Part shown: positions 1 to 64,000 of the stretch, piece by piece | How the letters are laid out: each line of letters starts with the position of its first letter | Position numbering within the stretch: position 1 is the stretch's first letter | NCBI GenBank assembly: GCA_018823135.1 | Contig: JAHJJF010000086.1 | Location: 1-64,000, forward strand | Reading direction: 5' to 3' | Length of the DNA stretch: 64,000 bases | Source of the DNA: Pseudomonadota bacterium | GTDB taxonomy: Bacteria > Desulfobacterota > Desulfobulbia > Desulfobulbales > CALZHT01 | The notes under the pieces: generated by a model | The model's database searches: none | Told to the model about the DNA's origin: nothing | What the model saw: only the letters and a program-made list of their open reading frames with translations | Program-made: the position numbers and the translations under genes

Positions 1-232
1 TCTGTATGATGCGGGATAAGGGGGTTTCACCGACTTGGATTGCCAGGTGAACATGATTGGTCATCAGGCAGTAGGCATGGATTCGATGTTTGTATCTTTC
101 TATGCCCTGCTGCAAAAGAAAAAAGAACCGGCTGCGGTCCTGTTTATCAAAAAATATATCATTGCCACCGTTACCCCGGAGGATAACATGGTAACAGGCG
201 CCTGGATAATGGAGTCGGGGTTTTCTTGCCAT
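1..232 (-). CDS. REP-associated tyrosine transposase (RAYT, Y1_Tnp), N-terminal part, cut by window edge
   Basis: The reading frame opens at the ATG complementary to 230-232 and runs off the left edge after 77 codons without a stop. The translation begins MARKPRLHYPGACYHV, the usual opening of REP-associated tyrosine transposases. It contains the H-x-H metal-binding pair (His60 and His62 in NHVHL) of the Y1/HUH single-strand transposase fold. Such enzymes nick and join single-stranded hairpin DNA. The bases just upstream (about 266-284) read, on the coding strand, as a GGGGTCAGGCTTGA block of the kind I associate with these elements. The catalytic Tyr lies further downstream and cannot be seen, so I cannot tell whether the gene is intact. 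Confidence 0.85.
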   Translation of the reverse strand, partial: MARKPRLHYPGACYHVILRGNGGNDIFFDKQDRSRFFFLLQQGIERYKHRIHAYCLMTNHVHLAIQVGETPLSRIIQ

Positions 233-265
233 GGGTTAAATCATTAACCCCAGAATACCCATTTG

Positions 266-284
266 TCAAGCCTGACCCCTTTTT
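266..284 (-). repeat. Candidate RAYT-associated flanking motif
   Basis: On the minus strand this reads AAAAGGGGTCAGGCTTGA, 34 bases upstream of the RAYT start. Blocks of this kind often precede RAYT genes in deltaproteobacterial genomes, and this one sits exactly where the IS4 transposase homology begins. I therefore read it as the end of the RAYT unit. No second copy was seen in the window. Confidence 0.4.
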
Positions 285-589
285 ACCTTTTCTATAAGGA
301 ACGTTGGCAGATTGAGCAATTTTTCAAGTGGATCAAGCAGAACCTGAAGGTCAAAACATTTCTGGGCACTTCAAGAAACGCAGTTCTCACTCAGGTGTGG
401 ATCGCATTGTGCGTGTATCTGCTTGTTGCATTCCTTAATTTCAAAGCAAAGCTGGGTAGCTCGATGCAACAAATACTCCGAGTTTTACAGCTAAATTTGT
501 TTTCCCGGCGTAATTTAGAAGAACTTTTCAAGCCGCCAAACTCGCAACATATTGTTTCTCCGCAGTTTTTGCTGTGGAATAATTTATGA
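281..589 (+). pseudogene. IS4-family transposase, C-terminal remnant
   Basis: The frame encodes about 100 residues ending at TGA 587-589. It carries the IS4 YREK signature, Y-x2-R-x3-E-x6-K (YKERWQIEQFFKWIK), in which the Glu is the third residue of the DDE catalytic triad. It then continues with the typical IS4 C-terminus (KTFLGTSRNAVLTQVWIALC). The N-terminal two thirds, including both catalytic Asp residues, is missing. Upstream codons 263-280 fall in the RAYT-associated flank, so no natural start belongs to this piece. It is a dead remnant, probably cut when the RAYT unit arrived or by a later deletion. The terminal inverted repeat was not identified. Confidence 0.85.
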
Positions 590-622
590 GACAGCACTGA
601 TGGTAAATATGATCAGATCTGT

Positions 623-1639
623 TCAATTATTGATCATTTCTACAGTTAAGTCTTTGCTTTTAGTTACACCCTTCTTATACAGGTTGGATTTGTACTTATA
701 TTCTGTATTCCGGGTATAGTCTGGATTGAAGTAGTAATCAAATCTAATAAGTTGAGGCTTGTTTCGGTCTAATTTTACGATGCTAAAAGTATTTAATAAT
801 AGGATGTCACCATGAATTTTACCATACATGGCTCTTTTTAAATTCCCCTCCTCGTCTTCTTCTGAACGAATACGGAAATAATAATGTTGATCTTTATTTA
901 TATTAATGTTTGTTCCCGTTTTAGTTACCCTACGTTCATATTTTAAAAGACTTCTTTCATATCCATCATCAGGAGCCAAATGAGGAAGTTTTAACTCACT
1001 TGGATAATTCGACTCCACAGGGTATGTGTAAATCCCGTCAAACTTATTTGAGAAAGTTACAATCATTTCGCCGGAATATTCATCTTTGCTTTTGAAATCC
1101 TTTTTTACCTGAAAAATAAAATCACTTACTTTTCCTTTCCCGCATGGTGCAACCCAGTCAGCTTCAATAAGATCAAAGCCGAGTTCCTTGTTTAATTCAG
1201 GAACTGCAGCAGTAACTCGCAATGCAATCATTGGAACGGGATTCTTTTTCTTTCTGAGTTTAACAATTAACTCGGGGTTCCAGGGAGAATGTCGGAGTTG
1301 AGTAAAACTTTCAATTTGATTAAAATTATATTCCAGTCCGGTGCTATAATAATCATTATGCCTTGCACCGTATGTTATTTTCCTACTCCCTTTGCCTGTG
1401 ACAGTATACCTTCCTGTTTTATCTGTAGGTCCTTCCACCCTCGTAAATTCCGCATCCCAACCACCAATACGGAATGTAGCGCCGGCAATTGCATTTTGAA
1501 TCGGCAAGCCTGTTTCTTCATCAATTACCTTAATTGTCAACTTGGCTTTTGGCCGAGGCAAAGAAGAAGCGTGGCAAGTTAACCCATAGCAGAAAAAAAC
1601 AAACAGTATAAATAAAATAGCTCTGTATTTATTTCTCAT
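623..1639 (-). CDS. Secreted protein of unknown function with carboxypeptidase-regulatory-like N-terminal domain
   Basis: I do not recognise a characterised family. The chosen ATG (complement of 1637-1639) has a strong GGGAGG ribosome site 11 bases upstream and gives a 338-residue product. It starts with a clear signal peptide (MRNKYRAILFILFVFFCYG..CHASS). Residues of about 30-90 (KAKLTIKVIDEETGLPIQNA, then TDKTGRYTVTGKG) look like the beta-sandwich carboxypeptidase regulatory/Cna-B fold that decorates exported proteins. The rest is beta-rich with no visible catalytic motif. The start lies one base beyond the stop of the 2122-residue gene, whose final codons carry the ribosome site, so the two are almost certainly translationally coupled. 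The protein probably acts in the envelope with its giant neighbours. Confidence 0.75.
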   Translation of the reverse strand: MRNKYRAILFILFVFFCYGLTCHASSLPRPKAKLTIKVIDEETGLPIQNAIAGATFRIGGWDAEFTRVEGPTDKTGRYTVTGKGSRKITYGARHNDYYSTGLEYNFNQIESFTQLRHSPWNPELIVKLRKKKNPVPMIALRVTAAVPELNKELGFDLIEADWVAPCGKGKVSDFIFQVKKDFKSKDEYSGEMIVTFSNKFDGIYTYPVESNYPSELKLPHLAPDDGYERSLLKYERRVTKTGTNININKDQHYYFRIRSEEDEEGNLKRAMYGKIHGDILLLNTFSIVKLDRNKPQLIRFDYYFNPDYTRNTEYKYKSNLYKKGVTKSKDLTVEMINN

Positions 1640-1640
1640 G

Positions 1641-4600
1641 CTAATTAAGACCTCCCTTTTGATTAATTGTATCAATCAATAAGTAATTGTATGTATAAGC
1701 AACATCTCGAATATCGCTATGGAGCCATTGTTTCTTATCAGAATCTCTTTTTTCCGTGACGGGCCAACCATTTGTACGATAATTATTAGCAGACATTTCT
1801 AAATCTCTTGAAGATAAAGCTCCAAAGAGATTGTTTGCGCCAATCGCAAAACCTCTTGCAGGTATTCCCCGAGTCATAAGCATGTGGTAATTATCCATAG
1901 CATAACCGTTTCCAAGGATATCATCATAAAGAAGATCCAGATCAGTACCCTTTCTGAAAAAGGGTTTTGTTTTCAAAATTTCTTTATTCGATAGTATTTC
2001 TGTTTCTGCTTCAAGAGCTGTATATCTCTTGTAAATTGGAAAACCTTGAGAGTCATAACCCAGGATTTTGAACCATCCATCTCCGGGATTTGTTTCATGG
2101 TCGTTAAAACCCCAACCCATTTTATCACTGACATCTAATATATCTTCAAGGGCATTATGATATCGCCCTTTAAACAGTTCTTGAATACACCAAGGATAAT
2201 CATCAGCATCTGTGAATCCAGGAAAAGAATAACGAGAAAAGTTAGCAAGCACTTCATCATCAGGTGAATAAAAATTATAAACATCTATATTAGCAACCTT
2301 TGAGAACCTGTCGCGCCAAGTCAATTCCGAACGTTTATCATCAGGAATGGCTCCAAAGAGCTGATACCATTCTGATGAAAAGAGTTTTTCATCATATCCC
2401 TTATCCCGCCATTCTTTATGAAGCATAGCAGGGTCTCTATCTAGTGTGGAATTAATCGATTCACGAGTAATAGCTGCATTTATCATGAAATAATGGTCAA
2501 TATGTTGGTCGGAATCATGATCTTGTATTGCAGCAGCAACTACCATATTACCAAGACTATGGGCGGCAACTGTAGTTTCACCAGCTAAACCGTTTACAAA
2601 AGTAGCAAATGCCATGCTCGTATTGAGGGCATGAATAACATTACGTTGAAAATGAATCTTTGTTAAATCATCTCCATACCAGGAAACACCATAAAATCTT
2701 GCTTTTGATCCAGACCAGAACATGCGTTTAAAGATCTCACTATGCCAGCCTCGGGCTGCCTCTGCATCAACATTGAAACCATGCATAAAAACAAAATTCT
2801 TATCCAAGAATTCATTGTCTGGAAAATTCACCGGTTCACCCAGTCTGTCATCAGGGCCATCTTGTTGGTTTAAAACTCGTCTCAAATTCTTGTGCCGGAA
2901 CATGGTTTCAACTGGTGAGATTTGGAGGTTTAATTTTCTCTTCATTATAACATAATTATCTTCCAATACTTCCAGTACAAGACCGTTCTCAACCTGTTCC
3001 ACACCCTCCACCAACAAGACACCTGCACCTGTATTACGTAATTGATCAAGGAATATTGCATCATTAAGAATTGTGCCCTGATTATTGACATAAATAACCT
3101 CTGCATCCTCAACATCTCTGGCTTTATCAATATTTATCAAAAAGTCATAATTCCCTTCACTGTCCAGTCCTAAGTTTGTATAAGCAACATTCACTGATCC
3201 TGTTACTGTTCTTAATTTGAACTGCCGTGTCGAACTGCTCAACAAAGATGTATTGTTGAATTTTATATACACAGGAAAAAAGTCTAATAAGTCTCTAACT
3301 CCATCAACCTTTTTACTTTCCGAGTCTCTAAGATACCAGCTTGAAGGATCAGCAGATGGGAGAAATTGATATCGTCGAGTGGGTTTCTCTGGCGCTCCGG
3401 GTATATCATCCAGAGAATCCACCAGCACTTCGCCCTCGTCATCATCATCATTCAACCAAAAATAAAAGGTTTTACCCAAGTAGAAGTTTTGTTCATCCTC
3501 GCTATCAATTTTTCTATCTCGGTTATAATCAGTGAGTATTTTAAGATCAATAACACTCATCACCAGCCTATCCATCTCAACCTCAACTCCTAGGGGCGAA
3601 ATATATTTGGTTACAAGAATTGCGGTATCAAATGCGGCAGCGCTTTCTTTAATCCCTTCCACATAGAGAGATAGCGTGAGCGCGGAAAGATCAGCAATGT
3701 CAGTGCCGATTACCCATTCTTTCTTCGCCGAGCCGGTTGCGGCAAAGTCGATCAGTATATTATTCTTGCCTTTCTTATTATTCGTCCAGATACGAACCTT
3801 GTCAGCGCCCTGGATAGCTTCAAGAACCACCCTACCTCCGGTAAGTGTTGCAGGCAGGCCGGTGAGCCTGATTTCCGCAAGGTCTTTATCCGGAACAATA
3901 GCGCCGTTTCCATCCATCATGGTATCGTCGGCATTGACAATACCGTCTGCATCAAAACCATCGATATTGTCTAGTATACCATCACCATCGTCGTCATTGA
4001 CATTGAGCGGGATGATGAGACCGGTCCCTGAATATTCAGCAGGGTCATCCTCTTCAAACTTCCCATCTCGATCCATATCCGCATCTAATTCTATGGCAAT
4101 GGGCAGGATAGGCCTGGTATCGCTTCTAATTTCAACTCCGGAATTATAATTGAGCACAACCTGAGCTTCGTAAGCCGCCACCATATCGAACTGGAATCCC
4201 CTGGTGAATGTCGCAAAGCCTGTACCTGAGGTTTCAGCAGGAATAATCAAATTCGCCTCGCCGTTTTTGCCGACAAACACATAAGAGGTCACGGCCTGAT
4301 ATTCAGCAGGCAGAATCGTAAAGCCGATTTCATGGGCCGCCTTGACAATGCCGAATTCATCAACCGGGATGATGTATTGTTCCGGTGTTTCGATGTCAAC
4401 GCCATAGACGGATATGCTTGTTGTTTCTTCCATTGTGCCTGCGCCGAATGGTGCGGAACAGACGATTTCCACATCGTTTTTCTGAGCAAGGGCCGGAAGA
4501 GTATATGTACCCGTGAATACGCCGTTCTCATCTGATGAATGCGTGGCGACAACGCTGCCAATGGTCACGGTTTGCCCGAAATTGTTGACGATATCAAACA

Positions 4601-7600
4601 CGCCGGTCCCGTTGCCGCCGGCATCAACTTTTTCCTTTAACAGACGGCACACCGCCGTTATCTCAAGATCTTCATTGACCTTGCTGGCATTGATCAGGTT
4701 GCCCATGGGGTCTGAAACCAGTTGATGAGATAACATGAAATGATTGATTGGGCCGTCGGTCCCCTCGCAGTCAACCACCGGCAGGGTGAACATGGAAAAG
4801 GACGTCGCAGGCATGCCTGGCGAGGTCACCGCGATGTCGTATCTTCCCTGGGTCATGCCGCCCAATACAACCTGGACATGGGCGCCCTTGTTGTCGGTGG
4901 TCTGCGACAGGGTATTGATTCCGCAAGAAGGACCATGAGTGGGGAAATTGGCAAGACAGGCGTCATCCGGATCGATCAACAACGCCTTGCTTTCATCATA
5001 GCTGGGGTTGGCACACTGGGCAAGACTCACAGGGGTCTGTGCGGTAAAGGTGACTACTTGATTTGATACGGGATTGCCGAACTCGTCTTCAACAATCACA
5101 ACAACCGGACCAGCCCAGCTATTGATGTATCCATAGTCGCCACTCCCCTGGGGTCTTTTGATATTGACCGGATTCCCTGGAAACCCGAAAGCTGTAAAAG
5201 GTTTGGCAATTGTTGTTCCAGTTGATGCAAGCTTGGCGTCAACAATATTTTCTCCAACCTGGGTGCTGTAAGTTTTGTCTGGTTCCGGCCAAAGCAGTGT
5301 ATTATTGGCTGTATGTTTACCCAATACGAGCCAGACTTGGGCAATACCGGAAACGTTGCTGGGAATCGTAAGGATTTCAGTTCCACCGTTATTATTTAAA
5401 GCATCCATCTGGTTCGCGTATAGAAATCCGCCACCGGCCTTAACTGTAAAAACAACCTCGGCACCATCAACCGGTTGATGATTTTTGTCCGTAATAATTA
5501 CCTGTAAAGGACTGTCCAATGACTTGTCCACTTTACCTTTCTGGAGATCATAAGCCACAACCTTCTGAATATAATTCGCAGAAAATGGATCGTAATTCGC
5601 AGGCTCCGCAAAAGGATTCTTCACTTTATTCCCGATATACTCCGGCCACTTCTCTTTGTTCCAGGCCGTCATCCCACCCGCGATCTCACCGGAAAGCATC
5701 CAACCGGACTCGCCGGTTGCGGGATTCTCCTTGATATAACCGAACCCGGACCAATCCTCGTGAAACATCTCGATTTCAGGAAGAGTGACCACATAGCCCT
5801 GGTTCACCGCATTGGTGATGTCCTCGGCAATTGCATCGGGAAGATTCAAGTTTGGAAGCTCTGCATTGATATTGGCTGCATCAATGGTGATAACCGGAAT
5901 GCCGCCCTCATTGGCAAGGGCAAGCAACTTGGCTGTAGAAATCGATTCCACTCCGAATCCGTTTTCAAAGGTACGGTTTTCAAGGATGGAGCCCTGGAGT
6001 GACGAAAGCCCCATGAAAAGAGATTTTGGATCGTTACCATTGGCAAAGGAAACAACACCTGCGGCTTCAGCAATCCGCTGGTCCGCATCCAGATACACTC
6101 CTTTCCATTCATAACCATGTGGCGAATTAAGCAGATAGACAACATCCAATACTCCGCCCAGGGTGACCAGAGTAGGCAAAGGCCGGGCAATAGTCATCCG
6201 CAGAAGGGAGGCAAGCTCCTCTTCGGTTTTGTTGCCTTGATCAATGTATGACATGGCCTGCTCAAAGAGTAGACGCTCGGCATTCTTGTCTTCCAAGGGG
6301 ATGGTTTCAGGCAGAACCGCCTGCTGGGCGGAAAGTCCGATGATTGCCGGATATCCGGCAATAAGCATGTTTTCGATGCGCTCGGACGCCCCAGGGGCTG
6401 TAAGCTCCACAGAAAGAGAAAAATCAGCCCCGGCTGAAAGCCCGCCCTGGCCGACGATCTCACGGGACCCGTCAACGGTGAGCACCGGTCGCAGATGGAT
6501 GAGATAGGACGGGGTATTGTCCAGGCCCCCATAGGCGTGCATGATCTCCTGATCTTCAACGCTCTCGGGTTCAAAGGTCAATGCAATTGACTTATTGGAT
6601 AGTTGATAAACAGGCAGGGCCTGGTCAAATAGAACAGTGCCGTCAACTTTTGCAGCCTTGATCCGGGCATTGTGCAGAAGATCGGCAGGCAGACTGGTGT
6701 ATTCACCGGTGATGGCCGTCTGCTTGAACTGCAGACTTGCCGGGATAATCTTCATGTGTTCCGGATTGATCGTCCGGGTGAGGAGCAGATCCTCATAGAC
6801 AGTGCCCGGATTGCTCTGAGCCAGCTTATTATTGATGTCGTTTTTGAGATATTCAAGCGGGGTCTCGGCCTTGAGATCAGCAAGGTAGCCGGTCCTGATC
6901 CCGGAGAGATCCATATTGTTTAAAAGATCCGCCGGAGTACTTAACGTGTACCCGGTCACCTTGATGCTTGTGTCGAGCGCCAACCAGGTCTTGCCGTGTT
7001 CATCGATCACCGCACCGCGATAATTGTCATAGGGAATCTCAGCCTCAACCCAGACATGCTCGATTTTGAAATTATTGATCCTGCCGCCGGCGATCACAAC
7101 TTCATAGGGGATTCCGGCTTTCTGAAAAAAACGGGCTATTTCAAGGGGATCATCCAGCCCGGTCTGCATCTTCGCGGCTTCGATATCCGGGAAAAACTCA
7201 ATCACCCCACGAACGTACCTGGCCGGAAAACCGGCGGACCGGAACAACGCAACCAGGAGCGCGGCCTGATCCGCATCATTACCGCTCTTCTGGCGCAAGG
7301 TCTCTTCCGCACCCTTCATCGCACCCCAATACCACTCGGTTGTGATAGTATTTTTCACCCATTCATACATCTCCACCGGATTCCAGTTGAGGGATTCGGC
7401 CAGTCGGGCAATCTCAAGAGAGATTGGCGCTTCAGGGCTTGCGGCGGTATCTGCGGCAACCACGACCTTGTCTCCACCTTTATAAGCCGGGGTGACCACT
7501 GGAGTCGTTTGCGGCGTCTGCGCGGGCAGGTTGAGGTGCCGGTACGGAACACTGCCATGGATACGGCGTTTCTTCTTGGGCAGGATGCCTTCAAGGATGC

Positions 7601-8009
7601 TCTTTAACTGCAGGATTTCATCCAGGGTAACCTGGGTGTTATTCAGATCATCGAGATAGGAAAGATACTGGGCAACAGACTGTTCATACTGTTCCTGCAT
7701 GGCTGCATGCCTGGACACGGCACTGGCACCAAGCGTGTTGACCTGGATCTCTCTGGTTTGGAACCGTTCCAGAAGCGTCGAATGGCCGGTGCGGATTGAC
7801 TCGCCCAGCGCTTTCAGCTGAACAAGGTCAATGGAATATGATCCTCCCGAGACCAATGCGCCTTCGATCTTTGCAAGCAGGCCTTTACTCTGCTTGAGAT
7901 TTTTCTGGAGGTCTCTTTCCAGGGTCAGGTCGGAGGCATGGGCCAGAACCGGAACCAGTAAAAACAGTATGGTACATACCAGAAATAATAATCTTCTTTT
8001 TTGCTGCAT
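1641..8009 (-). CDS. Giant exported protein: transglutaminase-like domain, Ig-like domains, Ca-binding segment, C-terminal lipase-like domain
   Basis: This is a 2122-residue product. ATG 8009 is preferred over ATG 8030 because it has AAAGGA at good spacing and a clean signal peptide (MQQKRRLLFLVCTILFLLVP..AHAS). A coiled N-terminal stretch is followed by a transglutaminase-like domain (about 205-350) with the His (HVWVE, about 318) and Asp (WLALD, about 345) of the triad. The Cys position, however, reads GNDADQA (244-249), so it lacks the nucleophile. Ig-like domains follow (PVDGAEVVFTVKAGG, DEFGNPVSNQVVTF), then acidic DxDxDG calcium-binding repeats around 1310-1370. The C-terminal alpha/beta-hydrolase-like domain has FMHGFN and the nucleophile elbow AHSLGN (Ser about 1818). 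The gene starts 13 bases after the stop of the 5494-residue gene. Its physiological role is unknown; surface adhesion or matrix processing is possible. Confidence 0.8.
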   Translation of the reverse strand: MQQKRRLLFLVCTILFLLVPVLAHASDLTLERDLQKNLKQSKGLLAKIEGALVSGGSYSIDLVQLKALGESIRTGHSTLLERFQTREIQVNTLGASAVSRHAAMQEQYEQSVAQYLSYLDDLNNTQVTLDEILQLKSILEGILPKKKRRIHGSVPYRHLNLPAQTPQTTPVVTPAYKGGDKVVVAADTAASPEAPISLEIARLAESLNWNPVEMYEWVKNTITTEWYWGAMKGAEETLRQKSGNDADQAALLVALFRSAGFPARYVRGVIEFFPDIEAAKMQTGLDDPLEIARFFQKAGIPYEVVIAGGRINNFKIEHVWVEAEIPYDNYRGAVIDEHGKTWLALDTSIKVTGYTLSTPADLLNNMDLSGIRTGYLADLKAETPLEYLKNDINNKLAQSNPGTVYEDLLLTRTINPEHMKIIPASLQFKQTAITGEYTSLPADLLHNARIKAAKVDGTVLFDQALPVYQLSNKSIALTFEPESVEDQEIMHAYGGLDNTPSYLIHLRPVLTVDGSREIVGQGGLSAGADFSLSVELTAPGASERIENMLIAGYPAIIGLSAQQAVLPETIPLEDKNAERLLFEQAMSYIDQGNKTEEELASLLRMTIARPLPTLVTLGGVLDVVYLLNSPHGYEWKGVYLDADQRIAEAAGVVSFANGNDPKSLFMGLSSLQGSILENRTFENGFGVESISTAKLLALANEGGIPVITIDAANINAELPNLNLPDAIAEDITNAVNQGYVVTLPEIEMFHEDWSGFGYIKENPATGESGWMLSGEIAGGMTAWNKEKWPEYIGNKVKNPFAEPANYDPFSANYIQKVVAYDLQKGKVDKSLDSPLQVIITDKNHQPVDGAEVVFTVKAGGGFLYANQMDALNNNGGTEILTIPSNVSGIAQVWLVLGKHTANNTLLWPEPDKTYSTQVGENIVDAKLASTGTTIAKPFTAFGFPGNPVNIKRPQGSGDYGYINSWAGPVVVIVEDEFGNPVSNQVVTFTAQTPVSLAQCANPSYDESKALLIDPDDACLANFPTHGPSCGINTLSQTTDNKGAHVQVVLGGMTQGRYDIAVTSPGMPATSFSMFTLPVVDCEGTDGPINHFMLSHQLVSDPMGNLINASKVNEDLEITAVCRLLKEKVDAGGNGTGVFDIVNNFGQTVTIGSVVATHSSDENGVFTGTYTLPALAQKNDVEIVCSAPFGAGTMEETTSISVYGVDIETPEQYIIPVDEFGIVKAAHEIGFTILPAEYQAVTSYVFVGKNGEANLIIPAETSGTGFATFTRGFQFDMVAAYEAQVVLNYNSGVEIRSDTRPILPIAIELDADMDRDGKFEEDDPAEYSGTGLIIPLNVNDDDGDGILDNIDGFDADGIVNADDTMMDGNGAIVPDKDLAEIRLTGLPATLTGGRVVLEAIQGADKVRIWTNNKKGKNNILIDFAATGSAKKEWVIGTDIADLSALTLSLYVEGIKESAAAFDTAILVTKYISPLGVEVEMDRLVMSVIDLKILTDYNRDRKIDSEDEQNFYLGKTFYFWLNDDDDEGEVLVDSLDDIPGAPEKPTRRYQFLPSADPSSWYLRDSESKKVDGVRDLLDFFPVYIKFNNTSLLSSSTRQFKLRTVTGSVNVAYTNLGLDSEGNYDFLINIDKARDVEDAEVIYVNNQGTILNDAIFLDQLRNTGAGVLLVEGVEQVENGLVLEVLEDNYVIMKRKLNLQISPVETMFRHKNLRRVLNQQDGPDDRLGEPVNFPDNEFLDKNFVFMHGFNVDAEAARGWHSEIFKRMFWSGSKARFYGVSWYGDDLTKIHFQRNVIHALNTSMAFATFVNGLAGETTVAAHSLGNMVVAAAIQDHDSDQHIDHYFMINAAITRESINSTLDRDPAMLHKEWRDKGYDEKLFSSEWYQLFGAIPDDKRSELTWRDRFSKVANIDVYNFYSPDDEVLANFSRYSFPGFTDADDYPWCIQELFKGRYHNALEDILDVSDKMGWGFNDHETNPGDGWFKILGYDSQGFPIYKRYTALEAETEILSNKEILKTKPFFRKGTDLDLLYDDILGNGYAMDNYHMLMTRGIPARGFAIGANNLFGALSSRDLEMSANNYRTNGWPVTEKRDSDKKQWLHSDIRDVAYTYNYLLIDTINQKGGLN

Positions 8010-8022
8010 GAAAATCGTTCCT

Positions 8023-11000
8023 TTATTCATAGAAATAGTACCTGCCCTGTTCAATGCGCAGCAGAGTGTCAAGTTGGAGCCGGATATCGCTTATATCAAT
8101 ACTTTCAATACGAAGTAATGAATCAATGGCTTTTTCGATCTCATGGATATTTACCTGAAGGTCACCAATATCAATGATTACATTTGCTCGAACATTTTCA
8201 AGACAGGCGATGATATCCGCAGCCTTGGCGCTATCCTGGCTTGAGAGCTGCAATGAACTCACTTCACCGATGATACTGTCGATCAGGGCTGCTCTATCCT
8301 GGTCGAGAACAATGTCATAGGTGTCTGTCTGCAGCGGGACATACTGATCCTGATCCATGAAACCGTTTTCAATGGAAAGCGTATAGGTTCCCAATGTATC
8401 GGGCAGGAGAATACTGTACGGCATTACTATGGTTCCTCCTGAAGCAACAGGAAGATTGAAAAACCATGGATTTTCAACAACCCATGTATCGGTTTGCGTA
8501 TCATAAATTCTCAATTCCGGCGGATAGGATATGGCCACGCTTAAGTCAAATCCTCGGCCCGGACTTGTGGTTGTCAAGGCATGAGGCACCATGTGATACG
8601 GCTTGACAATTGACTGGTCAGCAACCTTATGAACGTAGGCCAATGACAGGGTCAACAGATCGGAGAACTCTGCCAAATTGAGATCCGTTATCGCTTCGCT
8701 CAGGTCAAAGGCATAGAATATTGTTTTGCCGATCCCGTAATCACTGAGCACTATGGCTGGATAATTGTTCGAGTTATTGCCGAGAATCCATCCTGCGACA
8801 GTAGCATTGGCAGCTATCTCGACTCTCCAGGCATATGAGTTGACTGCCCAGACATCCGCAGTTGTGATCGGGCTGTCAAGGAGCTGTATCTCATGCTGAC
8901 TGCCTGCCAAGGTACCCTTGTCATTAATGCCAAGGAAGAGATTCTCTCCTTCAAAATGGGTGCCGTGTTCCAGCCAACCGGCACTGACAAGCCCGGTTCC
9001 GGAGTAGACTTTATCCATGAGTTCATCGATGTGGTGGTCGGTAAGAGGCTGTTGATCTCCCAGGATTAGTATGTCGGTGAAAAACGGGTTCCTGAGTTCA
9101 TGCTCGAATTCACTCTTGTCACAGACGATTCGATATTTATCAACCCCATTGCTCAGCATGGTATTAAGAAGATCAATACGCACCTGATCAGAACACTGCG
9201 CCGGAAATGTATTGCCAGTGATGATACGATTCAACCAGACTAGAACGTTTGATTGATCCGCAATCCCGTTAGTTACTTCAAGGGCGGGCAGCACTTCAAG
9301 CGAAGAGATTTCCAGAGTTTTTAATCCGCTCTCTCCGTCTATTTCGACTCCCAGCAGGACATCATAAACCTGGACATTCAGATCAAGTGAAGAAAATGTG
9401 AATATTCCATTATAATTACCCTCGGAAGGCACATTGACGGTGGATACAAAAGCAGCGACACTGCCCGTTACGGGATCATTGATATTCAGTCTGACCGTCA
9501 GGCCCTGGAGATCTTTGGTGCAACCGTTATTAATATGATAAACAAAGGAGATATCCTGGCCAAAGTAGAGCGGATCAGGCCCAATTGTCACCGAACCGGA
9601 GAGCTCGTCAAACGGATTACACAGCTCAATGGTCACTAGTGAAGATACAGCACAGGAAACATTCCCCGCATTATCCGTACCCCTGAACTGAATACTGTGT
9701 TCGCCTTCATCTTCAGCCAGAGGGATGTATGCCAGCGAGTAAACCCCGGATATCTGGTTGGTTAAAGGAATGGGCAGCCAGGTGCGAGAATCGATCCTGT
9801 ACTCCACTCCTGACACCCCGGACGCATCATCGGTCGCCTTAACCTCCAGGTCGAAGATACCGTTCAGAATGCTTGCCTGCACCGGTGAAATAATTTCAAC
9901 AATCGGAGCAGTGAGATCTTTTACGGTGAATATTGTATCCCCGATATGCAGCATGGTCTGTTCGTGATATGCCTGCATTAGGATTGTATAGTTGCCGAGT
10001 GATAGGAGGTCGGCAGGGAACGTGACGTTGCCTGTAAGGGTATCACCAAGGATAAGGTCAACTGATTCCACAGCTGTCGCAATAATAGTGCTTGTTAATG
10101 AATCGAGTAGGAGGATGTTGAGTTCCACCGCCCCGGCTGAGGCATTGCCAGTGTTTGTTATTGTGTAGTGGGCTGTGGCCCCATTTCCAAAAGTCACTAC
10201 TTCGGGATCAATCGTAACCGCACCGGAAAGTTCGGACACAGTATCGATAACAAATGCCGAGGAATCCTGGGCAACGATCTCGTTATTCAATAAGCAAGTG
10301 AGTTCTATCAGGTAATCTCCAGGAGCAACGAGGCCTGTATTCCAGGAAGACTTCAAACTTACATTTGTATCGCTCAATAGAGCCAGATTATCAAAATAAT
10401 TTAAACCGACTTCAGTACCCTCGCTATCCTTGATTGTCATCTGAACATCTAGACCGGCAACTAATGAATTAAGACTATTATTGGCAACCGTTATGTTAAC
10501 GGAAACATCCTCTTCAGGTCCGAAATGTATCTTCGCCGTTGACACGGCTGCTTCAATAACCAATTCCGGCAGAATGACAAAAGGAATGATGGTCTCTTTG
10601 ATGGTTATACTGGCAGAATCTTTCAGGTTGGCCCGCAGTTGATAGTTTCCAGCAAAAATATCCGTGGTATTCCAGTAAAGGATATAATTATCAACAACGC
10701 CGTATGTTAGAGTCGCATAAAGAGAATCAAAATTTTCTACCAGATAGCTGTTCTCATCCTCGATTGTGATATCGAGAGTGACATCTTGATCAAGGCCACT
10801 ATTAAACAAGTCAATAATGACAGATAGATAATCGTAACTGCGGTATTGATCCGAATCGAGCATTACACTCATTGCAATTCCATGTTCCTCAACTACATAA
10901 AAATCCTTGTTTGCATTATTATTTGTTTCTGATGCCTCGTTAAACACATCCTGCGGATCAACTGTTACATAGATAGTGTTCCTTCCGACATTTCCTGTTG

Positions 11001-14000
11001 TATCCCAGGTGAAGCTGAGCCACTCTTCCGAGCCGCTGATCAGTGAGGGGATAGTGGCGGTTTTGACAAGTTCCATCCTGCCAGTGGCATCAAGGATGTA
11101 AATCGACGTATCAACATTCTCAAGATCAAACGAACCGGGATTCCTAATCGGCACACTAATGACTGTCTCTTGTCCGGCAAGGGGCGCTACTGGAAAAATA
11201 AAGATATCGTCGTCAAAAACTTCCAGATCAGGAAGGAATGACGGATCAAGATAAACAACGATCTCATCCGACGGGTCACTTACATTGCCGCCATCATCCA
11301 TGGCTGTGGCGGTGAAGACGTTTTCACCGGCATTAAGCGGGACATTCTCAAAGGTAAAAGTACCGGCGAAATGGACTGTTTTAACATAAGGGCCTGATAA
11401 ATAATGCAATACTGAGGGGCGCCATATAAGATTAGAAGGCTTATTATTTTTGATGGCTTCGACAATATGATCCTTGTTCATATCTTCAACAGAAACAATC
11501 CTAACTTCCCATGAATTAGCTTGGATTTCTTTGATATAGGCAAGATCTTTACCGCTGTCAGACCATGACAGCTCAAGTTCATTTTGGTCTGTATCAGTTA
11601 CCTGATAAACCTGTCCAAGGCTGAAATCGTACACATAAATATCAACGACACCATTTCTACTTGAGGTAAAAGCAATACTTGAGCTATCCGGGTTCCATCC
11701 TAATGAGGGGATTTCCCCGGATCTATGGATAAGGCTGTCAATTAGGGTTATTTCAAATGTCTCGGGATCAATAACAGAGAGTGTCTGACCTTCGAAGAAA
11801 GCGACCTTACTACCATCAGGTGCAATCTCTGCAAAATCAATAGAATATCCGTTGGTTAATTGAGAAATTCCACCTGTTTCAAAATTTTTCATCCATAGAT
11901 CATTGCTTCCATTTTTTTTACTTATATATGCAACAATACTGTCACCACTCCATGACGGAAAAACTTCAGCGCAATCGCTGCACTCGGTTAAATTTGAATC
12001 CGTTTTCGTAATAAAATTATAAATACCTATCCTGAAATATCCTCCATTCTGGTAAACATATGCCAGCATGTCTCCCGGGTCTGACCAGGTAATATATGAG
12101 ACAGTGGATTTTAAAAGTATTGAAGAGTGATACTCTGCCAAACCATAAAACAGTATGCGTGAATTTGAATAATTATATGCTAGGATTCCATCGGTATGTG
12201 AAACATCTATCTTGCCATTAATTCCATATCGGTATGTATTCTTTATGTTATCGCTCGCTGACGCAATTGTTTCAGAAATAAATTCCTCATTATTAAAAAG
12301 TGAGACAATTGCGTTGGATTCAGTCTTCCCGGAAATGGTTATATTGTCTGAATCGGTTGTTATTGAATAACCACTTTGGGTTGGCTCAATTATTTGCGGA
12401 ACCATAGGATATTCAAGATCCTGTGGGGTCGATGACGCTTCGTTGGATTGGGTGCTCTCATTTCCGAACTGATCAACACTGACAACTATGTAATAGTATT
12501 GTGTGCCATTTATGAGTTCATCATCAATATAGCAAGTCTCCTGAATCAATCCCTCATTAACCCGATTGTAAGAACTTCCTGAAATAATACTGCGATAAAG
12601 AGCGTAACCTTCGAAAGGCTCAATAGAAGCATTCCAACACAGTTCAAGTCGTCCACCATCAACAGGCGCTGAAATATGCAAATTCGTTGGACTTGCCGGT
12701 GGAATAATATTAACTACAGCCGACACTTCCATCGATGACTCACTTTCATTTCCTGTATTATCCACAGCAGTAACTCGATAACTATAGGTAGCATTAATTA
12801 ATTCAAATTCTTGATAAGCCTGTTGGGTTAATAATAACGTGTTGATCTTTATCCATTCAGCATTCACAAGTTTATAAAAGTTATACCCTGCTAAATCTGT
12901 TTCCAAATTTTCATCCCATGAAACCGAAACATCATTTCCTGAAACAGTTGCAATCAGATTAGATGGTGGTGCTGGTGGGACGATATCTCCAACAACTATG
13001 GAAACAGGCTCCGAAAGGATGCTTTCAAGTTCATAGACATTCACTGCTGATACTTGATAATGATATTCCCCGTCACCAAGGCCAATATCATTATATACAT
13101 TCTCAATTATATGGGCTTCTTGAAGAATGCTTAATTCAGAAAGCATGGCACAGCTTCCCGATTCAGGATTATTGGTTGATGTGATATTTACTCGAATTTT
13201 ATCTGTCTTAATCGGTGGATAAAAATTTGAGGATATCTTAATTTCTTGGTTTCCAGTAAAAATAGCTGCTGATTGCCATGTGCCTTCAATCCAAGCCTGA
13301 ATTTCAAAATCCCTCCCTGAATAAAATTCATCTTTCCAGTCAATTCCAATGTCACTAATTTGGATCTCAGATGTAAATTGGACTTCTAACCACCCTGGAC
13401 TTGATAAATTTATGCCGCAGTCATACCAGGCCGATTGGATGTTGGAATCAAAGACTCTATATGCATATTGTGCGTTCCCCGAAGCAGTGAGATTCTCATT
13501 CGGGATGTCGAGAGGTTGGATCTCATTAATTTTAATTCCGTCTCGGTAAAGGTTATATCCGTGAATATTAGATTCTTGATTCGGATCCCATGCAACATGA
13601 ACATCAAATTCCGAAACATCCACATACAGACCTGTTGGTGGAGATGGTGGTTCTGAGTAGGAAACAATGATTATGTTAGATGGTTTACTGGTATTACCTT
13701 TGGAATCGGTGGCAACTGAATAAAATGAATTGTCTCCGGAAATTAAAATAGCATCAACTATGAAATTCCCCTCCTGAGATGCAGAAACACTCCCTAAGGA
13801 TACAACCCCTGTTTGGGTATCATGAAAAACTTCCACATTGAGTAAAGGCTGTGTCATTCCCTCCAATGTAATATTCTGTTCGGTTACTACCCTGGGTTGT
13901 TGTTGCAGTATCGCTCCAGGTACATTGACCGACAAGGGGCTCATTTCACTTTCATTTCCATATATATCGACTGCTGCAACATGAAAAGAATAATCCCCAC

Positions 14001-17000
14001 CACTCAACCCTGACGAATACTGGGGGTAATCATAAAATTCATCTAATATAATTTGTGAGTTCAATTTTGATGACTGATGGTAAACATTAAACCCGGCCAA
14101 ATCCAGCTCGGTATTGCCGGACCAGGAAAGGGTAACTATACCACTCACAACTTTTGCTTGAAGACCGGAAGGTGCGGACGGAGGTGTTAGGTCAGTATAT
14201 GTAACTACGATTTCCTGAGGTTGATTATCTGTTCTACCTCCCACATCTGTAGCAACTGAACGAAGAAGATAATCATTATAATCTAATAGTAAGGTTGCTG
14301 GATCAAAGGTAACCACAAAAGGACTTGTGACCGGGGAACCAAGATCAGTCCAGATGGCTTCATTAGACTTCCTGTACTGGAACTGGATTGTTGCAATATC
14401 AGAATCTTCCGAGTCAGCTGTCAATATAATCGGTTCTTGAAAAACTATTCCACTTGTAGGCACCTTTATCCTGGCTTGTGGTGCGCGATTATCTAGATCT
14501 ACTTCAAGGATTATTGACTGATCGCTTGTGTTACCGGCCTGGTCCATAGCAATAAGATAATAGTGATGAACTCCGTCAGGAACTTCGGTCTCGGTGTACA
14601 TGGTTCCAGAAATAAGATATGGCTTCAAATCTCCATAGGTAAATCCAGAAACATTAGCCAGTTGATGATTACGATATAAAAGATATCCTGCCAGATCATC
14701 CTCATTATTTGCCTGCCAGGAAAGGTCGACCGAATCACCACTAGGTACTGCTGAAATCAACACCGGTGCAGCCGGTGGAGTGTTATCAATTGTCACAATA
14801 ACAATTTTGCTGCTGATATTATCATGAAGATCTTCAGCCTCCAGTTTGAGCGAATAAACATTATCACTAAGGCCAATAGTATCCCATTGATACAAGGTGT
14901 TTGAACGAATCGGGACTGGAGATTCCCTGATAAGTTGCCACTCAGACGGATTCGCTCCGCTTCTGACAGAAATTCTGTACTCCTTGAAATCATCAGAACT
15001 GCTCGAAGTCCCCCTTATATCAACAAGATCACTAACAGTAGCCCCATTCTCAGGCGAGGTGATGTTTACATCCGGCCCGGTGTTATCGATGACAATCTTT
15101 ATTGCATTAGAGAAATTACTTTCCGATCCGGCTGCATCAACGGCGGTTACTTCATATGAGAAACCACCCTCAGACAAATTATAATCGGTATAGTTTTGAT
15201 CTGTCAGAAGATCGTTATTGACTCGCTGGCCGTTCCTGTAAAGATTATATCCAGCCACATCTGAAACATTTTCATGAGTCCAGCTTAGCAATGTATCTTG
15301 ATCCTCTATCAGATGACCATTAAGGACCGGCGGTGCTGGCGGTATTGTGTCAACATGAAAAGTTCTTGTGACAACAGCATTATTTCCAATCGTATCAAGA
15401 GCTGTCGCCCTTAAGCAATAAGTCCCATCAGCAGGTAAGGCATTTATACTAGCAAGATCACCATCTATTACTGACACGGCTTCTCTCTTCAGAATAATCC
15501 ATTGGTAGGCGCTTAAACACTCTCCTCCAGATAGCTCAACTTTATACTCCGATATGTTCTGGTCTGAAGCAGTGCCTAATATTGCACCGTTCTCTCTAAA
15601 ATACCCTCCTTCTAATGGATATGTAATTGCAACGATTGGAACCGTGTTATCAACAATAACTGAAGCTCGCTTCTCAATTTCCCAACCAGCTTTGTCAATA
15701 GCAACGAGAGAGAGAGTATAGGAGTTGTCGGAAATATTTGAATTCTGTCCCACATCCCACTGATATAACTCTTCATTTGAAGGGAGATTTTCTTCAGATA
15801 CAAGAAGAGTCCACTCGATTGGTTCTTCACCAACACCAGATCTAAGTGTGTATCCAGAAAAATTTTCTTCAGTTATTGTGCCTTTTATTTCGATTACTTC
15901 CTTTCCGAACCCATACAATTCACCATTTAAGGGGGTAACAAAGTCAAACGCTGGAGGTGTATTATCTACAGTGAATTGAATATCCCGTGCAAAGGAGTTT
16001 TGGGCAGCATCAACAGCTGCAACATGAAGGATATAACTACCTTCATGTAAATCATTAAGTATTGCAAATGTATGATTTTCACGGACCCGATTTTCGCTTG
16101 CAAACGTTACAGTTTCTTGGCTGCTACTATAAGTCATGGAATATGTTTCAAGATTTGCATCGTTTACAGTCCCGGAAACATTTAAAGATTCTTTGAGGTG
16201 GGTATCGTTAAGCGGTGAGAGAATTTCAATGATCGGAGGTATTGTATCGATCTCAACGGTAATTGATTCATTTTGTACGATAGAATTATTTGAAGTAAGT
16301 GCTGCTATGATATCGATACCATATGTGCCATCTGGAACAGGAGCGGAAGAGTTGGCAGTCCCGTCCCAATGGTATGTATGGAAACCGGGTAGGTGAGCAG
16401 AAAAAGTAGTAGATTTTATAAGTGTTTTATTAGAATCCAATATATTTATTGTCAAATCACAGATATCTGTCAATTCATATTGGATTTGGCCGTTTTCAAG
16501 GTTTCCGTCACTGTTCGGTGAAAAAATCTCAGGATCGACCAAGAACGTCTTAAGTAAATCCGGTCGAGGTTCGAGATTTACAGTAACTGTTGCATCACTG
16601 CTGTTTCCAGCCAAGTCTGTTGCATACAATTTCAAGTCCCATTGCCCTTCCGATAGTCCAAACGTATTCCAGAGGCCGAGTGTTTTATCCTCAGCTGGAA
16701 TGTCTGATTCTGCAAGGATATACAATTCACTGTGATTGTTACTGTTTAACGCTACAAGTCTATATTTAAGGAAATGTTCATCAGCTGCAGTGCCTGTTAC
16801 ATCAACTGCTAAATCTTGAATTATAGTTGATAAGGGCGAGGTTATGGTAGTTATCGGTGGAGAATTGTCAACTTCAATTAGAAAAGTTTTTTGATTAACA
16901 TTTCCGCAAGAATCTGTTGCAAATAAGGCAAAGGCATACCAACCATCCGAAACGCCCCCCCCGGTGTTATCCTTGCCATCCCAGACAAAATCTCCATCTC

Positions 17001-20000
17001 CGGCTAATTGGGTGACTCCCTCAACAACAGTCCGAATCAAAGAACTTTGTGTATTAGCTTTTTCTTTAGAATCAAAAGGGCCATAGACTTTTGCATCAAG
17101 TGTTGATACCTCGTCAATGTGATAAGATAGTGATACTTCTTCAAAAATATCGTCTCCGTTTGGCGAGATAAGGTAATTGTCAATTGATGCATCCACATTG
17201 ACAATTTTATCGAAGATGACCGTTGCAAAAGAACAACTGACGTTTCCGGATTGATCAACAACCTTCAGTTTCAAAGTGTAAAGGCTTTCAGAGAGATTTG
17301 AAACATCCCATGTCCCGAGCAAGCCCTGCTTTGCAATCTCTACGGAGATATTGCATTGTTGGTTCTCACCGCAGCCAGACTGTGTTTTTGCAGGTAACCA
17401 CTGCGTTGGATTTGCGCCGATACCGTAAAATATTTCATAGCGCTGCACTTCATTATTATCTGTCGCTATTCCTTCGATATCTATGCCATACCAGGAACCG
17501 TCTTGATTATCTATACGCCTTGGGCAAATTTCAGAAGAACTGTCAGGGTATGTTATCCGACTAAGAGGAAGCGCTCGGTCAACAACCAGATTATCCGTGT
17601 AAACATCGGTACTGCTTTCATATCCCAGAGTCGCAGAAACCGGATAGACCCCTTCAGCCATTATCGACGTATCGACTTCCAATTTGCCCCAACGGTGAGT
17701 GGCGAAATCAAAACTTCTAAGGAGTTGGGGCTCTCCTGTGTTTTCGATGACATAAGTGACTGTCTTAGGATATGAGGATATTGCTCCACTTGAAAGAACA
17801 GAGATAGTGGCGTTCGAAGTTATAGAATTGCATTCCAAGGATTCATCCTGGGAAATATCAAGTTCCAGTCTACCTTTTTTTACAGGATCTTCTTCTGGTT
17901 GACTATCAGGGCAATCCACGGGGGGATAATTTTCGCTGTTACTTATGTACTCTTCACCTGAAGGAGTTATCCCTATCATTCTCAAATTATAGTTAACATC
18001 CTGAAGAAAATCAGAAAGGGGTGGTGCGCCGATCTGACTTGACACACCTGAAGCGGCATCTTTCACCCAGACATCTGTCCATTCAACAAAATCCGGATCG
18101 CCATTGCTTTGCATCTGAATTTTTTGAAATGCCAGATCTTCATACAACGAGATCGACGTATAGATGAGATCCTGCATTGAGAGTGGTTTGTGACAGAAAG
18201 ATATAGAGAAAACTTCAGGAGTGAAATAAGCGTTATTTGAATAAAATTCTCTTCCAGTCGCATCTTCCGCATAAACTCTTACACCCTGAATCTCATGTAT
18301 CTCAAAACTTGATGCATCCCATTCGATTTCAGGATTTGTCAAAGCAATTTCAGTTATCGTAGTATCGTCATACCATGTGTTGTTGGTCCGGTATTGGATA
18401 GTCATGGAAGCGAATTGTGGAAGTATGGTTTCTACAAGCTTCAGGGTATGGATTTCAGCTTGAACATATTCTGCTTCGAGCAAATTGGTTGACTGAAAAT
18501 TTCCAGTAGCAGTTCTATTAAGGCTGATAAAAGCATCGTCCCATCTTCGGAGAACAAAAATTTCTTCACCAAAAATAACATCGAACGTATTACTGTTTCC
18601 TGCATAGTCCTCGGCTACAATTCTGAATCGTTTATTGATGGGAAATTCCAGATCATTTTCCGAAAACGAAAAGACTTCCCCAGGAACAAGATTACCTTCT
18701 CCGTCATAAATAAGATCGTTTTTGTCATCCTTAGCCCATACCTCATTCTCTCCATTTTTAAGGGAATACCATTCTGAGGGATTTATCCCTTCGCCATATT
18801 CAATGGTCCAAACTTTGAGATTCTCATCCAAGACAAGGGCGTCTAGGCTGACAGATATTCTGTTTGTAATTTCACTAAACTCAAGTTTGATTTCCGGAAG
18901 AGTGTTATCAACTTGGAAATAAAACTCATAATTCAAAATTTTAATCTTATAGATCCCGTCGAGCACAACATTTCCCTGGTCATCCATTCCATCCCATACG
19001 ATTGAATATGGGCCGGGAACAGCAAAATCGCCAGGGAACGTCCTCAGTAAATTATTTTCATTATCCAGAAGGTTGAACTCGAGATGAACAGGCTCGTTAA
19101 TGGTAAAATGAAGCGAAACTGTATCATTCACTCCATCATTATTCGGCGAAAACAACTCTCCTGATTTATAGAGATTTGTTATGGCAAATTTCTTACCCCA
19201 ACTGACTCGTTTTCGAGTCCATTTTGTGTTTCCGGCCTTGTCAGTTGCGGTCAGCTTTACATAGAACGTGCCTTCACAGGGAGGCACCCATTCGGCAAAG
19301 ACATCATCGATAACAGGTTTCTCAGAGGGGGGAGTAATCAGGTGCCAGTCATTCGGTGTTTGCTGATTCGCATATTCAAGGGTCCAGCCTGAAAAATTAA
19401 GATCTGAGGCTATACCCTTCAGGATTACTGCAAAATCATCTTTTGTAACCTGAAGTTCAGTTGTCAGAGGGAGAAGTGAGCTTGCTACGATTCCTGGTTT
19501 AAATATATAATTCTGTTGAGGAGAAACATTACCTCCTATCGGAAAGTATGATGTTGATCCATTAGTGATATTGAGAATACTCTCATGGTAAATAGGACTT
19601 TGATTATATTTAATAAACTTCTTGTTCCAAATAGATATAATGTTATCACTTAGCCAATAATCCGGCTCGAGCTCAATATCATCATACACATTATTACAAA
19701 ATTCCTCAGGATAAGGCCAAACCTTATAATTCGATGGAAGTTCGTCCTGAGAAGGAATATGGGGTCTTAAACAAGTGATCCACCAATTTTCAGTGGGGAA
19801 AAAATCTACTTGATCACTATCAATATCATAAGTGAAAAAATAACCCGCAGTCCAATTCGACCCGAAAAATTTCTTACCATTAGGTGACCAAGAAAAGTTG
19901 TAAGAATTTTCATAAAAATTGTCCATTTCCTCAACTGCGGTTTTACATACTCCTGTTTTATCACAAACCACAATTGTGTGATCAGATGGACTTTTTAAAT

Positions 20001-23000
20001 ATGCAAAATGATTTTTGTCAGGACTCAAAGAAATATAATTATCTGTGTACCCAGAACCCCCACCACCCCATCGATTACACCCTAAAAGAGATAGATCTAA
20101 AGCAAAAAGGTAAGCATTTTCAGCAACCATTAACGGTTGTTGCTGAAAGGTTGTATCAATGACCCAAATATTAAAAAGATTCCCGCTTAAACCAAGATTA
20201 TAATCTCTTAGTAATATTTGATTCTCATCAAACCATTCAATAATTGTGTGAGAAGGCGATTGCACTGGAAAAATATTTTCCTGTTGGCCGTTAATATCAC
20301 TGACAACGAGGTGTGTTTCAGAAGCGTATGCAATCTTTTTGCCGTCAGGTGACCACCTGAATGATTGATATGAACCTGTCGAATTTGACCAATTCGGTAT
20401 GATTTCTACCTTTTCCGATCCATCAGGTTTACTGATTATGATTTTGTAACCTGAGGTTACAGTATCATAAATTTTATATGCCAGATAGGCACTGTCTGGA
20501 GACCAATATACACCCCTGTAACTTTCAGTATTTAACGATTCAACCAGATGTAACTCCCCTCCGTTTGTATTGACCGACCATAACTGATATTCCCATTGCG
20601 TAATAAGCTTGTTATATTTTAAAATTATAAATGCCACTTTTTTGCTATCATCAGAAATTTTAAAAAATACGTTGTCGCATTCGCTGTCATTAACATATTC
20701 ATAGTGATAACTATAGTTACTGTTATAATCATTGTACCACTCCTCTTTGGTCAACCTGACTTTTGTGGCGCCATCAATTGAATAATAAAAAAGGCCACAC
20801 AACGGAGATTTCACACCATAACGACAAGCTAATAAAGAAGAAATATTAGAATAAATAAAACCGCTCTCATCAGGCAACCACACGGCATTCTTTGGTGTAT
20901 TAGTTGACCTTTGTAGAATATAATCAGTGCCTGCAGTTGTACTCCAGAGGAGCTTGTTGTTATCAACTACGATTACCAAGCTTGAAAGAATTGAATCCTC
21001 TGAGCGTATTTGAATTTGGTACTGACCATCCTCCACTACTCTGCCAAAGTCATCCAAGCCATCCCAGCTTATAGCACCGGCAGCGACATTTTCAAACTCA
21101 CTACCACTGAAAGTTCGAACCGCCTCCCCATATTCGTTTACGATAACAATTTCTACAGTTTGAGGAGATTCAAGTCGGAAGGTAAAATCAGTTGAATCCT
21201 GAATACCGTCCCCATTTGGAGAAATATATTGTTCGGTTAGCCAGAGATTCGAATCCTGAACCCCAAAATTTCTCGATGCTGTATTGTTTTCATTATCCTG
21301 TTCCAGAATTGTGTCGCTGGGATCAACCTGGGCTGTAACTGTATGAAGGCCTGTTTTCCCAATTGTGTCGTACGTGAAAAAAACCGAACCTTGTGAGTTC
21401 CCTTCAACAAAAGCAAGGGTTTCCTCCCCTATCTGATTTCCATTTTCTGAAATCACAACAGTCACCGAAGAACTATCCTGCTCGCCTGCATTCTGCACCA
21501 AAACTTCAATTGTTAAAATATCTCCTTCTTTCGGGGCATCAGGAGAAAAAGAAATTGAACGAATTGAAAGTGTAAGGTCTGGAAGTGTCAGAATTTTTAA
21601 TGTATTAAATGCACTGTTGTCAGTTTCAGATATTTCATTGATATTACTATCAGGGTCGACAACAACTGATATGACTTTTTCTCCAGATACGGGGATATCA
21701 GTCCATACATGAGAAGCAGTCTCAGAGCCATTTATGGGAATCAAAGGTATTGTCGAGGCCCCCAGCAGTTCCCCTCCCATTTGAGGATCTCCCAAATGAA
21801 ATTGAACTTCAACATTCTCTGCTGGTGCGAATCCATTATTTTCAATTTTGGCAGATAAAGTAGTTGTCCCTTTTTCTGATGCAGGCGTTGGGTCTGCGAC
21901 TATATCCAAATAGCTTAAAGTCAAATTCGGGTCTATTGCGGAATTGACAGTGATGAGTTTATTTGACTGGTTATTGGCTTCTGAAAGTTCAGCAAAAGCA
22001 TTTTCTGGATCAATCTGAAGATTAAGAGGCATTCCTTCCCCAACTACATCGGCCTTCCAAATATATTCATGGTCAATGGTTTGTCCTGAGGGGACATCAA
22101 TATATTCTAGAACGATTTCAACTGCTCCCGAAGGTAAGTCGAGGTAATACTTGATAGGGACATTATAAGAGTCAAGAGTGCCATGATTTGAAATCAGGTT
22201 ATGGATAACTACATCTTGAAAATAATTAGCAGTCTCAGGCGTTACCGTGAGATCTGAAGCGAGAATTTCAAAATCATAGGTCGGTTCCGGATAGAGCATC
22301 CTAAGGGCAATGTTGTTGTTTTCACTTGCCTCTTTTATCAGGTTATCCGGATCAACAACCGCAAAATAGCGATGAGAATTACCATCGTTGATTGTGGTAT
22401 TAAAAACTACAGTTGCAGATGATTGGCTGATTACGGCAACAAACTGTTCCCCAAGCTTATTTTCTTCACTTATTGTGTTTTCATAGAGAATTACCTGTGC
22501 GTCCGCAACATCGGTCATCCCATTATTATGCACAGTTACGGAAAGATCTACTTGAGTCGGAAGAGAAGTTATATTTTCAGGAGAGGGAATGATATCTGAA
22601 GTACTTACTACAAGGTCAGGATCCCGCATCGCAACCCACATTGCATTGACTGCTTTTGAAGTCTGATGGGCGCTGGCATACCATGAGCCATCCTGCGATT
22701 GCCGTTCGAGAATATAATTCAAGGCCCGATCCGTGACGTCAGATGAGATACCGAATTGCTTAAGACCAATCAGGGTTGTCGCGGTGTTATAAACAGTACT
22801 CGGACTATTACCGAAACCACCGTCGATATTCTGTTTACTGTATATCCAGACGAGGCCATTTTGAATAAATCCGTCCAGCTCATAGTCCTGCTGATAACTG
22901 CTAAAGGCGGTAATGACGTTTACCGATGTAAAAATATTGCTCGTGCCATCTGCACCCCACCCTGCATCTGTATTCTGCTGACCTTTGAGATATTCTATTG

Positions 23001-24507
23001 CAGGATTTATCACTTCGATGTTTGTGTTGCCAATTGTTGCCAAGGCCAGTAATGCAAGGGATGTATCCGTGGGATTGCTGATATAATTGATATTGCTTCC
23101 CCAGCCGCCATCCTGATTCTGCCGGGCAAGCAAAGCGGTATGCAGTTGAGAAACATCCAGCCCGGAACGGGAGAGCACCTGGATCTTCCTGGCAAGATAG
23201 TCCAGATTGGTTGTTTCTATGCCTTGTAACCAGGCAATTCCCTTATCGGAACTCTGAGTTGTATTGGTAAAATCACTGAGAGCGATCAAGGTATCGGATG
23301 TGTCCCGCTCTGCAGTGTAAAACCCATCCTGCCAACTTCCATTCACGTCCTGATTATTCATCAACCAGGCAACACCGTCATTAATCTCAGGAGCTGCGGT
23401 TCTCGGGTCAAATAGAAGTGTTTCAGGACCAGGATTTTCAGGGAGGTTCGTGAAGGGGGCGGTATCAATTTCAATCTTGCCGACACCGTTGGTGAGACCG
23501 GAAAACCACATGGTCCAGTTCTGCATAATATTCCGGATCCCGTAGAGATCGTTCTCGGAATAAGTGCCGGGCCGGGTTACGAAAATGCAACCAATTCTGA
23601 AGGTTTTCTGAGAATCTGTCACACCTGGAATGCGCTCGCCCTCTGCGGCGATTATATCATCAATGGAAACGTATTGAGCGGCGCCTTCAATCGTAACACC
23701 TGGCTCTGGCAATCTCTCATGATCAATTCCTGCATTGTCGATCAGGAGCATGGGAGGCACTTCACTCTTATCGATAAATCCCATGAGATAAAGATCAAGT
23801 GGACTGAAGTATTTCCTCCCGGCAAGCGAAGTGAAAGTTCCGTTGCCGTTATTTATCCAGCGATTGCCGTACTCCAGAGAACCTGCCGTATCAAGCAGGA
23901 AATTCCAATGCGATCCACCTTTGCCAAGAAGATCGATGCTGATGGTGTTATCAGGTTTTCTGTAGGTAACTTCTGCTGCCCACCTATGGAGTAATTCGTG
24001 ACTCAGGGTTCCCATTGTTTCTGAAAAACCTGGATCAAGGGGGTCAACACCGATGGACTGGATATTACCCATATCAATGGTGCCCTGAAGCACACCATTA
24101 CTTCCGTAAAACGTTGAATTGTTAAACAGGTCTTTGCCTATGCCCTGGACATCGTTTTTTACTTCATGATAAAAGGCTATGGCTTCATCTTGAGGCATCA
24201 GGAAGTCGAAATTTGAAATAATTACCAAGAAGTCATAATCATCTTGGTGGGTTGCGATAAATTCTTTGGCAATCTCCTGACGAGGAAGAGCATTTGACTG
24301 CCCATCCGGCAGATTGGCGTCATAATCGCCCTCCACTTCCATGACAATCACGTCGCCGTGATCAACTAAGGTAGAAGCAATGAATTCGGCGGCCAAAGAA
24401 TGTGAGACTGGTGATACAATCAGAAAAAAATAAAAAAACAAAAAAATTCTTTTCTTGTAATACAAGAAAGCCTCACGCAAACTGGACCACACACACAAAT
24501 TGTGCAT
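8023..24507 (-). CDS. Giant mosaic exported protein (5494 aa): HExxH peptidase-like domain, cyclase-like repeats, CARDB, FlgD-Ig, beta-propeller, FN3, discoidin-like domains
   Basis: The start at 24507 has GAGG upstream and a signal peptide ending near LAA (38-40). Residues 41-360 form a peptidase-like domain with HELLH (170-174). About 370-630 are alpha/alpha-toroid repeats (QNQDGGWG, QNTDAGWG, QNIDGGFG, QSQDGSW) like prenyltransferase/cyclase repeats. Then come about four CARDB domains (to about 1085), a FlgD-like Ig (SPNGDGIQD), a TolB-like propeller (WSPDGKKIAYA, about 1190-1670) and further FlgD-Ig and Ig-like units. Many FN3 domains with PPAPP linkers follow. A discoidin/F5-8C-like insert (about 3690-3790) breaks one of them, and a second propeller lies near 4100-4370. 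More CARDB and Ig domains and an amidotransferase-like C-terminal region complete the chain. It has no recognised anchor. It is the first gene of a three-gene minus-strand set and presumably works at the cell surface. Confidence 0.85.
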   Translation of the reverse strand: MHNLCVWSSLREAFLYYKKRIFLFFYFFLIVSPVSHSLAAEFIASTLVDHGDVIVMEVEGDYDANLPDGQSNALPRQEIAKEFIATHQDDYDFLVIISNFDFLMPQDEAIAFYHEVKNDVQGIGKDLFNNSTFYGSNGVLQGTIDMGNIQSIGVDPLDPGFSETMGTLSHELLHRWAAEVTYRKPDNTISIDLLGKGGSHWNFLLDTAGSLEYGNRWINNGNGTFTSLAGRKYFSPLDLYLMGFIDKSEVPPMLLIDNAGIDHERLPEPGVTIEGAAQYVSIDDIIAAEGERIPGVTDSQKTFRIGCIFVTRPGTYSENDLYGIRNIMQNWTMWFSGLTNGVGKIEIDTAPFTNLPENPGPETLLFDPRTAAPEINDGVAWLMNNQDVNGSWQDGFYTAERDTSDTLIALSDFTNTTQSSDKGIAWLQGIETTNLDYLARKIQVLSRSGLDVSQLHTALLARQNQDGGWGSNINYISNPTDTSLALLALATIGNTNIEVINPAIEYLKGQQNTDAGWGADGTSNIFTSVNVITAFSSYQQDYELDGFIQNGLVWIYSKQNIDGGFGNSPSTVYNTATTLIGLKQFGISSDVTDRALNYILERQSQDGSWYASAHQTSKAVNAMWVAMRDPDLVVSTSDIIPSPENITSLPTQVDLSVTVHNNGMTDVADAQVILYENTISEENKLGEQFVAVISQSSATVVFNTTINDGNSHRYFAVVDPDNLIKEASENNNIALRMLYPEPTYDFEILASDLTVTPETANYFQDVVIHNLISNHGTLDSYNVPIKYYLDLPSGAVEIVLEYIDVPSGQTIDHEYIWKADVVGEGMPLNLQIDPENAFAELSEANNQSNKLITVNSAIDPNLTLSYLDIVADPTPASEKGTTTLSAKIENNGFAPAENVEVQFHLGDPQMGGELLGASTIPLIPINGSETASHVWTDIPVSGEKVISVVVDPDSNINEISETDNSAFNTLKILTLPDLTLSIRSISFSPDAPKEGDILTIEVLVQNAGEQDSSSVTVVISENGNQIGEETLAFVEGNSQGSVFFTYDTIGKTGLHTVTAQVDPSDTILEQDNENNTASRNFGVQDSNLWLTEQYISPNGDGIQDSTDFTFRLESPQTVEIVIVNEYGEAVRTFSGSEFENVAAGAISWDGLDDFGRVVEDGQYQIQIRSEDSILSSLVIVVDNNKLLWSTTAGTDYILQRSTNTPKNAVWLPDESGFIYSNISSLLACRYGVKSPLCGLFYYSIDGATKVRLTKEEWYNDYNSNYSYHYEYVNDSECDNVFFKISDDSKKVAFIILKYNKLITQWEYQLWSVNTNGGELHLVESLNTESYRGVYWSPDSAYLAYKIYDTVTSGYKIIISKPDGSEKVEIIPNWSNSTGSYQSFRWSPDGKKIAYASETHLVVSDINGQQENIFPVQSPSHTIIEWFDENQILLRDYNLGLSGNLFNIWVIDTTFQQQPLMVAENAYLFALDLSLLGCNRWGGGGSGYTDNYISLSPDKNHFAYLKSPSDHTIVVCDKTGVCKTAVEEMDNFYENSYNFSWSPNGKKFFGSNWTAGYFFTYDIDSDQVDFFPTENWWITCLRPHIPSQDELPSNYKVWPYPEEFCNNVYDDIELEPDYWLSDNIISIWNKKFIKYNQSPIYHESILNITNGSTSYFPIGGNVSPQQNYIFKPGIVASSLLPLTTELQVTKDDFAVILKGIASDLNFSGWTLEYANQQTPNDWHLITPPSEKPVIDDVFAEWVPPCEGTFYVKLTATDKAGNTKWTRKRVSWGKKFAITNLYKSGELFSPNNDGVNDTVSLHFTINEPVHLEFNLLDNENNLLRTFPGDFAVPGPYSIVWDGMDDQGNVVLDGIYKIKILNYEFYFQVDNTLPEIKLEFSEITNRISVSLDALVLDENLKVWTIEYGEGINPSEWYSLKNGENEVWAKDDKNDLIYDGEGNLVPGEVFSFSENDLEFPINKRFRIVAEDYAGNSNTFDVIFGEEIFVLRRWDDAFISLNRTATGNFQSTNLLEAEYVQAEIHTLKLVETILPQFASMTIQYRTNNTWYDDTTITEIALTNPEIEWDASSFEIHEIQGVRVYAEDATGREFYSNNAYFTPEVFSISFCHKPLSMQDLIYTSISLYEDLAFQKIQMQSNGDPDFVEWTDVWVKDAASGVSSQIGAPPLSDFLQDVNYNLRMIGITPSGEEYISNSENYPPVDCPDSQPEEDPVKKGRLELDISQDESLECNSITSNATISVLSSGAISSYPKTVTYVIENTGEPQLLRSFDFATHRWGKLEVDTSIMAEGVYPVSATLGYESSTDVYTDNLVVDRALPLSRITYPDSSSEICPRRIDNQDGSWYGIDIEGIATDNNEVQRYEIFYGIGANPTQWLPAKTQSGCGENQQCNISVEIAKQGLLGTWDVSNLSESLYTLKLKVVDQSGNVSCSFATVIFDKIVNVDASIDNYLISPNGDDIFEEVSLSYHIDEVSTLDAKVYGPFDSKEKANTQSSLIRTVVEGVTQLAGDGDFVWDGKDNTGGGVSDGWYAFALFATDSCGNVNQKTFLIEVDNSPPITTITSPLSTIIQDLAVDVTGTAADEHFLKYRLVALNSNNHSELYILAESDIPAEDKTLGLWNTFGLSEGQWDLKLYATDLAGNSSDATVTVNLEPRPDLLKTFLVDPEIFSPNSDGNLENGQIQYELTDICDLTINILDSNKTLIKSTTFSAHLPGFHTYHWDGTANSSAPVPDGTYGIDIIAALTSNNSIVQNESITVEIDTIPPIIEILSPLNDTHLKESLNVSGTVNDANLETYSMTYSSSQETVTFASENRVRENHTFAILNDLHEGSYILHVAAVDAAQNSFARDIQFTVDNTPPAFDFVTPLNGELYGFGKEVIEIKGTITEENFSGYTLRSGVGEEPIEWTLLVSEENLPSNEELYQWDVGQNSNISDNSYTLSLVAIDKAGWEIEKRASVIVDNTVPIVAITYPLEGGYFRENGAILGTASDQNISEYKVELSGGECLSAYQWIILKREAVSVIDGDLASINALPADGTYCLRATALDTIGNNAVVTRTFHVDTIPPAPPVLNGHLIEDQDTLLSWTHENVSDVAGYNLYRNGQRVNNDLLTDQNYTDYNLSEGGFSYEVTAVDAAGSESNFSNAIKIVIDNTGPDVNITSPENGATVSDLVDIRGTSSSSDDFKEYRISVRSGANPSEWQLIRESPVPIRSNTLYQWDTIGLSDNVYSLKLEAEDLHDNISSKIVIVTIDNTPPAAPVLISAVPSGDSVDLSWQANNEDDLAGYLLYRNHQLANVSGFTYGDLKPYLISGTMYTETEVPDGVHHYYLIAMDQAGNTSDQSIILEVDLDNRAPQARIKVPTSGIVFQEPIILTADSEDSDIATIQFQYRKSNEAIWTDLGSPVTSPFVVTFDPATLLLDYNDYLLRSVATDVGGRTDNQPQEIVVTYTDLTPPSAPSGLQAKVVSGIVTLSWSGNTELDLAGFNVYHQSSKLNSQIILDEFYDYPQYSSGLSGGDYSFHVAAVDIYGNESEMSPLSVNVPGAILQQQPRVVTEQNITLEGMTQPLLNVEVFHDTQTGVVSLGSVSASQEGNFIVDAILISGDNSFYSVATDSKGNTSKPSNIIIVSYSEPPSPPTGLYVDVSEFDVHVAWDPNQESNIHGYNLYRDGIKINEIQPLDIPNENLTASGNAQYAYRVFDSNIQSAWYDCGINLSSPGWLEVQFTSEIQISDIGIDWKDEFYSGRDFEIQAWIEGTWQSAAIFTGNQEIKISSNFYPPIKTDKIRVNITSTNNPESGSCAMLSELSILQEAHIIENVYNDIGLGDGEYHYQVSAVNVYELESILSEPVSIVVGDIVPPAPPSNLIATVSGNDVSVSWDENLETDLAGYNFYKLVNAEWIKINTLLLTQQAYQEFELINATYSYRVTAVDNTGNESESSMEVSAVVNIIPPASPTNLHISAPVDGGRLELCWNASIEPFEGYALYRSIISGSSYNRVNEGLIQETCYIDDELINGTQYYYIVVSVDQFGNESTQSNEASSTPQDLEYPMVPQIIEPTQSGYSITTDSDNITISGKTESNAIVSLFNNEEFISETIASASDNIKNTYRYGINGKIDVSHTDGILAYNYSNSRILFYGLAEYHSSILLKSTVSYITWSDPGDMLAYVYQNGGYFRIGIYNFITKTDSNLTECSDCAEVFPSWSGDSIVAYISKKNGSNDLWMKNFETGGISQLTNGYSIDFAEIAPDGSKVAFFEGQTLSVIDPETFEITLIDSLIHRSGEIPSLGWNPDSSSIAFTSSRNGVVDIYVYDFSLGQVYQVTDTDQNELELSWSDSGKDLAYIKEIQANSWEVRIVSVEDMNKDHIVEAIKNNKPSNLIWRPSVLHYLSGPYVKTVHFAGTFTFENVPLNAGENVFTATAMDDGGNVSDPSDEIVVYLDPSFLPDLEVFDDDIFIFPVAPLAGQETVISVPIRNPGSFDLENVDTSIYILDATGRMELVKTATIPSLISGSEEWLSFTWDTTGNVGRNTIYVTVDPQDVFNEASETNNNANKDFYVVEEHGIAMSVMLDSDQYRSYDYLSVIIDLFNSGLDQDVTLDITIEDENSYLVENFDSLYATLTYGVVDNYILYWNTTDIFAGNYQLRANLKDSASITIKETIIPFVILPELVIEAAVSTAKIHFGPEEDVSVNITVANNSLNSLVAGLDVQMTIKDSEGTEVGLNYFDNLALLSDTNVSLKSSWNTGLVAPGDYLIELTCLLNNEIVAQDSSAFVIDTVSELSGAVTIDPEVVTFGNGATAHYTITNTGNASAGAVELNILLLDSLTSTIIATAVESVDLILGDTLTGNVTFPADLLSLGNYTILMQAYHEQTMLHIGDTIFTVKDLTAPIVEIISPVQASILNGIFDLEVKATDDASGVSGVEYRIDSRTWLPIPLTNQISGVYSLAYIPLAEDEGEHSIQFRGTDNAGNVSCAVSSLVTIELCNPFDELSGSVTIGPDPLYFGQDISFVYHINNGCTKDLQGLTVRLNINDPVTGSVAAFVSTVNVPSEGNYNGIFTFSSLDLNVQVYDVLLGVEIDGESGLKTLEISSLEVLPALEVTNGIADQSNVLVWLNRIITGNTFPAQCSDQVRIDLLNTMLSNGVDKYRIVCDKSEFEHELRNPFFTDILILGDQQPLTDHHIDELMDKVYSGTGLVSAGWLEHGTHFEGENLFLGINDKGTLAGSQHEIQLLDSPITTADVWAVNSYAWRVEIAANATVAGWILGNNSNNYPAIVLSDYGIGKTIFYAFDLSEAITDLNLAEFSDLLTLSLAYVHKVADQSIVKPYHMVPHALTTTSPGRGFDLSVAISYPPELRIYDTQTDTWVVENPWFFNLPVASGGTIVMPYSILLPDTLGTYTLSIENGFMDQDQYVPLQTDTYDIVLDQDRAALIDSIIGEVSSLQLSSQDSAKAADIIACLENVRANVIIDIGDLQVNIHEIEKAIDSLLRIESIDISDIRLQLDTLLRIEQGRYYFYE

Positions 24508-24989
24508 TGATTGACCTCAGAATATATTTAAAGAGTATTAATGAGACGGATAGGCTCTATCAGCCGAACAGCTCCTCCCCCCAAGAAGAATATGTTCTTT
24601 ATTCAACAATATTAATGTGTTACATTCTTCACCAACAACAAAAGTTACCAAACAAAGAATAAAAAAAACTCTTACACAAATAAAGATTTCAAGGAAATCA
24701 ACATTGAAACCTTCAAATGACTCCAACCCACCGGAATGCTAGGATAAATGAATTTATGTCACGCACATTGGGCAACATTTGATAGATACTAACTGTTAGT
24801 TACTATCAAAATAATTTCTAGATGTCAAACACTGATAATGTTTTTGACAAACAGGAGCGGTTTGCCAACTGTTTGAGTGTCAGCATAATTGTTTACGGAA
24901 ATATCCTTCTTGATCTCAAATCGAGAATGAACCTTTCCGTCTGTTAGTTTATAATAAATCTGATTAAAATATCGAAGGGACAACTGAGA

Positions 24990-25019
24990 CAAAACTAAAC
25001 CATCTGAAGGTTAGTTTTG
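24990..25019. repeat. Inverted repeat CAAAACTAA / TTAGTTTTG
   Basis: Nine-base perfect arms (24990-24998 and 25011-25019) surround a 12-base centre. There is no T-run after either arm, so an ordinary terminator is unlikely. It adjoins the GGGGACGA repeats and the tRNA fragment, so a binding site within an integration region is plausible. Confidence 0.5.
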
Positions 25020-25037
25020 GGGACGATCTGGGGACGA
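25019..25037 (+). repeat. Two direct GGGGACGA repeats, 11 bases apart
   Basis: Copies lie at 25019-25026 and 25030-25037, about 120 bases from the tRNA-Leu fragment. One helical turn of spacing next to a tRNA attachment site suggests arm-type integrase sites or the residue of a lost integrase gene. This is inference, since no integrase gene is present in the window. Confidence 0.4.
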
Positions 25038-25156
25038 AAAACCTGGAAAATGGTCAAAATGAGAGAAAATCCTCCAAAATTTTCTACCAGTTTTTTATAA
25101 TTATTTCAGTAAGTTGTTAATATTATAGCATTTTCTTAACTACTGCAAAATAGGTC

Positions 25157-25211
25157 TTAAAATCCCTCGGGGTTTATCCCTGTACGAGTTCGATTCTCGT
25201 CCCGGGCACCA
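25157..25211 (+). pseudogene. 3' fragment of tRNA-Leu(UAA), candidate attachment site
   Basis: The segment runs from the anticodon loop (TTAAAA) through the 3' anticodon stem (TCCC), the long variable arm (CTCGGGGTTTATCCCTG), the T arm (CGAG-TTCGATT-CTCG) and the acceptor 3' strand, and ends in CCA at 25211. This order matches bacterial tRNA-Leu(UAA). The 5' half (acceptor strand, D arm, 5' anticodon stem) is absent upstream. Integrases that use tRNA genes recombine in the anticodon or T loop and leave exactly such a 3' half at one element end. The fragment is followed by its own terminator, so the chromosome side is to the right and an inserted element would lie to the left. Confidence 0.8.
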
Positions 25212-25222
25212 AGTAAAATCAA

Positions 25223-25254
25223 GGGGCTGTCCCAAATTGGGCGGCCCCTTTTTT
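25223..25254 (+). terminator. Rho-independent terminator after the tRNA-Leu fragment, probably bidirectional
   Basis: A GGGGC...GCCCC hairpin with an inner CCCA/TGGG pair is followed by TTTTTT (25249-25254). Read on the minus strand it is followed by TTGATTTTACTT, so it can also end the TPR-methyltransferase gene that stops at 25309. Confidence 0.8.
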
Positions 25255-25308
25255 GTCTGTGGAGATTTGCCCCGCTCTTCTCACAAACCGAGATGGATAC
25301 AGATCCGC

Positions 25309-26862
25309 TTATATCCTGGACAGGATGTACATCTCACCCATGGTCCACTCACCCTTCTCCTCACGAATCCCGGCAGACTCACAAAACTCGACGTGGAAGG
25401 AGAATCTGTCGGCAAGCCTGTTGATATAATCCGACGAATGAGCGAAGCGACCGGACTGCCTCAACATATACTCTTCTTTCATATTGCAGAATTCAGTTGA
25501 AAACAGAACCCTGTCGCCTGCAGCTGTGCATTTATTCAGAGCATCGAAAAGAGGGGTAAGGTTCCCGAAATAAATGATAACATCGGTGAGCAGATAAAGC
25601 GCAAAGCGCTCCTCAACATTATTGAGGAATTCAACGAGGTCACCCTGGGACAGGGTGTCATAGACCTCCTTTGCTGCCGCCTTTTCAAGCATTTTTGCCG
25701 ACAGATCCACCCCGGCCAGCCAACCGACGATGGGCCTGAACTGCATCCCGGACAAACCGGTGCCGCACCCGAGATCAAGGGCCTTTTCAAAATGTCCGGG
25801 AATGCCTGGGAGATTCAGCAGCGCCTGTTTCAGGCGGGCCGGAATCTCATATTTCATGGCAGTCAGACTCTTTTCAAAATTAAGGGCATAGCCGTCAAAA
25901 AGATTCTCCACATACTGCCTGGGCACCGAATGCGCCATCCTGCCCATCAACGCCGAAAGCATATGATTATCGGCTTCCAGGCTGTCAGCGGTGGCAAATG
26001 CGCGGCCATACGCCTCTATTGCCTGGTCAATTTCATTTCGTAAATGATGAATGAGTCCAAGCCCTCTTAAGATAACACCGTTTTGAGGATCTATTTTAAG
26101 GGCCAGTTTGAAAAACTGGATAGCCTCGTCAAGCTCGCCAAGATCCTTGGATACGATGCCGAGGTTGAAAAGAACATCCACATCCAGGGGATTAGCTTTA
26201 AGTGCGGCGCGAAGATGCCGGCCAGCCGCTTCATTTCTCCCCAGTTGACGCAGGATCGTCCCGAGATTATAGAGGGCATTGCCGTTTTCCGGATCGATCT
26301 CCAGGTTGCGGTTAAAACAGGAAACCGCCTCTTCGAGGCGCCCCTGGCCGTATCTAACCAGGCCAAGGTTATATGCTGCATGGGGATGTGAGTCGTTCAG
26401 CCGGAGACATTTTTCAAAAAAGCCTGCGGCCTGATCAAGCTGCCACAGCTCATACAAAATAATGCCGAGGCAATGATGCGCTTCGATATCTTCCCGGGCA
26501 AGGGCAACGACATCACCATAGGCCTGAGCCGCCTCCTGCAGATTGCCAAGTTCCTGCAGCGCCGCCCCCTTCTTCCTCAGAATCAAGAGATTTCCAGGAT
26601 CATATTTAAGGGCTTCCGAATAGTGCCGGAGCGCTCCTTCAAGATCATCAAGACTGTGGCAGACAATACCAAGATTGAACAGAAGCTCGACATCATCCGG
26701 GGAAATCGCCATGGCCTGGCGATACAACGATGCGGCGTAACCAAACCTGCCTGCCTTATGGTGCGCCAGTCCGAGAAGAAACAGCTCATCCCGACTCTGT
26801 GGACGGAGTCGGCCAATTGCCGATCCGGACTTTCGATTCTTTTTCTTTTTTCCGTTCTTCAT
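25309..26862 (-). CDS. TPR-repeat SAM-dependent methyltransferase
   Basis: The product is 517 residues with a very basic N-terminus (MKNGKKKKNRKSG) and no signal peptide, so it is cytoplasmic. About residues 30-300 are consecutive 34-residue TPR units (for example YRQAMAISPDDVELLFNLG and FKLALKIDPQNG). The C-terminal 200 residues are a class I methyltransferase with the SAM-binding motif LDLGCGTGLSG, then GVDLSAKMLEKA. This layout matches the predicted TPR-methyltransferases of COG4976; the substrate is unknown. It is divergent from, and clearly paralogous to, the gene at 27261, with the same C-terminal block (SGRFAHSSDYINRLAD, then REEKGEW). The bidirectional terminator at 25223 closes it. 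Confidence 0.88.
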   Translation of the reverse strand: MKNGKKKKNRKSGSAIGRLRPQSRDELFLLGLAHHKAGRFGYAASLYRQAMAISPDDVELLFNLGIVCHSLDDLEGALRHYSEALKYDPGNLLILRKKGAALQELGNLQEAAQAYGDVVALAREDIEAHHCLGIILYELWQLDQAAGFFEKCLRLNDSHPHAAYNLGLVRYGQGRLEEAVSCFNRNLEIDPENGNALYNLGTILRQLGRNEAAGRHLRAALKANPLDVDVLFNLGIVSKDLGELDEAIQFFKLALKIDPQNGVILRGLGLIHHLRNEIDQAIEAYGRAFATADSLEADNHMLSALMGRMAHSVPRQYVENLFDGYALNFEKSLTAMKYEIPARLKQALLNLPGIPGHFEKALDLGCGTGLSGMQFRPIVGWLAGVDLSAKMLEKAAAKEVYDTLSQGDLVEFLNNVEERFALYLLTDVIIYFGNLTPLFDALNKCTAAGDRVLFSTEFCNMKEEYMLRQSGRFAHSSDYINRLADRFSFHVEFCESAGIREEKGEWTMGEMYILSRI

Positions 26863-27254
26863 GTGTTCAGCCGTTTCTTAATCAACAAGGCCGGACAGTC
26901 ACATGCCTGCCCAAACTATCTCCATTTAATGAAATCCATAAAAGGCTAGTAATTTAATAAAATACGATGCGCATGTCAAATTCCAGAGGGGATAACCGGT
27001 CATTTTTCAGCACAATCGACCTCAAAGGCGACGCGAAGGAAATCGGTCCGGGTATGTCACCATGCGCCTTATGCTTATTAAATTCCATTGTAATCAGGAA
27101 AAATTACCCCAGTACCTTGAAGTCACCAGTCACTAACACTGGTTGCGGGTGCATCGGAAATACATTATATGTTATCTTCATTTTTCAGTGTAAATTTGAT
27201 GTCTATTCCATGAAGGAATTCATTTCCTGCTGAATTAATTCACTCCCCCCGTGT
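26863..27254. other. Divergent intergenic region between the two TPR-methyltransferase genes
   Basis: This 392-base gap must hold both promoters. An 88-codon frame (26967-27233, plus strand) has no ribosome site and no recognisable composition, so I do not call it. A small ACCAGT/ACTGGT inverted repeat near 27125-27143 is the only structure noticed. Confidence 0.5.
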
Positions 27255-27260
27255 GTGGTT

Positions 27261-28604
27261 ATGAATAAACACGACTCAAGAAACAGAAACCACAGCGCGG
27301 GATATCCCGAATCAACCGCCGATCTGCAAAGCCTCTTCACCGAGGCGTTGTCACAGCATCAAGCCGGCAATTATCCGGAAGCTGAACAGCTGTATAATCG
27401 CGTCCTTGCGCAGATCCCTGAAAACATCAATCTGCTCTGCAACCTGGGCGCCCTCTACAGAGAGATGAAAGATCCGGCATCCGCAGTAACCTGCCTGCAA
27501 CAGGCCAGGGCCATTGATCCTGAAAATCCCATAGTCAACCTCAATCTCGGTGCGACCCTCGAGGAATATAACGATATGCAAGGTGCATTAAATTGCTATC
27601 GAAAAGCACTGCGAACCGATCCTAATGACCCAAGAATTCTGAACAATCTTGGCAAAGCTCTGTATCTGCAGGGGAAGACTGAGGAAGCACTGAACTATCT
27701 CAACCGGGCGGTGATGATCGCTCCGGATTATCCTCTGGCGCAGAATAATCTGGGCGTGCTGCTCTGCGCCCTGGGGCGTACATCCGAAGCCATTGATTGC
27801 TTCAAACAATCCCTGGCGACAAATCCCCAAGACAGCGCAACCCTCTATAACCTGGCAGGTGCGCTGAATACGGCAGGCAACGAGACTGAAGCTGAATCCT
27901 TTTACCAACAGGCTCTTGCCGCTGATCAGCACAATGCCGCGGCCCGCCATATGCTCGCGGCGATCAGTGGCACTCCAACGCACAAGGCGCCCGCTGACTA
28001 CGTGGTGGACACCTTTGACCGGTATGCCGCCCATTTCGACTATCAGCTGACTGAAAAACTCGGATATCAGGTGCCGGGAATACTGAAAGATGCCTTGATA
28101 CAAACCATCGGCGACACACGCTTTGCACATGGCCTTGATCTCGGCTGCGGCACCGGCCTTTCCGGTCTTGCCTTTCGTGGTCTGACCAAGACCCTCTCCG
28201 GGGTTGATCTGTCCGAACGAATGCTGGAAAAAGCCGAATCCAAAAATATCTACGACAAACTCTACAAAGACGACCTCATCTCTTTTCTTGAAAAAACAGA
28301 AGACAAATTCGATCTTTTCATCGCAACGGACGTTTTTATATATATCGGTGACCTGCTGCGGATTTTTAAAACGATCAGGGAAAGAGCGGCAAGCTCTGCT
28401 TATCTTGCCTTTTCCATTGAGACGGCGGGCGAGGTTCGGGATTATGAACTGCGATCTTCAGGAAGATATGCACAGTCGGCGGATTATATTCACCGACTTG
28501 CAGCTGAGTGCGGATTTACCGTTGCAGCTGACCAGGAGCAGAATATCCGCAAGGAACAGGGTCAGTGGATCAACGGCAGAATATTTATCCTCAAGATTGC
28601 CTGA
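27261..28604 (+). CDS. TPR-repeat SAM-dependent methyltransferase, paralogue of the gene at 25309
   Basis: ATG 27261 is taken as the start (447 residues); an in-frame GTG lies two codons upstream and neither has a good ribosome site. About residues 25-240 are TPR units (YNRVLAQIPENINLLCNLG, YRKALRTDPNDPRILNNLG, FKQSLATNPQDSATLYNLA). The class I methyltransferase domain follows, with LDLGCGTGLSGLAFRG, GVDLSERMLEKA and the acidic segment FDLFIATDVFIYIGDL. The end (SGRYAQSADYIHRLAAE, RKEQGQWINGRIFIL) aligns closely with the divergent neighbour. The pair probably arose by inverted duplication and may modify related protein partners through the TPR array. The target is not known. Confidence 0.87.
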   Translation: MNKHDSRNRNHSAGYPESTADLQSLFTEALSQHQAGNYPEAEQLYNRVLAQIPENINLLCNLGALYREMKDPASAVTCLQQARAIDPENPIVNLNLGATLEEYNDMQGALNCYRKALRTDPNDPRILNNLGKALYLQGKTEEALNYLNRAVMIAPDYPLAQNNLGVLLCALGRTSEAIDCFKQSLATNPQDSATLYNLAGALNTAGNETEAESFYQQALAADQHNAAARHMLAAISGTPTHKAPADYVVDTFDRYAAHFDYQLTEKLGYQVPGILKDALIQTIGDTRFAHGLDLGCGTGLSGLAFRGLTKTLSGVDLSERMLEKAESKNIYDKLYKDDLISFLEKTEDKFDLFIATDVFIYIGDLLRIFKTIRERAASSAYLAFSIETAGEVRDYELRSSGRYAQSADYIHRLAAECGFTVAADQEQNIRKEQGQWINGRIFILKIA

Positions 28605-28731
28605 AAACAGCAAACCTCGCAATAACCTGTGGTTATATTCTGCACGCTTGAAAAAAACACTTCTATGGGGTAACTATTTTGCTAATCATTTCATGTCAAC
28701 CCATCACGATAATAAAGGATACAATCCACCA

Positions 28732-29610
28732 GTGAAATCTTACCCAATATCCCGCATGAAACGCCTGTGTTTCATTTTAATGACCATGATCTTCACAGGA
28801 GCAGCCGGTGCAGATGAAGCGTATGCGAATCAGCAGCACTCATCTTTCCTGATCTTTTCCGCAACCGCTTACTCATTTCAGGATGGACAGGAACCCTCCC
28901 GGGCTGAAGATCTGGCCCGCAACCGGGCGATAAGTTTCGGGCTGGAAAATTGCCGGCAATATCTCAAGGATGCCGGACTTACCGAAAAAGACTATGAATT
29001 TCTTCCCGGCGAGGATGGGAAATTGCTGAGGATACTCGACTCGTCCCGGATTGATGCAAACCGGACAGGAAAACAGCTTGCCGGTATTCGAATTATCGGC
29101 GAAGTGCAATTACGCACCAATGCTTCCGTGGTTCAATCGGCAAAGGGGCCGCTGCAGGTCAGTGTATCGGGCAAAAAAGACCAATACAGAAAAGACGATG
29201 AAATCATCTTCACCATCCAGGGTAATAAAGGATTTTACGGAAATCTGATTAATCAGAATGCAACCGGCGAGATTATTCAACTGCTTCCCAATCGGCTGAA
29301 AAAAACAGTCTATTTTGAAGAAACAAGGCCACATTTATTCCCTGACCAAAAAAGAGGCGAGACTTTTCACCTGATTGTTGACGAGCCATACGGTAACGAA
29401 AAAATATTCCTGTTTGCCAGCACCGAGGAATTTGAACCGCTGCTTGACAGATATAAGGGTGTGTTTGGGACGATAAAGGAAAGCATGAACTCGGTACGGG
29501 ATACATTGACCGCACATCTGGTCAAAACTTTACAGGCTCATGATGCACGGGTTACTTTTTACTGTCTGCCCTTATCAATAGCTGAAATGGAATTCAGCAC
29601 AGCCCCATGA
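28732..29610 (+). CDS. Exported DUF4384-type protein upstream of a Ser/Thr kinase
   Basis: A signal peptide is visible (MKRLCFILMTMIFTGAAG..AYA). I chose GTG 28732 because AAAGGA lies 12 bases before it; ATG 28756 is equally possible and starts directly at the signal sequence. Residues of about 25-125 resemble a LPP20/FlgT-like fold (SAEDLARNRAISFGLENC). About 155-260 fit DUF4384 (VSGKKDQYRKDDEIIFTIQGNK, then LPNR, GETFHLIVDEPYGNEKIFLFA). DUF4384 proteins are often encoded beside bacterial Ser/Thr kinases, and here the kinase starts 43 bases downstream, so an operon is likely. The frame extends further upstream inside the methyltransferase gene, but that part is a shadow. Confidence 0.72.
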   Translation: MKSYPISRMKRLCFILMTMIFTGAAGADEAYANQQHSSFLIFSATAYSFQDGQEPSRAEDLARNRAISFGLENCRQYLKDAGLTEKDYEFLPGEDGKLLRILDSSRIDANRTGKQLAGIRIIGEVQLRTNASVVQSAKGPLQVSVSGKKDQYRKDDEIIFTIQGNKGFYGNLINQNATGEIIQLLPNRLKKTVYFEETRPHLFPDQKRGETFHLIVDEPYGNEKIFLFASTEEFEPLLDRYKGVFGTIKESMNSVRDTLTAHLVKTLQAHDARVTFYCLPLSIAEMEFSTAP

Positions 29611-29653
29611 CCAGGTCGGATTTACGGCTTACCTTAAAAAACGGGCCTCATAG

Positions 29654-31039
29654 ATGTTAGAAAAACTCGGTAAATATGAAATAATCGGCGAACTGGGCAA
29701 GGGCGCCATGGGAACGGTTTACAAAGGCACTGATCCGATGATCGGCCGGACTGTTGCCATAAAGACAATCAACAAAAGCGCCCTTGAATCCGAAGCCGCA
29801 GGTGAGATGATTGCCCGTTTCAAACAGGAAGCCCAGTCTGCCGGCCGTTTGAGCCATCCCAATATTGTGGTGATATATGATTACGGCGAAGAAGGCGATA
29901 TCGCCTTTATTTCCATGGGGTATGTGGAAGGCCGGGAGTTGAAATCCTATTTTGACAAAAACGAGCTTTTTTCCCTGCAGGGCATCGTCAATATAATGAA
30001 CCAGCTTCTCGATGCCCTGGCATTTGCCCACCAGCAGGGGATAATCCACCGGGACATCAAGCCCAGCAATATCATGGTCAAGGAAAACGGCCATATCATG
30101 ATTACCGATTTCGGCATCGCCCGCATCGAATCCTCGGAACTCACCCAGATCGGCACCACCATGGGGACCCCAAATTACATGAGTCCGGAGCAATGCATGG
30201 GCCAGAGGGTTGACGGCCGGGCTGACATCTTTTCCGCAGGGGTCATCCTCTATCAATTGCTCACCGGGGAAAAGCCTTTTGCCGGCGGCTCCCTTGCCTC
30301 GATCTATCATAAGATTCTGAATATCGACCCAATCCCGCCGTCGGATCTGAACCTGCACATTCCCCGATCATTTGATGCGGTTATTGCCAAGAGCCTTGCA
30401 AAACGACCCGAAGACCGCTTTCAGACCGCCACCGAATTTGCCGAAGCAATTAAACAGGCCGCTACTGCCACTGACACGAAAGGCGCCAGCGCCTCGGTAT
30501 TCGGCAATTCAATGAGCAGCGGCGGCTCTGATGATGCCACCAGGGTTGACGGCGCAGGTCCAAATCAAAGCCCTGTTGCGCCCCAGGCTCCACCGAAAAG
30601 GACTGATGCCACAGTAATTGACAAACTCATGGGCGAAATTCCCACTGCACCAACCGTTGCGACCAAGTCGAATAAGGGCCTGTTTATAGGTATTGCAGTT
30701 TTCTTATTGCTTTGCATTGGTGGAGGAATCTTCTTCATATCCAATTCAGGGAAAGAACAACCGAAAACCGATCAGGCCAATACGGCTCTTTCCACAATAG
30801 CAGCAACCCAACCGCCCCTGCCGTCTACAGGACTTGTATCATTTACGACCTTGCCTCCGGAAATATCCGTTCACAGCCCCGAAAAAGGCAGGATCGGCAC
30901 CACTCCACTGGAGCTTGAGCTTACGCCAGGAATATATGAATTCACCTTGAGTCGCGACGGTTATTATGATGTGGCGCTGGCGATTTCGGTAATTGATAAG
31001 GGGAATATTCCCATGAATATCAATATGCAAAAAAAATGA
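29654..31039 (+). CDS. Membrane Ser/Thr protein kinase with C-terminal PEGA domain
   Basis: This is a 461-residue Hanks-type kinase. It has the glycine loop GELGKGAMG (12-20), ATP-binding Lys37 in VAIK, the catalytic loop HRDIKPSN (His132, Asp134), DFG starting at Asp152, and GTPNYMSPEQ at the activation segment. A Ser/Pro/Thr-rich linker leads to one transmembrane helix (about 343-363, GIAVFLLLCIGGG). The remaining 70 residues outside the membrane form a PEGA domain (VSFTTLPPEISV, GTTPLELELTPGIYEFTLSRDGY). The kinase is therefore cytoplasmic with a short periplasmic sensor. The exported DUF4384 protein just upstream is a natural partner or ligand. All residues required for activity are present. 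Confidence 0.93.
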   Translation: MLEKLGKYEIIGELGKGAMGTVYKGTDPMIGRTVAIKTINKSALESEAAGEMIARFKQEAQSAGRLSHPNIVVIYDYGEEGDIAFISMGYVEGRELKSYFDKNELFSLQGIVNIMNQLLDALAFAHQQGIIHRDIKPSNIMVKENGHIMITDFGIARIESSELTQIGTTMGTPNYMSPEQCMGQRVDGRADIFSAGVILYQLLTGEKPFAGGSLASIYHKILNIDPIPPSDLNLHIPRSFDAVIAKSLAKRPEDRFQTATEFAEAIKQAATATDTKGASASVFGNSMSSGGSDDATRVDGAGPNQSPVAPQAPPKRTDATVIDKLMGEIPTAPTVATKSNKGLFIGIAVFLLLCIGGGIFFISNSGKEQPKTDQANTALSTIAATQPPLPSTGLVSFTTLPPEISVHSPEKGRIGTTPLELELTPGIYEFTLSRDGYYDVALAISVIDKGNIPMNINMQKK

Positions 31040-31094
31040 TACCATCCGGAAGAGACAGATGCTAAATTATCGCTACTAATTATATAGCCGATTA

Positions 31095-31130
31095 GAGACA
31101 GATTACGCGTCCGTCTCGCGTTTTTTTTGC
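31095..31130 (+). terminator. Hairpin with T-rich loop after the kinase gene
   Basis: GTCTCGC and GCGAGAC arms surround a loop containing eight T residues. The T-run lies in the loop rather than after the stem, so this is not a textbook terminator. It may stabilise the transcript or bind a protein. It lies 60 bases past the kinase stop. Confidence 0.4.
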
Positions 31131-31213
31131 GAGACCGACAAAAAAATAATTTCTGTGTAAATTCTCCCTTTGATCAATAGGATAGACAAATAGCAGTTGA
31201 ACCAGGAGGCCTT

Positions 31214-31810
31214 ATGAAAACCGCAGTTATTTCTCTTTCTCTCTTGTTATTGCTGGGATCCACAGCAGTTGCCGAGGACTTGAACTTTCAAAGCACATCC
31301 GAAGGAATTATTCAGCAATTAAAAACAAAGAATAATGGCGGCAGCCAGGACGACTCCGGGATGGTTGAGATGCAGTCGGGCGAATCCATGTCGTTCCAGA
31401 CAAACACCATCAAGGTGGTAGAAGACAAAGATTACGCCGAAGCGGTTCTGGACTCAGCCAAGAAAGAGGACTCCCGGGTTAACCTGAAAGTTGAGTTTGA
31501 TATCAACTCCTTTGCCGTCCGTCCGGAATCATCTCAAATCCTCGTCGAACTTGCAAATGCCATGAAAAGCCAGGAACTTCAGGGACAGACCTTTACAATC
31601 AACGGTCATACAGATTCAGTGGGCAGCGAGGAATACAATCGGAACCTCAGCCTCAGCCGGGCAGAAACCATCAAGCAATTCCTTACTGCAAACGGCATTG
31701 AAGAAGCACGCATAAAAACCGCAGGCTTCGGGGAAGAAAATCCTCTTGTGGAAAACGACACACCTGAAAATCGTCAGTTGAACCGAAGGGTGGAGATTGT
31801 CGCCGAGTAA
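31214..31810 (+). CDS. OmpA-family peptidoglycan-associated outer-membrane/periplasmic protein
   Basis: The 198-residue product starts with a signal peptide (MKTAVISLSLLLLLGSTAVAE) behind an AGGAGG ribosome site. About residues 95-198 are a complete OmpA C-terminal domain: VEFDINSFAVRPES, then INGHTDSVGSEEYNRNLSLSRA and GFGEENPLVEN..ENRQLNRRVEI. They include the Asp and Arg residues that bind diaminopimelate of peptidoglycan. No beta-barrel precedes the domain, and no lipobox is seen. It follows the Ser/Thr kinase by 174 bases with its own hairpin between, so it is probably a separate transcript. It likely tethers the envelope. Confidence 0.9.
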   Translation: MKTAVISLSLLLLLGSTAVAEDLNFQSTSEGIIQQLKTKNNGGSQDDSGMVEMQSGESMSFQTNTIKVVEDKDYAEAVLDSAKKEDSRVNLKVEFDINSFAVRPESSQILVELANAMKSQELQGQTFTINGHTDSVGSEEYNRNLSLSRAETIKQFLTANGIEEARIKTAGFGEENPLVENDTPENRQLNRRVEIVAE

Positions 31811-31835
31811 AAAAATCTACGCACAAAAAAATCAA

Positions 31836-31869
31836 GGGGCTGCCTCACTTTTGAGACAGCCCCTTTTAT
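31836..31869 (+). terminator. Strong bidirectional terminator after the OmpA-like gene
   Basis: GGGGCTG-CTCA pairs with TGAG-CAGCCCC (one mismatch) around a CTTT loop and is followed by TTTTATTATTTT. On the minus strand it is followed by TTGATTTTTTTG, so it can also end transcripts from the DUF481 gene that converges on it. Its AATCAAGGGGCTG core matches the terminator at 25223. Confidence 0.85.
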
Positions 31870-31900
31870 TATTTTCGAAATTACGAAGTCAAAACACAGA

Positions 31901-31985
31901 AGCCAGATGCCAGGGGATAACGAGGCGAGCAGATGTTACATCTTGAATACTTCTGCATTCAGACTCCTGGCTCCTGGATTCCGGG
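31901..31985. repeat. Imperfect inverted intergenic repeat (CCAGGAGCCAGGAGTC type)
   Basis: The left arm near 31901-31919 (GAAGCCAGATGCCAGGGG) roughly pairs with the right arm near 31964-31983 (GACTCCTGGCTCCTGGATTC). This fits the dispersed CCAGGAGCCAGGAGTC-type palindromic intergenic repeats seen in many proteobacteria. Confidence 0.45.
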
Positions 31986-32037
31986 ACAATTCGCAGAGCA
32001 AGCTGTAAAGTATTAGCCCCTCAAAAAGAATAATTAT

Positions 32038-32766
32038 TCAATTGAAGTTAAACACCAGCGCCACAGAAAAGATTGTGTCCTTGTCTTCGAGGCTTGCCGG
32101 TACCGGCACGTTATCGTATCTGATTTCGTAACTTGCCTTGAGCGACATATAATCATTTACCGAAGAAGTAACTGCGGTAATGGATATTGCATTATAATTT
32201 TCACTGTTGTCAAAATCATACAGATATTCCAGGGACTGACTGAACTTATTCTTCTTGTTAAAATGATACTCATAGGCTGAAAAAAGCCTGCCCCGCAGGT
32301 AATTACTGTCCGTGCCGTCTCTGTAGTCTTCCATGACATAATCAAGACCACCCTCACCGTGGAGGAAATGTTCCGGTCCCAGGAGTACCTTATACCCGGC
32401 CGCAGGGCCTGCATAATACCGCGCATCGATTCCTGAGTAATTATCTTTGAGCCAACCACCAATTGCAGATGCATAGAACCGTTCAGTGATGGAATAATTG
32501 GCCCGGGCTTCAGTGGAATAATTTTCAGCGCTTCTGGTCCCTTCACTCTTGCTGTTTAAAGCAGCAATTTTCCAGGCACCGTCAATTTTTTCGGTAAACT
32601 TGTATTTAAATAGATTCTTGGCTGAAAAAGTTGACACCAGGGAATTTCCCCGCGTTTCAACATACGACAATTCCGCCTCATCACTCCATTTGCCCTCTTC
32701 CGCCTGGACATTAAAAGCAATGACCGATACGGCACATGCAAGGACAAGTATCCTTTTCACATTCAT
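32038..32766 (-). CDS. DUF481-family outer-membrane beta-barrel protein
   Basis: ATG 32766 has GGAGGC about 5 bases upstream. The 242-residue product has a signal peptide (MNVKRILVLACAVSVIAFNVQAEE). Mature residues open with WSDEAELSYVETRGNSLVSTFSAKN, the hallmark of DUF481 (YdiY-like) proteins. Alternating beta-strands follow and the chain ends in the aromatic-rich VALVFNFN, typical of outer-membrane barrels. The function of the family is unclear; some members respond to salt or acid. It is a single gene that converges on the OmpA-like gene. Confidence 0.88.
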   Translation of the reverse strand: MNVKRILVLACAVSVIAFNVQAEEGKWSDEAELSYVETRGNSLVSTFSAKNLFKYKFTEKIDGAWKIAALNSKSEGTRSAENYSTEARANYSITERFYASAIGGWLKDNYSGIDARYYAGPAAGYKVLLGPEHFLHGEGGLDYVMEDYRDGTDSNYLRGRLFSAYEYHFNKKNKFSQSLEYLYDFDNSENYNAISITAVTSSVNDYMSLKASYEIRYDNVPVPASLEDKDTIFSVALVFNFN

Positions 32767-33057
32767 AACTGCCTCCTTATATTATTTTTTATAATCTGTC
32801 GATTAATCTGTGTCTGTCCAGAAACGAGGATATTTTAAAAGCATGACGCAGAGGCCGGAGTAAAATACCTTTTATGGACTGGCACTGATTGATGTATTTA
32901 TACTACAGGTGCAGAATCCCGGATTTCACTGTATTCTGCAGATGAATTCCACTCTTTATTAAGAAGAATCGATAACAAAAGCAACTCCATAACCGGGTGC
33001 AACTTTTAACAATGTGATCACCTTTTCAAATAACAGTCAAATGAATTTCTAAAGACA

Positions 33058-33321
33058 ATGCAAAAAAATCAAAACTGGTACACCTATATGGTCCGCTGCA
33101 ATGACGGCACCTATTATACCGGCATTACCAATGATCTTGAGAAACGCCTGAAAGCACACAATGATGGATCCGGAGCAAAATACACCATGCCGCGTCGACC
33201 GGTGAAACTGGTGTATTGTGAAACATATCCCGACAGGTCCGAGGCGACTCAACGGGAAATCCAGCTCAAAAAGTTCACAAAAGCCCAAAAGGAGATATTG
33301 ATAAGTGACGGAGATGCGTGA
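33058..33321 (+). CDS. GIY-YIG nuclease-superfamily protein (YhbQ/UPF0213 type)
   Basis: This 87-residue single-domain protein has the first-strand signature WYTYMVRCNDGTYYTGITND (the GIY-YIG positions read TYM..YTG). The conserved Arg and Asn/His follow (LEKRLKAHNDG..AKYT), then PVKLVYCETYPDRSEATQREIQLKK with the catalytic Glu. It is the usual length for the UPF0213 group, whose members are predicted structure-selective endonucleases or inactive relatives. It stands alone between divergent and non-coding sequence, and a weak hairpin with a T-run follows. Confidence 0.9.
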   Translation: MQKNQNWYTYMVRCNDGTYYTGITNDLEKRLKAHNDGSGAKYTMPRRPVKLVYCETYPDRSEATQREIQLKKFTKAQKEILISDGDA

Positions 33322-33792
33322 TGAATGCAGACCCTGAATTCATATAAAAAAACGTCTTCACTCATCTTGTTTGAGTTTTTTTTTCAGTTCTATGCATACA
33401 ACATTGCATACATTAAACATTAAAAATCATTAAGAACTCAGGAGTCTGCCTGACTCAAAGAATCGTTGCGAAAAATTGATTAGCCAGGGTAGATATTCAT
33501 GGATATAATGCGGATAACATCGCTATTTAAAGAAAATCAAAGAAAAAATATGCCAATTCTGCAATTTTGCAGTATTTTAAATCTCAAGTCCGACATACAC
33601 CTGGTAATGGCTCTCAAAACCCAGAACATCCAATCAATAAATAGATGATTTTAGCTTGATTTCTAATTCATAATCGTTATTATTATAATAATGCGTTTGC
33701 ATCAGAATATAACTATTGTAATGATATAGTTAAACCATGCTGAAATCATCCTCTTGATTTGAGATATTTCAGCTAAAACAGAAAAGTTAGCA
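33322..33792. other. AT-rich intergenic stretch with a weak terminator near 33359-33384
   Basis: A short ACTCA/TGAGT stem followed by nine T residues (to about 33384) may end the GIY-YIG transcript. The remaining 400 bases hold no convincing reading frame. They must include the promoter of the hybrid kinase, which I could not locate. Confidence 0.5.
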
Positions 33793-35763
33793 ATGACCAT
33801 CATTCAACTTATCTCCGCATTATTGGTTGGCGCCGGTACGATTTTCCTGGCGGCTTCAATAAAAAAAGGACTCCGTGTAAGGCGGCTTGCGCCGCACACT
33901 CATCAACAGTCCTGGTTGATTATTACCCTGCTGATGTTTTTCTTTGTTGCCTGCTATATTGCGTTTGTCACCCTTCTTGTCGCAGATATTCCTTTTCCGC
34001 TGGAATCCATCACCGGCCTGGTCTTTCTGGGCGGCGCCTTCTTCGTATTCCTGATTATTAATATGTCGGAAAGCACCATACATACAATCAATGAAAGCGA
34101 AAATCGCCTGCGGTTTGCCAACGATACACTTGAAACCCGCGTGTTGGAGCGGACCAAAGAAATTAATGCAACAAATACGACGCTCAACAAAGAAATCAAG
34201 GAACGCACCAGGGCTCAGAATGAGCTGAAAAACTCCTATTTTGAAATAGATCAATTAATCAATACCGCCGTTCACGGTATCAGGGTTATTGATACAGAAT
34301 TTAACATGCTTCGAGTAAATCAGGCCTTTTTGGACTTGATCGGTTTCACAGGTCTACAGGAAGAAATCATCGGCAAGAAATGTTATGATATTTTTGCCGG
34401 AGTTTATTGCGGCACTGAAAACTGCCCCATGGAGTTTCTTCCAAAAACTAAAAAACGGCTGACCGTGGAGGTAGAAAAAAAACGGCTGGACGGTTCCATT
34501 GTTCCCTGCAGTCTGACTGCGGCGCCTTTTTTCAATCCTGAAGGTGAAATTATAGGAATCATTGAAGATTTCAACGATATCACAGTATACCGAGACGCCG
34601 TTCTTACCCAGAAGGTCGCCAAGGAGGCGGCCCAACGCGCAAGTCTTGCAAAAAGTGAATTCCTTGCCAATATGAGCCATGAAATCCGCACGCCGATGAA
34701 CGGCATCATGGGTATGACCGGCCTTATTCTGCAAACCGATCTCAACCCCGAGCAGCGGGAATTCATGAAGATATTGGAGTCCTCCGCTGAATCACTGCTG
34801 GCAGTAATCAATGACATTCTGGATTTTTCCAAAATTGAGGCGGGTAAATTCCAGTTGCATGAAACTCCCTTTCGCCTGGCGGATACCGTGGAAAATGCAG
34901 CTCACGATTTTGCCGGGCCTGCTGCGGAAAAAAATATTGAGTTACTCTGCCGGGTAAAACCGAATGTCCCGGACCACCTGATCGGCGATCCCGGAAAGAT
35001 CAGACAGATACTTGCCAATCTCATTGGCAATGCCATTAAATTCACTGAAAAAGGTGAAGTCATGGTCACTGCTGAACTCGATCAGGACTTAAATAATCAT
35101 TCAATAATACAATTCATTGTCAGAGACACGGGTATCGGCATTCCTCAGGACAAGATCAATGATCTTTTTGACAGCTTCACTCAGGCCGACACCTCCAGCA
35201 CAAGAAAATACGGCGGCACCGGTCTCGGTTTATCAATTGCCCGTCAGTTGGTGGCATTAATGGGTGGAAGGATTGGAATAGAAAGCGTTGAAGGAAAAGG
35301 AAGCACCTTTACTTTCACTCTCAGGCTTGGCAAACAGCCCGAACCGCAAGGTGTTGAAGATATCCAAGAAACCCCTGAATATTCAAAAAAAATACGCATC
35401 CTCCTGGCGGAGGATAATCTGGTAAACCAGAAGGTAGCCACCAACATCCTTACCAAACAAGGGTATGAGGTAACTACCGCGTCTAATGGCCTTGAGGCTC
35501 TCAAAGCATATAAGTCCGACACCTTCGATCTTATCCTTATGGATGTCCAGATGCCGGAAATGGATGGTTTTGAGGCCACCCGCAAAATACGTGATATGGA
35601 AAAAGAAACCGGGGCCAACATCCCGATCATTGCCCTCACCGCTCATGACATGGAAGGGTACAAAGACAAATGTATCGCCGCGGGCATGAATGATCATACT
35701 TCAAAACCGATACGAAAAGACTTATTGCTTAACGCCATCGAAAACGCCACCCGTACCGCTTAA
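33793..35763 (+). CDS. Hybrid sensor histidine kinase (membrane, PAS, HisKA, HATPase, receiver)
   Basis: The product has 656 residues. Three transmembrane helices (about 2-22, 41-66 and 73-91) lead into a coiled coil (about 95-150). A PAS domain follows with the Cys-containing motif CYDIFAGVYCGTENCP. The HisKA domain has the H-box FLANMSHEIRTPMNGIMG (phospho-accepting His296). The HATPase domain carries NLIGNAIKFT, DTGIGIP and GTGLGLSI. A C-terminal receiver has acidic residues (LAEDN), phospho-acceptor Asp584 in LILMDVQMPEMDG, and a conserved Lys in TSKP. All catalytic sites look intact. No partner regulator is adjacent, so output may pass through a phosphotransfer protein elsewhere. Confidence 0.93.
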   Translation: MTIIQLISALLVGAGTIFLAASIKKGLRVRRLAPHTHQQSWLIITLLMFFFVACYIAFVTLLVADIPFPLESITGLVFLGGAFFVFLIINMSESTIHTINESENRLRFANDTLETRVLERTKEINATNTTLNKEIKERTRAQNELKNSYFEIDQLINTAVHGIRVIDTEFNMLRVNQAFLDLIGFTGLQEEIIGKKCYDIFAGVYCGTENCPMEFLPKTKKRLTVEVEKKRLDGSIVPCSLTAAPFFNPEGEIIGIIEDFNDITVYRDAVLTQKVAKEAAQRASLAKSEFLANMSHEIRTPMNGIMGMTGLILQTDLNPEQREFMKILESSAESLLAVINDILDFSKIEAGKFQLHETPFRLADTVENAAHDFAGPAAEKNIELLCRVKPNVPDHLIGDPGKIRQILANLIGNAIKFTEKGEVMVTAELDQDLNNHSIIQFIVRDTGIGIPQDKINDLFDSFTQADTSSTRKYGGTGLGLSIARQLVALMGGRIGIESVEGKGSTFTFTLRLGKQPEPQGVEDIQETPEYSKKIRILLAEDNLVNQKVATNILTKQGYEVTTASNGLEALKAYKSDTFDLILMDVQMPEMDGFEATRKIRDMEKETGANIPIIALTAHDMEGYKDKCIAAGMNDHTSKPIRKDLLLNAIENATRTA

Positions 35764-35939
35764 TCTCAACGCATAGAATTTCACAAACCCCGCAACCGTT
35801 TATTCTATTGACAAGGCCTTCGTAAATTGATTACCGTTTTGCCTTTTTCCTGGCAACCGAGCGAACAAACGTTCTTTTTAATCCTGAGAGCAATATTCTC
35901 TTTTCAGAAAGGGGAAAGAAGGAGCCTGACAGGTTTTTC

Positions 35940-37538
35940 ATGGATAATGACAAGTTAATTATCGATCTTAATTATCGAAAGCAGATCATCAACGAACAGC
36001 TGGAAGCTAACGCCTTTGACAGCTATAAGATGTTCGATCTGCTTTCGGAAACCGTTCTCGACAAGCGAACGCTGCTGATGATCGAAATCCATGATCTCTA
36101 TAAATCCATTAACCATACCCGGACCATGGTCGGAGCTGCGCGGCTTTTTCACTCGCTGCACTCCCCTTTGGATTCCATCGATATTATCCATGCCAAGCAG
36201 GAATCACTCATGGAGCTTGAGGCAAACCATAAACTCCGGGACGCGGTTCATGATCTGATCGAAAAATTCAGCGACCAGGAAAAGGACCTCTTTAAGCTTC
36301 TCAATGTCAATTATCTTCCCATCTTTCCCTACCGCACCCTGAAAAGAGCCGTCAAGGCAATGGAAACCTTGATCTCCTCCGTGGAAAATATACCGCAGCC
36401 GGAAACCATCTACCTTGATTCTCTTGTCAAGATTATCAAGAATTACGGCAAAACTGAAGAGAGCCGTCTGGTCAGCAAACCCACTTTCAGGACCTTTGAC
36501 GGCATCAAAACCCGGGATGAAAAACATTTCTACACCCCGGCTTTACGGTTCAGACCGGGCTGGCTGAGCTTTGGAGCCATTGCGCCATCGATTCCGTTGA
36601 TTCTGTCCCTTGGCGCGGGCATTTTCGGCTTTATTGACTATGCTGTTGCAAAATCCCTGGTGCTGCTTACCGGCGGCGGCGTTCTTCTCGGCGGAGTATA
36701 TGCCTTTCTGCTGAAACCCTTTATCGACGACGAATTGGCCATTCTTCCCATTCGCCAGCGGCTTATCAGTTCAGATTATTTCACTTCGACAATAGAGGCG
36801 GTTGCCTGTCTTGATGAACTGCTGTCATTCATCGCTTTCCAGGAAGGCATTCCCCACGACACAGTGATTCCCGAGATCACCAACCAGGAAAGGCATTATT
36901 TTGTTGCCAAAGACCTGATGAATCCGATAATTGCCAAAAACGACAAAAATTATGTGGGTAATGACGTAAATCTCGACGGGGTCGGCCTCACCTTTATTAC
37001 CGGCCCGAACAGCGGCGGCAAAACAACCTTCTGTAAAACCATTGCCCAGAACCAGCTCCTGGGCCAGATCGGCTCGCCGATTGTAGCAAGTTCCGCACAG
37101 ATGAACGTTGCAGACAAAATCGTCTATCAGGCGCCGGCCTTTGATTCCTTAAGCGACCCCGAGGGCAGGTTCGGCACCGAGCTCAAACGCACCAGAGATA
37201 TCTTCTTTGACGTAACCCCGAAGAGTCTGGCCATTCTTGATGAAATTGCCGAAGGCACCACAATGCACGAGAGGCTGCCGGTTTCTGCGGCAATTTTAAA
37301 CGGTTTTTATGCAAAGGTAACCAACACGATTCTGGTCACCCATAACTATGAACTGGTTGAAATGTTTCAGGAGATGAACCGCGGCCAGGCCCTGCAGGTT
37401 GAATTCAAGGACAACAAACCAACCCACCGGATTATTCCGGGGATTTCCAGGGACAGCCATGCGGAAATCGTTGTGAAGAAACTCGGATTCACCCCGGAAG
37501 ACATCCAGCAGCATCTCCGGAAAAACGGTTATATCTGA
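35940..37538 (+). CDS. MutS-like ATPase with internal membrane hairpin
   Basis: This 532-residue protein carries a MutS-type ATPase domain. It has the Walker A sequence FITGPNSGGKTT (about 353-364), Walker B/signature SLAILDEIAEGTTMHE, and the family His in LVTHNYEL. It lacks the mismatch-recognition and connector domains. Ahead of the ATPase is a helical lever-like region with an inserted hydrophobic hairpin (about 210-260, IPLILSLGAGIFGFIDYAV then LVLLTGGGVLLGGVYAFLL). It is therefore likely membrane-attached and not a mismatch-repair MutS. Related MutS-like membrane proteins exist in many bacteria but their function is not settled. ATG 35940 follows a purine-rich leader and is the first in frame. 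Confidence 0.85.
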   Translation: MDNDKLIIDLNYRKQIINEQLEANAFDSYKMFDLLSETVLDKRTLLMIEIHDLYKSINHTRTMVGAARLFHSLHSPLDSIDIIHAKQESLMELEANHKLRDAVHDLIEKFSDQEKDLFKLLNVNYLPIFPYRTLKRAVKAMETLISSVENIPQPETIYLDSLVKIIKNYGKTEESRLVSKPTFRTFDGIKTRDEKHFYTPALRFRPGWLSFGAIAPSIPLILSLGAGIFGFIDYAVAKSLVLLTGGGVLLGGVYAFLLKPFIDDELAILPIRQRLISSDYFTSTIEAVACLDELLSFIAFQEGIPHDTVIPEITNQERHYFVAKDLMNPIIAKNDKNYVGNDVNLDGVGLTFITGPNSGGKTTFCKTIAQNQLLGQIGSPIVASSAQMNVADKIVYQAPAFDSLSDPEGRFGTELKRTRDIFFDVTPKSLAILDEIAEGTTMHERLPVSAAILNGFYAKVTNTILVTHNYELVEMFQEMNRGQALQVEFKDNKPTHRIIPGISRDSHAEIVVKKLGFTPEDIQQHLRKNGYI

Positions 37539-37704
37539 TACTGAGCATTGAAACTATTATCAACTTAAACCCAAAAGGTTTTTTCTGTTATAATACGATC
37601 CATTGAGGCTTAAGTGCTTCGGCTGATCCGAACTGCTTCGCTGGTCGACACCCCTTTAAACCTCATTACAACAGCTATAAATTATTAAGGACTACAACTG
37701 AGCA

Positions 37705-37920
37705 ATGATCCCAATTACCATCCATTCAGAAACCATCAAACTCGGGCAAATGCTCAAACTTGCAACTGCTGTTGAAAGCGGCTCCCATGCCAAAATCGTC
37801 ATCCAGGGCGGCGAGGTCAAGGTCAACGGTGAAACCGAGACCCGCCGGGGCCGTCAGCTCCGGCACGGCGATCTGGTGCGCTTTGCCGGCATGGAATATA
37901 CCGTGCAGCAGGCCAGCTAA
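37705..37920 (+). CDS. S4-domain RNA-binding protein (YbcJ-like)
   Basis: The 71-residue protein is almost entirely one S4 fold: IKLGQMLKLATAVESGSHAKIVIQGGEVKVNGETETRRGRQL (read as three segments), ending with HGDLVRFAG. The order IKL-x2-LKLA...VNGE-x2-RRGR-x2-GD is that of the YbcJ/YaaA group, small RNA-binding proteins thought to act in ribosome or RNA maintenance. It is cytoplasmic, stands alone, and lies 166 bases after the MutS-like gene. Confidence 0.9.
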   Translation: MIPITIHSETIKLGQMLKLATAVESGSHAKIVIQGGEVKVNGETETRRGRQLRHGDLVRFAGMEYTVQQAS

Positions 37921-38035
37921 GTCATCCACGCAATTTACTCTTTACCCCTGTTATGTTTTTTGGCATAATCCTGACTTCGTTAATCCACCCGGGTTTCCCC
38001 AATTTTTAATCCTGACAACTGCAAAGTGAGACAAG

Positions 38036-38851
38036 ATGGATGAGAAGGAATTAAAAGAGTTTTACAAAAAAACCTTCAATACCGTGGCCACTGGATATGA
38101 CAGTTCCGCCATGCGTTTTTTTACTGAGAGCGCCGGGAAGATCCCATCACACCTCAATCTCAAAGGTGATGAGCATGTCCTTGATGTGGCAACCGGCACC
38201 GGCAACATTGCCCTCTCCCTCTGTCAACACCTGCCAGAAGGACATGTCACAGGCATTGATTTATCAGAAGGCATGCTTGCTGAGGCTTTGAAAAAAATGC
38301 AGGAAGGGAATATCCGCAATGTCACCTTTCATGAAATGGATATGCAGGCAATTGATTTTCCGGACAGCTTCTTTGACCTTGGCGTCAGCGCCTTCAGTCT
38401 CTTCTTTGTCACAGACATGGAAAAACAGCTTCAGCATATTGCCCAGAAAATAAAAAAAGGCGGCCAAATCCTCATCACGACATTTTATGACGATTCCTTT
38501 TCACCCCTGGTGAATATTTTTTTTGCTGATCTGGAAAGATATGGCGTGCAGGTTCCGAATATCGCCTGGAAACGGGTGGCAACCAGGAAACAGTGCATGG
38601 ACCTGTTCGGCAAGGCGGGTTTAAGCAATATCAGCTGCCACCAGGTGGAAAGCGGCTATTATCTCCAAAGCCCGTCCGACTGGTGGTACATCGTCTGGAA
38701 CGGCGGCTTCCGCGGTCTGGTAAACCAGGTGGCTCCTCAGAACCAGGACAGATTCAAGAAAGAACATCTTGAGAAAATCGAAAAACTGGCAACCGATGAC
38801 GGCCTCTGGCTTGAGATGAGTATTCTTTATACAATTGGTACACGCAACTAA
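38036..38851 (+). CDS. Class I SAM-dependent methyltransferase (UbiE/COQ5-like)
   Basis: The product has 271 residues. The SAM site is VLDVATGTGNIALSL (about 45-60), followed by GIDLSEGMLAEAL and the DMQAIDFPDSFFDLGVS acidic loop, then the post-motif MEKQLQHIAQKIKKGGQILITTF. This resembles UbiE-type C-methyltransferases, but without a pathway context the substrate is open. It starts at ATG 38036, after GTGAGACAAG. The tail DGLWLEMSILYTIGTRN matches small-molecule methyltransferases. It is not obviously in an operon. Confidence 0.85.
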   Translation: MDEKELKEFYKKTFNTVATGYDSSAMRFFTESAGKIPSHLNLKGDEHVLDVATGTGNIALSLCQHLPEGHVTGIDLSEGMLAEALKKMQEGNIRNVTFHEMDMQAIDFPDSFFDLGVSAFSLFFVTDMEKQLQHIAQKIKKGGQILITTFYDDSFSPLVNIFFADLERYGVQVPNIAWKRVATRKQCMDLFGKAGLSNISCHQVESGYYLQSPSDWWYIVWNGGFRGLVNQVAPQNQDRFKKEHLEKIEKLATDDGLWLEMSILYTIGTRN

Positions 38852-39215
38852 CTGCAATTATTTGAATTTGTGAAATATTCATTAAATCATTTCAGATCTC
38901 ACTCACTCATATTCCGACCCTGTTTCCAATACCGCTAATGAAATCAGTAATGCGGAGCTCGAAAATATTTTAAAGCTTTTTTTCTGGAAATGAAAATACC
39001 CCGGACGGTTACAGGGCGTACGCGCGAGAAAGAGAGCAGCTCTATTTAACACCCTGAAAGGATTGGTTATTAAATAAGTTGCCCGTTTTTTTAGATGAAA
39101 GATCACTTTCGTTTGTGCCTCGACCATTGCACTCGCAAAAATACAATAGCGGTGAACGCAAAACCTGTTTGCGTTCACCGCATTAAAAAATCAGATGATA
39201 ATCGCAATAGTCAGA
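38852..39215. other. Convergent intergenic region
   Basis: This is non-coding on both strands. The only clear structure is the 14-bp hairpin at 39149-39181, listed separately. The sequence ends the plus-strand methyltransferase and the minus-strand 777-residue gene. Confidence 0.55.
39149..39181 (-). terminator. Perfect 14-bp hairpin downstream of the 777-residue gene
   Basis: GCGGTGAACGCAAA pairs perfectly with TTTGCGTTCACCGC around a 5-base loop. On the minus strand it is followed by TATTGTATTTTTG, a weak T-tract, 35 bases after the stop at 39216. It is most likely the terminator of that gene. Its symmetry would also suit a protein-binding site. Confidence 0.65.
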
Positions 39216-41549
39216 TCACTTTTCAAGTAAACAGAAACCAACATCGTCTCTACCATATGAATGAGCATTCGAGTGGTTGCTTCGAATAGTCTGATCATAG
39301 GCGTAAACTTCTACAACATAACCACACGGTACCATATCATCCACTATAAGTTTCCAGACTCTTCCAGGGCTAAAGGCCTCTGTGGTGCCTTTTGTCCAAC
39401 TGCCGGAGGAGGAAGATACTGTTCCCGGGGTTAGCGGTGCAGGAGGTGATATACTTGCCGGAAGCGTACGCAACCTGAAACCGGCAAAGTGAGGATTATC
39501 GGTTGCCACGAATTTTCCTGTGATCTCAGCCGCCACTCCTTTGACAAATGTTTTGCACGCTCCACCATCCAGCGTGATTTCCGCCTTCGCCTCGATGTTA
39601 TCCAGTAAAATCTTATACCATGGTGTATTTACGACCGTTAAATCTGGTTTTACCCGTTCAAGCATAATTTCCCACATGCCATTATTACTAGCTGATGCCC
39701 ACCATCCAAGCATATCATCGTGGTTATTAAAGACATCCGAGTAGTTAACATAACCTGTCACAGGGTCTGGTGTTATTACTGTTGGCGGGTTTAAGCCTTT
39801 GGTAATCCAGAACTTGGTTTTCACGATTATTTCAGAGCTTGAGTCACCTGCTGGCCTCACTTTAAGACGGTACTTTCCGTCATTAAACTGTTTTCCGACT
39901 ATAAACATAGTACCTCCGAAAGGACACGCGTTAGATCCAGCGCCCCAATAGTCAGCAAAGGACCCTTCCGGCATCATCTGTGCGCCTACTTTCGTCTTTC
40001 CATTGCCGATATAATCGATTTGGGCCACGGAAACACCGCCGATACGTTCAATCAGGGCTTTCGGGGCGGCAGGTCTGATCTGAACGTGGGTGTCCAGCCG
40101 ATTGCCGTAATGTCGAAGATTGTTGGGATCGGTTGTTGATGGAGATTGATTCCATGAAAGCACGGCGCGGATACGGCCGATTTTAGGTTCTGAACAATGC
40201 TGTCGAATTTTATCCAAATCAACCGGCAGAAATGCAGTGTAATTGAGTCCGGCGGTGGGTATGTCGGGTAAGTCGTGGACGTTTACCTCAGCTGTGCCCA
40301 GATAAGTCCAGCTGCAGGTGTTATCCCAATCTGCCCAGAACGCCACGTACTCCATGCTGCCGGGTTTGCACAAACCGCTGCTGTAACCGGCAGATTTTTT
40401 GATTGTAAACGTCGCTTCAAGCCAATCGCGGTTCGGATCAAGGCCAATGCAATGAAGCTCTTCATAAGAAATATCAGCGGTAGTATTATCCAACAACTTA
40501 ATTGCTTTTCCAAAGTCCAGTTTCAGATCATTCCATTCGGCAAGAGTCACGGAAGCTAATCCAGGGTCTGGAAGTGATGTTCCTGAAATCATTTTCAGAG
40601 CGGAATGACCAAAGCGGTGGGGCTCCACCTTTACTCCAGATTTCTTAATAAACTCCTTTGATGTATAGAGCTTTGCAACCTCCATAAACTCAACAGGCGG
40701 TGGACCCGGAATATCAATCGGTATTAACTCAGGCGGCTCAAGCTTACCCTCTAATATATCAATGTATTCGAGCTTAACGACATCGATAGGTATGACAGAC
40801 AGCCAGGGTCTCGGTTTTATCTGTATATCCCGCTCCATTACATTGCCCCATGTTGGTGGCCAGTCGGGATTGCTATCAGGTGGTATTCGCTCCCATGAGA
40901 GAATGGCGCGTACCTTTGGTAATACCGGGGTAAGGCAATATTTCTTTTTCGGATCAATTTCAATAGACACAACATACGAGAGTGGCTTGTTCGGTTTTTT
41001 GGCGCAATCGGCAGCGTTGGGCAGATCCCACACCTTCACTCCCCCAAGGCCTGCGTCTTCCCAGCCAGCACCGCCACCATAATCGATATAGAAGCGGACA
41101 TGCTCCATCGTTCCATCGCCACACTGGTTTCCGCCATAGCCGTAAGGCAGTTTAATCTGAACAGTCGCTGTTAAAATATTTGTGTCGGGGTTAAAACCGA
41201 CACAGGTTATTTCCTCATATTTTGTTTTTTTAGACAGTATCGTTACAGAGTTATATCCGCTGTCAGGATAGTTTCCAAAATAGTTGGGGTTGCTTGAAAG
41301 CAGCGTTTTAAATTGCCTGCGTTCTAATTCAGAAACATGAAAGATGTGGCCAAGCCCAAGTGCTTCAGCGGTAACAGGGCCGACAATGCCATCGGCCTTC
41401 AGTTTGGCGCTTTTTTGATACTCAATCACCGCTTTTTCTGTTTTACTGCCGAAATCTCCATCAATTGACCCTGGGATAAAATCGAGTTCAATCAATCTTT
41501 TTTGAATTTTTTGAACCAAGTCGCCTTTTGCGCCACTTTTAATGTCCAT
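39216..41549 (-). CDS. Peptidoglycan-binding-domain protein with tandem-duplicated novel module
   Basis: The product has 777 residues, starting at ATG 41549 behind AAAAGGAGAG. Residues of about 5-63 are a PG_binding_1 domain (GDLVQKIQKRLIELDFIPG, then DGDFGSKTEKAVIEYQK, and DGIVGPVTAEALGL). There is no signal peptide. Two related modules follow: YEEITCVGFNP..LTATVQIK..GYGGNQCGDGTMEHVRFY..VRAILSWE..RDIQIKPR, and YEELHCIGLDP..LEATFTIK..GYSSGLCKPGSMEYVAFW..IRAVLSWN..THVQIRPA. A beta-rich C-terminus follows (TPWYKILLDN, GRVWKLIVDDMVPCGYVVEVYAYD). I do not recognise the module. The missing signal peptide suggests non-classical export or a phage-tail-like or contractile-injection cargo role; this is inference. 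Confidence 0.75.
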   Translation of the reverse strand: MDIKSGAKGDLVQKIQKRLIELDFIPGSIDGDFGSKTEKAVIEYQKSAKLKADGIVGPVTAEALGLGHIFHVSELERRQFKTLLSSNPNYFGNYPDSGYNSVTILSKKTKYEEITCVGFNPDTNILTATVQIKLPYGYGGNQCGDGTMEHVRFYIDYGGGAGWEDAGLGGVKVWDLPNAADCAKKPNKPLSYVVSIEIDPKKKYCLTPVLPKVRAILSWERIPPDSNPDWPPTWGNVMERDIQIKPRPWLSVIPIDVVKLEYIDILEGKLEPPELIPIDIPGPPPVEFMEVAKLYTSKEFIKKSGVKVEPHRFGHSALKMISGTSLPDPGLASVTLAEWNDLKLDFGKAIKLLDNTTADISYEELHCIGLDPNRDWLEATFTIKKSAGYSSGLCKPGSMEYVAFWADWDNTCSWTYLGTAEVNVHDLPDIPTAGLNYTAFLPVDLDKIRQHCSEPKIGRIRAVLSWNQSPSTTDPNNLRHYGNRLDTHVQIRPAAPKALIERIGGVSVAQIDYIGNGKTKVGAQMMPEGSFADYWGAGSNACPFGGTMFIVGKQFNDGKYRLKVRPAGDSSSEIIVKTKFWITKGLNPPTVITPDPVTGYVNYSDVFNNHDDMLGWWASASNNGMWEIMLERVKPDLTVVNTPWYKILLDNIEAKAEITLDGGACKTFVKGVAAEITGKFVATDNPHFAGFRLRTLPASISPPAPLTPGTVSSSSGSWTKGTTEAFSPGRVWKLIVDDMVPCGYVVEVYAYDQTIRSNHSNAHSYGRDDVGFCLLEK

Positions 41550-41753
41550 AATTCTCTCCTTTTATTTTAAATGGTTAGGTCACGAAGTCAGTTCAAAATT
41601 CGTGGCCTCGGATTACAACTATTTTGTTCTGGCTTGCTGCATGTTTTCCTTTATCGTGATAATCATAATGATCTCATTGTATTACGTTCTTGCTAATGGC
41701 AAATAATTAAAGTTTCCAAACCAAAAAACTCAACTCCTGACAAGGCTTGGTTC
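41550..41753. other. Intergenic gap between the two envelope genes
   Basis: This 204-base gap contains the ribosome site of the 777-residue gene at its left end. No terminator is visible for the upstream VWA gene. Confidence 0.45.
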
Positions 41754-44489
41754 TCAGGATGTTTTACCTTTCCGCACTAAATAGCCGATGCAAATAAGCG
41801 CAATAATGATAATCCAGAGGTATTTGAGATTAAAGCAGCAAGGCTTATCTCCGATGTCCAGGACATTGGCCATTGCCATTATTGTTCCGCCAAATTGCAC
41901 TTTCAGATCGCGCGTCCCGTGAGTTGCCTCTTTATCCACGGTGAAGCGCAGGAGGTATGATTGGCCGGGGGAGTCGCCCTGCCCGCCCTGGTCCGGTTTT
42001 GTTTCTTCCACCGTAACCTCAACACCCTGCCCCAGGGAAACACGCAACTGGCTGGCAAACGTCGGGAGATTCACTACCTTGAATACAAACTTTCCGGATT
42101 TGCCGGGCGCGATTTTGAAAATATCTTTCCAATCAGGAATTATAATCCGAGGTTTATCGCGATCATCCTTGTCGCGGTCAGCCAGGTTGATAACTCCGGT
42201 AGCCCAGGCTTTAAAAGCTGATTTGTTGCCGAGGACATAGTCTTTTTTGATCATGTCAATATCTGTGCCCGGTTCATATTTCACATAAGGAGCCGGTCTT
42301 GAACTTTCGGTAACCTTAAAATTGACTTCGGCGCGAAGTTTCTGGGTGCGAAGTTTCCGGTCGCCAAGCAATTTTTGAAGATTCTTGTCACTCAAATCTA
42401 TCAAAGCAGAATAAATACCGTCTTTTCCCTGATTATCAACGCCTATAGAACCGTCATCCTTCATGGGGACCACCGTGATGAGATCGCCTGCCATATACAG
42501 ACTGACGTCAACGACAAGATCGGTAAGAGGATATCTGAAGGAAAGCTCCGCCCGCACCGGCAATCTATTTTCCTCGGTGAAATCCTCAAACCAGACCCGT
42601 CCTTTGAGTTCGCGGTTATCGGCATACGCGGCGATTTCAATTTTTTCATTGGGGAGCCCTGAACCGTCAATACCCGCGATATAATACTTCCAGGTACCCG
42701 GCTTGGGAGCGCTGACATCGACACCGTTGAAACGCCCCTTTTGGGCGACGTTATTGGGAGATGCTGATGTAAAGCTTGTGCCGCCCGGGTCTTCGAGATG
42801 GATTGTCAGTGATTTTGATGCATCGCCGACATGCAGAAATGCGTAAAATTGCAGCTCACGCGTTTTAGGCGGCACATCAAACTGCCCCCCCCAAATCTGT
42901 GTCTTGCCAAGAGTTACCTTTTTCTCCATTTTTCCCTTATAGGTAAAAATCGGCGTCTTACCGCGACCGGTGGAGAATTTCCTGGTCATAATCATTTTCA
43001 GTTCAGCCGCGTCGTCGCGTTCGGAAACAGCTGTTGTGGTCCCTGATGTCCCTGAGGCGATGGAGTCCATTGTCGTGGCATCGGCGTTGCCGAAAGAGAA
43101 GGTATGAATTTTAATGCCACGTTCATTTGCCCGGGTCACCTGATCCCAGAGGCTTGCGCCGGTGGTCTGGCGTCCGTCGGACATCAGATAGATTTCCGCG
43201 CCGCTTACGCCTGCCTCTCCATGCGTTGCAATAAGCTGGTCAATCGCGGTTTCAAGCACCAGGGCGATATTTGTCAACCCGGAAGCATTTCTGAAGCTTA
43301 CGAAAGCTAAGTCATTTGTCTCGTCATAAACCGCATAGGGGAACAGTTCCTCAACACTGGCGTTGTAGAGATAGGTGCCGACAATATCCGCCGGCTCCGA
43401 GCTGTGATACAGAAACATGCCGGCTTCCTGGACAAATTGCGCCGCGGTTATGCCGTCAGTTGTGACACCCATGGAACCGGATCTGTCAAGCAGCAGCACG
43501 GTGCCGGGATGCGGCTCATCATCGCCGATAAAAACAATATCAACGGCATGGCGGACGCCCGGATCTGCAAAAATGCCTTCCGTATGAACCCCGGAAAGAT
43601 CGGCATGTTCGGAAGGCATCAGACTCCATTCATCCTGGGCAAAGGGATTGGTAAAATAGTGGTGGGCGCGGTCAGGTCCGTCGTTGTCCGCATCGGCATC
43701 GCTCAATAATCCCGGGGTTAATACTTCTCCGGTAGTCGAACCGGGACCAGGCTGATCATAATCCACGACAATCCGGGCGTTTGTTGTATCGACATATAAA
43801 TGCGGGAAGTTACTGGACATAACGGTGTTTGGGTCACCGGTTGTAACGTCAACCTGAAATGGAGCACTGCCGTCGATAGTTCCCTGGTAATACCCGCCGG
43901 ACTTGGCATAACGGTCAGGTAACCGGTAAAAATAATGTCCCAGTTCATGGTGGACAATATCGTGAATGCAGGTCCGGTATCCCGAGTTCAACGACATCTG
44001 GGAATCTGAGTTTACCCATCCTGCTGTTGGAGCTGACGAGCCGCCCACACCGGTATTCCATTTGATATCGGCGCTGGTCCAGGCGCGGCCCTGATCCGAA
44101 ACATAAACGCGTCGCAGATAATGCCCGCCTTCGGTTGCCGCATAAATGTAGTCGGCAAGTTTCTCGATGTCGCCTTCGATTTTTTCACGTCCGGTGCATG
44201 ACCCTGTGCCTCCCGGGCATGAAGGCGGACTGTCGGGAGCACCGAGACTGCTGCGCCCCGCATTAGTCACATCGCAGGAGAACCCCCCCGGAAGTACGTC
44301 AGCTTCAGTAATCGTGTCGTCGAGACTCGCGCCTGCCACGTCAAGATTATCATACGAAATCCAGAGGGTTATTCCGCCATCGTTTGCGACAACCGCCGCC
44401 GAAGCGGGCTTTGGGAACAGCGCCAATCCTGCTGCCAGAAAAAGGACAACAGTACTCAATAAGACACTTCTGAAATAAAAAGTTTTCAT
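41754..44489 (-). CDS. CLCA-like exported protein: HExxH metallopeptidase domain plus von Willebrand A domain
   Basis: The 911-residue protein starts at ATG 44489 behind AGGAGG and has a signal peptide (MKTFYFRSVLLSTVVLFLAAGLAL..ASA). The N-terminal domain contains HELGH (181-185), followed by FYRLPDRY, where an Asp can be the third zinc ligand. A von Willebrand A domain follows with an intact MIDAS, DRSGSM starting at Asp335, plus the Thr (NASGLTNIA) and Asp (LMSDGR). Beta-sandwich domains and one C-terminal helix (LWIIIIALICIGYL) with basic KGKTS anchor it. A zinc-peptidase/VWA/beta-sandwich order resembles animal CLCA proteins and their bacterial relatives, which cleave themselves or mediate adhesion. 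It reads toward the peptidoglycan-binding gene, with a 204-base gap between them. Confidence 0.87.
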   Translation of the reverse strand: MKTFYFRSVLLSTVVLFLAAGLALFPKPASAAVVANDGGITLWISYDNLDVAGASLDDTITEADVLPGGFSCDVTNAGRSSLGAPDSPPSCPGGTGSCTGREKIEGDIEKLADYIYAATEGGHYLRRVYVSDQGRAWTSADIKWNTGVGGSSAPTAGWVNSDSQMSLNSGYRTCIHDIVHHELGHYFYRLPDRYAKSGGYYQGTIDGSAPFQVDVTTGDPNTVMSSNFPHLYVDTTNARIVVDYDQPGPGSTTGEVLTPGLLSDADADNDGPDRAHHYFTNPFAQDEWSLMPSEHADLSGVHTEGIFADPGVRHAVDIVFIGDDEPHPGTVLLLDRSGSMGVTTDGITAAQFVQEAGMFLYHSSEPADIVGTYLYNASVEELFPYAVYDETNDLAFVSFRNASGLTNIALVLETAIDQLIATHGEAGVSGAEIYLMSDGRQTTGASLWDQVTRANERGIKIHTFSFGNADATTMDSIASGTSGTTTAVSERDDAAELKMIMTRKFSTGRGKTPIFTYKGKMEKKVTLGKTQIWGGQFDVPPKTRELQFYAFLHVGDASKSLTIHLEDPGGTSFTSASPNNVAQKGRFNGVDVSAPKPGTWKYYIAGIDGSGLPNEKIEIAAYADNRELKGRVWFEDFTEENRLPVRAELSFRYPLTDLVVDVSLYMAGDLITVVPMKDDGSIGVDNQGKDGIYSALIDLSDKNLQKLLGDRKLRTQKLRAEVNFKVTESSRPAPYVKYEPGTDIDMIKKDYVLGNKSAFKAWATGVINLADRDKDDRDKPRIIIPDWKDIFKIAPGKSGKFVFKVVNLPTFASQLRVSLGQGVEVTVEETKPDQGGQGDSPGQSYLLRFTVDKEATHGTRDLKVQFGGTIMAMANVLDIGDKPCCFNLKYLWIIIIALICIGYLVRKGKTS

Positions 44490-45026
44490 TTCATGTCACC
44501 TCCTAATCGTTTTCACCAAAAGGTATCAAAAAGTCTGCAAGGCTGGACTTCGAGTAAAAATTCTTTCACTGTCAAAAAATTATTAACTTAATGAGATAGT
44601 TGAGATTATTACTGGCATTGAAGCATTGACATCATTCATCATAACCAATGATTGACACTTGACCTTAATACTCAAAGAAATATAAAGTCAACATTTTTTT
44701 GGATATAAAGCGTGTTAGGATATAAGAATATAATTAATTGAGAAAATAATGATATTGGACAAATTAGAGATGAAAAAATTGAGCTAATTTGGGTTAATTA
44801 TTTTATTGGATTCAACGTATGCAACAACCTGACTCGTATATGCGCCTATCCTACACTTCCGTTGAATCAGCAAACAAAAAAGCCCCGGACATTGCCAGGG
44901 CCCAGAGAAAGAATAGCAATATTCAATCGAGCGTATCTTTATTCCATTCATTGCATCCAGGATGCCAACTGTTCATTGAGGAGATATTTTAAGATTATCT
45001 AAATGAAGCGCTTTATTATTACATCA
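44490..45026. other. Non-coding stretch between envelope genes and the regulatory island
   Basis: Apart from the minus-strand terminator at 44874-44902, I see nothing with support on either strand. The left end includes the ribosome site and presumably the promoter of the CLCA-like gene. Confidence 0.5.
44874..44902 (-). terminator. Rho-independent terminator of the PEP-synthase-like/receiver unit
   Basis: Read on the minus strand, GCCCTGG and CCGGGGC arms (one mismatch) flank a short loop and are followed by TTTTTTG. It lies about 125 bases after the stop of the receiver gene at 45027 and probably closes the leftward regulatory island. Confidence 0.7.
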
Positions 45027-45440
45027 TTACAGATTATTTGCTGGACGAGATAATCCCTCTGCTGGTGGTGGGGACATCCGACAGCAGATTTCTATCCTTT
45101 CTACCAGTTCATCCACCTCAATGGGTTTTAAACAATAATCATATGCCCCGAACTCTATGCCTCGGATACCTGACTGCATGGACGCGTGGCCGGACAGTAT
45201 AATCACCGGGATTTCTGGCCATTTCTGCTTTATCTCCTTGAGGAATAGCAGGCCATCTCTGTCCGGCAACATGACATCCAAGACAACCACATCCACCCCG
45301 CCAATATCGAGAAACCGGGAAGCATTAAGACAATTGCCGGCGCATTTAACCAGATAACCCCGCCTGAGAAGACTTTTCCGGGTGGCCTCCAGAAAATCTG
45401 CCTCATCATCAACCAGCAGGATGTTAATTATCTTTCTCAT
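45027..45440 (-). CDS. Stand-alone response regulator receiver protein
   Basis: ATG 45440 has GAGGAGAAAGG upstream and gives 137 residues. It is a complete receiver domain: Asp11/Asp12 (VDDE), phospho-acceptor Asp55 in VVLDVMLP, Ser83 in ILSGHA and Lys105 in CLKP. A short unstructured tail follows with no DNA-binding or enzymatic output domain. It overlaps the 3' end of the PEP-synthase-like gene by 17 bases, so the two are co-translated. It probably takes phosphate from one of the island's two histidine kinases and controls its partner by protein contact. Confidence 0.9.
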   Translation of the reverse strand: MRKIINILLVDDEADFLEATRKSLLRRGYLVKCAGNCLNASRFLDIGGVDVVVLDVMLPDRDGLLFLKEIKQKWPEIPVIILSGHASMQSGIRGIEFGAYDYCLKPIEVDELVERIEICCRMSPPPAEGLSRPANNL

Positions 45441-48009
45441 TGCCTTTCTCCTCATCATGCGCTTTATCCATAATGTTTGCGAGGTCTGCCATTATCTTCC
45501 GCTTGTAACGATCCAAGATGGCCTCCTCACCCAGGACCATATCGATCTGGCGTGTATGAATGAGCAGATACCCGAGTAATGCCAGTCGGTCTTTGAGATA
45601 TGCCGCCGGATATTTTTCAAGGCGGGCCGTAAGTGCGTCTCTTATCAAGTCGACCCGGAAACCATACAATCGGAGAATCTCAGCCAGAAGAGTAACTCGC
45701 ACCAGTCGGCGTCTTTCATCGGCTGCCCCCCCTTTGAACTGGAAACTGATATAATTCTCAGTAAGAAATTCCCCAAGATTTGCCTCGACAAGCGCAAAAT
45801 GATAGCCAAGCCGGACACTCAAATTGCAGAAATTCCTTGAAACAAGAAAATAATTCCTGCCGCCCATGCTGGCACCTACAGCCGGCTCCAGACGCGGGTC
45901 CATGGTTGACTGCAAAATAATTGACCCGAAGCCCCTCAGGTTAACAGGCGGGGGGCCTTCCCACGGGACAGCCACCATGCCGCGCCAGACAGCATGCATG
46001 GGTTCGGATTGAATATCATCAAGACTTACGTATTTACTTTCTGGTTGGACATTTTCACTGAAACCATCGTCAAGGTTGATCACCCACCACTGGAAGGGCG
46101 TCTTGACAACCAGTTGTTTTGCCGAACGCTTGTCAAATCGATATTTCATCCCGAATTGAAATATTTCCTGTACCGCTTTTTCATGACAGAAACGAGTTAT
46201 GTCATGAAGCGTCCGGCAGTATGACGGGGCGAATTGAACCGCTTTGGGATCAGTCAGATTCAGTGGGGAAATCTCCTGCAAAACTCTTTGTAAAATCTTG
46301 TAAACCGGGCTGCCAACCATGAGTTTGACTGCCGGCTGACTCCGGGCGATACGCTCAGCATCCTTTCCCCGGCAGATAACATTTTCAATAGCATCTACCG
46401 TAAGGATTTCACCATCATTATATGTGGAAAAAGCATCTTCCACTCCAAAAATAGCCGGGACTCCAAATTCACGGGCAACCGTTGCCAGATGGGCGGCCGC
46501 CTCCCCGGCAGCACTGATTATGGCCACCGCATGACTCACCAAGACCGCCCAGTCGGAATGGGGATAACGCACAAGGAGCACGGCTCCTCTGGGAAACTGC
46601 AGCAGATCGACCTGAGACTCCACCTTAAAAACCGGCCCTGAAGCAATTCCCCGGCTGACCGCTATTCCACCTGGACAGATGGCGGCATCTGTATTCTGGT
46701 CATCTCCGGCAGAAGCAAGGGCGGTAGCCTGAAAAGTTTCGGAATCGAGAGGGCGGCTCTGCAGAATGACCAGTTTCCCTTCGGAATCAAAAGACCACTC
46801 AATATCCTGAGGGCCACCAAAATGTTTTTCAAGCAGCAGCGTGGCTTGTGCCAGTTCCTGAATTTGTTCATCTGACAAAAGAAAGACGCCCTCTGTCTGC
46901 CGGTTATCCGGCGTATTCGTTACTCCAGGGCTTTTGAATACAATTGGAAATGGTTGCTGGCGATTCAAATGATAAACATCGCACGGCGCTTCACCTTCCA
47001 CAACGTTTGCCGCAGTCCCGGCAACAGCATAGATATGCATCAGATTGCTGCCGGCATTTGAATAGGAAACGCCGCTGACTGTTGCATCGATCATCATCAG
47101 GCATCCGACGCACATTACGATATCCTGATGCCTGTACCCCCGCCGCAGACGATAGACAAGGGCCTGACTTTTATACTTGCCGGCGAGTATCTCCTTGTAG
47201 GTATGGCCCAGGAAGTCGGGATGCACGTCGAGTTGCGTCCTGTATTGGCCGGCAAAGGAAGTGTTGACAAGGTCCTCGCCTGAGGCGCTTGATCGCATGG
47301 AGACAAGAATTTCCCGGCCTTGCCGCACCGCAAGCTGATAATAGGCTTGATTAATCTGACTATCGAGATCTTCAGGCATCCTGGAATTGACAATAAGATT
47401 CTGAACAGCGGCACTGACCGTGAAAAGATCTTCAAGATCGTCCTCGTTCAACTGCTTGAGACGACGGTTGATTTCATCCTGAAGATTATTCGTTGTGATG
47501 AAATGCCGGGCTGCTTCAGCGGTAATCACAAAGCCGTCTGGTGTGTTCAACCCGAGATGCTTGCGGATTTCACCGAGATTTGCCATCTTTTCGCCGACGG
47601 CATCAACGGAATGCCGGTCAATCTCCGACAGGGGGAGAACAAAGGGCTGAATCAGATCGGAAAATATGGGCCTGCTGGCAATGGTGTTTTCGATTCGTAA
47701 TGATATTTCCTTGAAACGTGGAATAATACTCTCATATCTTCCGTCAGCAAGTTCCACGAGATTTATGACCATTTTATAGACATTTGCCGTTAGAGCGGTA
47801 CAATTCCCGCGGACAAAAGCCATGCCGAAAGAGCGTCCGGAATTAAGGGTCTGCTCCATCTCAGCCATTAATTTCAGGGCATTATTATTGGCGGTAAGCA
47901 GGGATCGAAATACCTTGAAATGTTGTTGAAAGGTCGCCTGGAGATCGACAGGATCTAATCCCGGTCCTCCGCGAAAGAGCTGTATGATATATTTTACAAA
48001 GCTATGCAT
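45424..48009 (-). CDS. PEP-synthase-like protein with ATP-grasp and mobile domains but no PEP barrel
   Basis: This is an 861-residue protein. Residues of about 1-130 are helical and unfamiliar. About 135-430 match the pyruvate/phosphate dikinase ATP-binding domain (GEKMANLGEIRKHLG, VSMRSSASGEDLVNTSFAGQYRT, QDIEWSFDSEGKLVILQSRPL). About 470-560 match the swivelling phosphohistidine domain, with His507 in GEAAAHLATVAREFGVPAIFG, although the usual T-S before the His is A-A. The C-terminal 300 residues do not look like the PEP/pyruvate barrel (NLSVRLGYHFALVEANLGE, FKGGAADERRR). Phosphotransfer from ATP to His507 is plausible but the acceptor is unknown. A weak ribosome site precedes ATG 48009, and a receiver gene overlaps the end. 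Confidence 0.82.
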   Translation of the reverse strand: MHSFVKYIIQLFRGGPGLDPVDLQATFQQHFKVFRSLLTANNNALKLMAEMEQTLNSGRSFGMAFVRGNCTALTANVYKMVINLVELADGRYESIIPRFKEISLRIENTIASRPIFSDLIQPFVLPLSEIDRHSVDAVGEKMANLGEIRKHLGLNTPDGFVITAEAARHFITTNNLQDEINRRLKQLNEDDLEDLFTVSAAVQNLIVNSRMPEDLDSQINQAYYQLAVRQGREILVSMRSSASGEDLVNTSFAGQYRTQLDVHPDFLGHTYKEILAGKYKSQALVYRLRRGYRHQDIVMCVGCLMMIDATVSGVSYSNAGSNLMHIYAVAGTAANVVEGEAPCDVYHLNRQQPFPIVFKSPGVTNTPDNRQTEGVFLLSDEQIQELAQATLLLEKHFGGPQDIEWSFDSEGKLVILQSRPLDSETFQATALASAGDDQNTDAAICPGGIAVSRGIASGPVFKVESQVDLLQFPRGAVLLVRYPHSDWAVLVSHAVAIISAAGEAAAHLATVAREFGVPAIFGVEDAFSTYNDGEILTVDAIENVICRGKDAERIARSQPAVKLMVGSPVYKILQRVLQEISPLNLTDPKAVQFAPSYCRTLHDITRFCHEKAVQEIFQFGMKYRFDKRSAKQLVVKTPFQWWVINLDDGFSENVQPESKYVSLDDIQSEPMHAVWRGMVAVPWEGPPPVNLRGFGSIILQSTMDPRLEPAVGASMGGRNYFLVSRNFCNLSVRLGYHFALVEANLGEFLTENYISFQFKGGAADERRRLVRVTLLAEILRLYGFRVDLIRDALTARLEKYPAAYLKDRLALLGYLLIHTRQIDMVLGEEAILDRYKRKIMADLANIMDKAHDEEKGNEKDN

Positions 48010-48107
48010 GGCTTTGGTACTGTTCTCATTCGGTGCGAATATGGAGTATCAGACACATCATTTGATGACTTTTAATCCCTCCTGAAAAAAATTGCATGTT
48101 TTCAGAC

Positions 48108-48157
48108 AAAAAAAGCGCCACAAGGTGGAAGAGGAGTATCTGAGCCCTGTGGCGCTT
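48108..48157 (-). terminator. Rho-independent terminator after the two-helix membrane protein gene
   Basis: On the minus strand the arm AAGCGCCACA pairs perfectly with TGTGGCGCTT across a 25-base loop, followed by TTTTTTG. It separates the sigma-54-driven genes from the PEP-synthase-like gene, so readthrough or a second promoter is needed for the latter. Confidence 0.8.
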
Positions 48158-48233
48158 AATTGAAACTTGGCTGAATGAGACGCGGCAAGGGAGAGCAGTC
48201 TTCTATAACTGCAAAACCGCTTTCAACCAGGCA

Positions 48234-48920
48234 TCAATGTTCCAACTTCAATCCCCAGCCCTCGAACATGAAAAGAATGGAAAAACCGAACCATAATGTA
48301 TAAATGACATACCCCACCAGGGAAACAACCACAATTGCCGCTTTATCCTTAATGCTCTCGGCCGGAATGCCGTAGTAATTATAGGCCGGCTCCACTCCCC
48401 TGGTCTGCGACTTGTTAATAATCTTGGCTTCTTTGAACATCTTCTGTTTATTGAAGTCCTTTTCCGCAGCCTTGAGGGCATACCACCAGTCATACATAAC
48501 CTGCTTTGCTTCTAAACCGTATTTTGCGGCAAATGCCTGCCCGTCATTAGCAAACGCCATATCGGCATCATTGAGAATATTTTCAAGCATCAGGCCAAGA
48601 CCACCTTCCACTTTGACATTTACGTCATCAACCGCAACCCGAGCATCGCCTGCCTTAAAAAGCTTGGCATACCGTTTGGCCTGCTCGGGGCTGCCGGCTT
48701 TTATGTTCAAGGTGACCTGCTGGCCCTTGTACTGTTGCGCCTCTTTCACCACGCCCGGAATGTAATAAGCTGATTTCTTTGAAATGGTATTATACAGATT
48801 GTCCATATAATTCAGGATGTTCTGACCGGCAAAGAGTGGCGACATGCCGATGGCGAATACTATCCAGAAACCGATAAACAGCAGCAGGCCGCCGCCGAAT
48901 TCTTTCTTGTTGGCAATCAT
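48234..48920 (-). CDS. Two-helix membrane protein of unknown function, partner of TauE/SafE
   Basis: This 228-residue protein has an N-terminal transmembrane helix (about 11-31, LLLFIGFWIVFAIGMSPLF) and a C-terminal one (about 196-220, IVVVSLVGYVIYTLWFGFSILF). Between them is a soluble, probably periplasmic region of about 160 residues with YNTISKKSAYYIPGVVKEAQQYKG and the pattern DVNVKVEGGLGLMLENI. I do not recognise the family. Its ATG overlaps the TauE/SafE stop (ATGA), so the two are translationally coupled. It is likely a subunit or periplasmic binding partner of the exporter. A strong terminator follows. Confidence 0.8.
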   Translation of the reverse strand: MIANKKEFGGGLLLFIGFWIVFAIGMSPLFAGQNILNYMDNLYNTISKKSAYYIPGVVKEAQQYKGQQVTLNIKAGSPEQAKRYAKLFKAGDARVAVDDVNVKVEGGLGLMLENILNDADMAFANDGQAFAAKYGLEAKQVMYDWWYALKAAEKDFNKQKMFKEAKIINKSQTRGVEPAYNYYGIPAESIKDKAAIVVVSLVGYVIYTLWFGFSILFMFEGWGLKLEH

Positions 48921-50206
48921 GCGTGCACCCCCTCACCCTTCAGTGTTTTTATATTCATCAGAAAAGTACCAATTACCCAGATCGCAAAAATTGAGATGAC
49001 CACGAAAAAGAGATAGACGCCAATCTGTTCCAGAATTTTTCCGGTATTGTCGGATATGGTAATGACATCCATTTTGCCAAGCTTGGCGGGCAGGGCGAAG
49101 ACCCGATTGACAAACCCGGCAAGTACCGCCGTGGCGTAAAAACCCCGGATAGTGGTGCCGGGAACAACCTTGGTCACCAGCGAACCGATCTGAATTCCGA
49201 GCAGTGAGCCAAGCAGCATGCCGATGGCCAGGGTATAAAAGATGAACCCATAGATGGCGTACTGACCAAGACCTGCATACCCGGCGGTAAAGATAATCTG
49301 GAAGATGTCGGTGCCAACCGTGGTTGCCGAGGAAACACCAAGGCCGTACACGAAAATCGGGAAGGTGAGAAAGCCGCCGCCGACACCCATGATGGCTGCG
49401 GCGAGGCCTACAATGGCACCGCTGATCACCAGAAAAATTGCCGAGATCTTGCGGCCGCCCGGCACCACGCCCTGGTCGAAATGCAGCATGGGCGGAATGT
49501 TGACGGACTGAATTTTCTGGGCCAGGCCGGTCATTGATTCACCGCCTGCATCAACATCGCCGGTTTTTGCAGCCTTTGCGGCAGACTTTCTTGCCGACAG
49601 GCAATCAGCCAGGGAATAAAACCCCAGAAAACCCAGCATGATCACATAGACTGTGGTAATAAAGGCATCGCTTAAAACAGGGTTCAATTCATAGAGAGTG
49701 CGATTGATATAGCCGCCCAGAGTGGCCCCGCCGATGGAGCCGATCAGAAAGGTCCCTGCCAGCGATACAGAGATGTTGCCGAGTTTACGATGCAGGACAC
49801 TGCCCATAATCGCCTTGGCAAAAATATGAAACAGGTCGGTGCCCACCGCCAGAATTCCTTTTACGCCTGCGCTCATCAGGGCCGGGGCAATTATAAAACC
49901 ACCGCCCGCTCCGATACAGCCGGTGATGAGCCCTGCACAAAGGCCGACACCGATGGAAGCAAAGAAGATGGTATTCGTGTAAAATGCCGGGCTATAGGCC
50001 TTTTTACCGCCCAGAACATCCGGCAGGGCGATGGCGATTTCTTCCGCAAATGCGATGCCACCCAAAACAATCGGGATCAGCAGCAGCCCTAAAATCATCA
50101 GACGTCGGCGACTCTGCAATATCCGCCGGGACGTGTCCAGGTCCCAGGCAGCATAGGCCTGCGCCCCAGACATCATCATCTCATATAACTGTTTTCCCAT
50201 CTTCAT
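48917..50206 (-). CDS. TauE/SafE-family membrane transporter (sulfite/organosulfonate exporter type)
   Basis: The protein has 429 residues, with GGGAGG 10 bases before ATG 50206. It is a polytopic membrane protein with the two inverted TauE/SafE halves. Each half carries the glycine-rich signature: GLCAGLITGCIGAGGGFIIAPAL in the first and GLAAAIMGVGGGFLTFPIFVYG in the second, each followed by VGTDLFHI or VGTDIFQI. An extended N-terminus (about 50 residues) and a loop of about 60 residues between the halves (AKAAKTGDVDAGGES) make it longer than typical members (about 250-300). The family moves sulfite, sulfonates and similar anions. Here it is coupled to a novel membrane protein and lies inside a two-component island. 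Confidence 0.9.
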   Translation of the reverse strand: MKMGKQLYEMMMSGAQAYAAWDLDTSRRILQSRRRLMILGLLLIPIVLGGIAFAEEIAIALPDVLGGKKAYSPAFYTNTIFFASIGVGLCAGLITGCIGAGGGFIIAPALMSAGVKGILAVGTDLFHIFAKAIMGSVLHRKLGNISVSLAGTFLIGSIGGATLGGYINRTLYELNPVLSDAFITTVYVIMLGFLGFYSLADCLSARKSAAKAAKTGDVDAGGESMTGLAQKIQSVNIPPMLHFDQGVVPGGRKISAIFLVISGAIVGLAAAIMGVGGGFLTFPIFVYGLGVSSATTVGTDIFQIIFTAGYAGLGQYAIYGFIFYTLAIGMLLGSLLGIQIGSLVTKVVPGTTIRGFYATAVLAGFVNRVFALPAKLGKMDVITISDNTGKILEQIGVYLFFVVISIFAIWVIGTFLMNIKTLKGEGVHA

Positions 50207-50265
50207 CTTTTGTTTTCCTCCCTCAAGTGTTCAAGTTTATTTTTCATGTCGCTTTTTTTTATTTT

Positions 50266-50291
50266 CCGGGACAATGCTCGTTTTTGTCCGG
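50266..50291 (-). repeat. Intra-operon hairpin between receiver and TauE/SafE genes
   Basis: CCGGACAA pairs with TTGTCCCGG (one bulged G). It starts directly after the stop of the receiver at 50294 and is followed by an A-rich run, not T. It is therefore more likely an mRNA-processing or stability hairpin than a terminator. Confidence 0.5.
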
Positions 50292-50293
50292 TG

Positions 50294-50707
50294 TTAAACT
50301 GTATCGTTGCAATTCTGCTGCAGGAGGATCTTGCCGTAAGGCTCACACTTGAGCAGGAGACAGAGCTTTTCCAGCAAGGTCTCAAGCTCCACCGGCTTTA
50401 TGAGGTATTCCACTGCACCCTGAAGCATGCTTTCCTTACCATCACTGGCTGAGGCATGTCCGGTCAGCATGACTACAATGGTTTCAGGACTGACACACCG
50501 TATAGTCCGCAATACATGGACGCCATTGGTATCCGGCAGCAGCATATCCAGCACCACCGCATCAAAGTGGCCTGTGGAAATTTTCTTGATTGCATCGGCG
50601 CCATTGTATGCTGATTCGCAGTTGACACCGCGCATCAGCAGCCTTTTGGCCAGACAGTCAACAAAATCCCTTTCATCGTCCACGAGCAGAATTCGTTTAT
50701 TCCTCAT
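50294..50707 (-). CDS. Stand-alone response regulator receiver protein
   Basis: The 137-residue receiver is complete: Asp10/Asp11 (VDDE), phospho-acceptor Asp54 in AVVLDMLLP, Thr82 in MLTGHA and Lys104 in LIKP. A tail of about 30 residues has no recognised domain. Its start overlaps the stop of the upstream histidine kinase (ATGA at 50704-50707), so kinase and receiver are made together and are a likely cognate pair. A hairpin and an 87-base gap separate it from TauE/SafE. Confidence 0.9.
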   Translation of the reverse strand: MRNKRILLVDDERDFVDCLAKRLLMRGVNCESAYNGADAIKKISTGHFDAVVLDMLLPDTNGVHVLRTIRCVSPETIVVMLTGHASASDGKESMLQGAVEYLIKPVELETLLEKLCLLLKCEPYGKILLQQNCNDTV

Positions 50708-52386
50708 AATTTTTCCTCATGGGTCTGAACTTCGACCTTATTATTCAAACTCAAAGAAACCGTGAAGAGACACCCTCCCTGCTCCCGGTTAACCACTTCA
50801 AGATCACCATTCATCTTCTGCATGATATTGCGTGAAATTAATAACCCGAGTCCGGTCCCCTTGCCTTTCTCCTTTGTGGTGTAAAATGGCTGAAAAATTT
50901 TATCTGTATCGTGTTCGGGTATCCCTGGACCCGTATCAGCAAACTGCACATGAATCCTGCCATCCACCTGCAAAGTACTTACGGTAATGACTCCTTCGCT
51001 GCCGATGGCATCAATAGCGTTATTTAGAATGTTGAGAAACACCTGCTGCAACTGTGTTGCCTCAGTTCTTACCACCGGCAGACCCTCCGCATATTCTCGC
51101 TTGATAATAATCCGGTTGCTGCACGCCTCTTTTTCCAGAAGATTTATCGTTTCTTCGACGATCTTGTTAATATCCGTTTCAAACCATTCCCCATCATCTG
51201 AACCGGCAAACCCAAGCAGGCGTTTCGTAATGCCCCCTGCACGCCTGACCTGAGTTCGAATTTTTTCAATAGCTCGAAGAGCTTCCTGATGATCGTAAGC
51301 TTGACCTTCCGTTTCCTGCTCCAGCAGCTCGTTTATCCACCCAGCCTGTGCACTAATGACTTGCAGCGGATTATTTATCTCATGAGCGACACTGGCGGCC
51401 AGACGACCGATCAGGGCCATCTTTTCAACCTCTCTGACCTTATCCGTCAGGTTCATCCTCTGTTCTTCCGCGCGTTCAATTTTATTTACCAGGGGGTTTA
51501 TCACTAACCTGGCGACAATAAGGATCAGGAGCGCGGTTCCCACGATAACGGTGAGCCCGATTTTTCTGGCCTGATAAAAATCTTTGAGTGAAGAAGGGAT
51601 ATCAGTTTTCAGGACCAGCAGCCAGTTACCCCTGTTTAATGGCGCCACAGCATAAAGATAATTATTATAGGAGGTTACCTTAACACCTCTACTGGCGATT
51701 TCGTGCAGCATGCGGACGTGACCCGGATCAAAAATCGTCTGCCCGAGACGGCTCGTTGTCTGCATCTCGCCTTGACGGCTAATTATAAAGGCGTCACCAT
51801 TTGGTCCGACATTGGCACTGGCAACCAGGGCATTAAACATTTCAGAATTGATCGTTGCCCTTAACAGCCATGATCTGTCTTGTGATGCGACTGCAACAAC
51901 AAGATGGGGTACACCGCGGTAACCGGTGAATACATCACTCACATATCTGCCTTGTTTCATGACCTCGACAAACCAAGGGGAATCCGCATAATTTTTTCCC
52001 ACCAGCCTTTCCGTAAAAGGCCCAACATAGGCTAGATGGCGCCCAGCCCCGTCAATAACACCAAGATCAGTCATCACATTGTTTCGGTTAACCGCAAAAA
52101 AAACCTTCTCCAGCCTGTCTACCCGGCTGAGCTCTTCCTGCATAAAGAGTTGCAAAAGTCCGCCAAGCAGATCTTCCTGATTGGCAAGGAAGAGATCGAT
52201 CAGCTCTTTTCTGCTTTCTGAAAAACTTGAGAGTTCGTTTTCTGTCTTGGTCAACCAGGAATCTTGAAAAAGTTTTGAGGAGTTCCAGTTGATAAAAATC
52301 AGCGGTAGAATGGCAAGCAGGATAATCACCAGGCTAAAAATCCTTTTCTGGCCGGAATAGTAATCCGCCCGCGGTTTCTGCTTCAT
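50704..52386 (-). CDS. Sensor histidine kinase with periplasmic dCache-like domain
   Basis: I start at ATG 52386 (560 residues), which has GGGGAAG upstream and a basic stretch before helix 1 (about 14-33, FSLVIILLAILPLIFINW). A periplasmic sensor of about 260 residues follows (VFFAVNRNNVMTDLGVIDGAGRHLAYVGPF, then KNYADSPWFVEVMKQGRYVSDVFTGYRG), as in dCache domains that bind small ligands. After a second helix (LTVIVGTALLILIVARLVI) comes the kinase core: VAHEINNPLQ (His335), NILNNAIDAIG, DTGPGIP and GTGLGLLISR. All ATP-binding boxes are intact. The kinase is paralogous to the one at 55976 on the other arm of the island. Confidence 0.9.
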   Translation of the reverse strand: MKQKPRADYYSGQKRIFSLVIILLAILPLIFINWNSSKLFQDSWLTKTENELSSFSESRKELIDLFLANQEDLLGGLLQLFMQEELSRVDRLEKVFFAVNRNNVMTDLGVIDGAGRHLAYVGPFTERLVGKNYADSPWFVEVMKQGRYVSDVFTGYRGVPHLVVAVASQDRSWLLRATINSEMFNALVASANVGPNGDAFIISRQGEMQTTSRLGQTIFDPGHVRMLHEIASRGVKVTSYNNYLYAVAPLNRGNWLLVLKTDIPSSLKDFYQARKIGLTVIVGTALLILIVARLVINPLVNKIERAEEQRMNLTDKVREVEKMALIGRLAASVAHEINNPLQVISAQAGWINELLEQETEGQAYDHQEALRAIEKIRTQVRRAGGITKRLLGFAGSDDGEWFETDINKIVEETINLLEKEACSNRIIIKREYAEGLPVVRTEATQLQQVFLNILNNAIDAIGSEGVITVSTLQVDGRIHVQFADTGPGIPEHDTDKIFQPFYTTKEKGKGTGLGLLISRNIMQKMNGDLEVVNREQGGCLFTVSLSLNNKVEVQTHEEKL

Positions 52387-52489
52387 TACTTCCCCGGGGA
52401 TGGTGGCGAAATACATTTTCACGGCAGGCAGGGCTCCCTGCGTGCCGCCCTGCCGATTACCATCACCTGATGCCACCGACTAACTCTTT

Positions 52490-52933
52490 TCATCTTGCTA
52501 TTTTCCGTGCCGTCTCAAATTCACCTGCCTCGGCAAAGGCAACCGCGGCCATCGTATTGTTTTTATTCATTTCTCTGTGCGCTGATCTGATTCTGTCCAC
52601 CAGCATCTCGATATCAACAGGCTTTTTCAGGTAATCAAAAGCCCCCAGGCGTCGCGCCTCGCCCTCTTCAAGATCATTGCCGTGGCCGGTAAGAATTATG
52701 ACCTGAATCCTCGGGTAGTGCTCTTTCACCCTGCGCAGAACTTCCATTCCGTCCAACCCCGGCATCTTTAGGTCAAGAACGATGATGTCAGGAAGATTCT
52801 GCCCCACATATCGCAAGGCATCCTTGCCGTTCAAGGCCGTTTTACTTTTAAGGTCTCTCAAGTCCAGTAGCTCAGAAATGGAAACGATAAAATCTTCCTC
52901 GTCATCAACCAGTAATATTTTAATGTCCTCCAT
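52490..52933 (-). CDS. Response regulator receiver protein with C-terminal FAEAGE tail
   Basis: The 147-residue product has a strong GAGGAGAGG ribosome site. The receiver is intact: Asp10/Asp11, Asp54 in IIVLDLKMP, Thr82 in ILTGHG, Lys104 in LKKP. The last 25 residues read MNKNNTMAAVAFAEAGEFETARKIAR (in two parts here: MNKNNTMAAVAFAEAG and EFETARKIAR). The FAEAGE motif (133-138) recurs in the two small proteins encoded just upstream. The tail resembles one TPR helix pair, A-x8-G-x4-A, and may be a shared docking surface. No DNA-binding domain is present. The gene ends 104 bases before the kinase start. Confidence 0.9.
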   Translation of the reverse strand: MEDIKILLVDDEEDFIVSISELLDLRDLKSKTALNGKDALRYVGQNLPDIIVLDLKMPGLDGMEVLRRVKEHYPRIQVIILTGHGNDLEEGEARRLGAFDYLKKPVDIEMLVDRIRSAHREMNKNNTMAAVAFAEAGEFETARKIAR

Positions 52934-52989
52934 AAAGCCTCTCCTCTATAATGTTTTTGCAACTTATGGTTAAATCATACGATCGATGG

Positions 52990-53106
52990 TTATTCATGGT
53001 CTGTTGTTTCATCTTCATCCAAGAAATCCAGGGCGCTTTCAAATTCCCCGGCTTGAGCAAAGGTTGCAGCAGCCATTGTCTGTCTGATTTTTTCACCTAG
53101 CGACAT
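52990..53106 (-). CDS. 38-residue small protein carrying the FAEAGE-type motif
   Basis: This short frame starts at ATG 53106 inside the end of the degenerate receiver gene and overlaps it by ten bases. AAAGG lies eight bases upstream, with GAGGA abutting the start. It encodes MSLGEKIRQTMAAATFAQAG followed by EFESALDFLDEDETTDHE and then TAA. Residues 16-21 (FAQAGE) and the surrounding pattern match the tail of the receiver just downstream and the 103-residue protein just upstream. The match in an otherwise unconstrained position, the overlap and the ribosome site argue that it is real. The acidic tail (DEDETTDHE) may mediate contact. Function is unknown. Confidence 0.7.
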   Translation of the reverse strand: MSLGEKIRQTMAAATFAQAGEFESALDFLDEDETTDHE

Positions 53107-53501
53107 TCCTCGCCGCCTTTTGACCGATTTTTTTCTCCGACTACAGGCTTCCAGAATTTTTTTTTTAATGTGTCGGTGTCGAACGGGACGGTGAGTTCGT
53201 CAGAAGCACCGGCCTGCATACCATCCATGGATGCATTAACCCGGTCGCTGGTGTTCAGCAGAATGACCTCCACATATTTTGATTTCTGCCGCAACCGGTG
53301 CAGAAATCTCACTGCCTTTTCCGGGGTGCACCGGATATCAAGGAGGACGACATCAATATTGTCCAACAAGAGATAATTGGGATCTTCCCAGCTATCTTGG
53401 GCCTCTTCATGCCATATTGCATAAATTTTCCAGGCTTCAATGGTTCTGCAGAGCATCTGTGCAAATTCCGCATCCAAGGTTTTGATATACACCGTGCTCA
53501 T
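53097..53501 (-). CDS. Degenerate receiver-like protein
   Basis: The product has 134 residues with GGAG eight bases before the ATG. The fold is that of a receiver: VVLLDIRCTPEK places Asp55 at the phospho-acceptor position, and VEVILLNTSD then GASDELTVPFD follow the order of strands 4 and 5. Three key positions have changed. The paired N-terminal acids are absent (only Asp10), the Thr/Ser position is Asn83, and the invariant Lys before Pro is Val105. The protein may therefore not accept phosphate and could act as a constitutive or decoy binding partner. The stop overlaps the start of the 38-residue gene. Confidence 0.8.
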   Translation of the reverse strand: MSTVYIKTLDAEFAQMLCRTIEAWKIYAIWHEEAQDSWEDPNYLLLDNIDVVLLDIRCTPEKAVRFLHRLRQKSKYVEVILLNTSDRVNASMDGMQAGASDELTVPFDTDTLKKKFWKPVVGEKNRSKGGEECR

Positions 53502-53550
53502 GAAGTGGACTCCGATCCGCCTTTCCGAGGGAATACCCTGCGGAGCTCTT

Positions 53551-53862
53551 TCATTCCCCTGGTTCCCATGCTAAGGCCCCATAGGACATGCGAATGCCCT
53601 CCAGGCCTAATGTCTTAATAAAATCCATGATGTATTGATTTTCATGATGTTCATCTTCCATCAGCCGAACGGCTTCGGCATGCAGTCCTTCCTCTGCAAA
53701 GGCAACTGCCATAAACACTTTGAAGAAGTGCGGAATTTTTCGACTTATACCCCGAACCACAGGAATCATGGCCCTTGCGGTATCCCATTCCCCTGCTTCA
53801 GCAAAGGTGATGGCATTCATCCAACTCTGATGGGTCTGATCCGTATTCATCTTCTTGTTCAT
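53551..53862 (-). CDS. 103-residue protein with two FAEAGE-type motifs; first gene after the sigma-54 promoter
   Basis: ATG 53862 has an ideal GGGAGG site and sits 64 bases from the sigma-54 promoter. Two copies of the motif are visible: AITFAEAGEWDTAR (FAEAGE at 20-25) and AVAFAEEGLHAEAV (FAEEG at 55-59), separated by a basic helix (RGISRKIPHFFKVF). The periodicity matches TPR-like helical hairpins. It has no signal peptide, helix long enough to span a membrane, or known catalytic motif. I do not recognise it. As the first product of the induced transcript it may be a small adaptor for the receivers that follow. A 49-base gap separates it from the degenerate receiver. Confidence 0.8.
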   Translation of the reverse strand: MNKKMNTDQTHQSWMNAITFAEAGEWDTARAMIPVVRGISRKIPHFFKVFMAVAFAEEGLHAEAVRLMEDEHHENQYIMDFIKTLGLEGIRMSYGALAWEPGE

Positions 53863-54217
53863 GGCGTAACCTCCCTTGCAAAATAATTGATCGTCATACA
53901 ACGTTTTGCGCTTGACTTAATAAAAAGCAATGTTCGTGCCATGATCGAAAATAGCTGCAAATTCAAACAGTTACCCGAAACAACACCCCGTCACCCGACT
54001 CAAAATAAACGAGACAGAGAACAAATCGACACACAACGATACAGTTTAATGATATCTCGCAGCACCGAAAACAAGGCTCTAATTCCACGCAAACCACCAA
54101 TAACAAAGAAACTTATTGACATTCAAGGTGCAAAAAAGTACAAAACAACTCAAGACATATCGATACACAATCTGTCTAATAAAACAAAAACAGCCGGATA
54201 GTCGGCATCCACCAACC
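53863..54217. other. Divergent control region of the regulatory island
   Basis: The gap contains the leftward sigma-54 promoter (53926-53941). The rightward gene must be expressed from a promoter further right (53942-54217), which I could not assign. Enhancer-like sites for the activator are expected 80-200 bases upstream of the promoter, that is within about 54020-54140, but I found no clear palindrome by eye. Confidence 0.6.
53926..53941 (-). promoter_or_regulatory. Consensus sigma-54 (-24/-12) promoter
   Basis: The minus strand reads TGGCACGAACATTGCT, an exact match to TGGCACG-N4-TTGC with the GG and GC at the right spacing. The start site would be about 12 bases left of the GC, near 53916. 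The 103-residue gene follows 64 bases downstream with a strong ribosome site. The sigma-54 activator gene diverges from the other side of the same control region. Confidence 0.93.
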
Positions 54218-55609
54218 ATGGTTCTGCACATGAAAAAACAGAATCCCCCCCTTGATGAGCATATCAGCCTTCTTGAGGTCATCAATTCCTTGCCGCACGG
54301 AGTGGCTGTGCTTGGCCAAGATGGCACTATAGCCAAGATGAATCACTATCTGGAGGCATGCACAGGCTATGCGACAGAAAAGGTCTGTGGCACATCGGTT
54401 GACCAGGTAATTCGCACCAACCTTGCCATTCACAGCAAATTTTTTCTGCAGACAGCTTCCCGCGAAGAACAGATCATAATGGAAGGGGATACTATCAATG
54501 CGAACCGGAAAAGAGTGCCGGTGCGCCTGACCCTTTCACCGCTCTTCGGTGAAACCCATGAGGTGAAGTGCTTTCTGCTACTGCTTGAAGATTTGTCATC
54601 CCAGCGTGCCATTCAACAAAATATCCATGATGACGGAAAAAAAATGGGAATCATCGGCCACAGTCCGAAAATGCAGGAAATTTTTGAACTGCTGCCAATC
54701 CTCACACACACCGACACCACATTATTGATAACCGGCGAGACCGGCACCGGAAAAGACTTCCTTGCAGAGACTATCCATCAGCTCTCCAGTCGATCAAAAG
54801 CACCCTTCATCAAGGTCAATTGCGGCGCCCTCCCGGAGGCCCTGCTTGAATCGGAACTGTTCGGTTACGTTCGCGGCGCTTTTACCGGGGCGCACGCCGA
54901 CAAGCCAGGCATGTTCAGGCTTTCTCAGGGAGGCACCATTTTCCTGACAGAGATTGGCGATCTGCCGGTAGCCCTCCAGACCAAGCTCCTCACGGTGCTT
55001 GACGATAAGGAATTTTATCCATTGGGCAGCTCAAAAAAAGTAAAGGTCGATGTTCGCCTGATTACCGCCACTCACCACGACCTCCGTCGACTGGTTCAGC
55101 AGGGTAAATTCCGGGAAGATCTTTACTATCGTCTCAACGTTCTGCGCACCCACCTGCCGCCGCTCCGCGAGCGAGGCGACGATATCAAGCTGCTGCTGGA
55201 ACATTTTCTCCATAAATTTTCACAAACCCTGGAGAAGAATATCAGGGGGTTCAATCAGGACGCAGAAACATGTCTTCTGGATTACCACTTTCCCGGCAAT
55301 GTCAGAGAGTTGAGTAACATTGCGGAATACGCCGCAAATATATGCCAGGGTGAACTGATCAAGTTTTCACACCTGCCCGCATATCTGCATACAGCCATAG
55401 CGGATATTCCCGAACCGGCGGACAGCACGAAAACTACCGGCCAGGGCAATGAACGCGCTGCAACAATCTCTAACTGGTCTCATTTTGAAAAGAAAAAGAT
55501 TTTCGACAGCCTGGTAAACACCGATGGCAACCGTACCCAGACTGCCAAACAATTAGGATGGGGCCGAAGCAAGCTCTGGCGGAAGATGAAGCTCTACGGT
55601 CTTGAATGA
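54218..55609 (+). CDS. Sigma-54-dependent transcriptional activator (PAS, AAA+, Fis-type HTH)
   Basis: I start at ATG 54218 (463 residues); ATG 54230 is also possible, and neither has a clear ribosome site. An N-terminal PAS domain (VINSLPHGVAVLGQDGTIAK) replaces the usual receiver. The AAA+ domain has Walker A GETGTGKD (about 173), the sigma-54-contacting GAFTGA (220-225) and the Walker B region GGTIFLTEIGDLP. Arg fingers and DYHFPGNVRELSN follow, then a Fis-type helix-turn-helix (NRTQTAKQLGWGRSKLWRKM). It is the obvious activator for the divergent sigma-54 promoter. Its signal is probably a small molecule or redox state sensed by PAS, or contact with an island receiver. Confidence 0.93.
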   Translation: MVLHMKKQNPPLDEHISLLEVINSLPHGVAVLGQDGTIAKMNHYLEACTGYATEKVCGTSVDQVIRTNLAIHSKFFLQTASREEQIIMEGDTINANRKRVPVRLTLSPLFGETHEVKCFLLLLEDLSSQRAIQQNIHDDGKKMGIIGHSPKMQEIFELLPILTHTDTTLLITGETGTGKDFLAETIHQLSSRSKAPFIKVNCGALPEALLESELFGYVRGAFTGAHADKPGMFRLSQGGTIFLTEIGDLPVALQTKLLTVLDDKEFYPLGSSKKVKVDVRLITATHHDLRRLVQQGKFREDLYYRLNVLRTHLPPLRERGDDIKLLLEHFLHKFSQTLEKNIRGFNQDAETCLLDYHFPGNVRELSNIAEYAANICQGELIKFSHLPAYLHTAIADIPEPADSTKTTGQGNERAATISNWSHFEKKKIFDSLVNTDGNRTQTAKQLGWGRSKLWRKMKLYGLE

Positions 55610-55619
55610 GGACAGCTCA

Positions 55620-55979
55620 GTGAAAATCCTGCTCACCCTTCTTGAGGATTACATCGCTCCACGTTTTGATCTCACAACCAAGGTGATCATCACGGAAGCA
55701 CAACAAGGGGTCCCCCCCACATCGAGGACCATCCTGCTGCCGGGTCCGTCAAGCGACGAACTCTGCAGCCTCATCCTTAAAGAAAACATTACCCTGGTTG
55801 TGTGCGGCGGCATTGAAGAAAGACATTACCAATACCTCTGCTGGAAGAAGATAGAAATTATCGACCGGGTCATCGGATCAGCTGATTGTGTCCTCCATTC
55901 ATTAATCAACGGGGATCTTCAGCCAGGAAAAGTTGTCCGGGAAATTCAACCCTCGACCCCATCCAAGGAAAAATCATGA
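55620..55979 (+). CDS. NifX/NifB-type dinitrogenase cofactor-binding-like protein
   Basis: GTG 55620 is preferred: GAGGA lies about 6 bases upstream and the protein then begins MKILLTLLEDYIAPRFDLTTKV, as expected for the fold. The 119-residue product matches the NifX-like family (PF02579 type): PRFDL, a central LLPGPSSDELCSLI, then VVCGGIEERHYQYLCWKKIEIIDRVIG. In nitrogen fixation such proteins carry FeMo-cofactor precursors, but stand-alone members occur in many anaerobes. Cys residues are in CS, VCGG and LCW. It is within the activator-kinase-receiver transcript, which suggests a sensing role, perhaps for a metal-sulfur species. The downstream kinase overlaps its stop by ATGA. Confidence 0.8.
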   Translation: MKILLTLLEDYIAPRFDLTTKVIITEAQQGVPPTSRTILLPGPSSDELCSLILKENITLVVCGGIEERHYQYLCWKKIEIIDRVIGSADCVLHSLINGDLQPGKVVREIQPSTPSKEKS

Positions 55980-57712
55980 AATCACCTTGGCTCCGCCTCA
56001 TTCGCTTCACCCAGAACCAGTTCGTCTTCTGCATCAATGATTCGAACCTTTCTGCCCAGCAGCGCTATCTGTACCTCAGAAGAGGCCTGCTTTTGATCCT
56101 GTGCATGGTCGCGATGATTCCATTGATCATCACCGCCGGACTCAGCTACAATCAATACCGGCAGGTGGTAAAAGAGGAAGTGGAAAGCAATGCCCGCTGG
56201 AGCACGGTGAGCACCAAACAGAATATTGAGACTTTTTTGGGCAAACTGCGGTCATCAATATCCATCATCGCAGATGCATATTCATTCATGGATCTGACGC
56301 AGCAGAATACTCTTGACCTGGTTTTTGAAAAACTCAAACACGAAAATCCAGGGGTGGTTGATTTAAGTGTAATCGGACCAGACGGTGTTCAGCAGACCTA
56401 CTCCGGCCCTTTCAACCTGACGGGCAAAAATTACGCCGAAAGCCTCTGGTATAGCAAAACACTGGCCCAGCAAAGTTACATCAGCGAAGTCTTCCTGGGC
56501 TTTCGCAATCTGCCGCATTTTGTTGTTGCAGTGAGCAGAAAGATCTCAACCGACAACAGCCACTGGATTTTGCGGGCGAGCATTGACACGGAAACAATTG
56601 ACCGTTTTCTGCTGTCAATCCATTCCGATATAGTAGAGGACGTTTTTCTTGTGAACAGCGCAGGCCTGCTGCAAAGCTCCTCGAGTTTTTACGGAAAGGT
56701 CGGCGCACAAAGTCCTTTAACTAAAATTCCACGCAAAAACAGGTTGAATCTTGTCGAGGAATACCGCAATTCCAAACCGATAATCCGAACCTACAGCCCC
56801 ATAAAGGACACCCCCTGGACTCTTGTCCTGGAACATACCCAATATGCAGAGAAAAAACCCTGGCGCCAATTCAAACGCAAACTGCTGATCATTCTCTGTG
56901 TCTGTTCATTGTTAATCGTCATCGCTGCTTACCGCATAGCAGGATTTGTTGCCGCATCGATCCGTAGTGCGGATGAAGCGCGAGAAGCCCTACTTGCCCA
57001 GACCGAACATAATGACAAACTTGCTTCCATTGGCAGGCTGGCTGCAGGTGTTGCCCACGAAATAAACAACCCTCTGGCCATTATCCATGCCAAGGCCCAG
57101 CTATTAAAGGATCTACTGGCATTAACAAAGGATTTTGAATATCGAGAAAAATTCTTAGCACAACTAGACTCACAGCAGAAGGCCGTTGCCAGAAGCCGAG
57201 ACATAACCCACCGGCTCCTGGGCTTTGCCCGCAGAATGGAAAGCAAGCTTGAACCGGTGTGGATCAACATGGTAATCGAGGAAGTTTTAAGCTTTCTTGA
57301 AAGGGAGGCTCAGTACAAGAGCGTCCGGATCGATCTTGATCTGCAACAGGATCTGCCGGCCATCACCAGTGACCAGGGGCAGCTCCAGCAGATTCTCTTC
57401 AACATCATCAACAATGCCATTGATTCTGTGGACAAGAACAGCAGCATTGAGATCAGAACAAAGAAAGTGGAGCCGGCTGCCATCCGGATTGAAATATCAG
57501 ACCACGGCCCCGGCATGTCTCCCGAGATCCAGAAAAAAATATTTGAACCATTTTTCACGACAAAGAATGAAAAAGATAAACAGGGGACCGGGCTCGGGCT
57601 GTTTATCACATATGGCCTGGTGAAAAAGCTCCATGGAGACATCCAGGTCCAAAGCGTTGTGGGAATCGGCACAACCTTCATTCTAAGTTTTCCAGAACAG
57701 AGGCAAGATTAG
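55976..57712 (+). CDS. Sensor histidine kinase with periplasmic dCache-like domain (paralogue of 50704)
   Basis: ATG 55976 lies behind AAGGAA and overlaps the NifX-like stop. The product has 578 residues. Helix 1 is at about 40-62 (LLLILCMVAMIPLIITAGL). The periplasmic domain (LDLVFEKLKHENPGVVDLSVIGPDGVQQTYSGPF, then KNYAESLWYSKTLAQQSYISEVFLGFRNLPHFVVAV) mirrors the other kinase in order and wording, so the two are homologues. Helix 2 is near 305-330 (LLIILCVCSLLIVIAAYRI). The core has VAHEINNPLA (His361), NIINNAIDSVD, DHGPGMS and GTGLGLFIT, all intact. Its partner is probably the receiver at 57712, with which it shares one base. Confidence 0.92.
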   Translation: MKSPWLRLIRFTQNQFVFCINDSNLSAQQRYLYLRRGLLLILCMVAMIPLIITAGLSYNQYRQVVKEEVESNARWSTVSTKQNIETFLGKLRSSISIIADAYSFMDLTQQNTLDLVFEKLKHENPGVVDLSVIGPDGVQQTYSGPFNLTGKNYAESLWYSKTLAQQSYISEVFLGFRNLPHFVVAVSRKISTDNSHWILRASIDTETIDRFLLSIHSDIVEDVFLVNSAGLLQSSSSFYGKVGAQSPLTKIPRKNRLNLVEEYRNSKPIIRTYSPIKDTPWTLVLEHTQYAEKKPWRQFKRKLLIILCVCSLLIVIAAYRIAGFVAASIRSADEAREALLAQTEHNDKLASIGRLAAGVAHEINNPLAIIHAKAQLLKDLLALTKDFEYREKFLAQLDSQQKAVARSRDITHRLLGFARRMESKLEPVWINMVIEEVLSFLEREAQYKSVRIDLDLQQDLPAITSDQGQLQQILFNIINNAIDSVDKNSSIEIRTKKVEPAAIRIEISDHGPGMSPEIQKKIFEPFFTTKNEKDKQGTGLGLFITYGLVKKLHGDIQVQSVVGIGTTFILSFPEQRQD

Positions 57713-58110
57713 TGAAAAAAACAATTTCTAAAAACAAAGTATTGATTATCGATGATGAAATCGAGTTTGCCGAGACCTGTGCCGAATGCCTTGCCTTACG
57801 CGACTTTGAGGTCATGGCCTTTGGTGATGCCAACGAAGCCATGAACTTCATACGATCGGACTGGAAACCGGATGTCGTGCTTTTGGATCTTAAAATGCCG
57901 GAGATTGATGGTCTTGAGGTCCTGGATATGATAAAAAATTACGATCCACGCATTGAGGTTATCCTGATCACTGCCCACGGTTCAACCGAACACGGGATTT
58001 CCGGAATGCAGAGGGGTTTATTCGACTTTCTCATGAAACCAGTGGAACTTGATGAGTTGGTAGAAAAAATCCATCAAGCCATTAACTTGAGACTGAGTGT
58101 TCAAGATTAG
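57712..58110 (+). CDS. Stand-alone response regulator receiver protein
   Basis: GTG 57712 overlaps the kinase stop TAG by one base, giving 132 residues. The receiver is intact: Asp14/Asp15 (IDDE), Asp59 in VVLLDLKMP, Thr87 in LITAHG and Lys109 in LMKP. There is no output domain. Close spacing with the kinase implies cognate signalling. It could reach the sigma-54 activator in trans, because that activator has a PAS domain instead of a receiver. No clear terminator was seen before the convergent YchJ-like gene. Confidence 0.9.
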   Translation: MKKTISKNKVLIIDDEIEFAETCAECLALRDFEVMAFGDANEAMNFIRSDWKPDVVLLDLKMPEIDGLEVLDMIKNYDPRIEVILITAHGSTEHGISGMQRGLFDFLMKPVELDELVEKIHQAINLRLSVQD

Positions 58111-58197
58111 AACGCCAGGGATTAAGCTCACAATCTATATGTAGATTTCAACTGATACCAACACCGTGCACCACGCCGAACAATCAAAAAAATGTTA

Positions 58198-58665
58198 TCA
58201 CAAACAGCACTTCTTATGCTTCTTGCCGCTGCCGCACGGGCATGGCTCATTGCGGCCGACTTTTTCCGAATGAACCGGCGCAGGTTTGACAAACTCGCCG
58301 TCCAGGTATATCCACTGCCCGTCCTGCCTGATGAAATTACTCCGTTCATGCTGCCGGTATTCAGCACCTTTGAGACTGTATCTGGCGACAAACTCCACAA
58401 TACCGTCCTGATCATCCTCACCGCCTGCTTCGGTGTCGACAATCTCCAACCCCTTCCAGATAATGTCCCCCTGGTCGGCAAAATCAGCGGCATCGGCCTG
58501 ATGATCAGGATGGCATGTCCGGTTGAGATAATCATAATCCTTGAGAACATACGCGGAATAGCGGGAGCGCATGAGCTTTTCTGCTGTGGGGGCGGCAGCT
58601 CCCTTATGAAACGGACCGCAACATTTATTGAATTTTTTATCCGGACTGCAGGGACATTGTGTCAT
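58198..58665 (-). CDS. ychJ: YchJ-family (UPF0225) SEC-C zinc-binding protein
   Basis: The 155-residue protein has SEC-C zinc-binding motifs at both ends: [13 protein letters not shown] at 4-16 and [17 protein letters not shown] at the C-terminus. The central UPF0225 domain carries [25 protein letters not shown] and the trailing WIYLDGEFV. This arrangement is diagnostic for YchJ. The molecular role is not established; SEC-C motifs bind zinc and often ribosomal or secretion partners. Its ATG overlaps the stop of the ABC-F gene (ATGA at 58662-58665), so the two are translationally coupled. Confidence 0.92.
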
Positions 58666-60575
58666 GATTTTCTCCTGTTCATGTATTCTTCCTTAATCGC
58701 TTCAAGGGCTTCCCAACGGAAATAAGACCGAGCAAGGTCTTGTTCAAGCTCCTGAAGGCGGTTTTTTGCCTTGCTGATTGCATCTCCATCCCGCTGAAAA
58801 AAGCCGCCATCGGCCATTTTCCCCAAAAGATCACTTTGCTCGGCCTCCATTTCCTCGATCCTTTTGTGAAGGCCTTCAAGCTCTCTTTCTTCCTTAAAGG
58901 TGAGTTTTCTCGCACTGGAAGGAGCGAGCTTTGCTTTCTCCTTTTTTTTCAATTCAGAGGAAAGACCATTCTTCCGTTTTACCGGACGCTGCATGAGCCA
59001 GTCATCATAGCCGCCGGCATACTCCTGGACTTTGCCGTTTCCTTCAAAAACAAAGGTGCTGGTCACAACGTTGTTTAAAAAAGCCCGGTCATGGCTGACA
59101 AGAATAACCGTTCCCTTGAAGTCCAGCAATATTTCCTCCAACAGCTCAAGGGATTCAACATCAAGATCGTTGGTGGGTTCGTCAAGAACCAGGACGTTTG
59201 CCGGTCTGCAGAACAGCTTTGCCAGCATGAGCCGGTTACGCTCGCCTCCGGAAAGAATGGAAACCGGCGACCGGGCCCGATCCGGGGTAAACAGAAAATC
59301 CTTCAGATAGCTGATTATATGCCGCTCAAAACCGTTTATGGTTACCGTCTCTTTGCCTTCACCGACATTTTCCGCAACTGTTTTATCCTCATCAAGCTTG
59401 GATCGCAACTGATCAGAATAGGCAAGTTGAATCTTGGAACCAAGATGGACGGAACCGGTCTCAGGCACGAGCTCGCCGAAAAGAATTTTAATCAGCGTCG
59501 TCTTGCCGCAGCCATTGGGTCCGAGGATGCCCACTTTGTCGCCCCGTAAAACCGTGGTGCTGAAATCCTTCACCAGCCACGATTGGCCAAAACGGAAGGA
59601 AATGTTTTCAGCCTTGGCCACGAGCTTTCCGGAAATATCCGCTTCATGGAGCTTCATAGTGGCCTTGCCGATTTTTTCCCTCCGGGCGCTCCGCTCATTG
59701 CGCAGATCAATCAGCGCCCGCACCCTGCCTTCGTTTCTGGTGCGCCGGGCCTTGATCCCCTGCCGTATCCAGGTCTCCTCCTGGGAAAGCTTCTTATCGA
59801 ATTTTTTCTGGTGCAAAGCCTCAACTTCGAGCAGCTCATCCTTTTTCCTGAGATATTCCCCCATACTTCCGGGCCAGCTGGTTATTTTGCCCCGGTCAAG
59901 ATCAAGAATCCGATCAGCCAGTTTTCCGGCAAGCATCCGGTCATGGGTGATAAAAATAATCGTCCCGGCGGATGATTTAAGAAATTCCTCAAGCCAGGCA
60001 ATGGAATCGATATCAAGATGATTTGTCGGTTCGTCAAGGAGCAGCAACTCCGGTTCATTCACCAGTGCCCGGGCAAGCATCACCCGTCTTCGTAAGCCAC
60101 CGGAAAGTTCGTTAAACAGCAGGTCCGCATTCAGTTCAAGATGCGATAGCACTGTCTCGATGCGCTGTCGGGCATGCCAGCCCCCTGCCGCCTCAAGCCC
60201 ATGTTCCACCTCCATGAGCTCGTCAAGCAGGCCGGGATCCTCTTTTTCAGCAAGCCTCAGGCTGATGGCATGATGCCGGCGCAGCAGTTCAAAAGATTCA
60301 CCAAGGCCACCGGCAACAACATCATAAATTGTCCCGGCAATTTCATGGGGAACATCCTGCGACAGCATCGCGGTCTTGAGCCCCGACCGTTTGATCATCC
60401 TGCCGCTGTCCGGTTGCAGATCGCCGGCAATGAGTTTGAGCAGGGTGGATTTCCCTTCGCCGTTTCGACCCACCAGGCAGATTTTCTGCCCTTCCTCTAT
60501 ATTGAGATCAATACGATTAAGAACCGGCAAGGCGCCGAAACTGATAGTGATCTCCTGTAATGCAAGCAAATTCAT
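58662..60575 (-). CDS. uup: ABC-F family ATPase (Uup-like)
   Basis: ATG 60575 has AGGG about 6 bases upstream and gives 637 residues. It is a soluble tandem ATPase without membrane helices: Walker [10 protein letters not shown] and GPNGCGKTT, signatures [11 protein letters not shown] and [11 protein letters not shown], Walker [16 protein letters not shown] and [15 protein letters not shown]. The inter-domain linker is rich in charged residues ([19 protein letters not shown]). A C-terminal helical segment with coiled-coil character (about 545-637, [16 protein letters not shown] then [15 protein letters not shown]) places it in the Uup subgroup. Uup acts on ribosomes or branched DNA and affects transposon precise excision. 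Coupled to the YchJ gene. Confidence 0.9.
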
Positions 60576-60579
60576 AAAC

Positions 60580-60753
60580 AACCCTTCGAAATATTTACAA
60601 AAGCTTAAACCTGAAAAATATGCAGGCTATATAGCCCTTTTAGAAGAATTACACAATCCATACTTGAGAAAACGCGGCACAGCAGGATTTTCCCTGCAAG
60701 GAAAATACATAATTGCATCCGGAATGATTGGGGGTGGCGGCAGGAAGAAATAA
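60580..60753 (+). pseudogene. Possible C-terminal remnant of an unidentified protein
   Basis: The plus-strand frame ending at TAA 60751-60753 reads KYLQKLKPEKYAGYIALLEE and then LHNPYLRKRGTAGFSLQGKY, ending IASGMIGGGGRKK. The composition looks like real protein (amphipathic helix, then beta strands and a glycine turn), but there is no start and the upstream part overlaps the Uup start on the other strand. I do not recognise the family. Confidence 0.3.
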
Positions 60754-60780
60754 TCAGCAGAATGCCGGAAAACGGAGAGA

Positions 60781-61437
60781 CTACTTTACGCTGTCTTTTT
60801 CAAAAATAAAACTGTTGGCAATCCCGGATACTATGGCGCCCTGTTCTATCTGGATTTTGGCGAAATAGTCAGTGCTGAATATAAAGGTCCCGTCCCGGTA
60901 TCCGGCCTGGCCGATGCCGCCGTTATATTCGGGAGGAAGAAGAGCGGTGAGATTCCTGCCCTTTCTGTCTATCTTGAAATCTTTAAGAATTATACTGAAA
61001 ACAATGTCCTTTTTTGAAATCGGCTGAAGTCGGCCGTTTCTGTCAACTTCAGGGCGGTTACCGGTCACCAGGGATTCATACAGGTTGTCCACGACATTTT
61101 TTACCAGCTGCTTTCTATCATCTTCCCTGATCCGCATAAAACTCACGGTATCGTTGATTAACCCTGTCGCATGTATCTTGTTTTCTTTATATTCCAGCTT
61201 GATCGATACTTCCATCTTGGTGATGAGAGGATACTGCCGCCGTAATTTATCAGGTGGATCCAGCAGGTATTTTCCCTGCCAGTTGATCTCTTTTTCAAGA
61301 AGGATGAGATCGAGCTTGGAAGCTGCCAGACGGGCATCCGGGAAAATCGATGCCGTATCGATTTCAGCACTGGCATGGGTAAAATTGAAAAGAAAGATAA
61401 GCAGAAACAAACTACTGCACGTGGTTTTATTTTTCAT
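60781..61437 (-). CDS. Secreted protein of unknown function
   Basis: The product has 218 residues with a signal peptide (MKNKTTCSSLFLLIFLFNFTHASAE). The mature part starts with IDTASIFPDARLAASKLDLILLEKEINW and continues with mixed alpha/beta sequence. Charged helix EDDRKQLVKNVVDNLYESLV precedes beta strands, including FSIILKDFKIDRKGRNLTALLP. No catalytic motif, lipobox or membrane helix is visible, and I recognise no family. The ribosome site is weak (AGAGAAA). It lies between the ABC-F gene and a strong terminator and is probably a monocistronic gene. Confidence 0.7.
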   Translation of the reverse strand: MKNKTTCSSLFLLIFLFNFTHASAEIDTASIFPDARLAASKLDLILLEKEINWQGKYLLDPPDKLRRQYPLITKMEVSIKLEYKENKIHATGLINDTVSFMRIREDDRKQLVKNVVDNLYESLVTGNRPEVDRNGRLQPISKKDIVFSIILKDFKIDRKGRNLTALLPPEYNGGIGQAGYRDGTFIFSTDYFAKIQIEQGAIVSGIANSFIFEKDSVK

Positions 61438-61561
61438 GTCGCTTTATTTCTCTTGTTGTTTTTTACCTGATAGTTTGCCAAGTCATCACAAAAACCCTGA
61501 GACTTCTAACATATCCTATACGGCGCATCATCGGTGTCAAGGATTTTAAAAAAGCGATAAT

Positions 61562-61599
61562 AAAAAAAGGAGCTGAGGGTTTAGCTCATCTCCTTTTTT
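61562..61599. terminator. Bidirectional rho-independent terminator
   Basis: AAAAAAAGGAG-TGAG pairs with CTCA-CTCCTTTTTT around GGGTTTAG, with A-run before and T-run after, so it works on either strand. It stands between the secreted hypothetical gene and the activator remnant. Confidence 0.8.
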
Positions 61600-61601
61600 G
61601 T

Positions 61602-61631
61602 ACTACTGAAGTTGTAAACAACTTCAGTAGT
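61602..61631. repeat. Perfect 13-bp inverted repeat
   Basis: ACTACTGAAGTTG pairs perfectly with CAACTTCAGTAGT around the 4-base loop TAAA. It starts three bases after the terminator's T-run and just before the activator remnant. It could be a mobile-element end or a small hairpin element. Confidence 0.6.
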
Positions 61632-61674
61632 CAGGGCAATCTTGACATTGAGCAGGCCATTGAAAAAGATCTTT

Positions 61675-61926
61675 AGGAGGTTCGACCAAGAGGTAATTGA
61701 TGCATTAATCAATTATGCCTGGCCCGGCAATGTCCGGGAGCTTGAAAATGCCGTTGAACGGGCTGTAATCCTTTATCCTTTCGAAAGCATCAACCTTGAG
61801 TGTCTGCCGCAAAAATTGAGAAAAGCGAAAGATGAAGAACCCAGGATTGCTTCCCGAATAAAAAATCAGATTTATAGGCATCGTAGAGAAAAGCGAGCAT
61901 CAACACCATTATTTTTTAAGGGATAA
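61675..61926 (+). pseudogene. Remnant of a sigma-54 activator (AAA+ C-terminal segment)
   Basis: The frame encodes [33 protein letters not shown] followed by [18 protein letters not shown], the end of an NtrC-type AAA+ domain with the [10 protein letters not shown] hallmark. The nucleotide-binding part, GAFTGA loop and HTH are missing, and the frame continues into unrelated [16 protein letters not shown] before a stop at 61924. No start is evident. It is a truncated gene whose end overlaps the 3' end of the convergent glycosyltransferase by 18 bases. Confidence 0.8.
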
Positions 61927-62982
61927 TTTCAGCCGCAATCCATAAAACCAGACAAGGGTTGCAAGGGCGGTGAGGAAACTGCCAGGTTTTGAGGTCAAAA
62001 GGGGCCCGATCAATTTATCATAAACCGCAAGACGCGGGACGGATCCTTCACCCTGTGGCATATGGTTTCGATAATTGCTGCGGCAATCCAGGGCATATGC
62101 CAGTTGCCAGGCGTTATTTGCCACATAGCCTCCGGTTTTATACCAGAGAATGAAGGCAGACTTGAATCCTCTGGCCAGAACCGTTTTGTGGATCAATTCC
62201 AAAAAGGGTTTCAATTGGAGTTTTTCTGTCTTCTGCTGGCTATGGTAGGCATGCTCAGCTCTCTCAAAAAACTCGTGAAAACCGCTGGAAAAGAAATTCC
62301 GCATCAAGGCATTGAGGATCTGCCGCTCTTGCAAGCCTTCAACCTCAAACCGCCTTGCAGAGGTACCTATTGTTCCCGGAAGGGTAATTAACTTGCCTGA
62401 GACGAAAAGTTTAGAGCCGATATCCGCATCTTCCATATAATGCCGGGATTCATCAAATCGCCCGAGAGATTCGAAATAGGTTTTGGCAAGCATCAATCCC
62501 TGATCACCGTTGAAACACTCCTGCCGATTAAGGGATGTTTTGCTCTCGTAAAAATAATATGCCTTCTCATTTCCCGAGCCTTTTCTCTTGAACCGCATAC
62601 GGAAATGCCCGGCAACCTCCGATGGAAAACGGGCAGCCCTTTGCTCGCTCAGATGTTTCAAGGCATTGTGCAGCAGAAGATCATCGCTGATTGCACTGTC
62701 GGCATGCAGGAAAAGTAAATTCCTGGCGCAGGCTGCTTTCGCGCCGACATTCATCTGATGGCCACGCCCGGCCCTTGTTTTAAAAAGAGTCGTCGGCACA
62801 GTTTTTTGATCCAGAAACTCAGAACAATGATCCAGGGTCAAATCGGCGCTGCCGCCATCCACGACGATTATTTCAAAGATAATTTTCTTTTGCACGGCAA
62901 GATCCTGCAAAAGACGAGGAATTGACTGTTCCTCATTCAGGGTGGGGATAATCACGGATAAATCGAAATCATGATCAGTCAT
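61909..62982 (-). CDS. Family 2 glycosyltransferase
   Basis: The 357-residue protein begins [21 protein letters not shown], the nucleotide-sugar-binding strand of GT-A family 2 enzymes. It has [17 protein letters not shown], then [10 protein letters not shown] (the divalent-metal D-x-D-type position reads HAD) and the acceptor-side motif [12 protein letters not shown], where ED-x-D is typical. The ending [18 protein letters not shown] has a single hydrophobic patch, so the enzyme may associate with the membrane. The donor and acceptor sugars cannot be read from the sequence. No ribosome site is evident before ATG 62982. Confidence 0.85.
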
Positions 62983-63094
62983 GATAATAGAAACGGCACA
63001 TGGTGTTTTTGTATTGGATCTGGTTAAGGACCATGAAAGGAATCATCAGAAGTCCCGCTTCGAGACAGAGACATCCCCCTTCATTACTTTTCCT

Positions 63095-63170
63095 ATACTG
63101 TGTAACTTTGTGCCTCTGTCACTCTGTAACTTTGCCCCTTTGCCCCTCAGCCACTCTGTAATGACATTCG
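63095..63170 (+). repeat. Low-complexity repeated block (TGTAACTTTG / CCCCTTTGCCCCT)
   Basis: The words TGTAACTTTG, CTCTGT and CCCCTTTGCCCCT recur in a 75-base block between two minus-strand genes. It resembles degenerate intergenic repeats in other bacterial genomes; no function can be assigned from the sequence. Confidence 0.45.
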
Positions 63171-63199
63171 AGCCGCGCACTGTCGACTGAACGCATTGA

Positions 63200-63988
63200 C
63201 TACCACTCACTGGTAAGGGTCCGCTCCACCTCTTTCCAGTTTTCCTGAATCTTCATCACCGCCTCCAGGGCAAGATCAAGATGCACGCCCATATGCTGCT
63301 CATAAACCATATCAGAAATCTTCTTGTCCTTTACTCCCCGCTTTTGAAGCGGCATATCGGAAACCAGCATGATTGAACCGATGGGAACTTCATAATGATA
63401 AGCCACGGAAAAAAGCGTTGCCAGTTCCATATCAATGGCAATAATCCTGAGCTGTCGCAGGTATTGAACAAAATCCTCATCAAATTCCCACAAACGCCGG
63501 TCAGTGGTGTAAACAATCCCGCAACGCGGTTCCAGGGTTTCCGTTTTCCTGACTGCGCCGATACAGTACAGGTTTATTGACGAAGCAGGAATTGCCGGAA
63601 ACTCCAGAGGCAGATAATGTCTGCTGGTTCCGTCACCGCGGATTGCGGCGGAAGGCACAACAAAATCCCCTATTTCAAGGCTGTCCTCTATGCCGCCGCA
63701 CATACCCAGCATGATGACTGATTTAAGATTATCAAGATAGGCCAGGCAGTTAATGATCAGGGCGGCCTGTGGCGAGCCGATCCCGAAATCGATCATCGTA
63801 CAGTTTATATCCGGGGCATTGACAATCCTGAAATTACCCTCGTGATATTCTCCGCCTGTTCTTTCTTTAAACTCATTGAGATACTGTCTGAAATTGGTGA
63901 TCAGAATATGATCACAGAATTCATCAAGACTGCAATTCGTATATCTTTCCAATGTGTGTCTTACATACTCATGCTCTTTCAGTGACAT
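63200..63988 (-). CDS. amn: AMP nucleosidase, short form (PNP/UDP-family phosphorylase fold)
   Basis: The 262-residue protein has the nucleoside-phosphorylase fold markers: SPQAALIINCLAYL, VIMLGMCGGIEDSLEIGDFVVPSAAIRGDGTSRHYLP and the purine-site DMELATLFSVAYHYEVPIGSIMLVSD. AMP nucleosidase hydrolyses AMP to adenine and ribose 5-phosphate. The text RGDGTSRHYLPLEFPAIP is typical of the short Amn group; E. coli Amn is about 480 residues with an extra N-terminal domain that is absent here. The start at 63988 lies 12 bases from the window edge, so an upstream alternative cannot be excluded. It is cytoplasmic. Confidence 0.85.
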   Translation of the reverse strand: MSLKEHEYVRHTLERYTNCSLDEFCDHILITNFRQYLNEFKERTGGEYHEGNFRIVNAPDINCTMIDFGIGSPQAALIINCLAYLDNLKSVIMLGMCGGIEDSLEIGDFVVPSAAIRGDGTSRHYLPLEFPAIPASSINLYCIGAVRKTETLEPRCGIVYTTDRRLWEFDEDFVQYLRQLRIIAIDMELATLFSVAYHYEVPIGSIMLVSDMPLQKRGVKDKKISDMVYEQHMGVHLDLALEAVMKIQENWKEVERTLTSEW

Positions 63989-64000
63989 TCGCCGTTTCTC

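Follow-up and report, generated by a model that had tools for sequence, protein, structure and literature searches.

A recurring sigma-54-linked TauE/SafE gene module in Desulfobulbales, with a probable role in the transport and sensing of a sulfur oxyanion

The window (the whole 64,000-nucleotide stretch of DNA that was analysed) comes from a member of the Desulfobulbales whose genome carries a sulfite reductase, and it includes an island in which a TauE/SafE (TSUP) transporter gene, the gene for a two-helix membrane protein (MP228) and that for a protein resembling PEP synthase in part (PEPSL) are found with two-component genes behind a sigma-54 promoter. We think it probable that this is a sigma-54/two-component-controlled module for transport and sensing of a sulfur oxyanion, with sulfate the most likely one. 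Its gene content, its promoter, its paralogy with a second cassette, its recurrence in relatives and its co-occurrence with dsrA can all be read directly from the DNA.

The island and its genes

The list of open reading frames, taken with Pfam matches, confirms the island at 45027-58110 and gives 13 genes, not the 14 of the preliminary description. Nine are in a leftward operon, which has TauE, MP228, PEPSL and RR1 at its 3' end, and the others run in the opposite direction. The features are:

45027..45458, minus strand: RR1, stand-alone receiver at the 3' end of the TauE operon (PF00072 7e-26); overlaps PEPSL by 35 nt, and comes after PEPSL in most loci
45424..48009, minus strand: PEPSL, 861 aa (Pfam, alignments, PDB profile search, AF2)
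48234..48920, minus strand: MP228, two-helix membrane protein of an apparently new family (TM helices; no Pfam or NCBIfam match over cut-off)
48917..50206, minus strand: TauE/SafE (TSUP) transporter (PF01925 2e-34); ATGA overlap with MP228
50294..50707, minus strand: RR2, stand-alone receiver (PF00072 4e-24); ATGA overlap with HK1
50704..52476, minus strand: HK1, dCache histidine kinase (HATPase_c 1e-26, HisKA 4e-7, dCache_1 3e-10)
52490..52933, minus strand: RR3, receiver (PF00072 2e-27); shares 59% identity with its DASS-cluster paralogue
53097..53501, minus strand: degenerate receiver (PF00072 2e-7); conserved Lys lost
53551..53862, minus strand: small TPR-like protein that opens the leftward operon (TPR_4 weak, 0.003); conserved first gene in full cassettes
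53926..53941, minus strand: sigma-54 -24/-12 promoter TGGCACGAACATTGCT (motif scan; same motif in relatives)
54218..55609, plus strand: PAS-AAA+(GAFTGA)-Fis sigma-54 activator (Sigma54_activat 8e-68, HTH_8 1e-8, PAS_9 5e-7)
55602..55979, plus strand: NifX/orange-protein-like small protein of 125 aa, cassette marker (PF02579 weak, up to 2e-6 in relatives; 12-row alignment)
55976..57712, plus strand: HK2, dCache histidine kinase (dCache_1 3e-18, HATPase_c 1e-26)
57712..58110, plus strand: RR4, stand-alone receiver (PF00072 3e-28)

The likely starts are ATG 53862 for the TPR protein (frame open to TTG 53901), ATG 54218 for the activator (open to TTG 54116) and ATG 55976 for HK2, which has an ATGA overlap with the preceding stop. 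The earlier statement that overlaps couple most neighbours stands for 6 of the 11 same-strand pairs, but in the leftward operon 224 nt separate PEPSL from MP228, 163 nt RR3 from the degenerate receiver and 87 nt TauE from RR2.

The regulatory genes are as first described. The two kinases are alike in periplasmic architecture, both with dCache_1, HisKA and HATPase_c domains (dCache_1 at 3e-10 in HK1, below the Pfam cut-off, and 3e-18 in HK2), and their sensor regions, each flanked by two TM helices, are 31% identical (E 1e-28). There are four intact receivers (PF00072 4e-24 to 3e-28) and a divergent fifth (2e-7), the translation of which has ELTVPF in place of KP and so is without the conserved Lys, and a Pfam search found no DNA-binding domain on any of them. 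The C-terminal tail of RR3, FAEAGE, is common to RR3 and the TPR protein.

The divergent activator and consensus sigma-54 promoter of the first description are also present. The activator has a PAS domain and the AAA+ domain with GAFTGA and Fis-type HTH of a sigma-54 enhancer-binding protein, while TGGCACGAACATTGCT (53941-53926, minus strand) is the sole full TGGCAY-N5-TTGCW site within 43901-58800 and is upstream of the leftward operon and facing it. The -24/-12 promoter is kept in relatives, as befits a sigma-54-dependent operon: of 93 loci, 10 have an exact consensus site 5' of the first operon gene (0.6 expected for the same loci) and 33 a site of relaxed form (4.9 expected). A search for direct and inverted repeats between activator and operon gave one 24-nt imperfect repeat. 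Comparison of the intergenic repeats with those of the DASS-cluster paralogue described below found no common site, and we therefore claim no binding site for the activator.

TauE, MP228 and PEPSL

TauE matches PF01925 at 119.7 bits (curated cut-off 32.6) and so has the TSUP domain, that of a little-studied kind of membrane transporter. Identity across the phylum is 63-84% for TauE and 29-84% for MP228. The MP228 helices are at residues 12-30 and 195-213, with a domain of about 165 aa between them that is presumably periplasmic. The protein has no Pfam match over cut-off and no NCBIfam match, and its AF2 model (pLDDT 93.1) has no match among PDB folds at E<=0.001 and none below E 0.1. PDB sequence searches with TauE and MP228 gave no matches either. 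As both the sequence and fold searches were empty we claim no homology for MP228, which appears to be a new family.

PEPSL has a helical N-terminus (1-120) that is without a known match, a dikinase ATP-grasp region (136-425), a phosphohistidine swivel (472-540) and a C-terminal region of about 560-861. Pfam finds PPDK_N (3e-69, 234 bits) and the PEP-utilizers mobile domain PF00391 (1e-13), and in an alignment of 44 sequences the dikinase residues K141, R239, E404, Q417 and R419 and the swivel H507 are invariant. H602, D603, R606, H609 and E610 of the C-terminal domain are likewise invariant in the alignment. The AF2 model (pLDDT 83.5) matches dikinases in a structure search, and in a PDB profile search PEPSL aligns with PEP synthases up to about residue 570. 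Residues 562-861 have no Pfam match even at E 5 and PEP-utilizers_C is absent from PEPSL; the true PEP synthase of the same genome matches it at 2e-55. The PEPSL score against NCBIfam PEP_synth is 279 bits, with a cut-off of 740. A plain PEP synthase is ruled out, as the PEP-binding domain is missing.

Given invariant catalytic and swivel residues and a C-terminus with no Pfam match, PEPSL is probably an active phosphotransferase other than PEP synthase, and its C-terminal domain appears to be novel. PEP synthase and rifampin phosphotransferase (2ols, 5hv1) have the dikinase ATP-grasp and swivel phosphohistidine domains in common with PEPSL, but PEPSL is without the PEP-utilizers_C acceptor domain and has an unrelated C-terminus. 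With regard to the effectors as first listed, TauE/SafE (2e-34) and the two-helix membrane protein stand, while "PEP-synthase-like" is apt for the first two thirds of PEPSL but not for residues ~560-861. Two proteins are thereby given names and boundaries, MP228 with a high-confidence fold that has no match and PEPSL as a dikinase without the usual acceptor domain.

Distribution of the module

MP228 is found in 74 of 193 genomes of the class and 97 of 395 of the phylum. In the loci surveyed first, using 20-kb neighbourhoods, it adjoins TauE in 50 of 53, usually with PEPSL and a receiver after the pair and a receiver and dCache kinase before it, and the architecture is near-complete in six different genomes (L041, L045, L046, L047, L049 and L051). 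PEPSL is in 92 of the 97 MP228 genomes, against 139 of the 395 overall. Among the best 80 of 424 relatives in a survey of named genomes, the module is present in Desulfobulbaceae, in bins labelled Nitrospirae and in Betaproteobacteria under the labels Thiobacillus, Sulfuritalea and Rhodocyclaceae. Desulfurivibrio sp. AMeS2 and Desulfobulbus alkaliphilus DSM 24258 are examples of culturable carriers. The preliminary description had proposed a recurring module, and with the three effectors co-occurring and the promoter far above chance this is well supported; the neighbourhood search outside this genome had been set beforehand as the test that could refute it, and co-occurrence was found. Four loci (L148-L151) have TauE-MP228 with no local receivers or PEPSL, and weigh against the module reading.

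PEPSL is at times unlinked to MP228 (G266), and 47 genomes have it without MP228, as might be expected if the island were one of energy or electron-donor signalling, with the receivers and PEPSL forming a phosphorelay to set carbon and energy metabolism, and with a secondary role for the transporter. A kinase and a receiver often share an operon with PEPSL (L101, L104, L109, L129), there is a receiver-PPDK_N fusion further along the same contig, and in a cited review DVU2956 of D. vulgaris is said to influence biofilm and H2S (PMC8586430). However it is TauE-MP228 that forms the invariant core, PEPSL and the receivers being the variable parts, and we regard a signalling island of this kind as very improbable.

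The association with dissimilatory sulfur metabolism is close. At E<=1e-100 dsrA is in 92 of the 97 MP228 genomes, and dsrA over the curated cut-off is in 188 of the 395. The hypergeometric P of about 1e-29 ignores phylogeny and is inflated by relatedness, and the co-occurrence is in part phylogeny. Four of the five MP228 genomes without dsrA at this threshold are 62-80% complete; the fifth, G478, is 100% complete with MP228 present and no full dsrA, and weighs against a sulfur reading.

Other anion transporter genes are found close by. A strong DASS match is present in 12 MP228 loci, whereas a rough estimate for a sample of this size, taking one convincing DASS gene per genome as in the genome of the window, is about one or fewer. 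SulP genes, absent from the genome of the window, are beside the betaproteobacterial copies L107, L112, L121 and L135, with DASS also at L121 and L135.

The paralogous cassette at the DASS locus

The best DASS gene of the same genome (PF00939 4e-40) is on contig C106 (L179, G000:C106), behind a cassette paralogous to that of the window. The order there is activator, NifX-like, dCache kinase and receiver, then the sigma-54 site TGGCATAGTAGTTGCA, and then TPR, degenerate receiver, RR3-type receiver, another receiver, CBS, DASS, a 398-aa protein and a CitMHS-type ion transporter. Identity to the window proteins is 54% for the activator, 46% for the HK2-type kinase, 45% for NifX-like, 59% and 48% for the RR3-type and RR4-type receivers, 42% for TPR and 41% for the degenerate receiver. 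The window has the cassette (activator, NifX-like, dCache kinase, receivers) with TauE-MP228-PEPSL replacing the CBS-DASS effector.

The NifX-like protein is present in 82 of the 193 genomes searched, and in the cassette loci fetched away from TauE islands DASS adjoins in 15 of 20, usually with CBS and often with an antiporter-like gene. In an ML tree of 39 activators 16 TauE-linked ones are divided from all DASS-linked ones by a split with 98/98 support, and there are 3 label changes against 13 in shuffles; two exceptions, L037 and L058, group with the DASS-linked activators, L058 having both systems together. The split shows that the cassette was duplicated long ago with each copy keeping its own effector, and that the window cassette is thus an ancient paralogue of the CBS-DASS cassette.

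Proposed function

The cassette controls CBS-DASS in this genome and at most other loci fetched, and dsrA accompanies MP228. For these reasons the anion-response role suggested in the preliminary description can be kept and narrowed to a sulfur oxyanion. We infer the ligand, the substrate, the direction of transport and the acceptor of PEPSL, and propose that the two dCache kinases would sense the periplasm and phosphorylate the stand-alone receivers, and that the PAS/sigma-54 activator would open the -24/-12 promoter from which the leftward operon is transcribed, so that TauE (the TSUP transporter), MP228 as its membrane partner and PEPSL are made. PEPSL would act as an ATP-driven phosphotransferase that charges its swivel histidine, from which the phosphate would go to an acceptor by way of the new C-terminal domain, plausibly gating the transporter or the receivers by energy state.

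Of the steps proposed, the part played by PEPSL is the least certain. That PEPSL, as a dikinase with a novel acceptor domain, couples ATP to anion transport or sensing, by phosphorylating for example the sulfur anion that is transported, MP228/TauE or the receivers, and that MP228 is a transporter subunit with a new fold, is a speculative proposal that we would not expect to hold in full. If true, the coupling would be a previously unknown way to energise or gate sulfate flux.

DASS proteins carry dicarboxylates too, and the DASS protein of this genome weakly matches structures of both sulfate and dicarboxylate kinds, with dicarboxylate carriers among the top matches, which weighs against sulfate. 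The DASS, SulP and Na+/H+-antiporter-like proteins could serve Na+-coupled uptake of inorganic carbon or dicarboxylates. The protein beside DASS in this genome has a weak LCIB carbonic-anhydrase match (2e-4, below cut-off), and the chain of 6ki1, which we take to be the bicarbonate transporter BicA, is a SulP member. However the SulP of L135 is far nearer to plant sulfate transporter 4.1 (285 bits) than to the 6ki1 chain (84 bits), the LCIB-like gene is beside DASS in this genome only among the loci fetched, and the dsrA distribution also argues against a bicarbonate or carboxylate module, which we think very unlikely.

With a sulfur oxyanion preferred, there is the question of direction. TauE is named for export, which weighs against import, and its annotation would suit a sulfite or sulfate exporter that rids the cell of harmful intermediates of dissimilatory sulfur metabolism or, in sulfide oxidisers, removes the end product; restriction to dsr genomes and presence in Desulfurivibrio (L084) and in the Betaproteobacteria labelled Thiobacillus and Sulfuritalea fit this. 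However a DASS symporter is normally an importer, and because a paralogous cassette drives one we favour sulfate import on present sequence data, and consider an exporter unlikely. Dissimilatory sulfate reduction begins with the uptake of sulfate. Of the three SulP transporters in D. vulgaris none is essential (PMC5840216), which implies that sulfate has other carriers, and a conserved, dsr-linked TSUP module with a copy of the switch of a sodium-sulfate symporter is a concrete candidate. Marietou et al. 2018 (PMC5840216) described a highly conserved TSUP clade B, present in 25 of 44 sulfate reducers, which they suggested to be a sulfate transporter, and they reported that two sulfate reducers have no putative sulfate transporter outside this conserved clade, which also argues against export. 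We would place the window TauE in clade B on account of its high conservation.

Relation to described systems

The preliminary description called the combination largely undescribed. In the open-access literature we found no paper on the TauE-MP228-PEPSL set, on MP228 or PEPSL, or linking the sigma-54 TSUP, clade and DASS work; related sigma-54 TSUP operons, the clade and TCS/CBS/DASS clusters were already published (PMC4641369, PMC5840216, PMC11887813). The sigma-54-controlled TSUP operons are those of Desulfovibrio vulgaris (Kazakov et al. 2015, PMC4641369), where DVU2956 is divergent from the sigma-54 promoter of DVU2957-DVU2964 and binds 5' of DVU2957 in EMSA. As in the window there is a one-component sigma-54 activator, a divergent promoter and a transmembrane-transport operon, but DVU2956 has no PAS domain, unlike the window activator (PMC4641369). 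The TSUP gene of this operon, DVU2958, is in clade B; an operon partner for the clade is undescribed in PMC5840216, whereas the window TauE has MP228.

In Desulfosarcina variabilis Cache kinases, receivers and CBS surround DASS, and control of sulfate uptake through DASS by the cache kinases and CBS, with a common effector, "e.g. sulfate", was proposed in 2025 (PMC11887813); that cluster has WalR-type response regulators, whereas the window cassette has a sigma-54 activator, NifX-like protein and TSUP effector. DVU0539-DVU0545 resembles the window in its sigma-54 two-component control and in having a putative sulfate exporter with a small, one-helix membrane protein, but differs in its PSE family transporter, universal stress proteins and molybdate phenotype (PMC10102598).

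Tail common to RR3 and the TPR-like protein

The C-terminal tail of the stand-alone receiver RR3 (52490-52933), AFAEAGEFETAR, matches TFAEAGEWDTAR of the TPR-like protein (53551-53862), and this match suggests that the two proteins have binding in common.

HTH proteins in TauE operons of relatives

A stand-alone Fis-type HTH protein of about 100 aa is encoded between RR3 and the dCache kinase HK1 in relatives (L041, L046, L069, L082 and other loci); in the window, a search of this position turned up no counterpart. At L055 (4441-5037) and 26 further loci, in many of the relatives without the TPR, degenerate-receiver and RR3 genes, the first gene of the TauE operon is for an HTH and receiver-like protein of about 200 aa.

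Dikinase-like proteins

A 1001-aa protein with receiver domains fused to a PPDK_N ATP-grasp (L031, 6873-9875) is encoded on the window's contig about 7 kb beyond the window end, and is a further link of dikinase-like proteins with receivers. In the relative with the closest MP228, the two-helix membrane protein, the PEP-synthase-like protein PEPSL seems to be divided between two ORFs (L044, G139).

Other genes in the window

Directly downstream of the island is a gene (41754-44489) for a secreted-looking 911-aa protein that recalls animal CLCA proteins; it has a VWA domain and, as a metalloprotease-like motif, HELGH. There are also two giant leftward ORFs, of 5494 aa (8023-24507) and 2143 aa (1641-8072).

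Follow-up and report, generated by a model that had tools for sequence, protein, structure and literature searches.

Transporter-linked regulators in described systems

Universal stress proteins can act on transporters, as TeaD does on TeaABC. A second such pair is Rv2623 and Rv1747, in which a universal stress protein likewise acts on a transporter (PMC5549992). In Desulfovibrio, insertions in the TauE, neighbouring hypothetical, receiver and PPDK-like genes of one cluster lead to nitrate-resistant growth, which the authors put down to a leaky transporter, perhaps one for thiosulfate, having been lost (PMC4001038). The window analysed here (the whole stretch of 64,000 nucleotides) contains TauE, receiver, PPDK-like and kinase genes at 45424-52933, in agreement with the gene list published for the Desulfovibrio cluster, the homology of the two being judged by published annotation only.

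Gene content of the window

The reverse strand of the window encodes a 103-aa small protein (53551-53862), a 134-aa degenerate receiver (53097-53501), a 147-aa receiver (52490-52933), a dCache histidine kinase in the same operon (50704-52476; domain scan from 52401) and a plain receiver that lacks the module described below (50294-50707). These are followed by a TauE/SafE permease (48917-50206), extended at its N-terminus by MKMGKQLYEMMMSGAQAYAAWDLDTSRRIL, a 228-aa protein with hydrophobic ends and no Pfam family (48234-48920) and, two genes past TauE, a PEP-synthase-like protein with PPDK_N and PEP-utilizers domains (45424-48009). The 228-aa protein adjoins this type of TauE in all seven of the clusters compared, and its C-terminus, YVIYTLWFGFSILFMFEGWGLKLEH, is strictly kept. 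Divergently, on the forward strand, lie a PAS/sigma-54 activator (54116-55609; domain scan from 54221), a small FeMo-co-biosynthesis-type protein (55602-55979), for which the match is weak here and clear in a homologue, and a second dCache histidine kinase in the divergent operon (55886-57712; domain scan from 55961). The FeMo-co-biosynthesis-like protein also recurs beside the divergent kinase at locus L084 (5505-5855).

The 147-aa receiver is a strong match to Response_reg (96 bits, above the cut-off; E=1.6e-27) and has the Asp pocket. The 134-aa protein scores 31.9 bits against a cut-off of 30.2 and its pocket is degraded; it retains the phospho-Asp region VLLDIR and has VPF in place of the usual KP motif.

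A repeated module in neighbouring proteins

Four copies of a segment of about 29 residues, with the general pattern F-x3-M-x-A-A-T-FAEAGE-[FHW]-[DE]-T-A-R-x2-L, are present in the window, and the module as a whole is predicted to be helical and about 30 amino acids long. As the preliminary description had noted, FAEAGE and FAEEG occur in the 103-aa protein, FAQAGE in a 38-aa open reading frame (52990-53106, reverse strand) and FAEAGEFETARK at the C-terminal end of the 147-aa receiver. In the first of these the module occurs twice, at about 53749-53838 and 53644-53730, and the protein also has a conserved C-terminal 'LGL-GIR-TYG' segment; single copies are at 53005-53094 in the 38-aa frame and at about 52493-52567 in the receiver tail. 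A count over every open frame of 30 aa or more in the window gives three occurrences of FA[EQ]AGE, always within the same 1.3 kb, and shuffles of the same residues give 0.01 occurrences on average. Profile E-values are 4e-13 for the first copy of the 103-aa protein, 1.3e-11 for the 38-aa frame and 3e-11 for the receiver tail, with a profile built partly from those same copies. The shuffles and the E-values together rule out chance similarity.

The motif was previously ascribed to three proteins of different kinds, and it is indeed common to three, but the 38-residue one is the frameshifted tail of the degenerate receiver. The 38-aa frame overlaps the degenerate receiver and extends it in another frame, and the tail frame read from a run of ten A residues (53157-53166, reverse strand), at which the receiver departs from it, is KKKILEACSRRKKSVKRRRGMSLGEKIRQTMAAATFAQAGEF, matching the uninterrupted homologue at L075, LKKKIMAACRRHKKRSHKKESRSLFDRFSDSMAAATFAQAGEF. 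Because of this overlap and frame continuation we assign the 38-aa frame to the degenerate receiver. In L010/L075, L008, L079, L081, L102 and elsewhere the homologue of that receiver is one continuous protein, in most cases of 166-189 aa, with FAQAGE and a short tail at its end; these homologues are uninterrupted at the A10 run, which rules out an independent small protein. Assembly error, genuine mutation and slippage could each account for the frame break. The three module proteins thus come down to one small protein with two copies and two tailed receivers, one of which is degenerate.

Distribution of the module and its hosts

Searched with a profile built from 30 segments, 44 of 116 genomes from the order contain the module (E<=0.001; best 5e-16), as do 37 of 395 from the phylum (E<=1e-6). 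Three module clusters, the window, L008 and L009, are present in the genome containing the window. When named genomes were scanned with a degenerate DNA pattern, at least 119 stretches matched, and 116 of the 119 listed contain the module at more than 22 bits; L115, L142 and L213 are not real modules. Among the matches listed are Desulfobulbaceae, Desulfurivibrio, Desulfobacterales, Thermodesulfatator, Halodesulfovibrio and many Nitrospirota/Thermodesulfovibrionia, as well as Magnetococcales, Thiotrichaceae, Chromatiales, Ignavibacteriaceae (Ignavibacteria), Melioribacteraceae, Latescibacterota and Thermoleophilia. The scan selected on the motif, so that conservation figures derived from it are biased; the survey of the order is free of that selection. 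As had been predicted, the module turns up again close to TauE/SafE genes, both in small proteins and in the tails of receivers.

The position of the module varies with the host. It is C-terminal in receivers and degenerate receivers, N-terminal or internal in universal-stress-protein-like hosts, and N-terminal in small proteins with two transmembrane segments (2-TM proteins). Free module proteins of 33-62 aa exist, and small proteins with two to three copies are 97-133 aa long. At L133 (Nitrospirota, 4649-7312) and L225 (3724-5796) it lies inside a PPDK_N/PEP-utilizers protein; in both, the insertion is within the PPDK_N domain stretch of this PEP-synthase-like protein. Locus L199 has a degenerate receiver and a receiver fused in one 353-aa frame with both modules. 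The universal stress proteins, the 2-TM proteins, the PEP-synthase-like protein and the location beside transporters of other folds all go beyond the preliminary description. The sequences show one homologous module of about 29 residues joined to regulators whose folds are unrelated, in most cases encoded alongside a membrane transporter of the anion/citrate type and a histidine kinase/sigma-54 pair. In the L091 protein (8745-9140) the module stands three times in tandem, and the near identity of the first and second copies marks a recent duplication.

Operon organization

Three operon layouts recur among the module loci. Type I, that of the window, consists of the small protein, degenerate receiver, receiver, kinase, receiver, TauE, 228-aa protein and PPDK-like gene, with a variant at L008 that has a CBS protein and a DASS symporter. 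Type II has one or more free modules, two stress proteins, a CitMHS/TrkA_C transporter and an NhaD-like gene. Type III has a free module, a stress protein, a 2-TM protein, TauE and a tandem stress protein, and the N-terminal region of its TauE differs. Residues 1-36 of the window's TauE (48917-50206) form a conserved extension of this TauE type (..MMMGARAHAKWEIDTSRRIL..), which is present in Nitrospirota too. A search of this extension with the module profile gave no match, and profile-profile comparison gave a weak resemblance (probability 21%, E 0.001 over 30 columns), so that it is at most a tentative candidate for a diverged module. Proteins grouped as cluster 17 were discarded as antisense shadow frames at the position of TauE in other operons.

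Forty-seven loci are well flanked (4 kb or more on each side), and in 35 of them a TauE/SafE, CitMHS/TrkA_C or DASS transporter lies within 5 kb. TauE genes number only four across the 3.6 Mb of the window's genome, so the proximity of module and transporter is not background. The other 12 have no transporter of a modelled family within 5 kb (L070, L074, L078, L082, L083, L089, L104, L229, L230, L232, L240 and L241), and at L241 a TauE gene lies slightly beyond that distance (L254). A kinase or sigma-54 regulator is present in 45 of the 47, and both are usually close to module operons and often divergent from them. A sigma-54 regulator of about 670-690 aa adjoins free module proteins at L076, L085, L089, L104, L119, L148 and L173, sometimes without a transporter. 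A cytosolic degenerate histidine kinase of about 220-235 aa is a constant neighbour of module receivers (L008 6235-6948, L084, L137 and L241); it belongs to DASS-type and single-copy clusters and is a candidate partner of the module.

Relationship to tetratricopeptide repeats

The module resembles the suggested TPR helix pair in its period, its consensus positions and its predicted helices. Where copies are in tandem the period is about 34 residues, with starts at 4, 38 and 72 (L091) or 4, 39 and 72 (L069). TPRs have hydrophobic or small residues at consensus positions 8, 11, 15, 17, 20 and 24, and the module has A8, F11, G15, an aromatic residue or H at 17, A20 and L24. The model of the 103-aa protein (pLDDT 74, pTM 0.50) has two predicted helix pairs, at residues 7-22/26-32 and 45-57/61-69; the folds that come closest to it are those of MamA, PcrH and designed TPR/PPR proteins, none at E<=0.001. 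In the model of the 147-aa receiver the domain is confident and alpha5 continues into the tail (helix 108-135, then 139-146), where pLDDT is about 58-65.

Module matches to all curated Pfam TPR models are below cut-off, including TPR_4 for the 103-aa protein (19.2 bits, cut-off 27) and TPR_6 for the three-copy L091 protein (14.4 bits, cut-off 26.3). Profile matches to solved structures are weak and limited to synthetic PPR and designed TPR proteins, and a search of solved structures with the module alone found nothing meaningful. Most hosts have one copy, some two and rarely three, and not several stacked repeats per chain as in TPR proteins. Because the curated cut-offs are not reached, we file the module as a putative lone TPR-like hairpin outside the TPR families. 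Five positions that are free in TPRs are fixed in the module: A14 (100%), E15 (94%), A16 (83%), E18 (79%) and T21 (71%), as counted over 413 distinct copies that carry the bias of motif selection. Since this predicted surface is the same on hosts without a common fold, it points to a shared partner.

The earlier statement that no named domain fits is upheld, with no entry describing the module in Pfam, NCBIfam, PHROGs or the PDB. A full-text literature search for FAEAGE retrieved no paper and broader searches found no description of the module. The predicted fold is TPR-like, and the use proposed for it here is absent from the libraries and literature searched.

A possible docking function

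The preliminary description proposed a common docking partner or mutual oligomerisation. Six near-complete genomes, including the one-contig G382 and the two-contig G491, have exactly one module copy even at E<=0.5, and in all six it sits in a TauE or CitMHS/TrkA_C transporter cluster; in one of them, G437, a neighbouring stress protein has a 12-bit module remnant. A second, different module protein is therefore not required, and obligate pairing between different module proteins appears unlikely. Docking on a non-module protein of the cluster, or homotypic self-association, fits better than obligate hetero-oligomerisation. Two or more module genes are present at 60 of the 75 flanked loci, and where several co-occur they may share one site.

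The same co-occurrence speaks for the alternative that the modules bind each other, each protein giving one hairpin to a composite multi-subunit TPR array. Single TPR hairpins are usually unstable alone, natural tandems of two or three copies have the 34-residue period, and two module receivers are fused at L199, but in the single-copy genomes, the one-contig G382 among them, only a homotypic version survives, and we regard this explanation as unlikely. It is less probable still that the module is an ordinary TPR motif with no special role, a helical cap that stabilises each host. The TPR consensus positions, the weak TPR_4, TPR_6 and designed TPR/PPR matches and the continuation of receiver alpha5 into the tail are all compatible with a cap, yet every TPR match is below its curated cut-off, residues that vary in TPRs are fixed across hosts of unlike folds, the free proteins of 33-62 aa have nothing to cap, and the link to transporter clusters is left unexplained. 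A targeting or cargo tag (compare encapsulation peptides) or a degradation tag in place of transporter docking is very improbable: it would account for a short helix at the N-terminus, C-terminus or interior of many unrelated proteins of one operon, but no shell or encapsulin family is found among the recurrent neighbours of module loci, tandem copies, free copies and module-bearing 2-TM proteins fit poorly, and the constant neighbours are transporters and kinases.

We favour, with moderate confidence, a role for the module as a docking tag, a TPR-like helix hairpin that would gather regulators at a transporter complex. Its presence on unrelated regulators beside transporters in many sulfur-cycling bacteria is the reason to think that it probably does so. 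Homology, hosts, gene context and the single-copy genomes are what the sequences show; that the module docks, where it does so and which way control runs we infer. The tag would hold soluble signal carriers, namely phosphorylatable receivers, universal stress proteins and the PEP-synthase-like phosphotransferase, at a shared site. This site could be formed by the transporter together with its small membrane partner, or by a self-associated hub; because the transporters are of unrelated families, it is hard to see one site that all of them would share. Kinase or energy signals would then set transporter activity through the docked regulators. The transporter in the window would be the TauE/SafE permease (48917-50206), and in the operon type with stress proteins the module-bearing 2-TM proteins could serve as membrane anchor.

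More tentatively, the module may be an undescribed adaptor that marks cytoplasmic regulators, with receivers, stress proteins and a PEP-linked phosphotransferase being swappable at one docking site, and with two-component and energy signals acting directly on transport and not on transcription. If so, output-less receivers and small stress proteins in these bacteria would gain an output, the transporter, and a module missing from current family libraries would become a sequence handle for predicting post-translationally regulated transporters and their signals. It would also offer a testable reason for the common nitrate phenotype of several Desulfovibrio cluster genes, which has weight for souring control.

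Comparison with known systems

The Desulfovibrio 'nitrate cluster' (DVU0251-DVU0245 / Dde_0597-Dde_0605) resembles the window in having TauE/SafE, a conserved hypothetical, a histidine kinase, a receiver and a PPDK/PEP-utilising protein (PMC4001038), and the phenotype common to its mutants lends the docking model independent support. Unlike the window it also encodes a phosphatase and a PtxB-like protein. No module is reported in it, and its receiver DVU0247, of about 119 aa (360 bp), cannot accommodate a tail, indicating that such a cluster can work without the module. TPR (Pfam TPR_4/TPR_6) and PPR hairpins share with the module the 34-residue tandem period, the consensus positions and the predicted helix pair, whereas the module is usually single, has its own fixed signature A-E-A-x-E-x-[DE]-T that generic TPRs do not require, and sits on stress and signalling proteins that are encoded at transporter loci. 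We know of no such module in the contacts of TeaD with TeaABC or of Rv2623 with Rv1747, and the transporter families there differ from those of the module loci. Both pairs are nevertheless parallels in how the module loci may work, since in all of them stress proteins are encoded with, or bind, a transporter.
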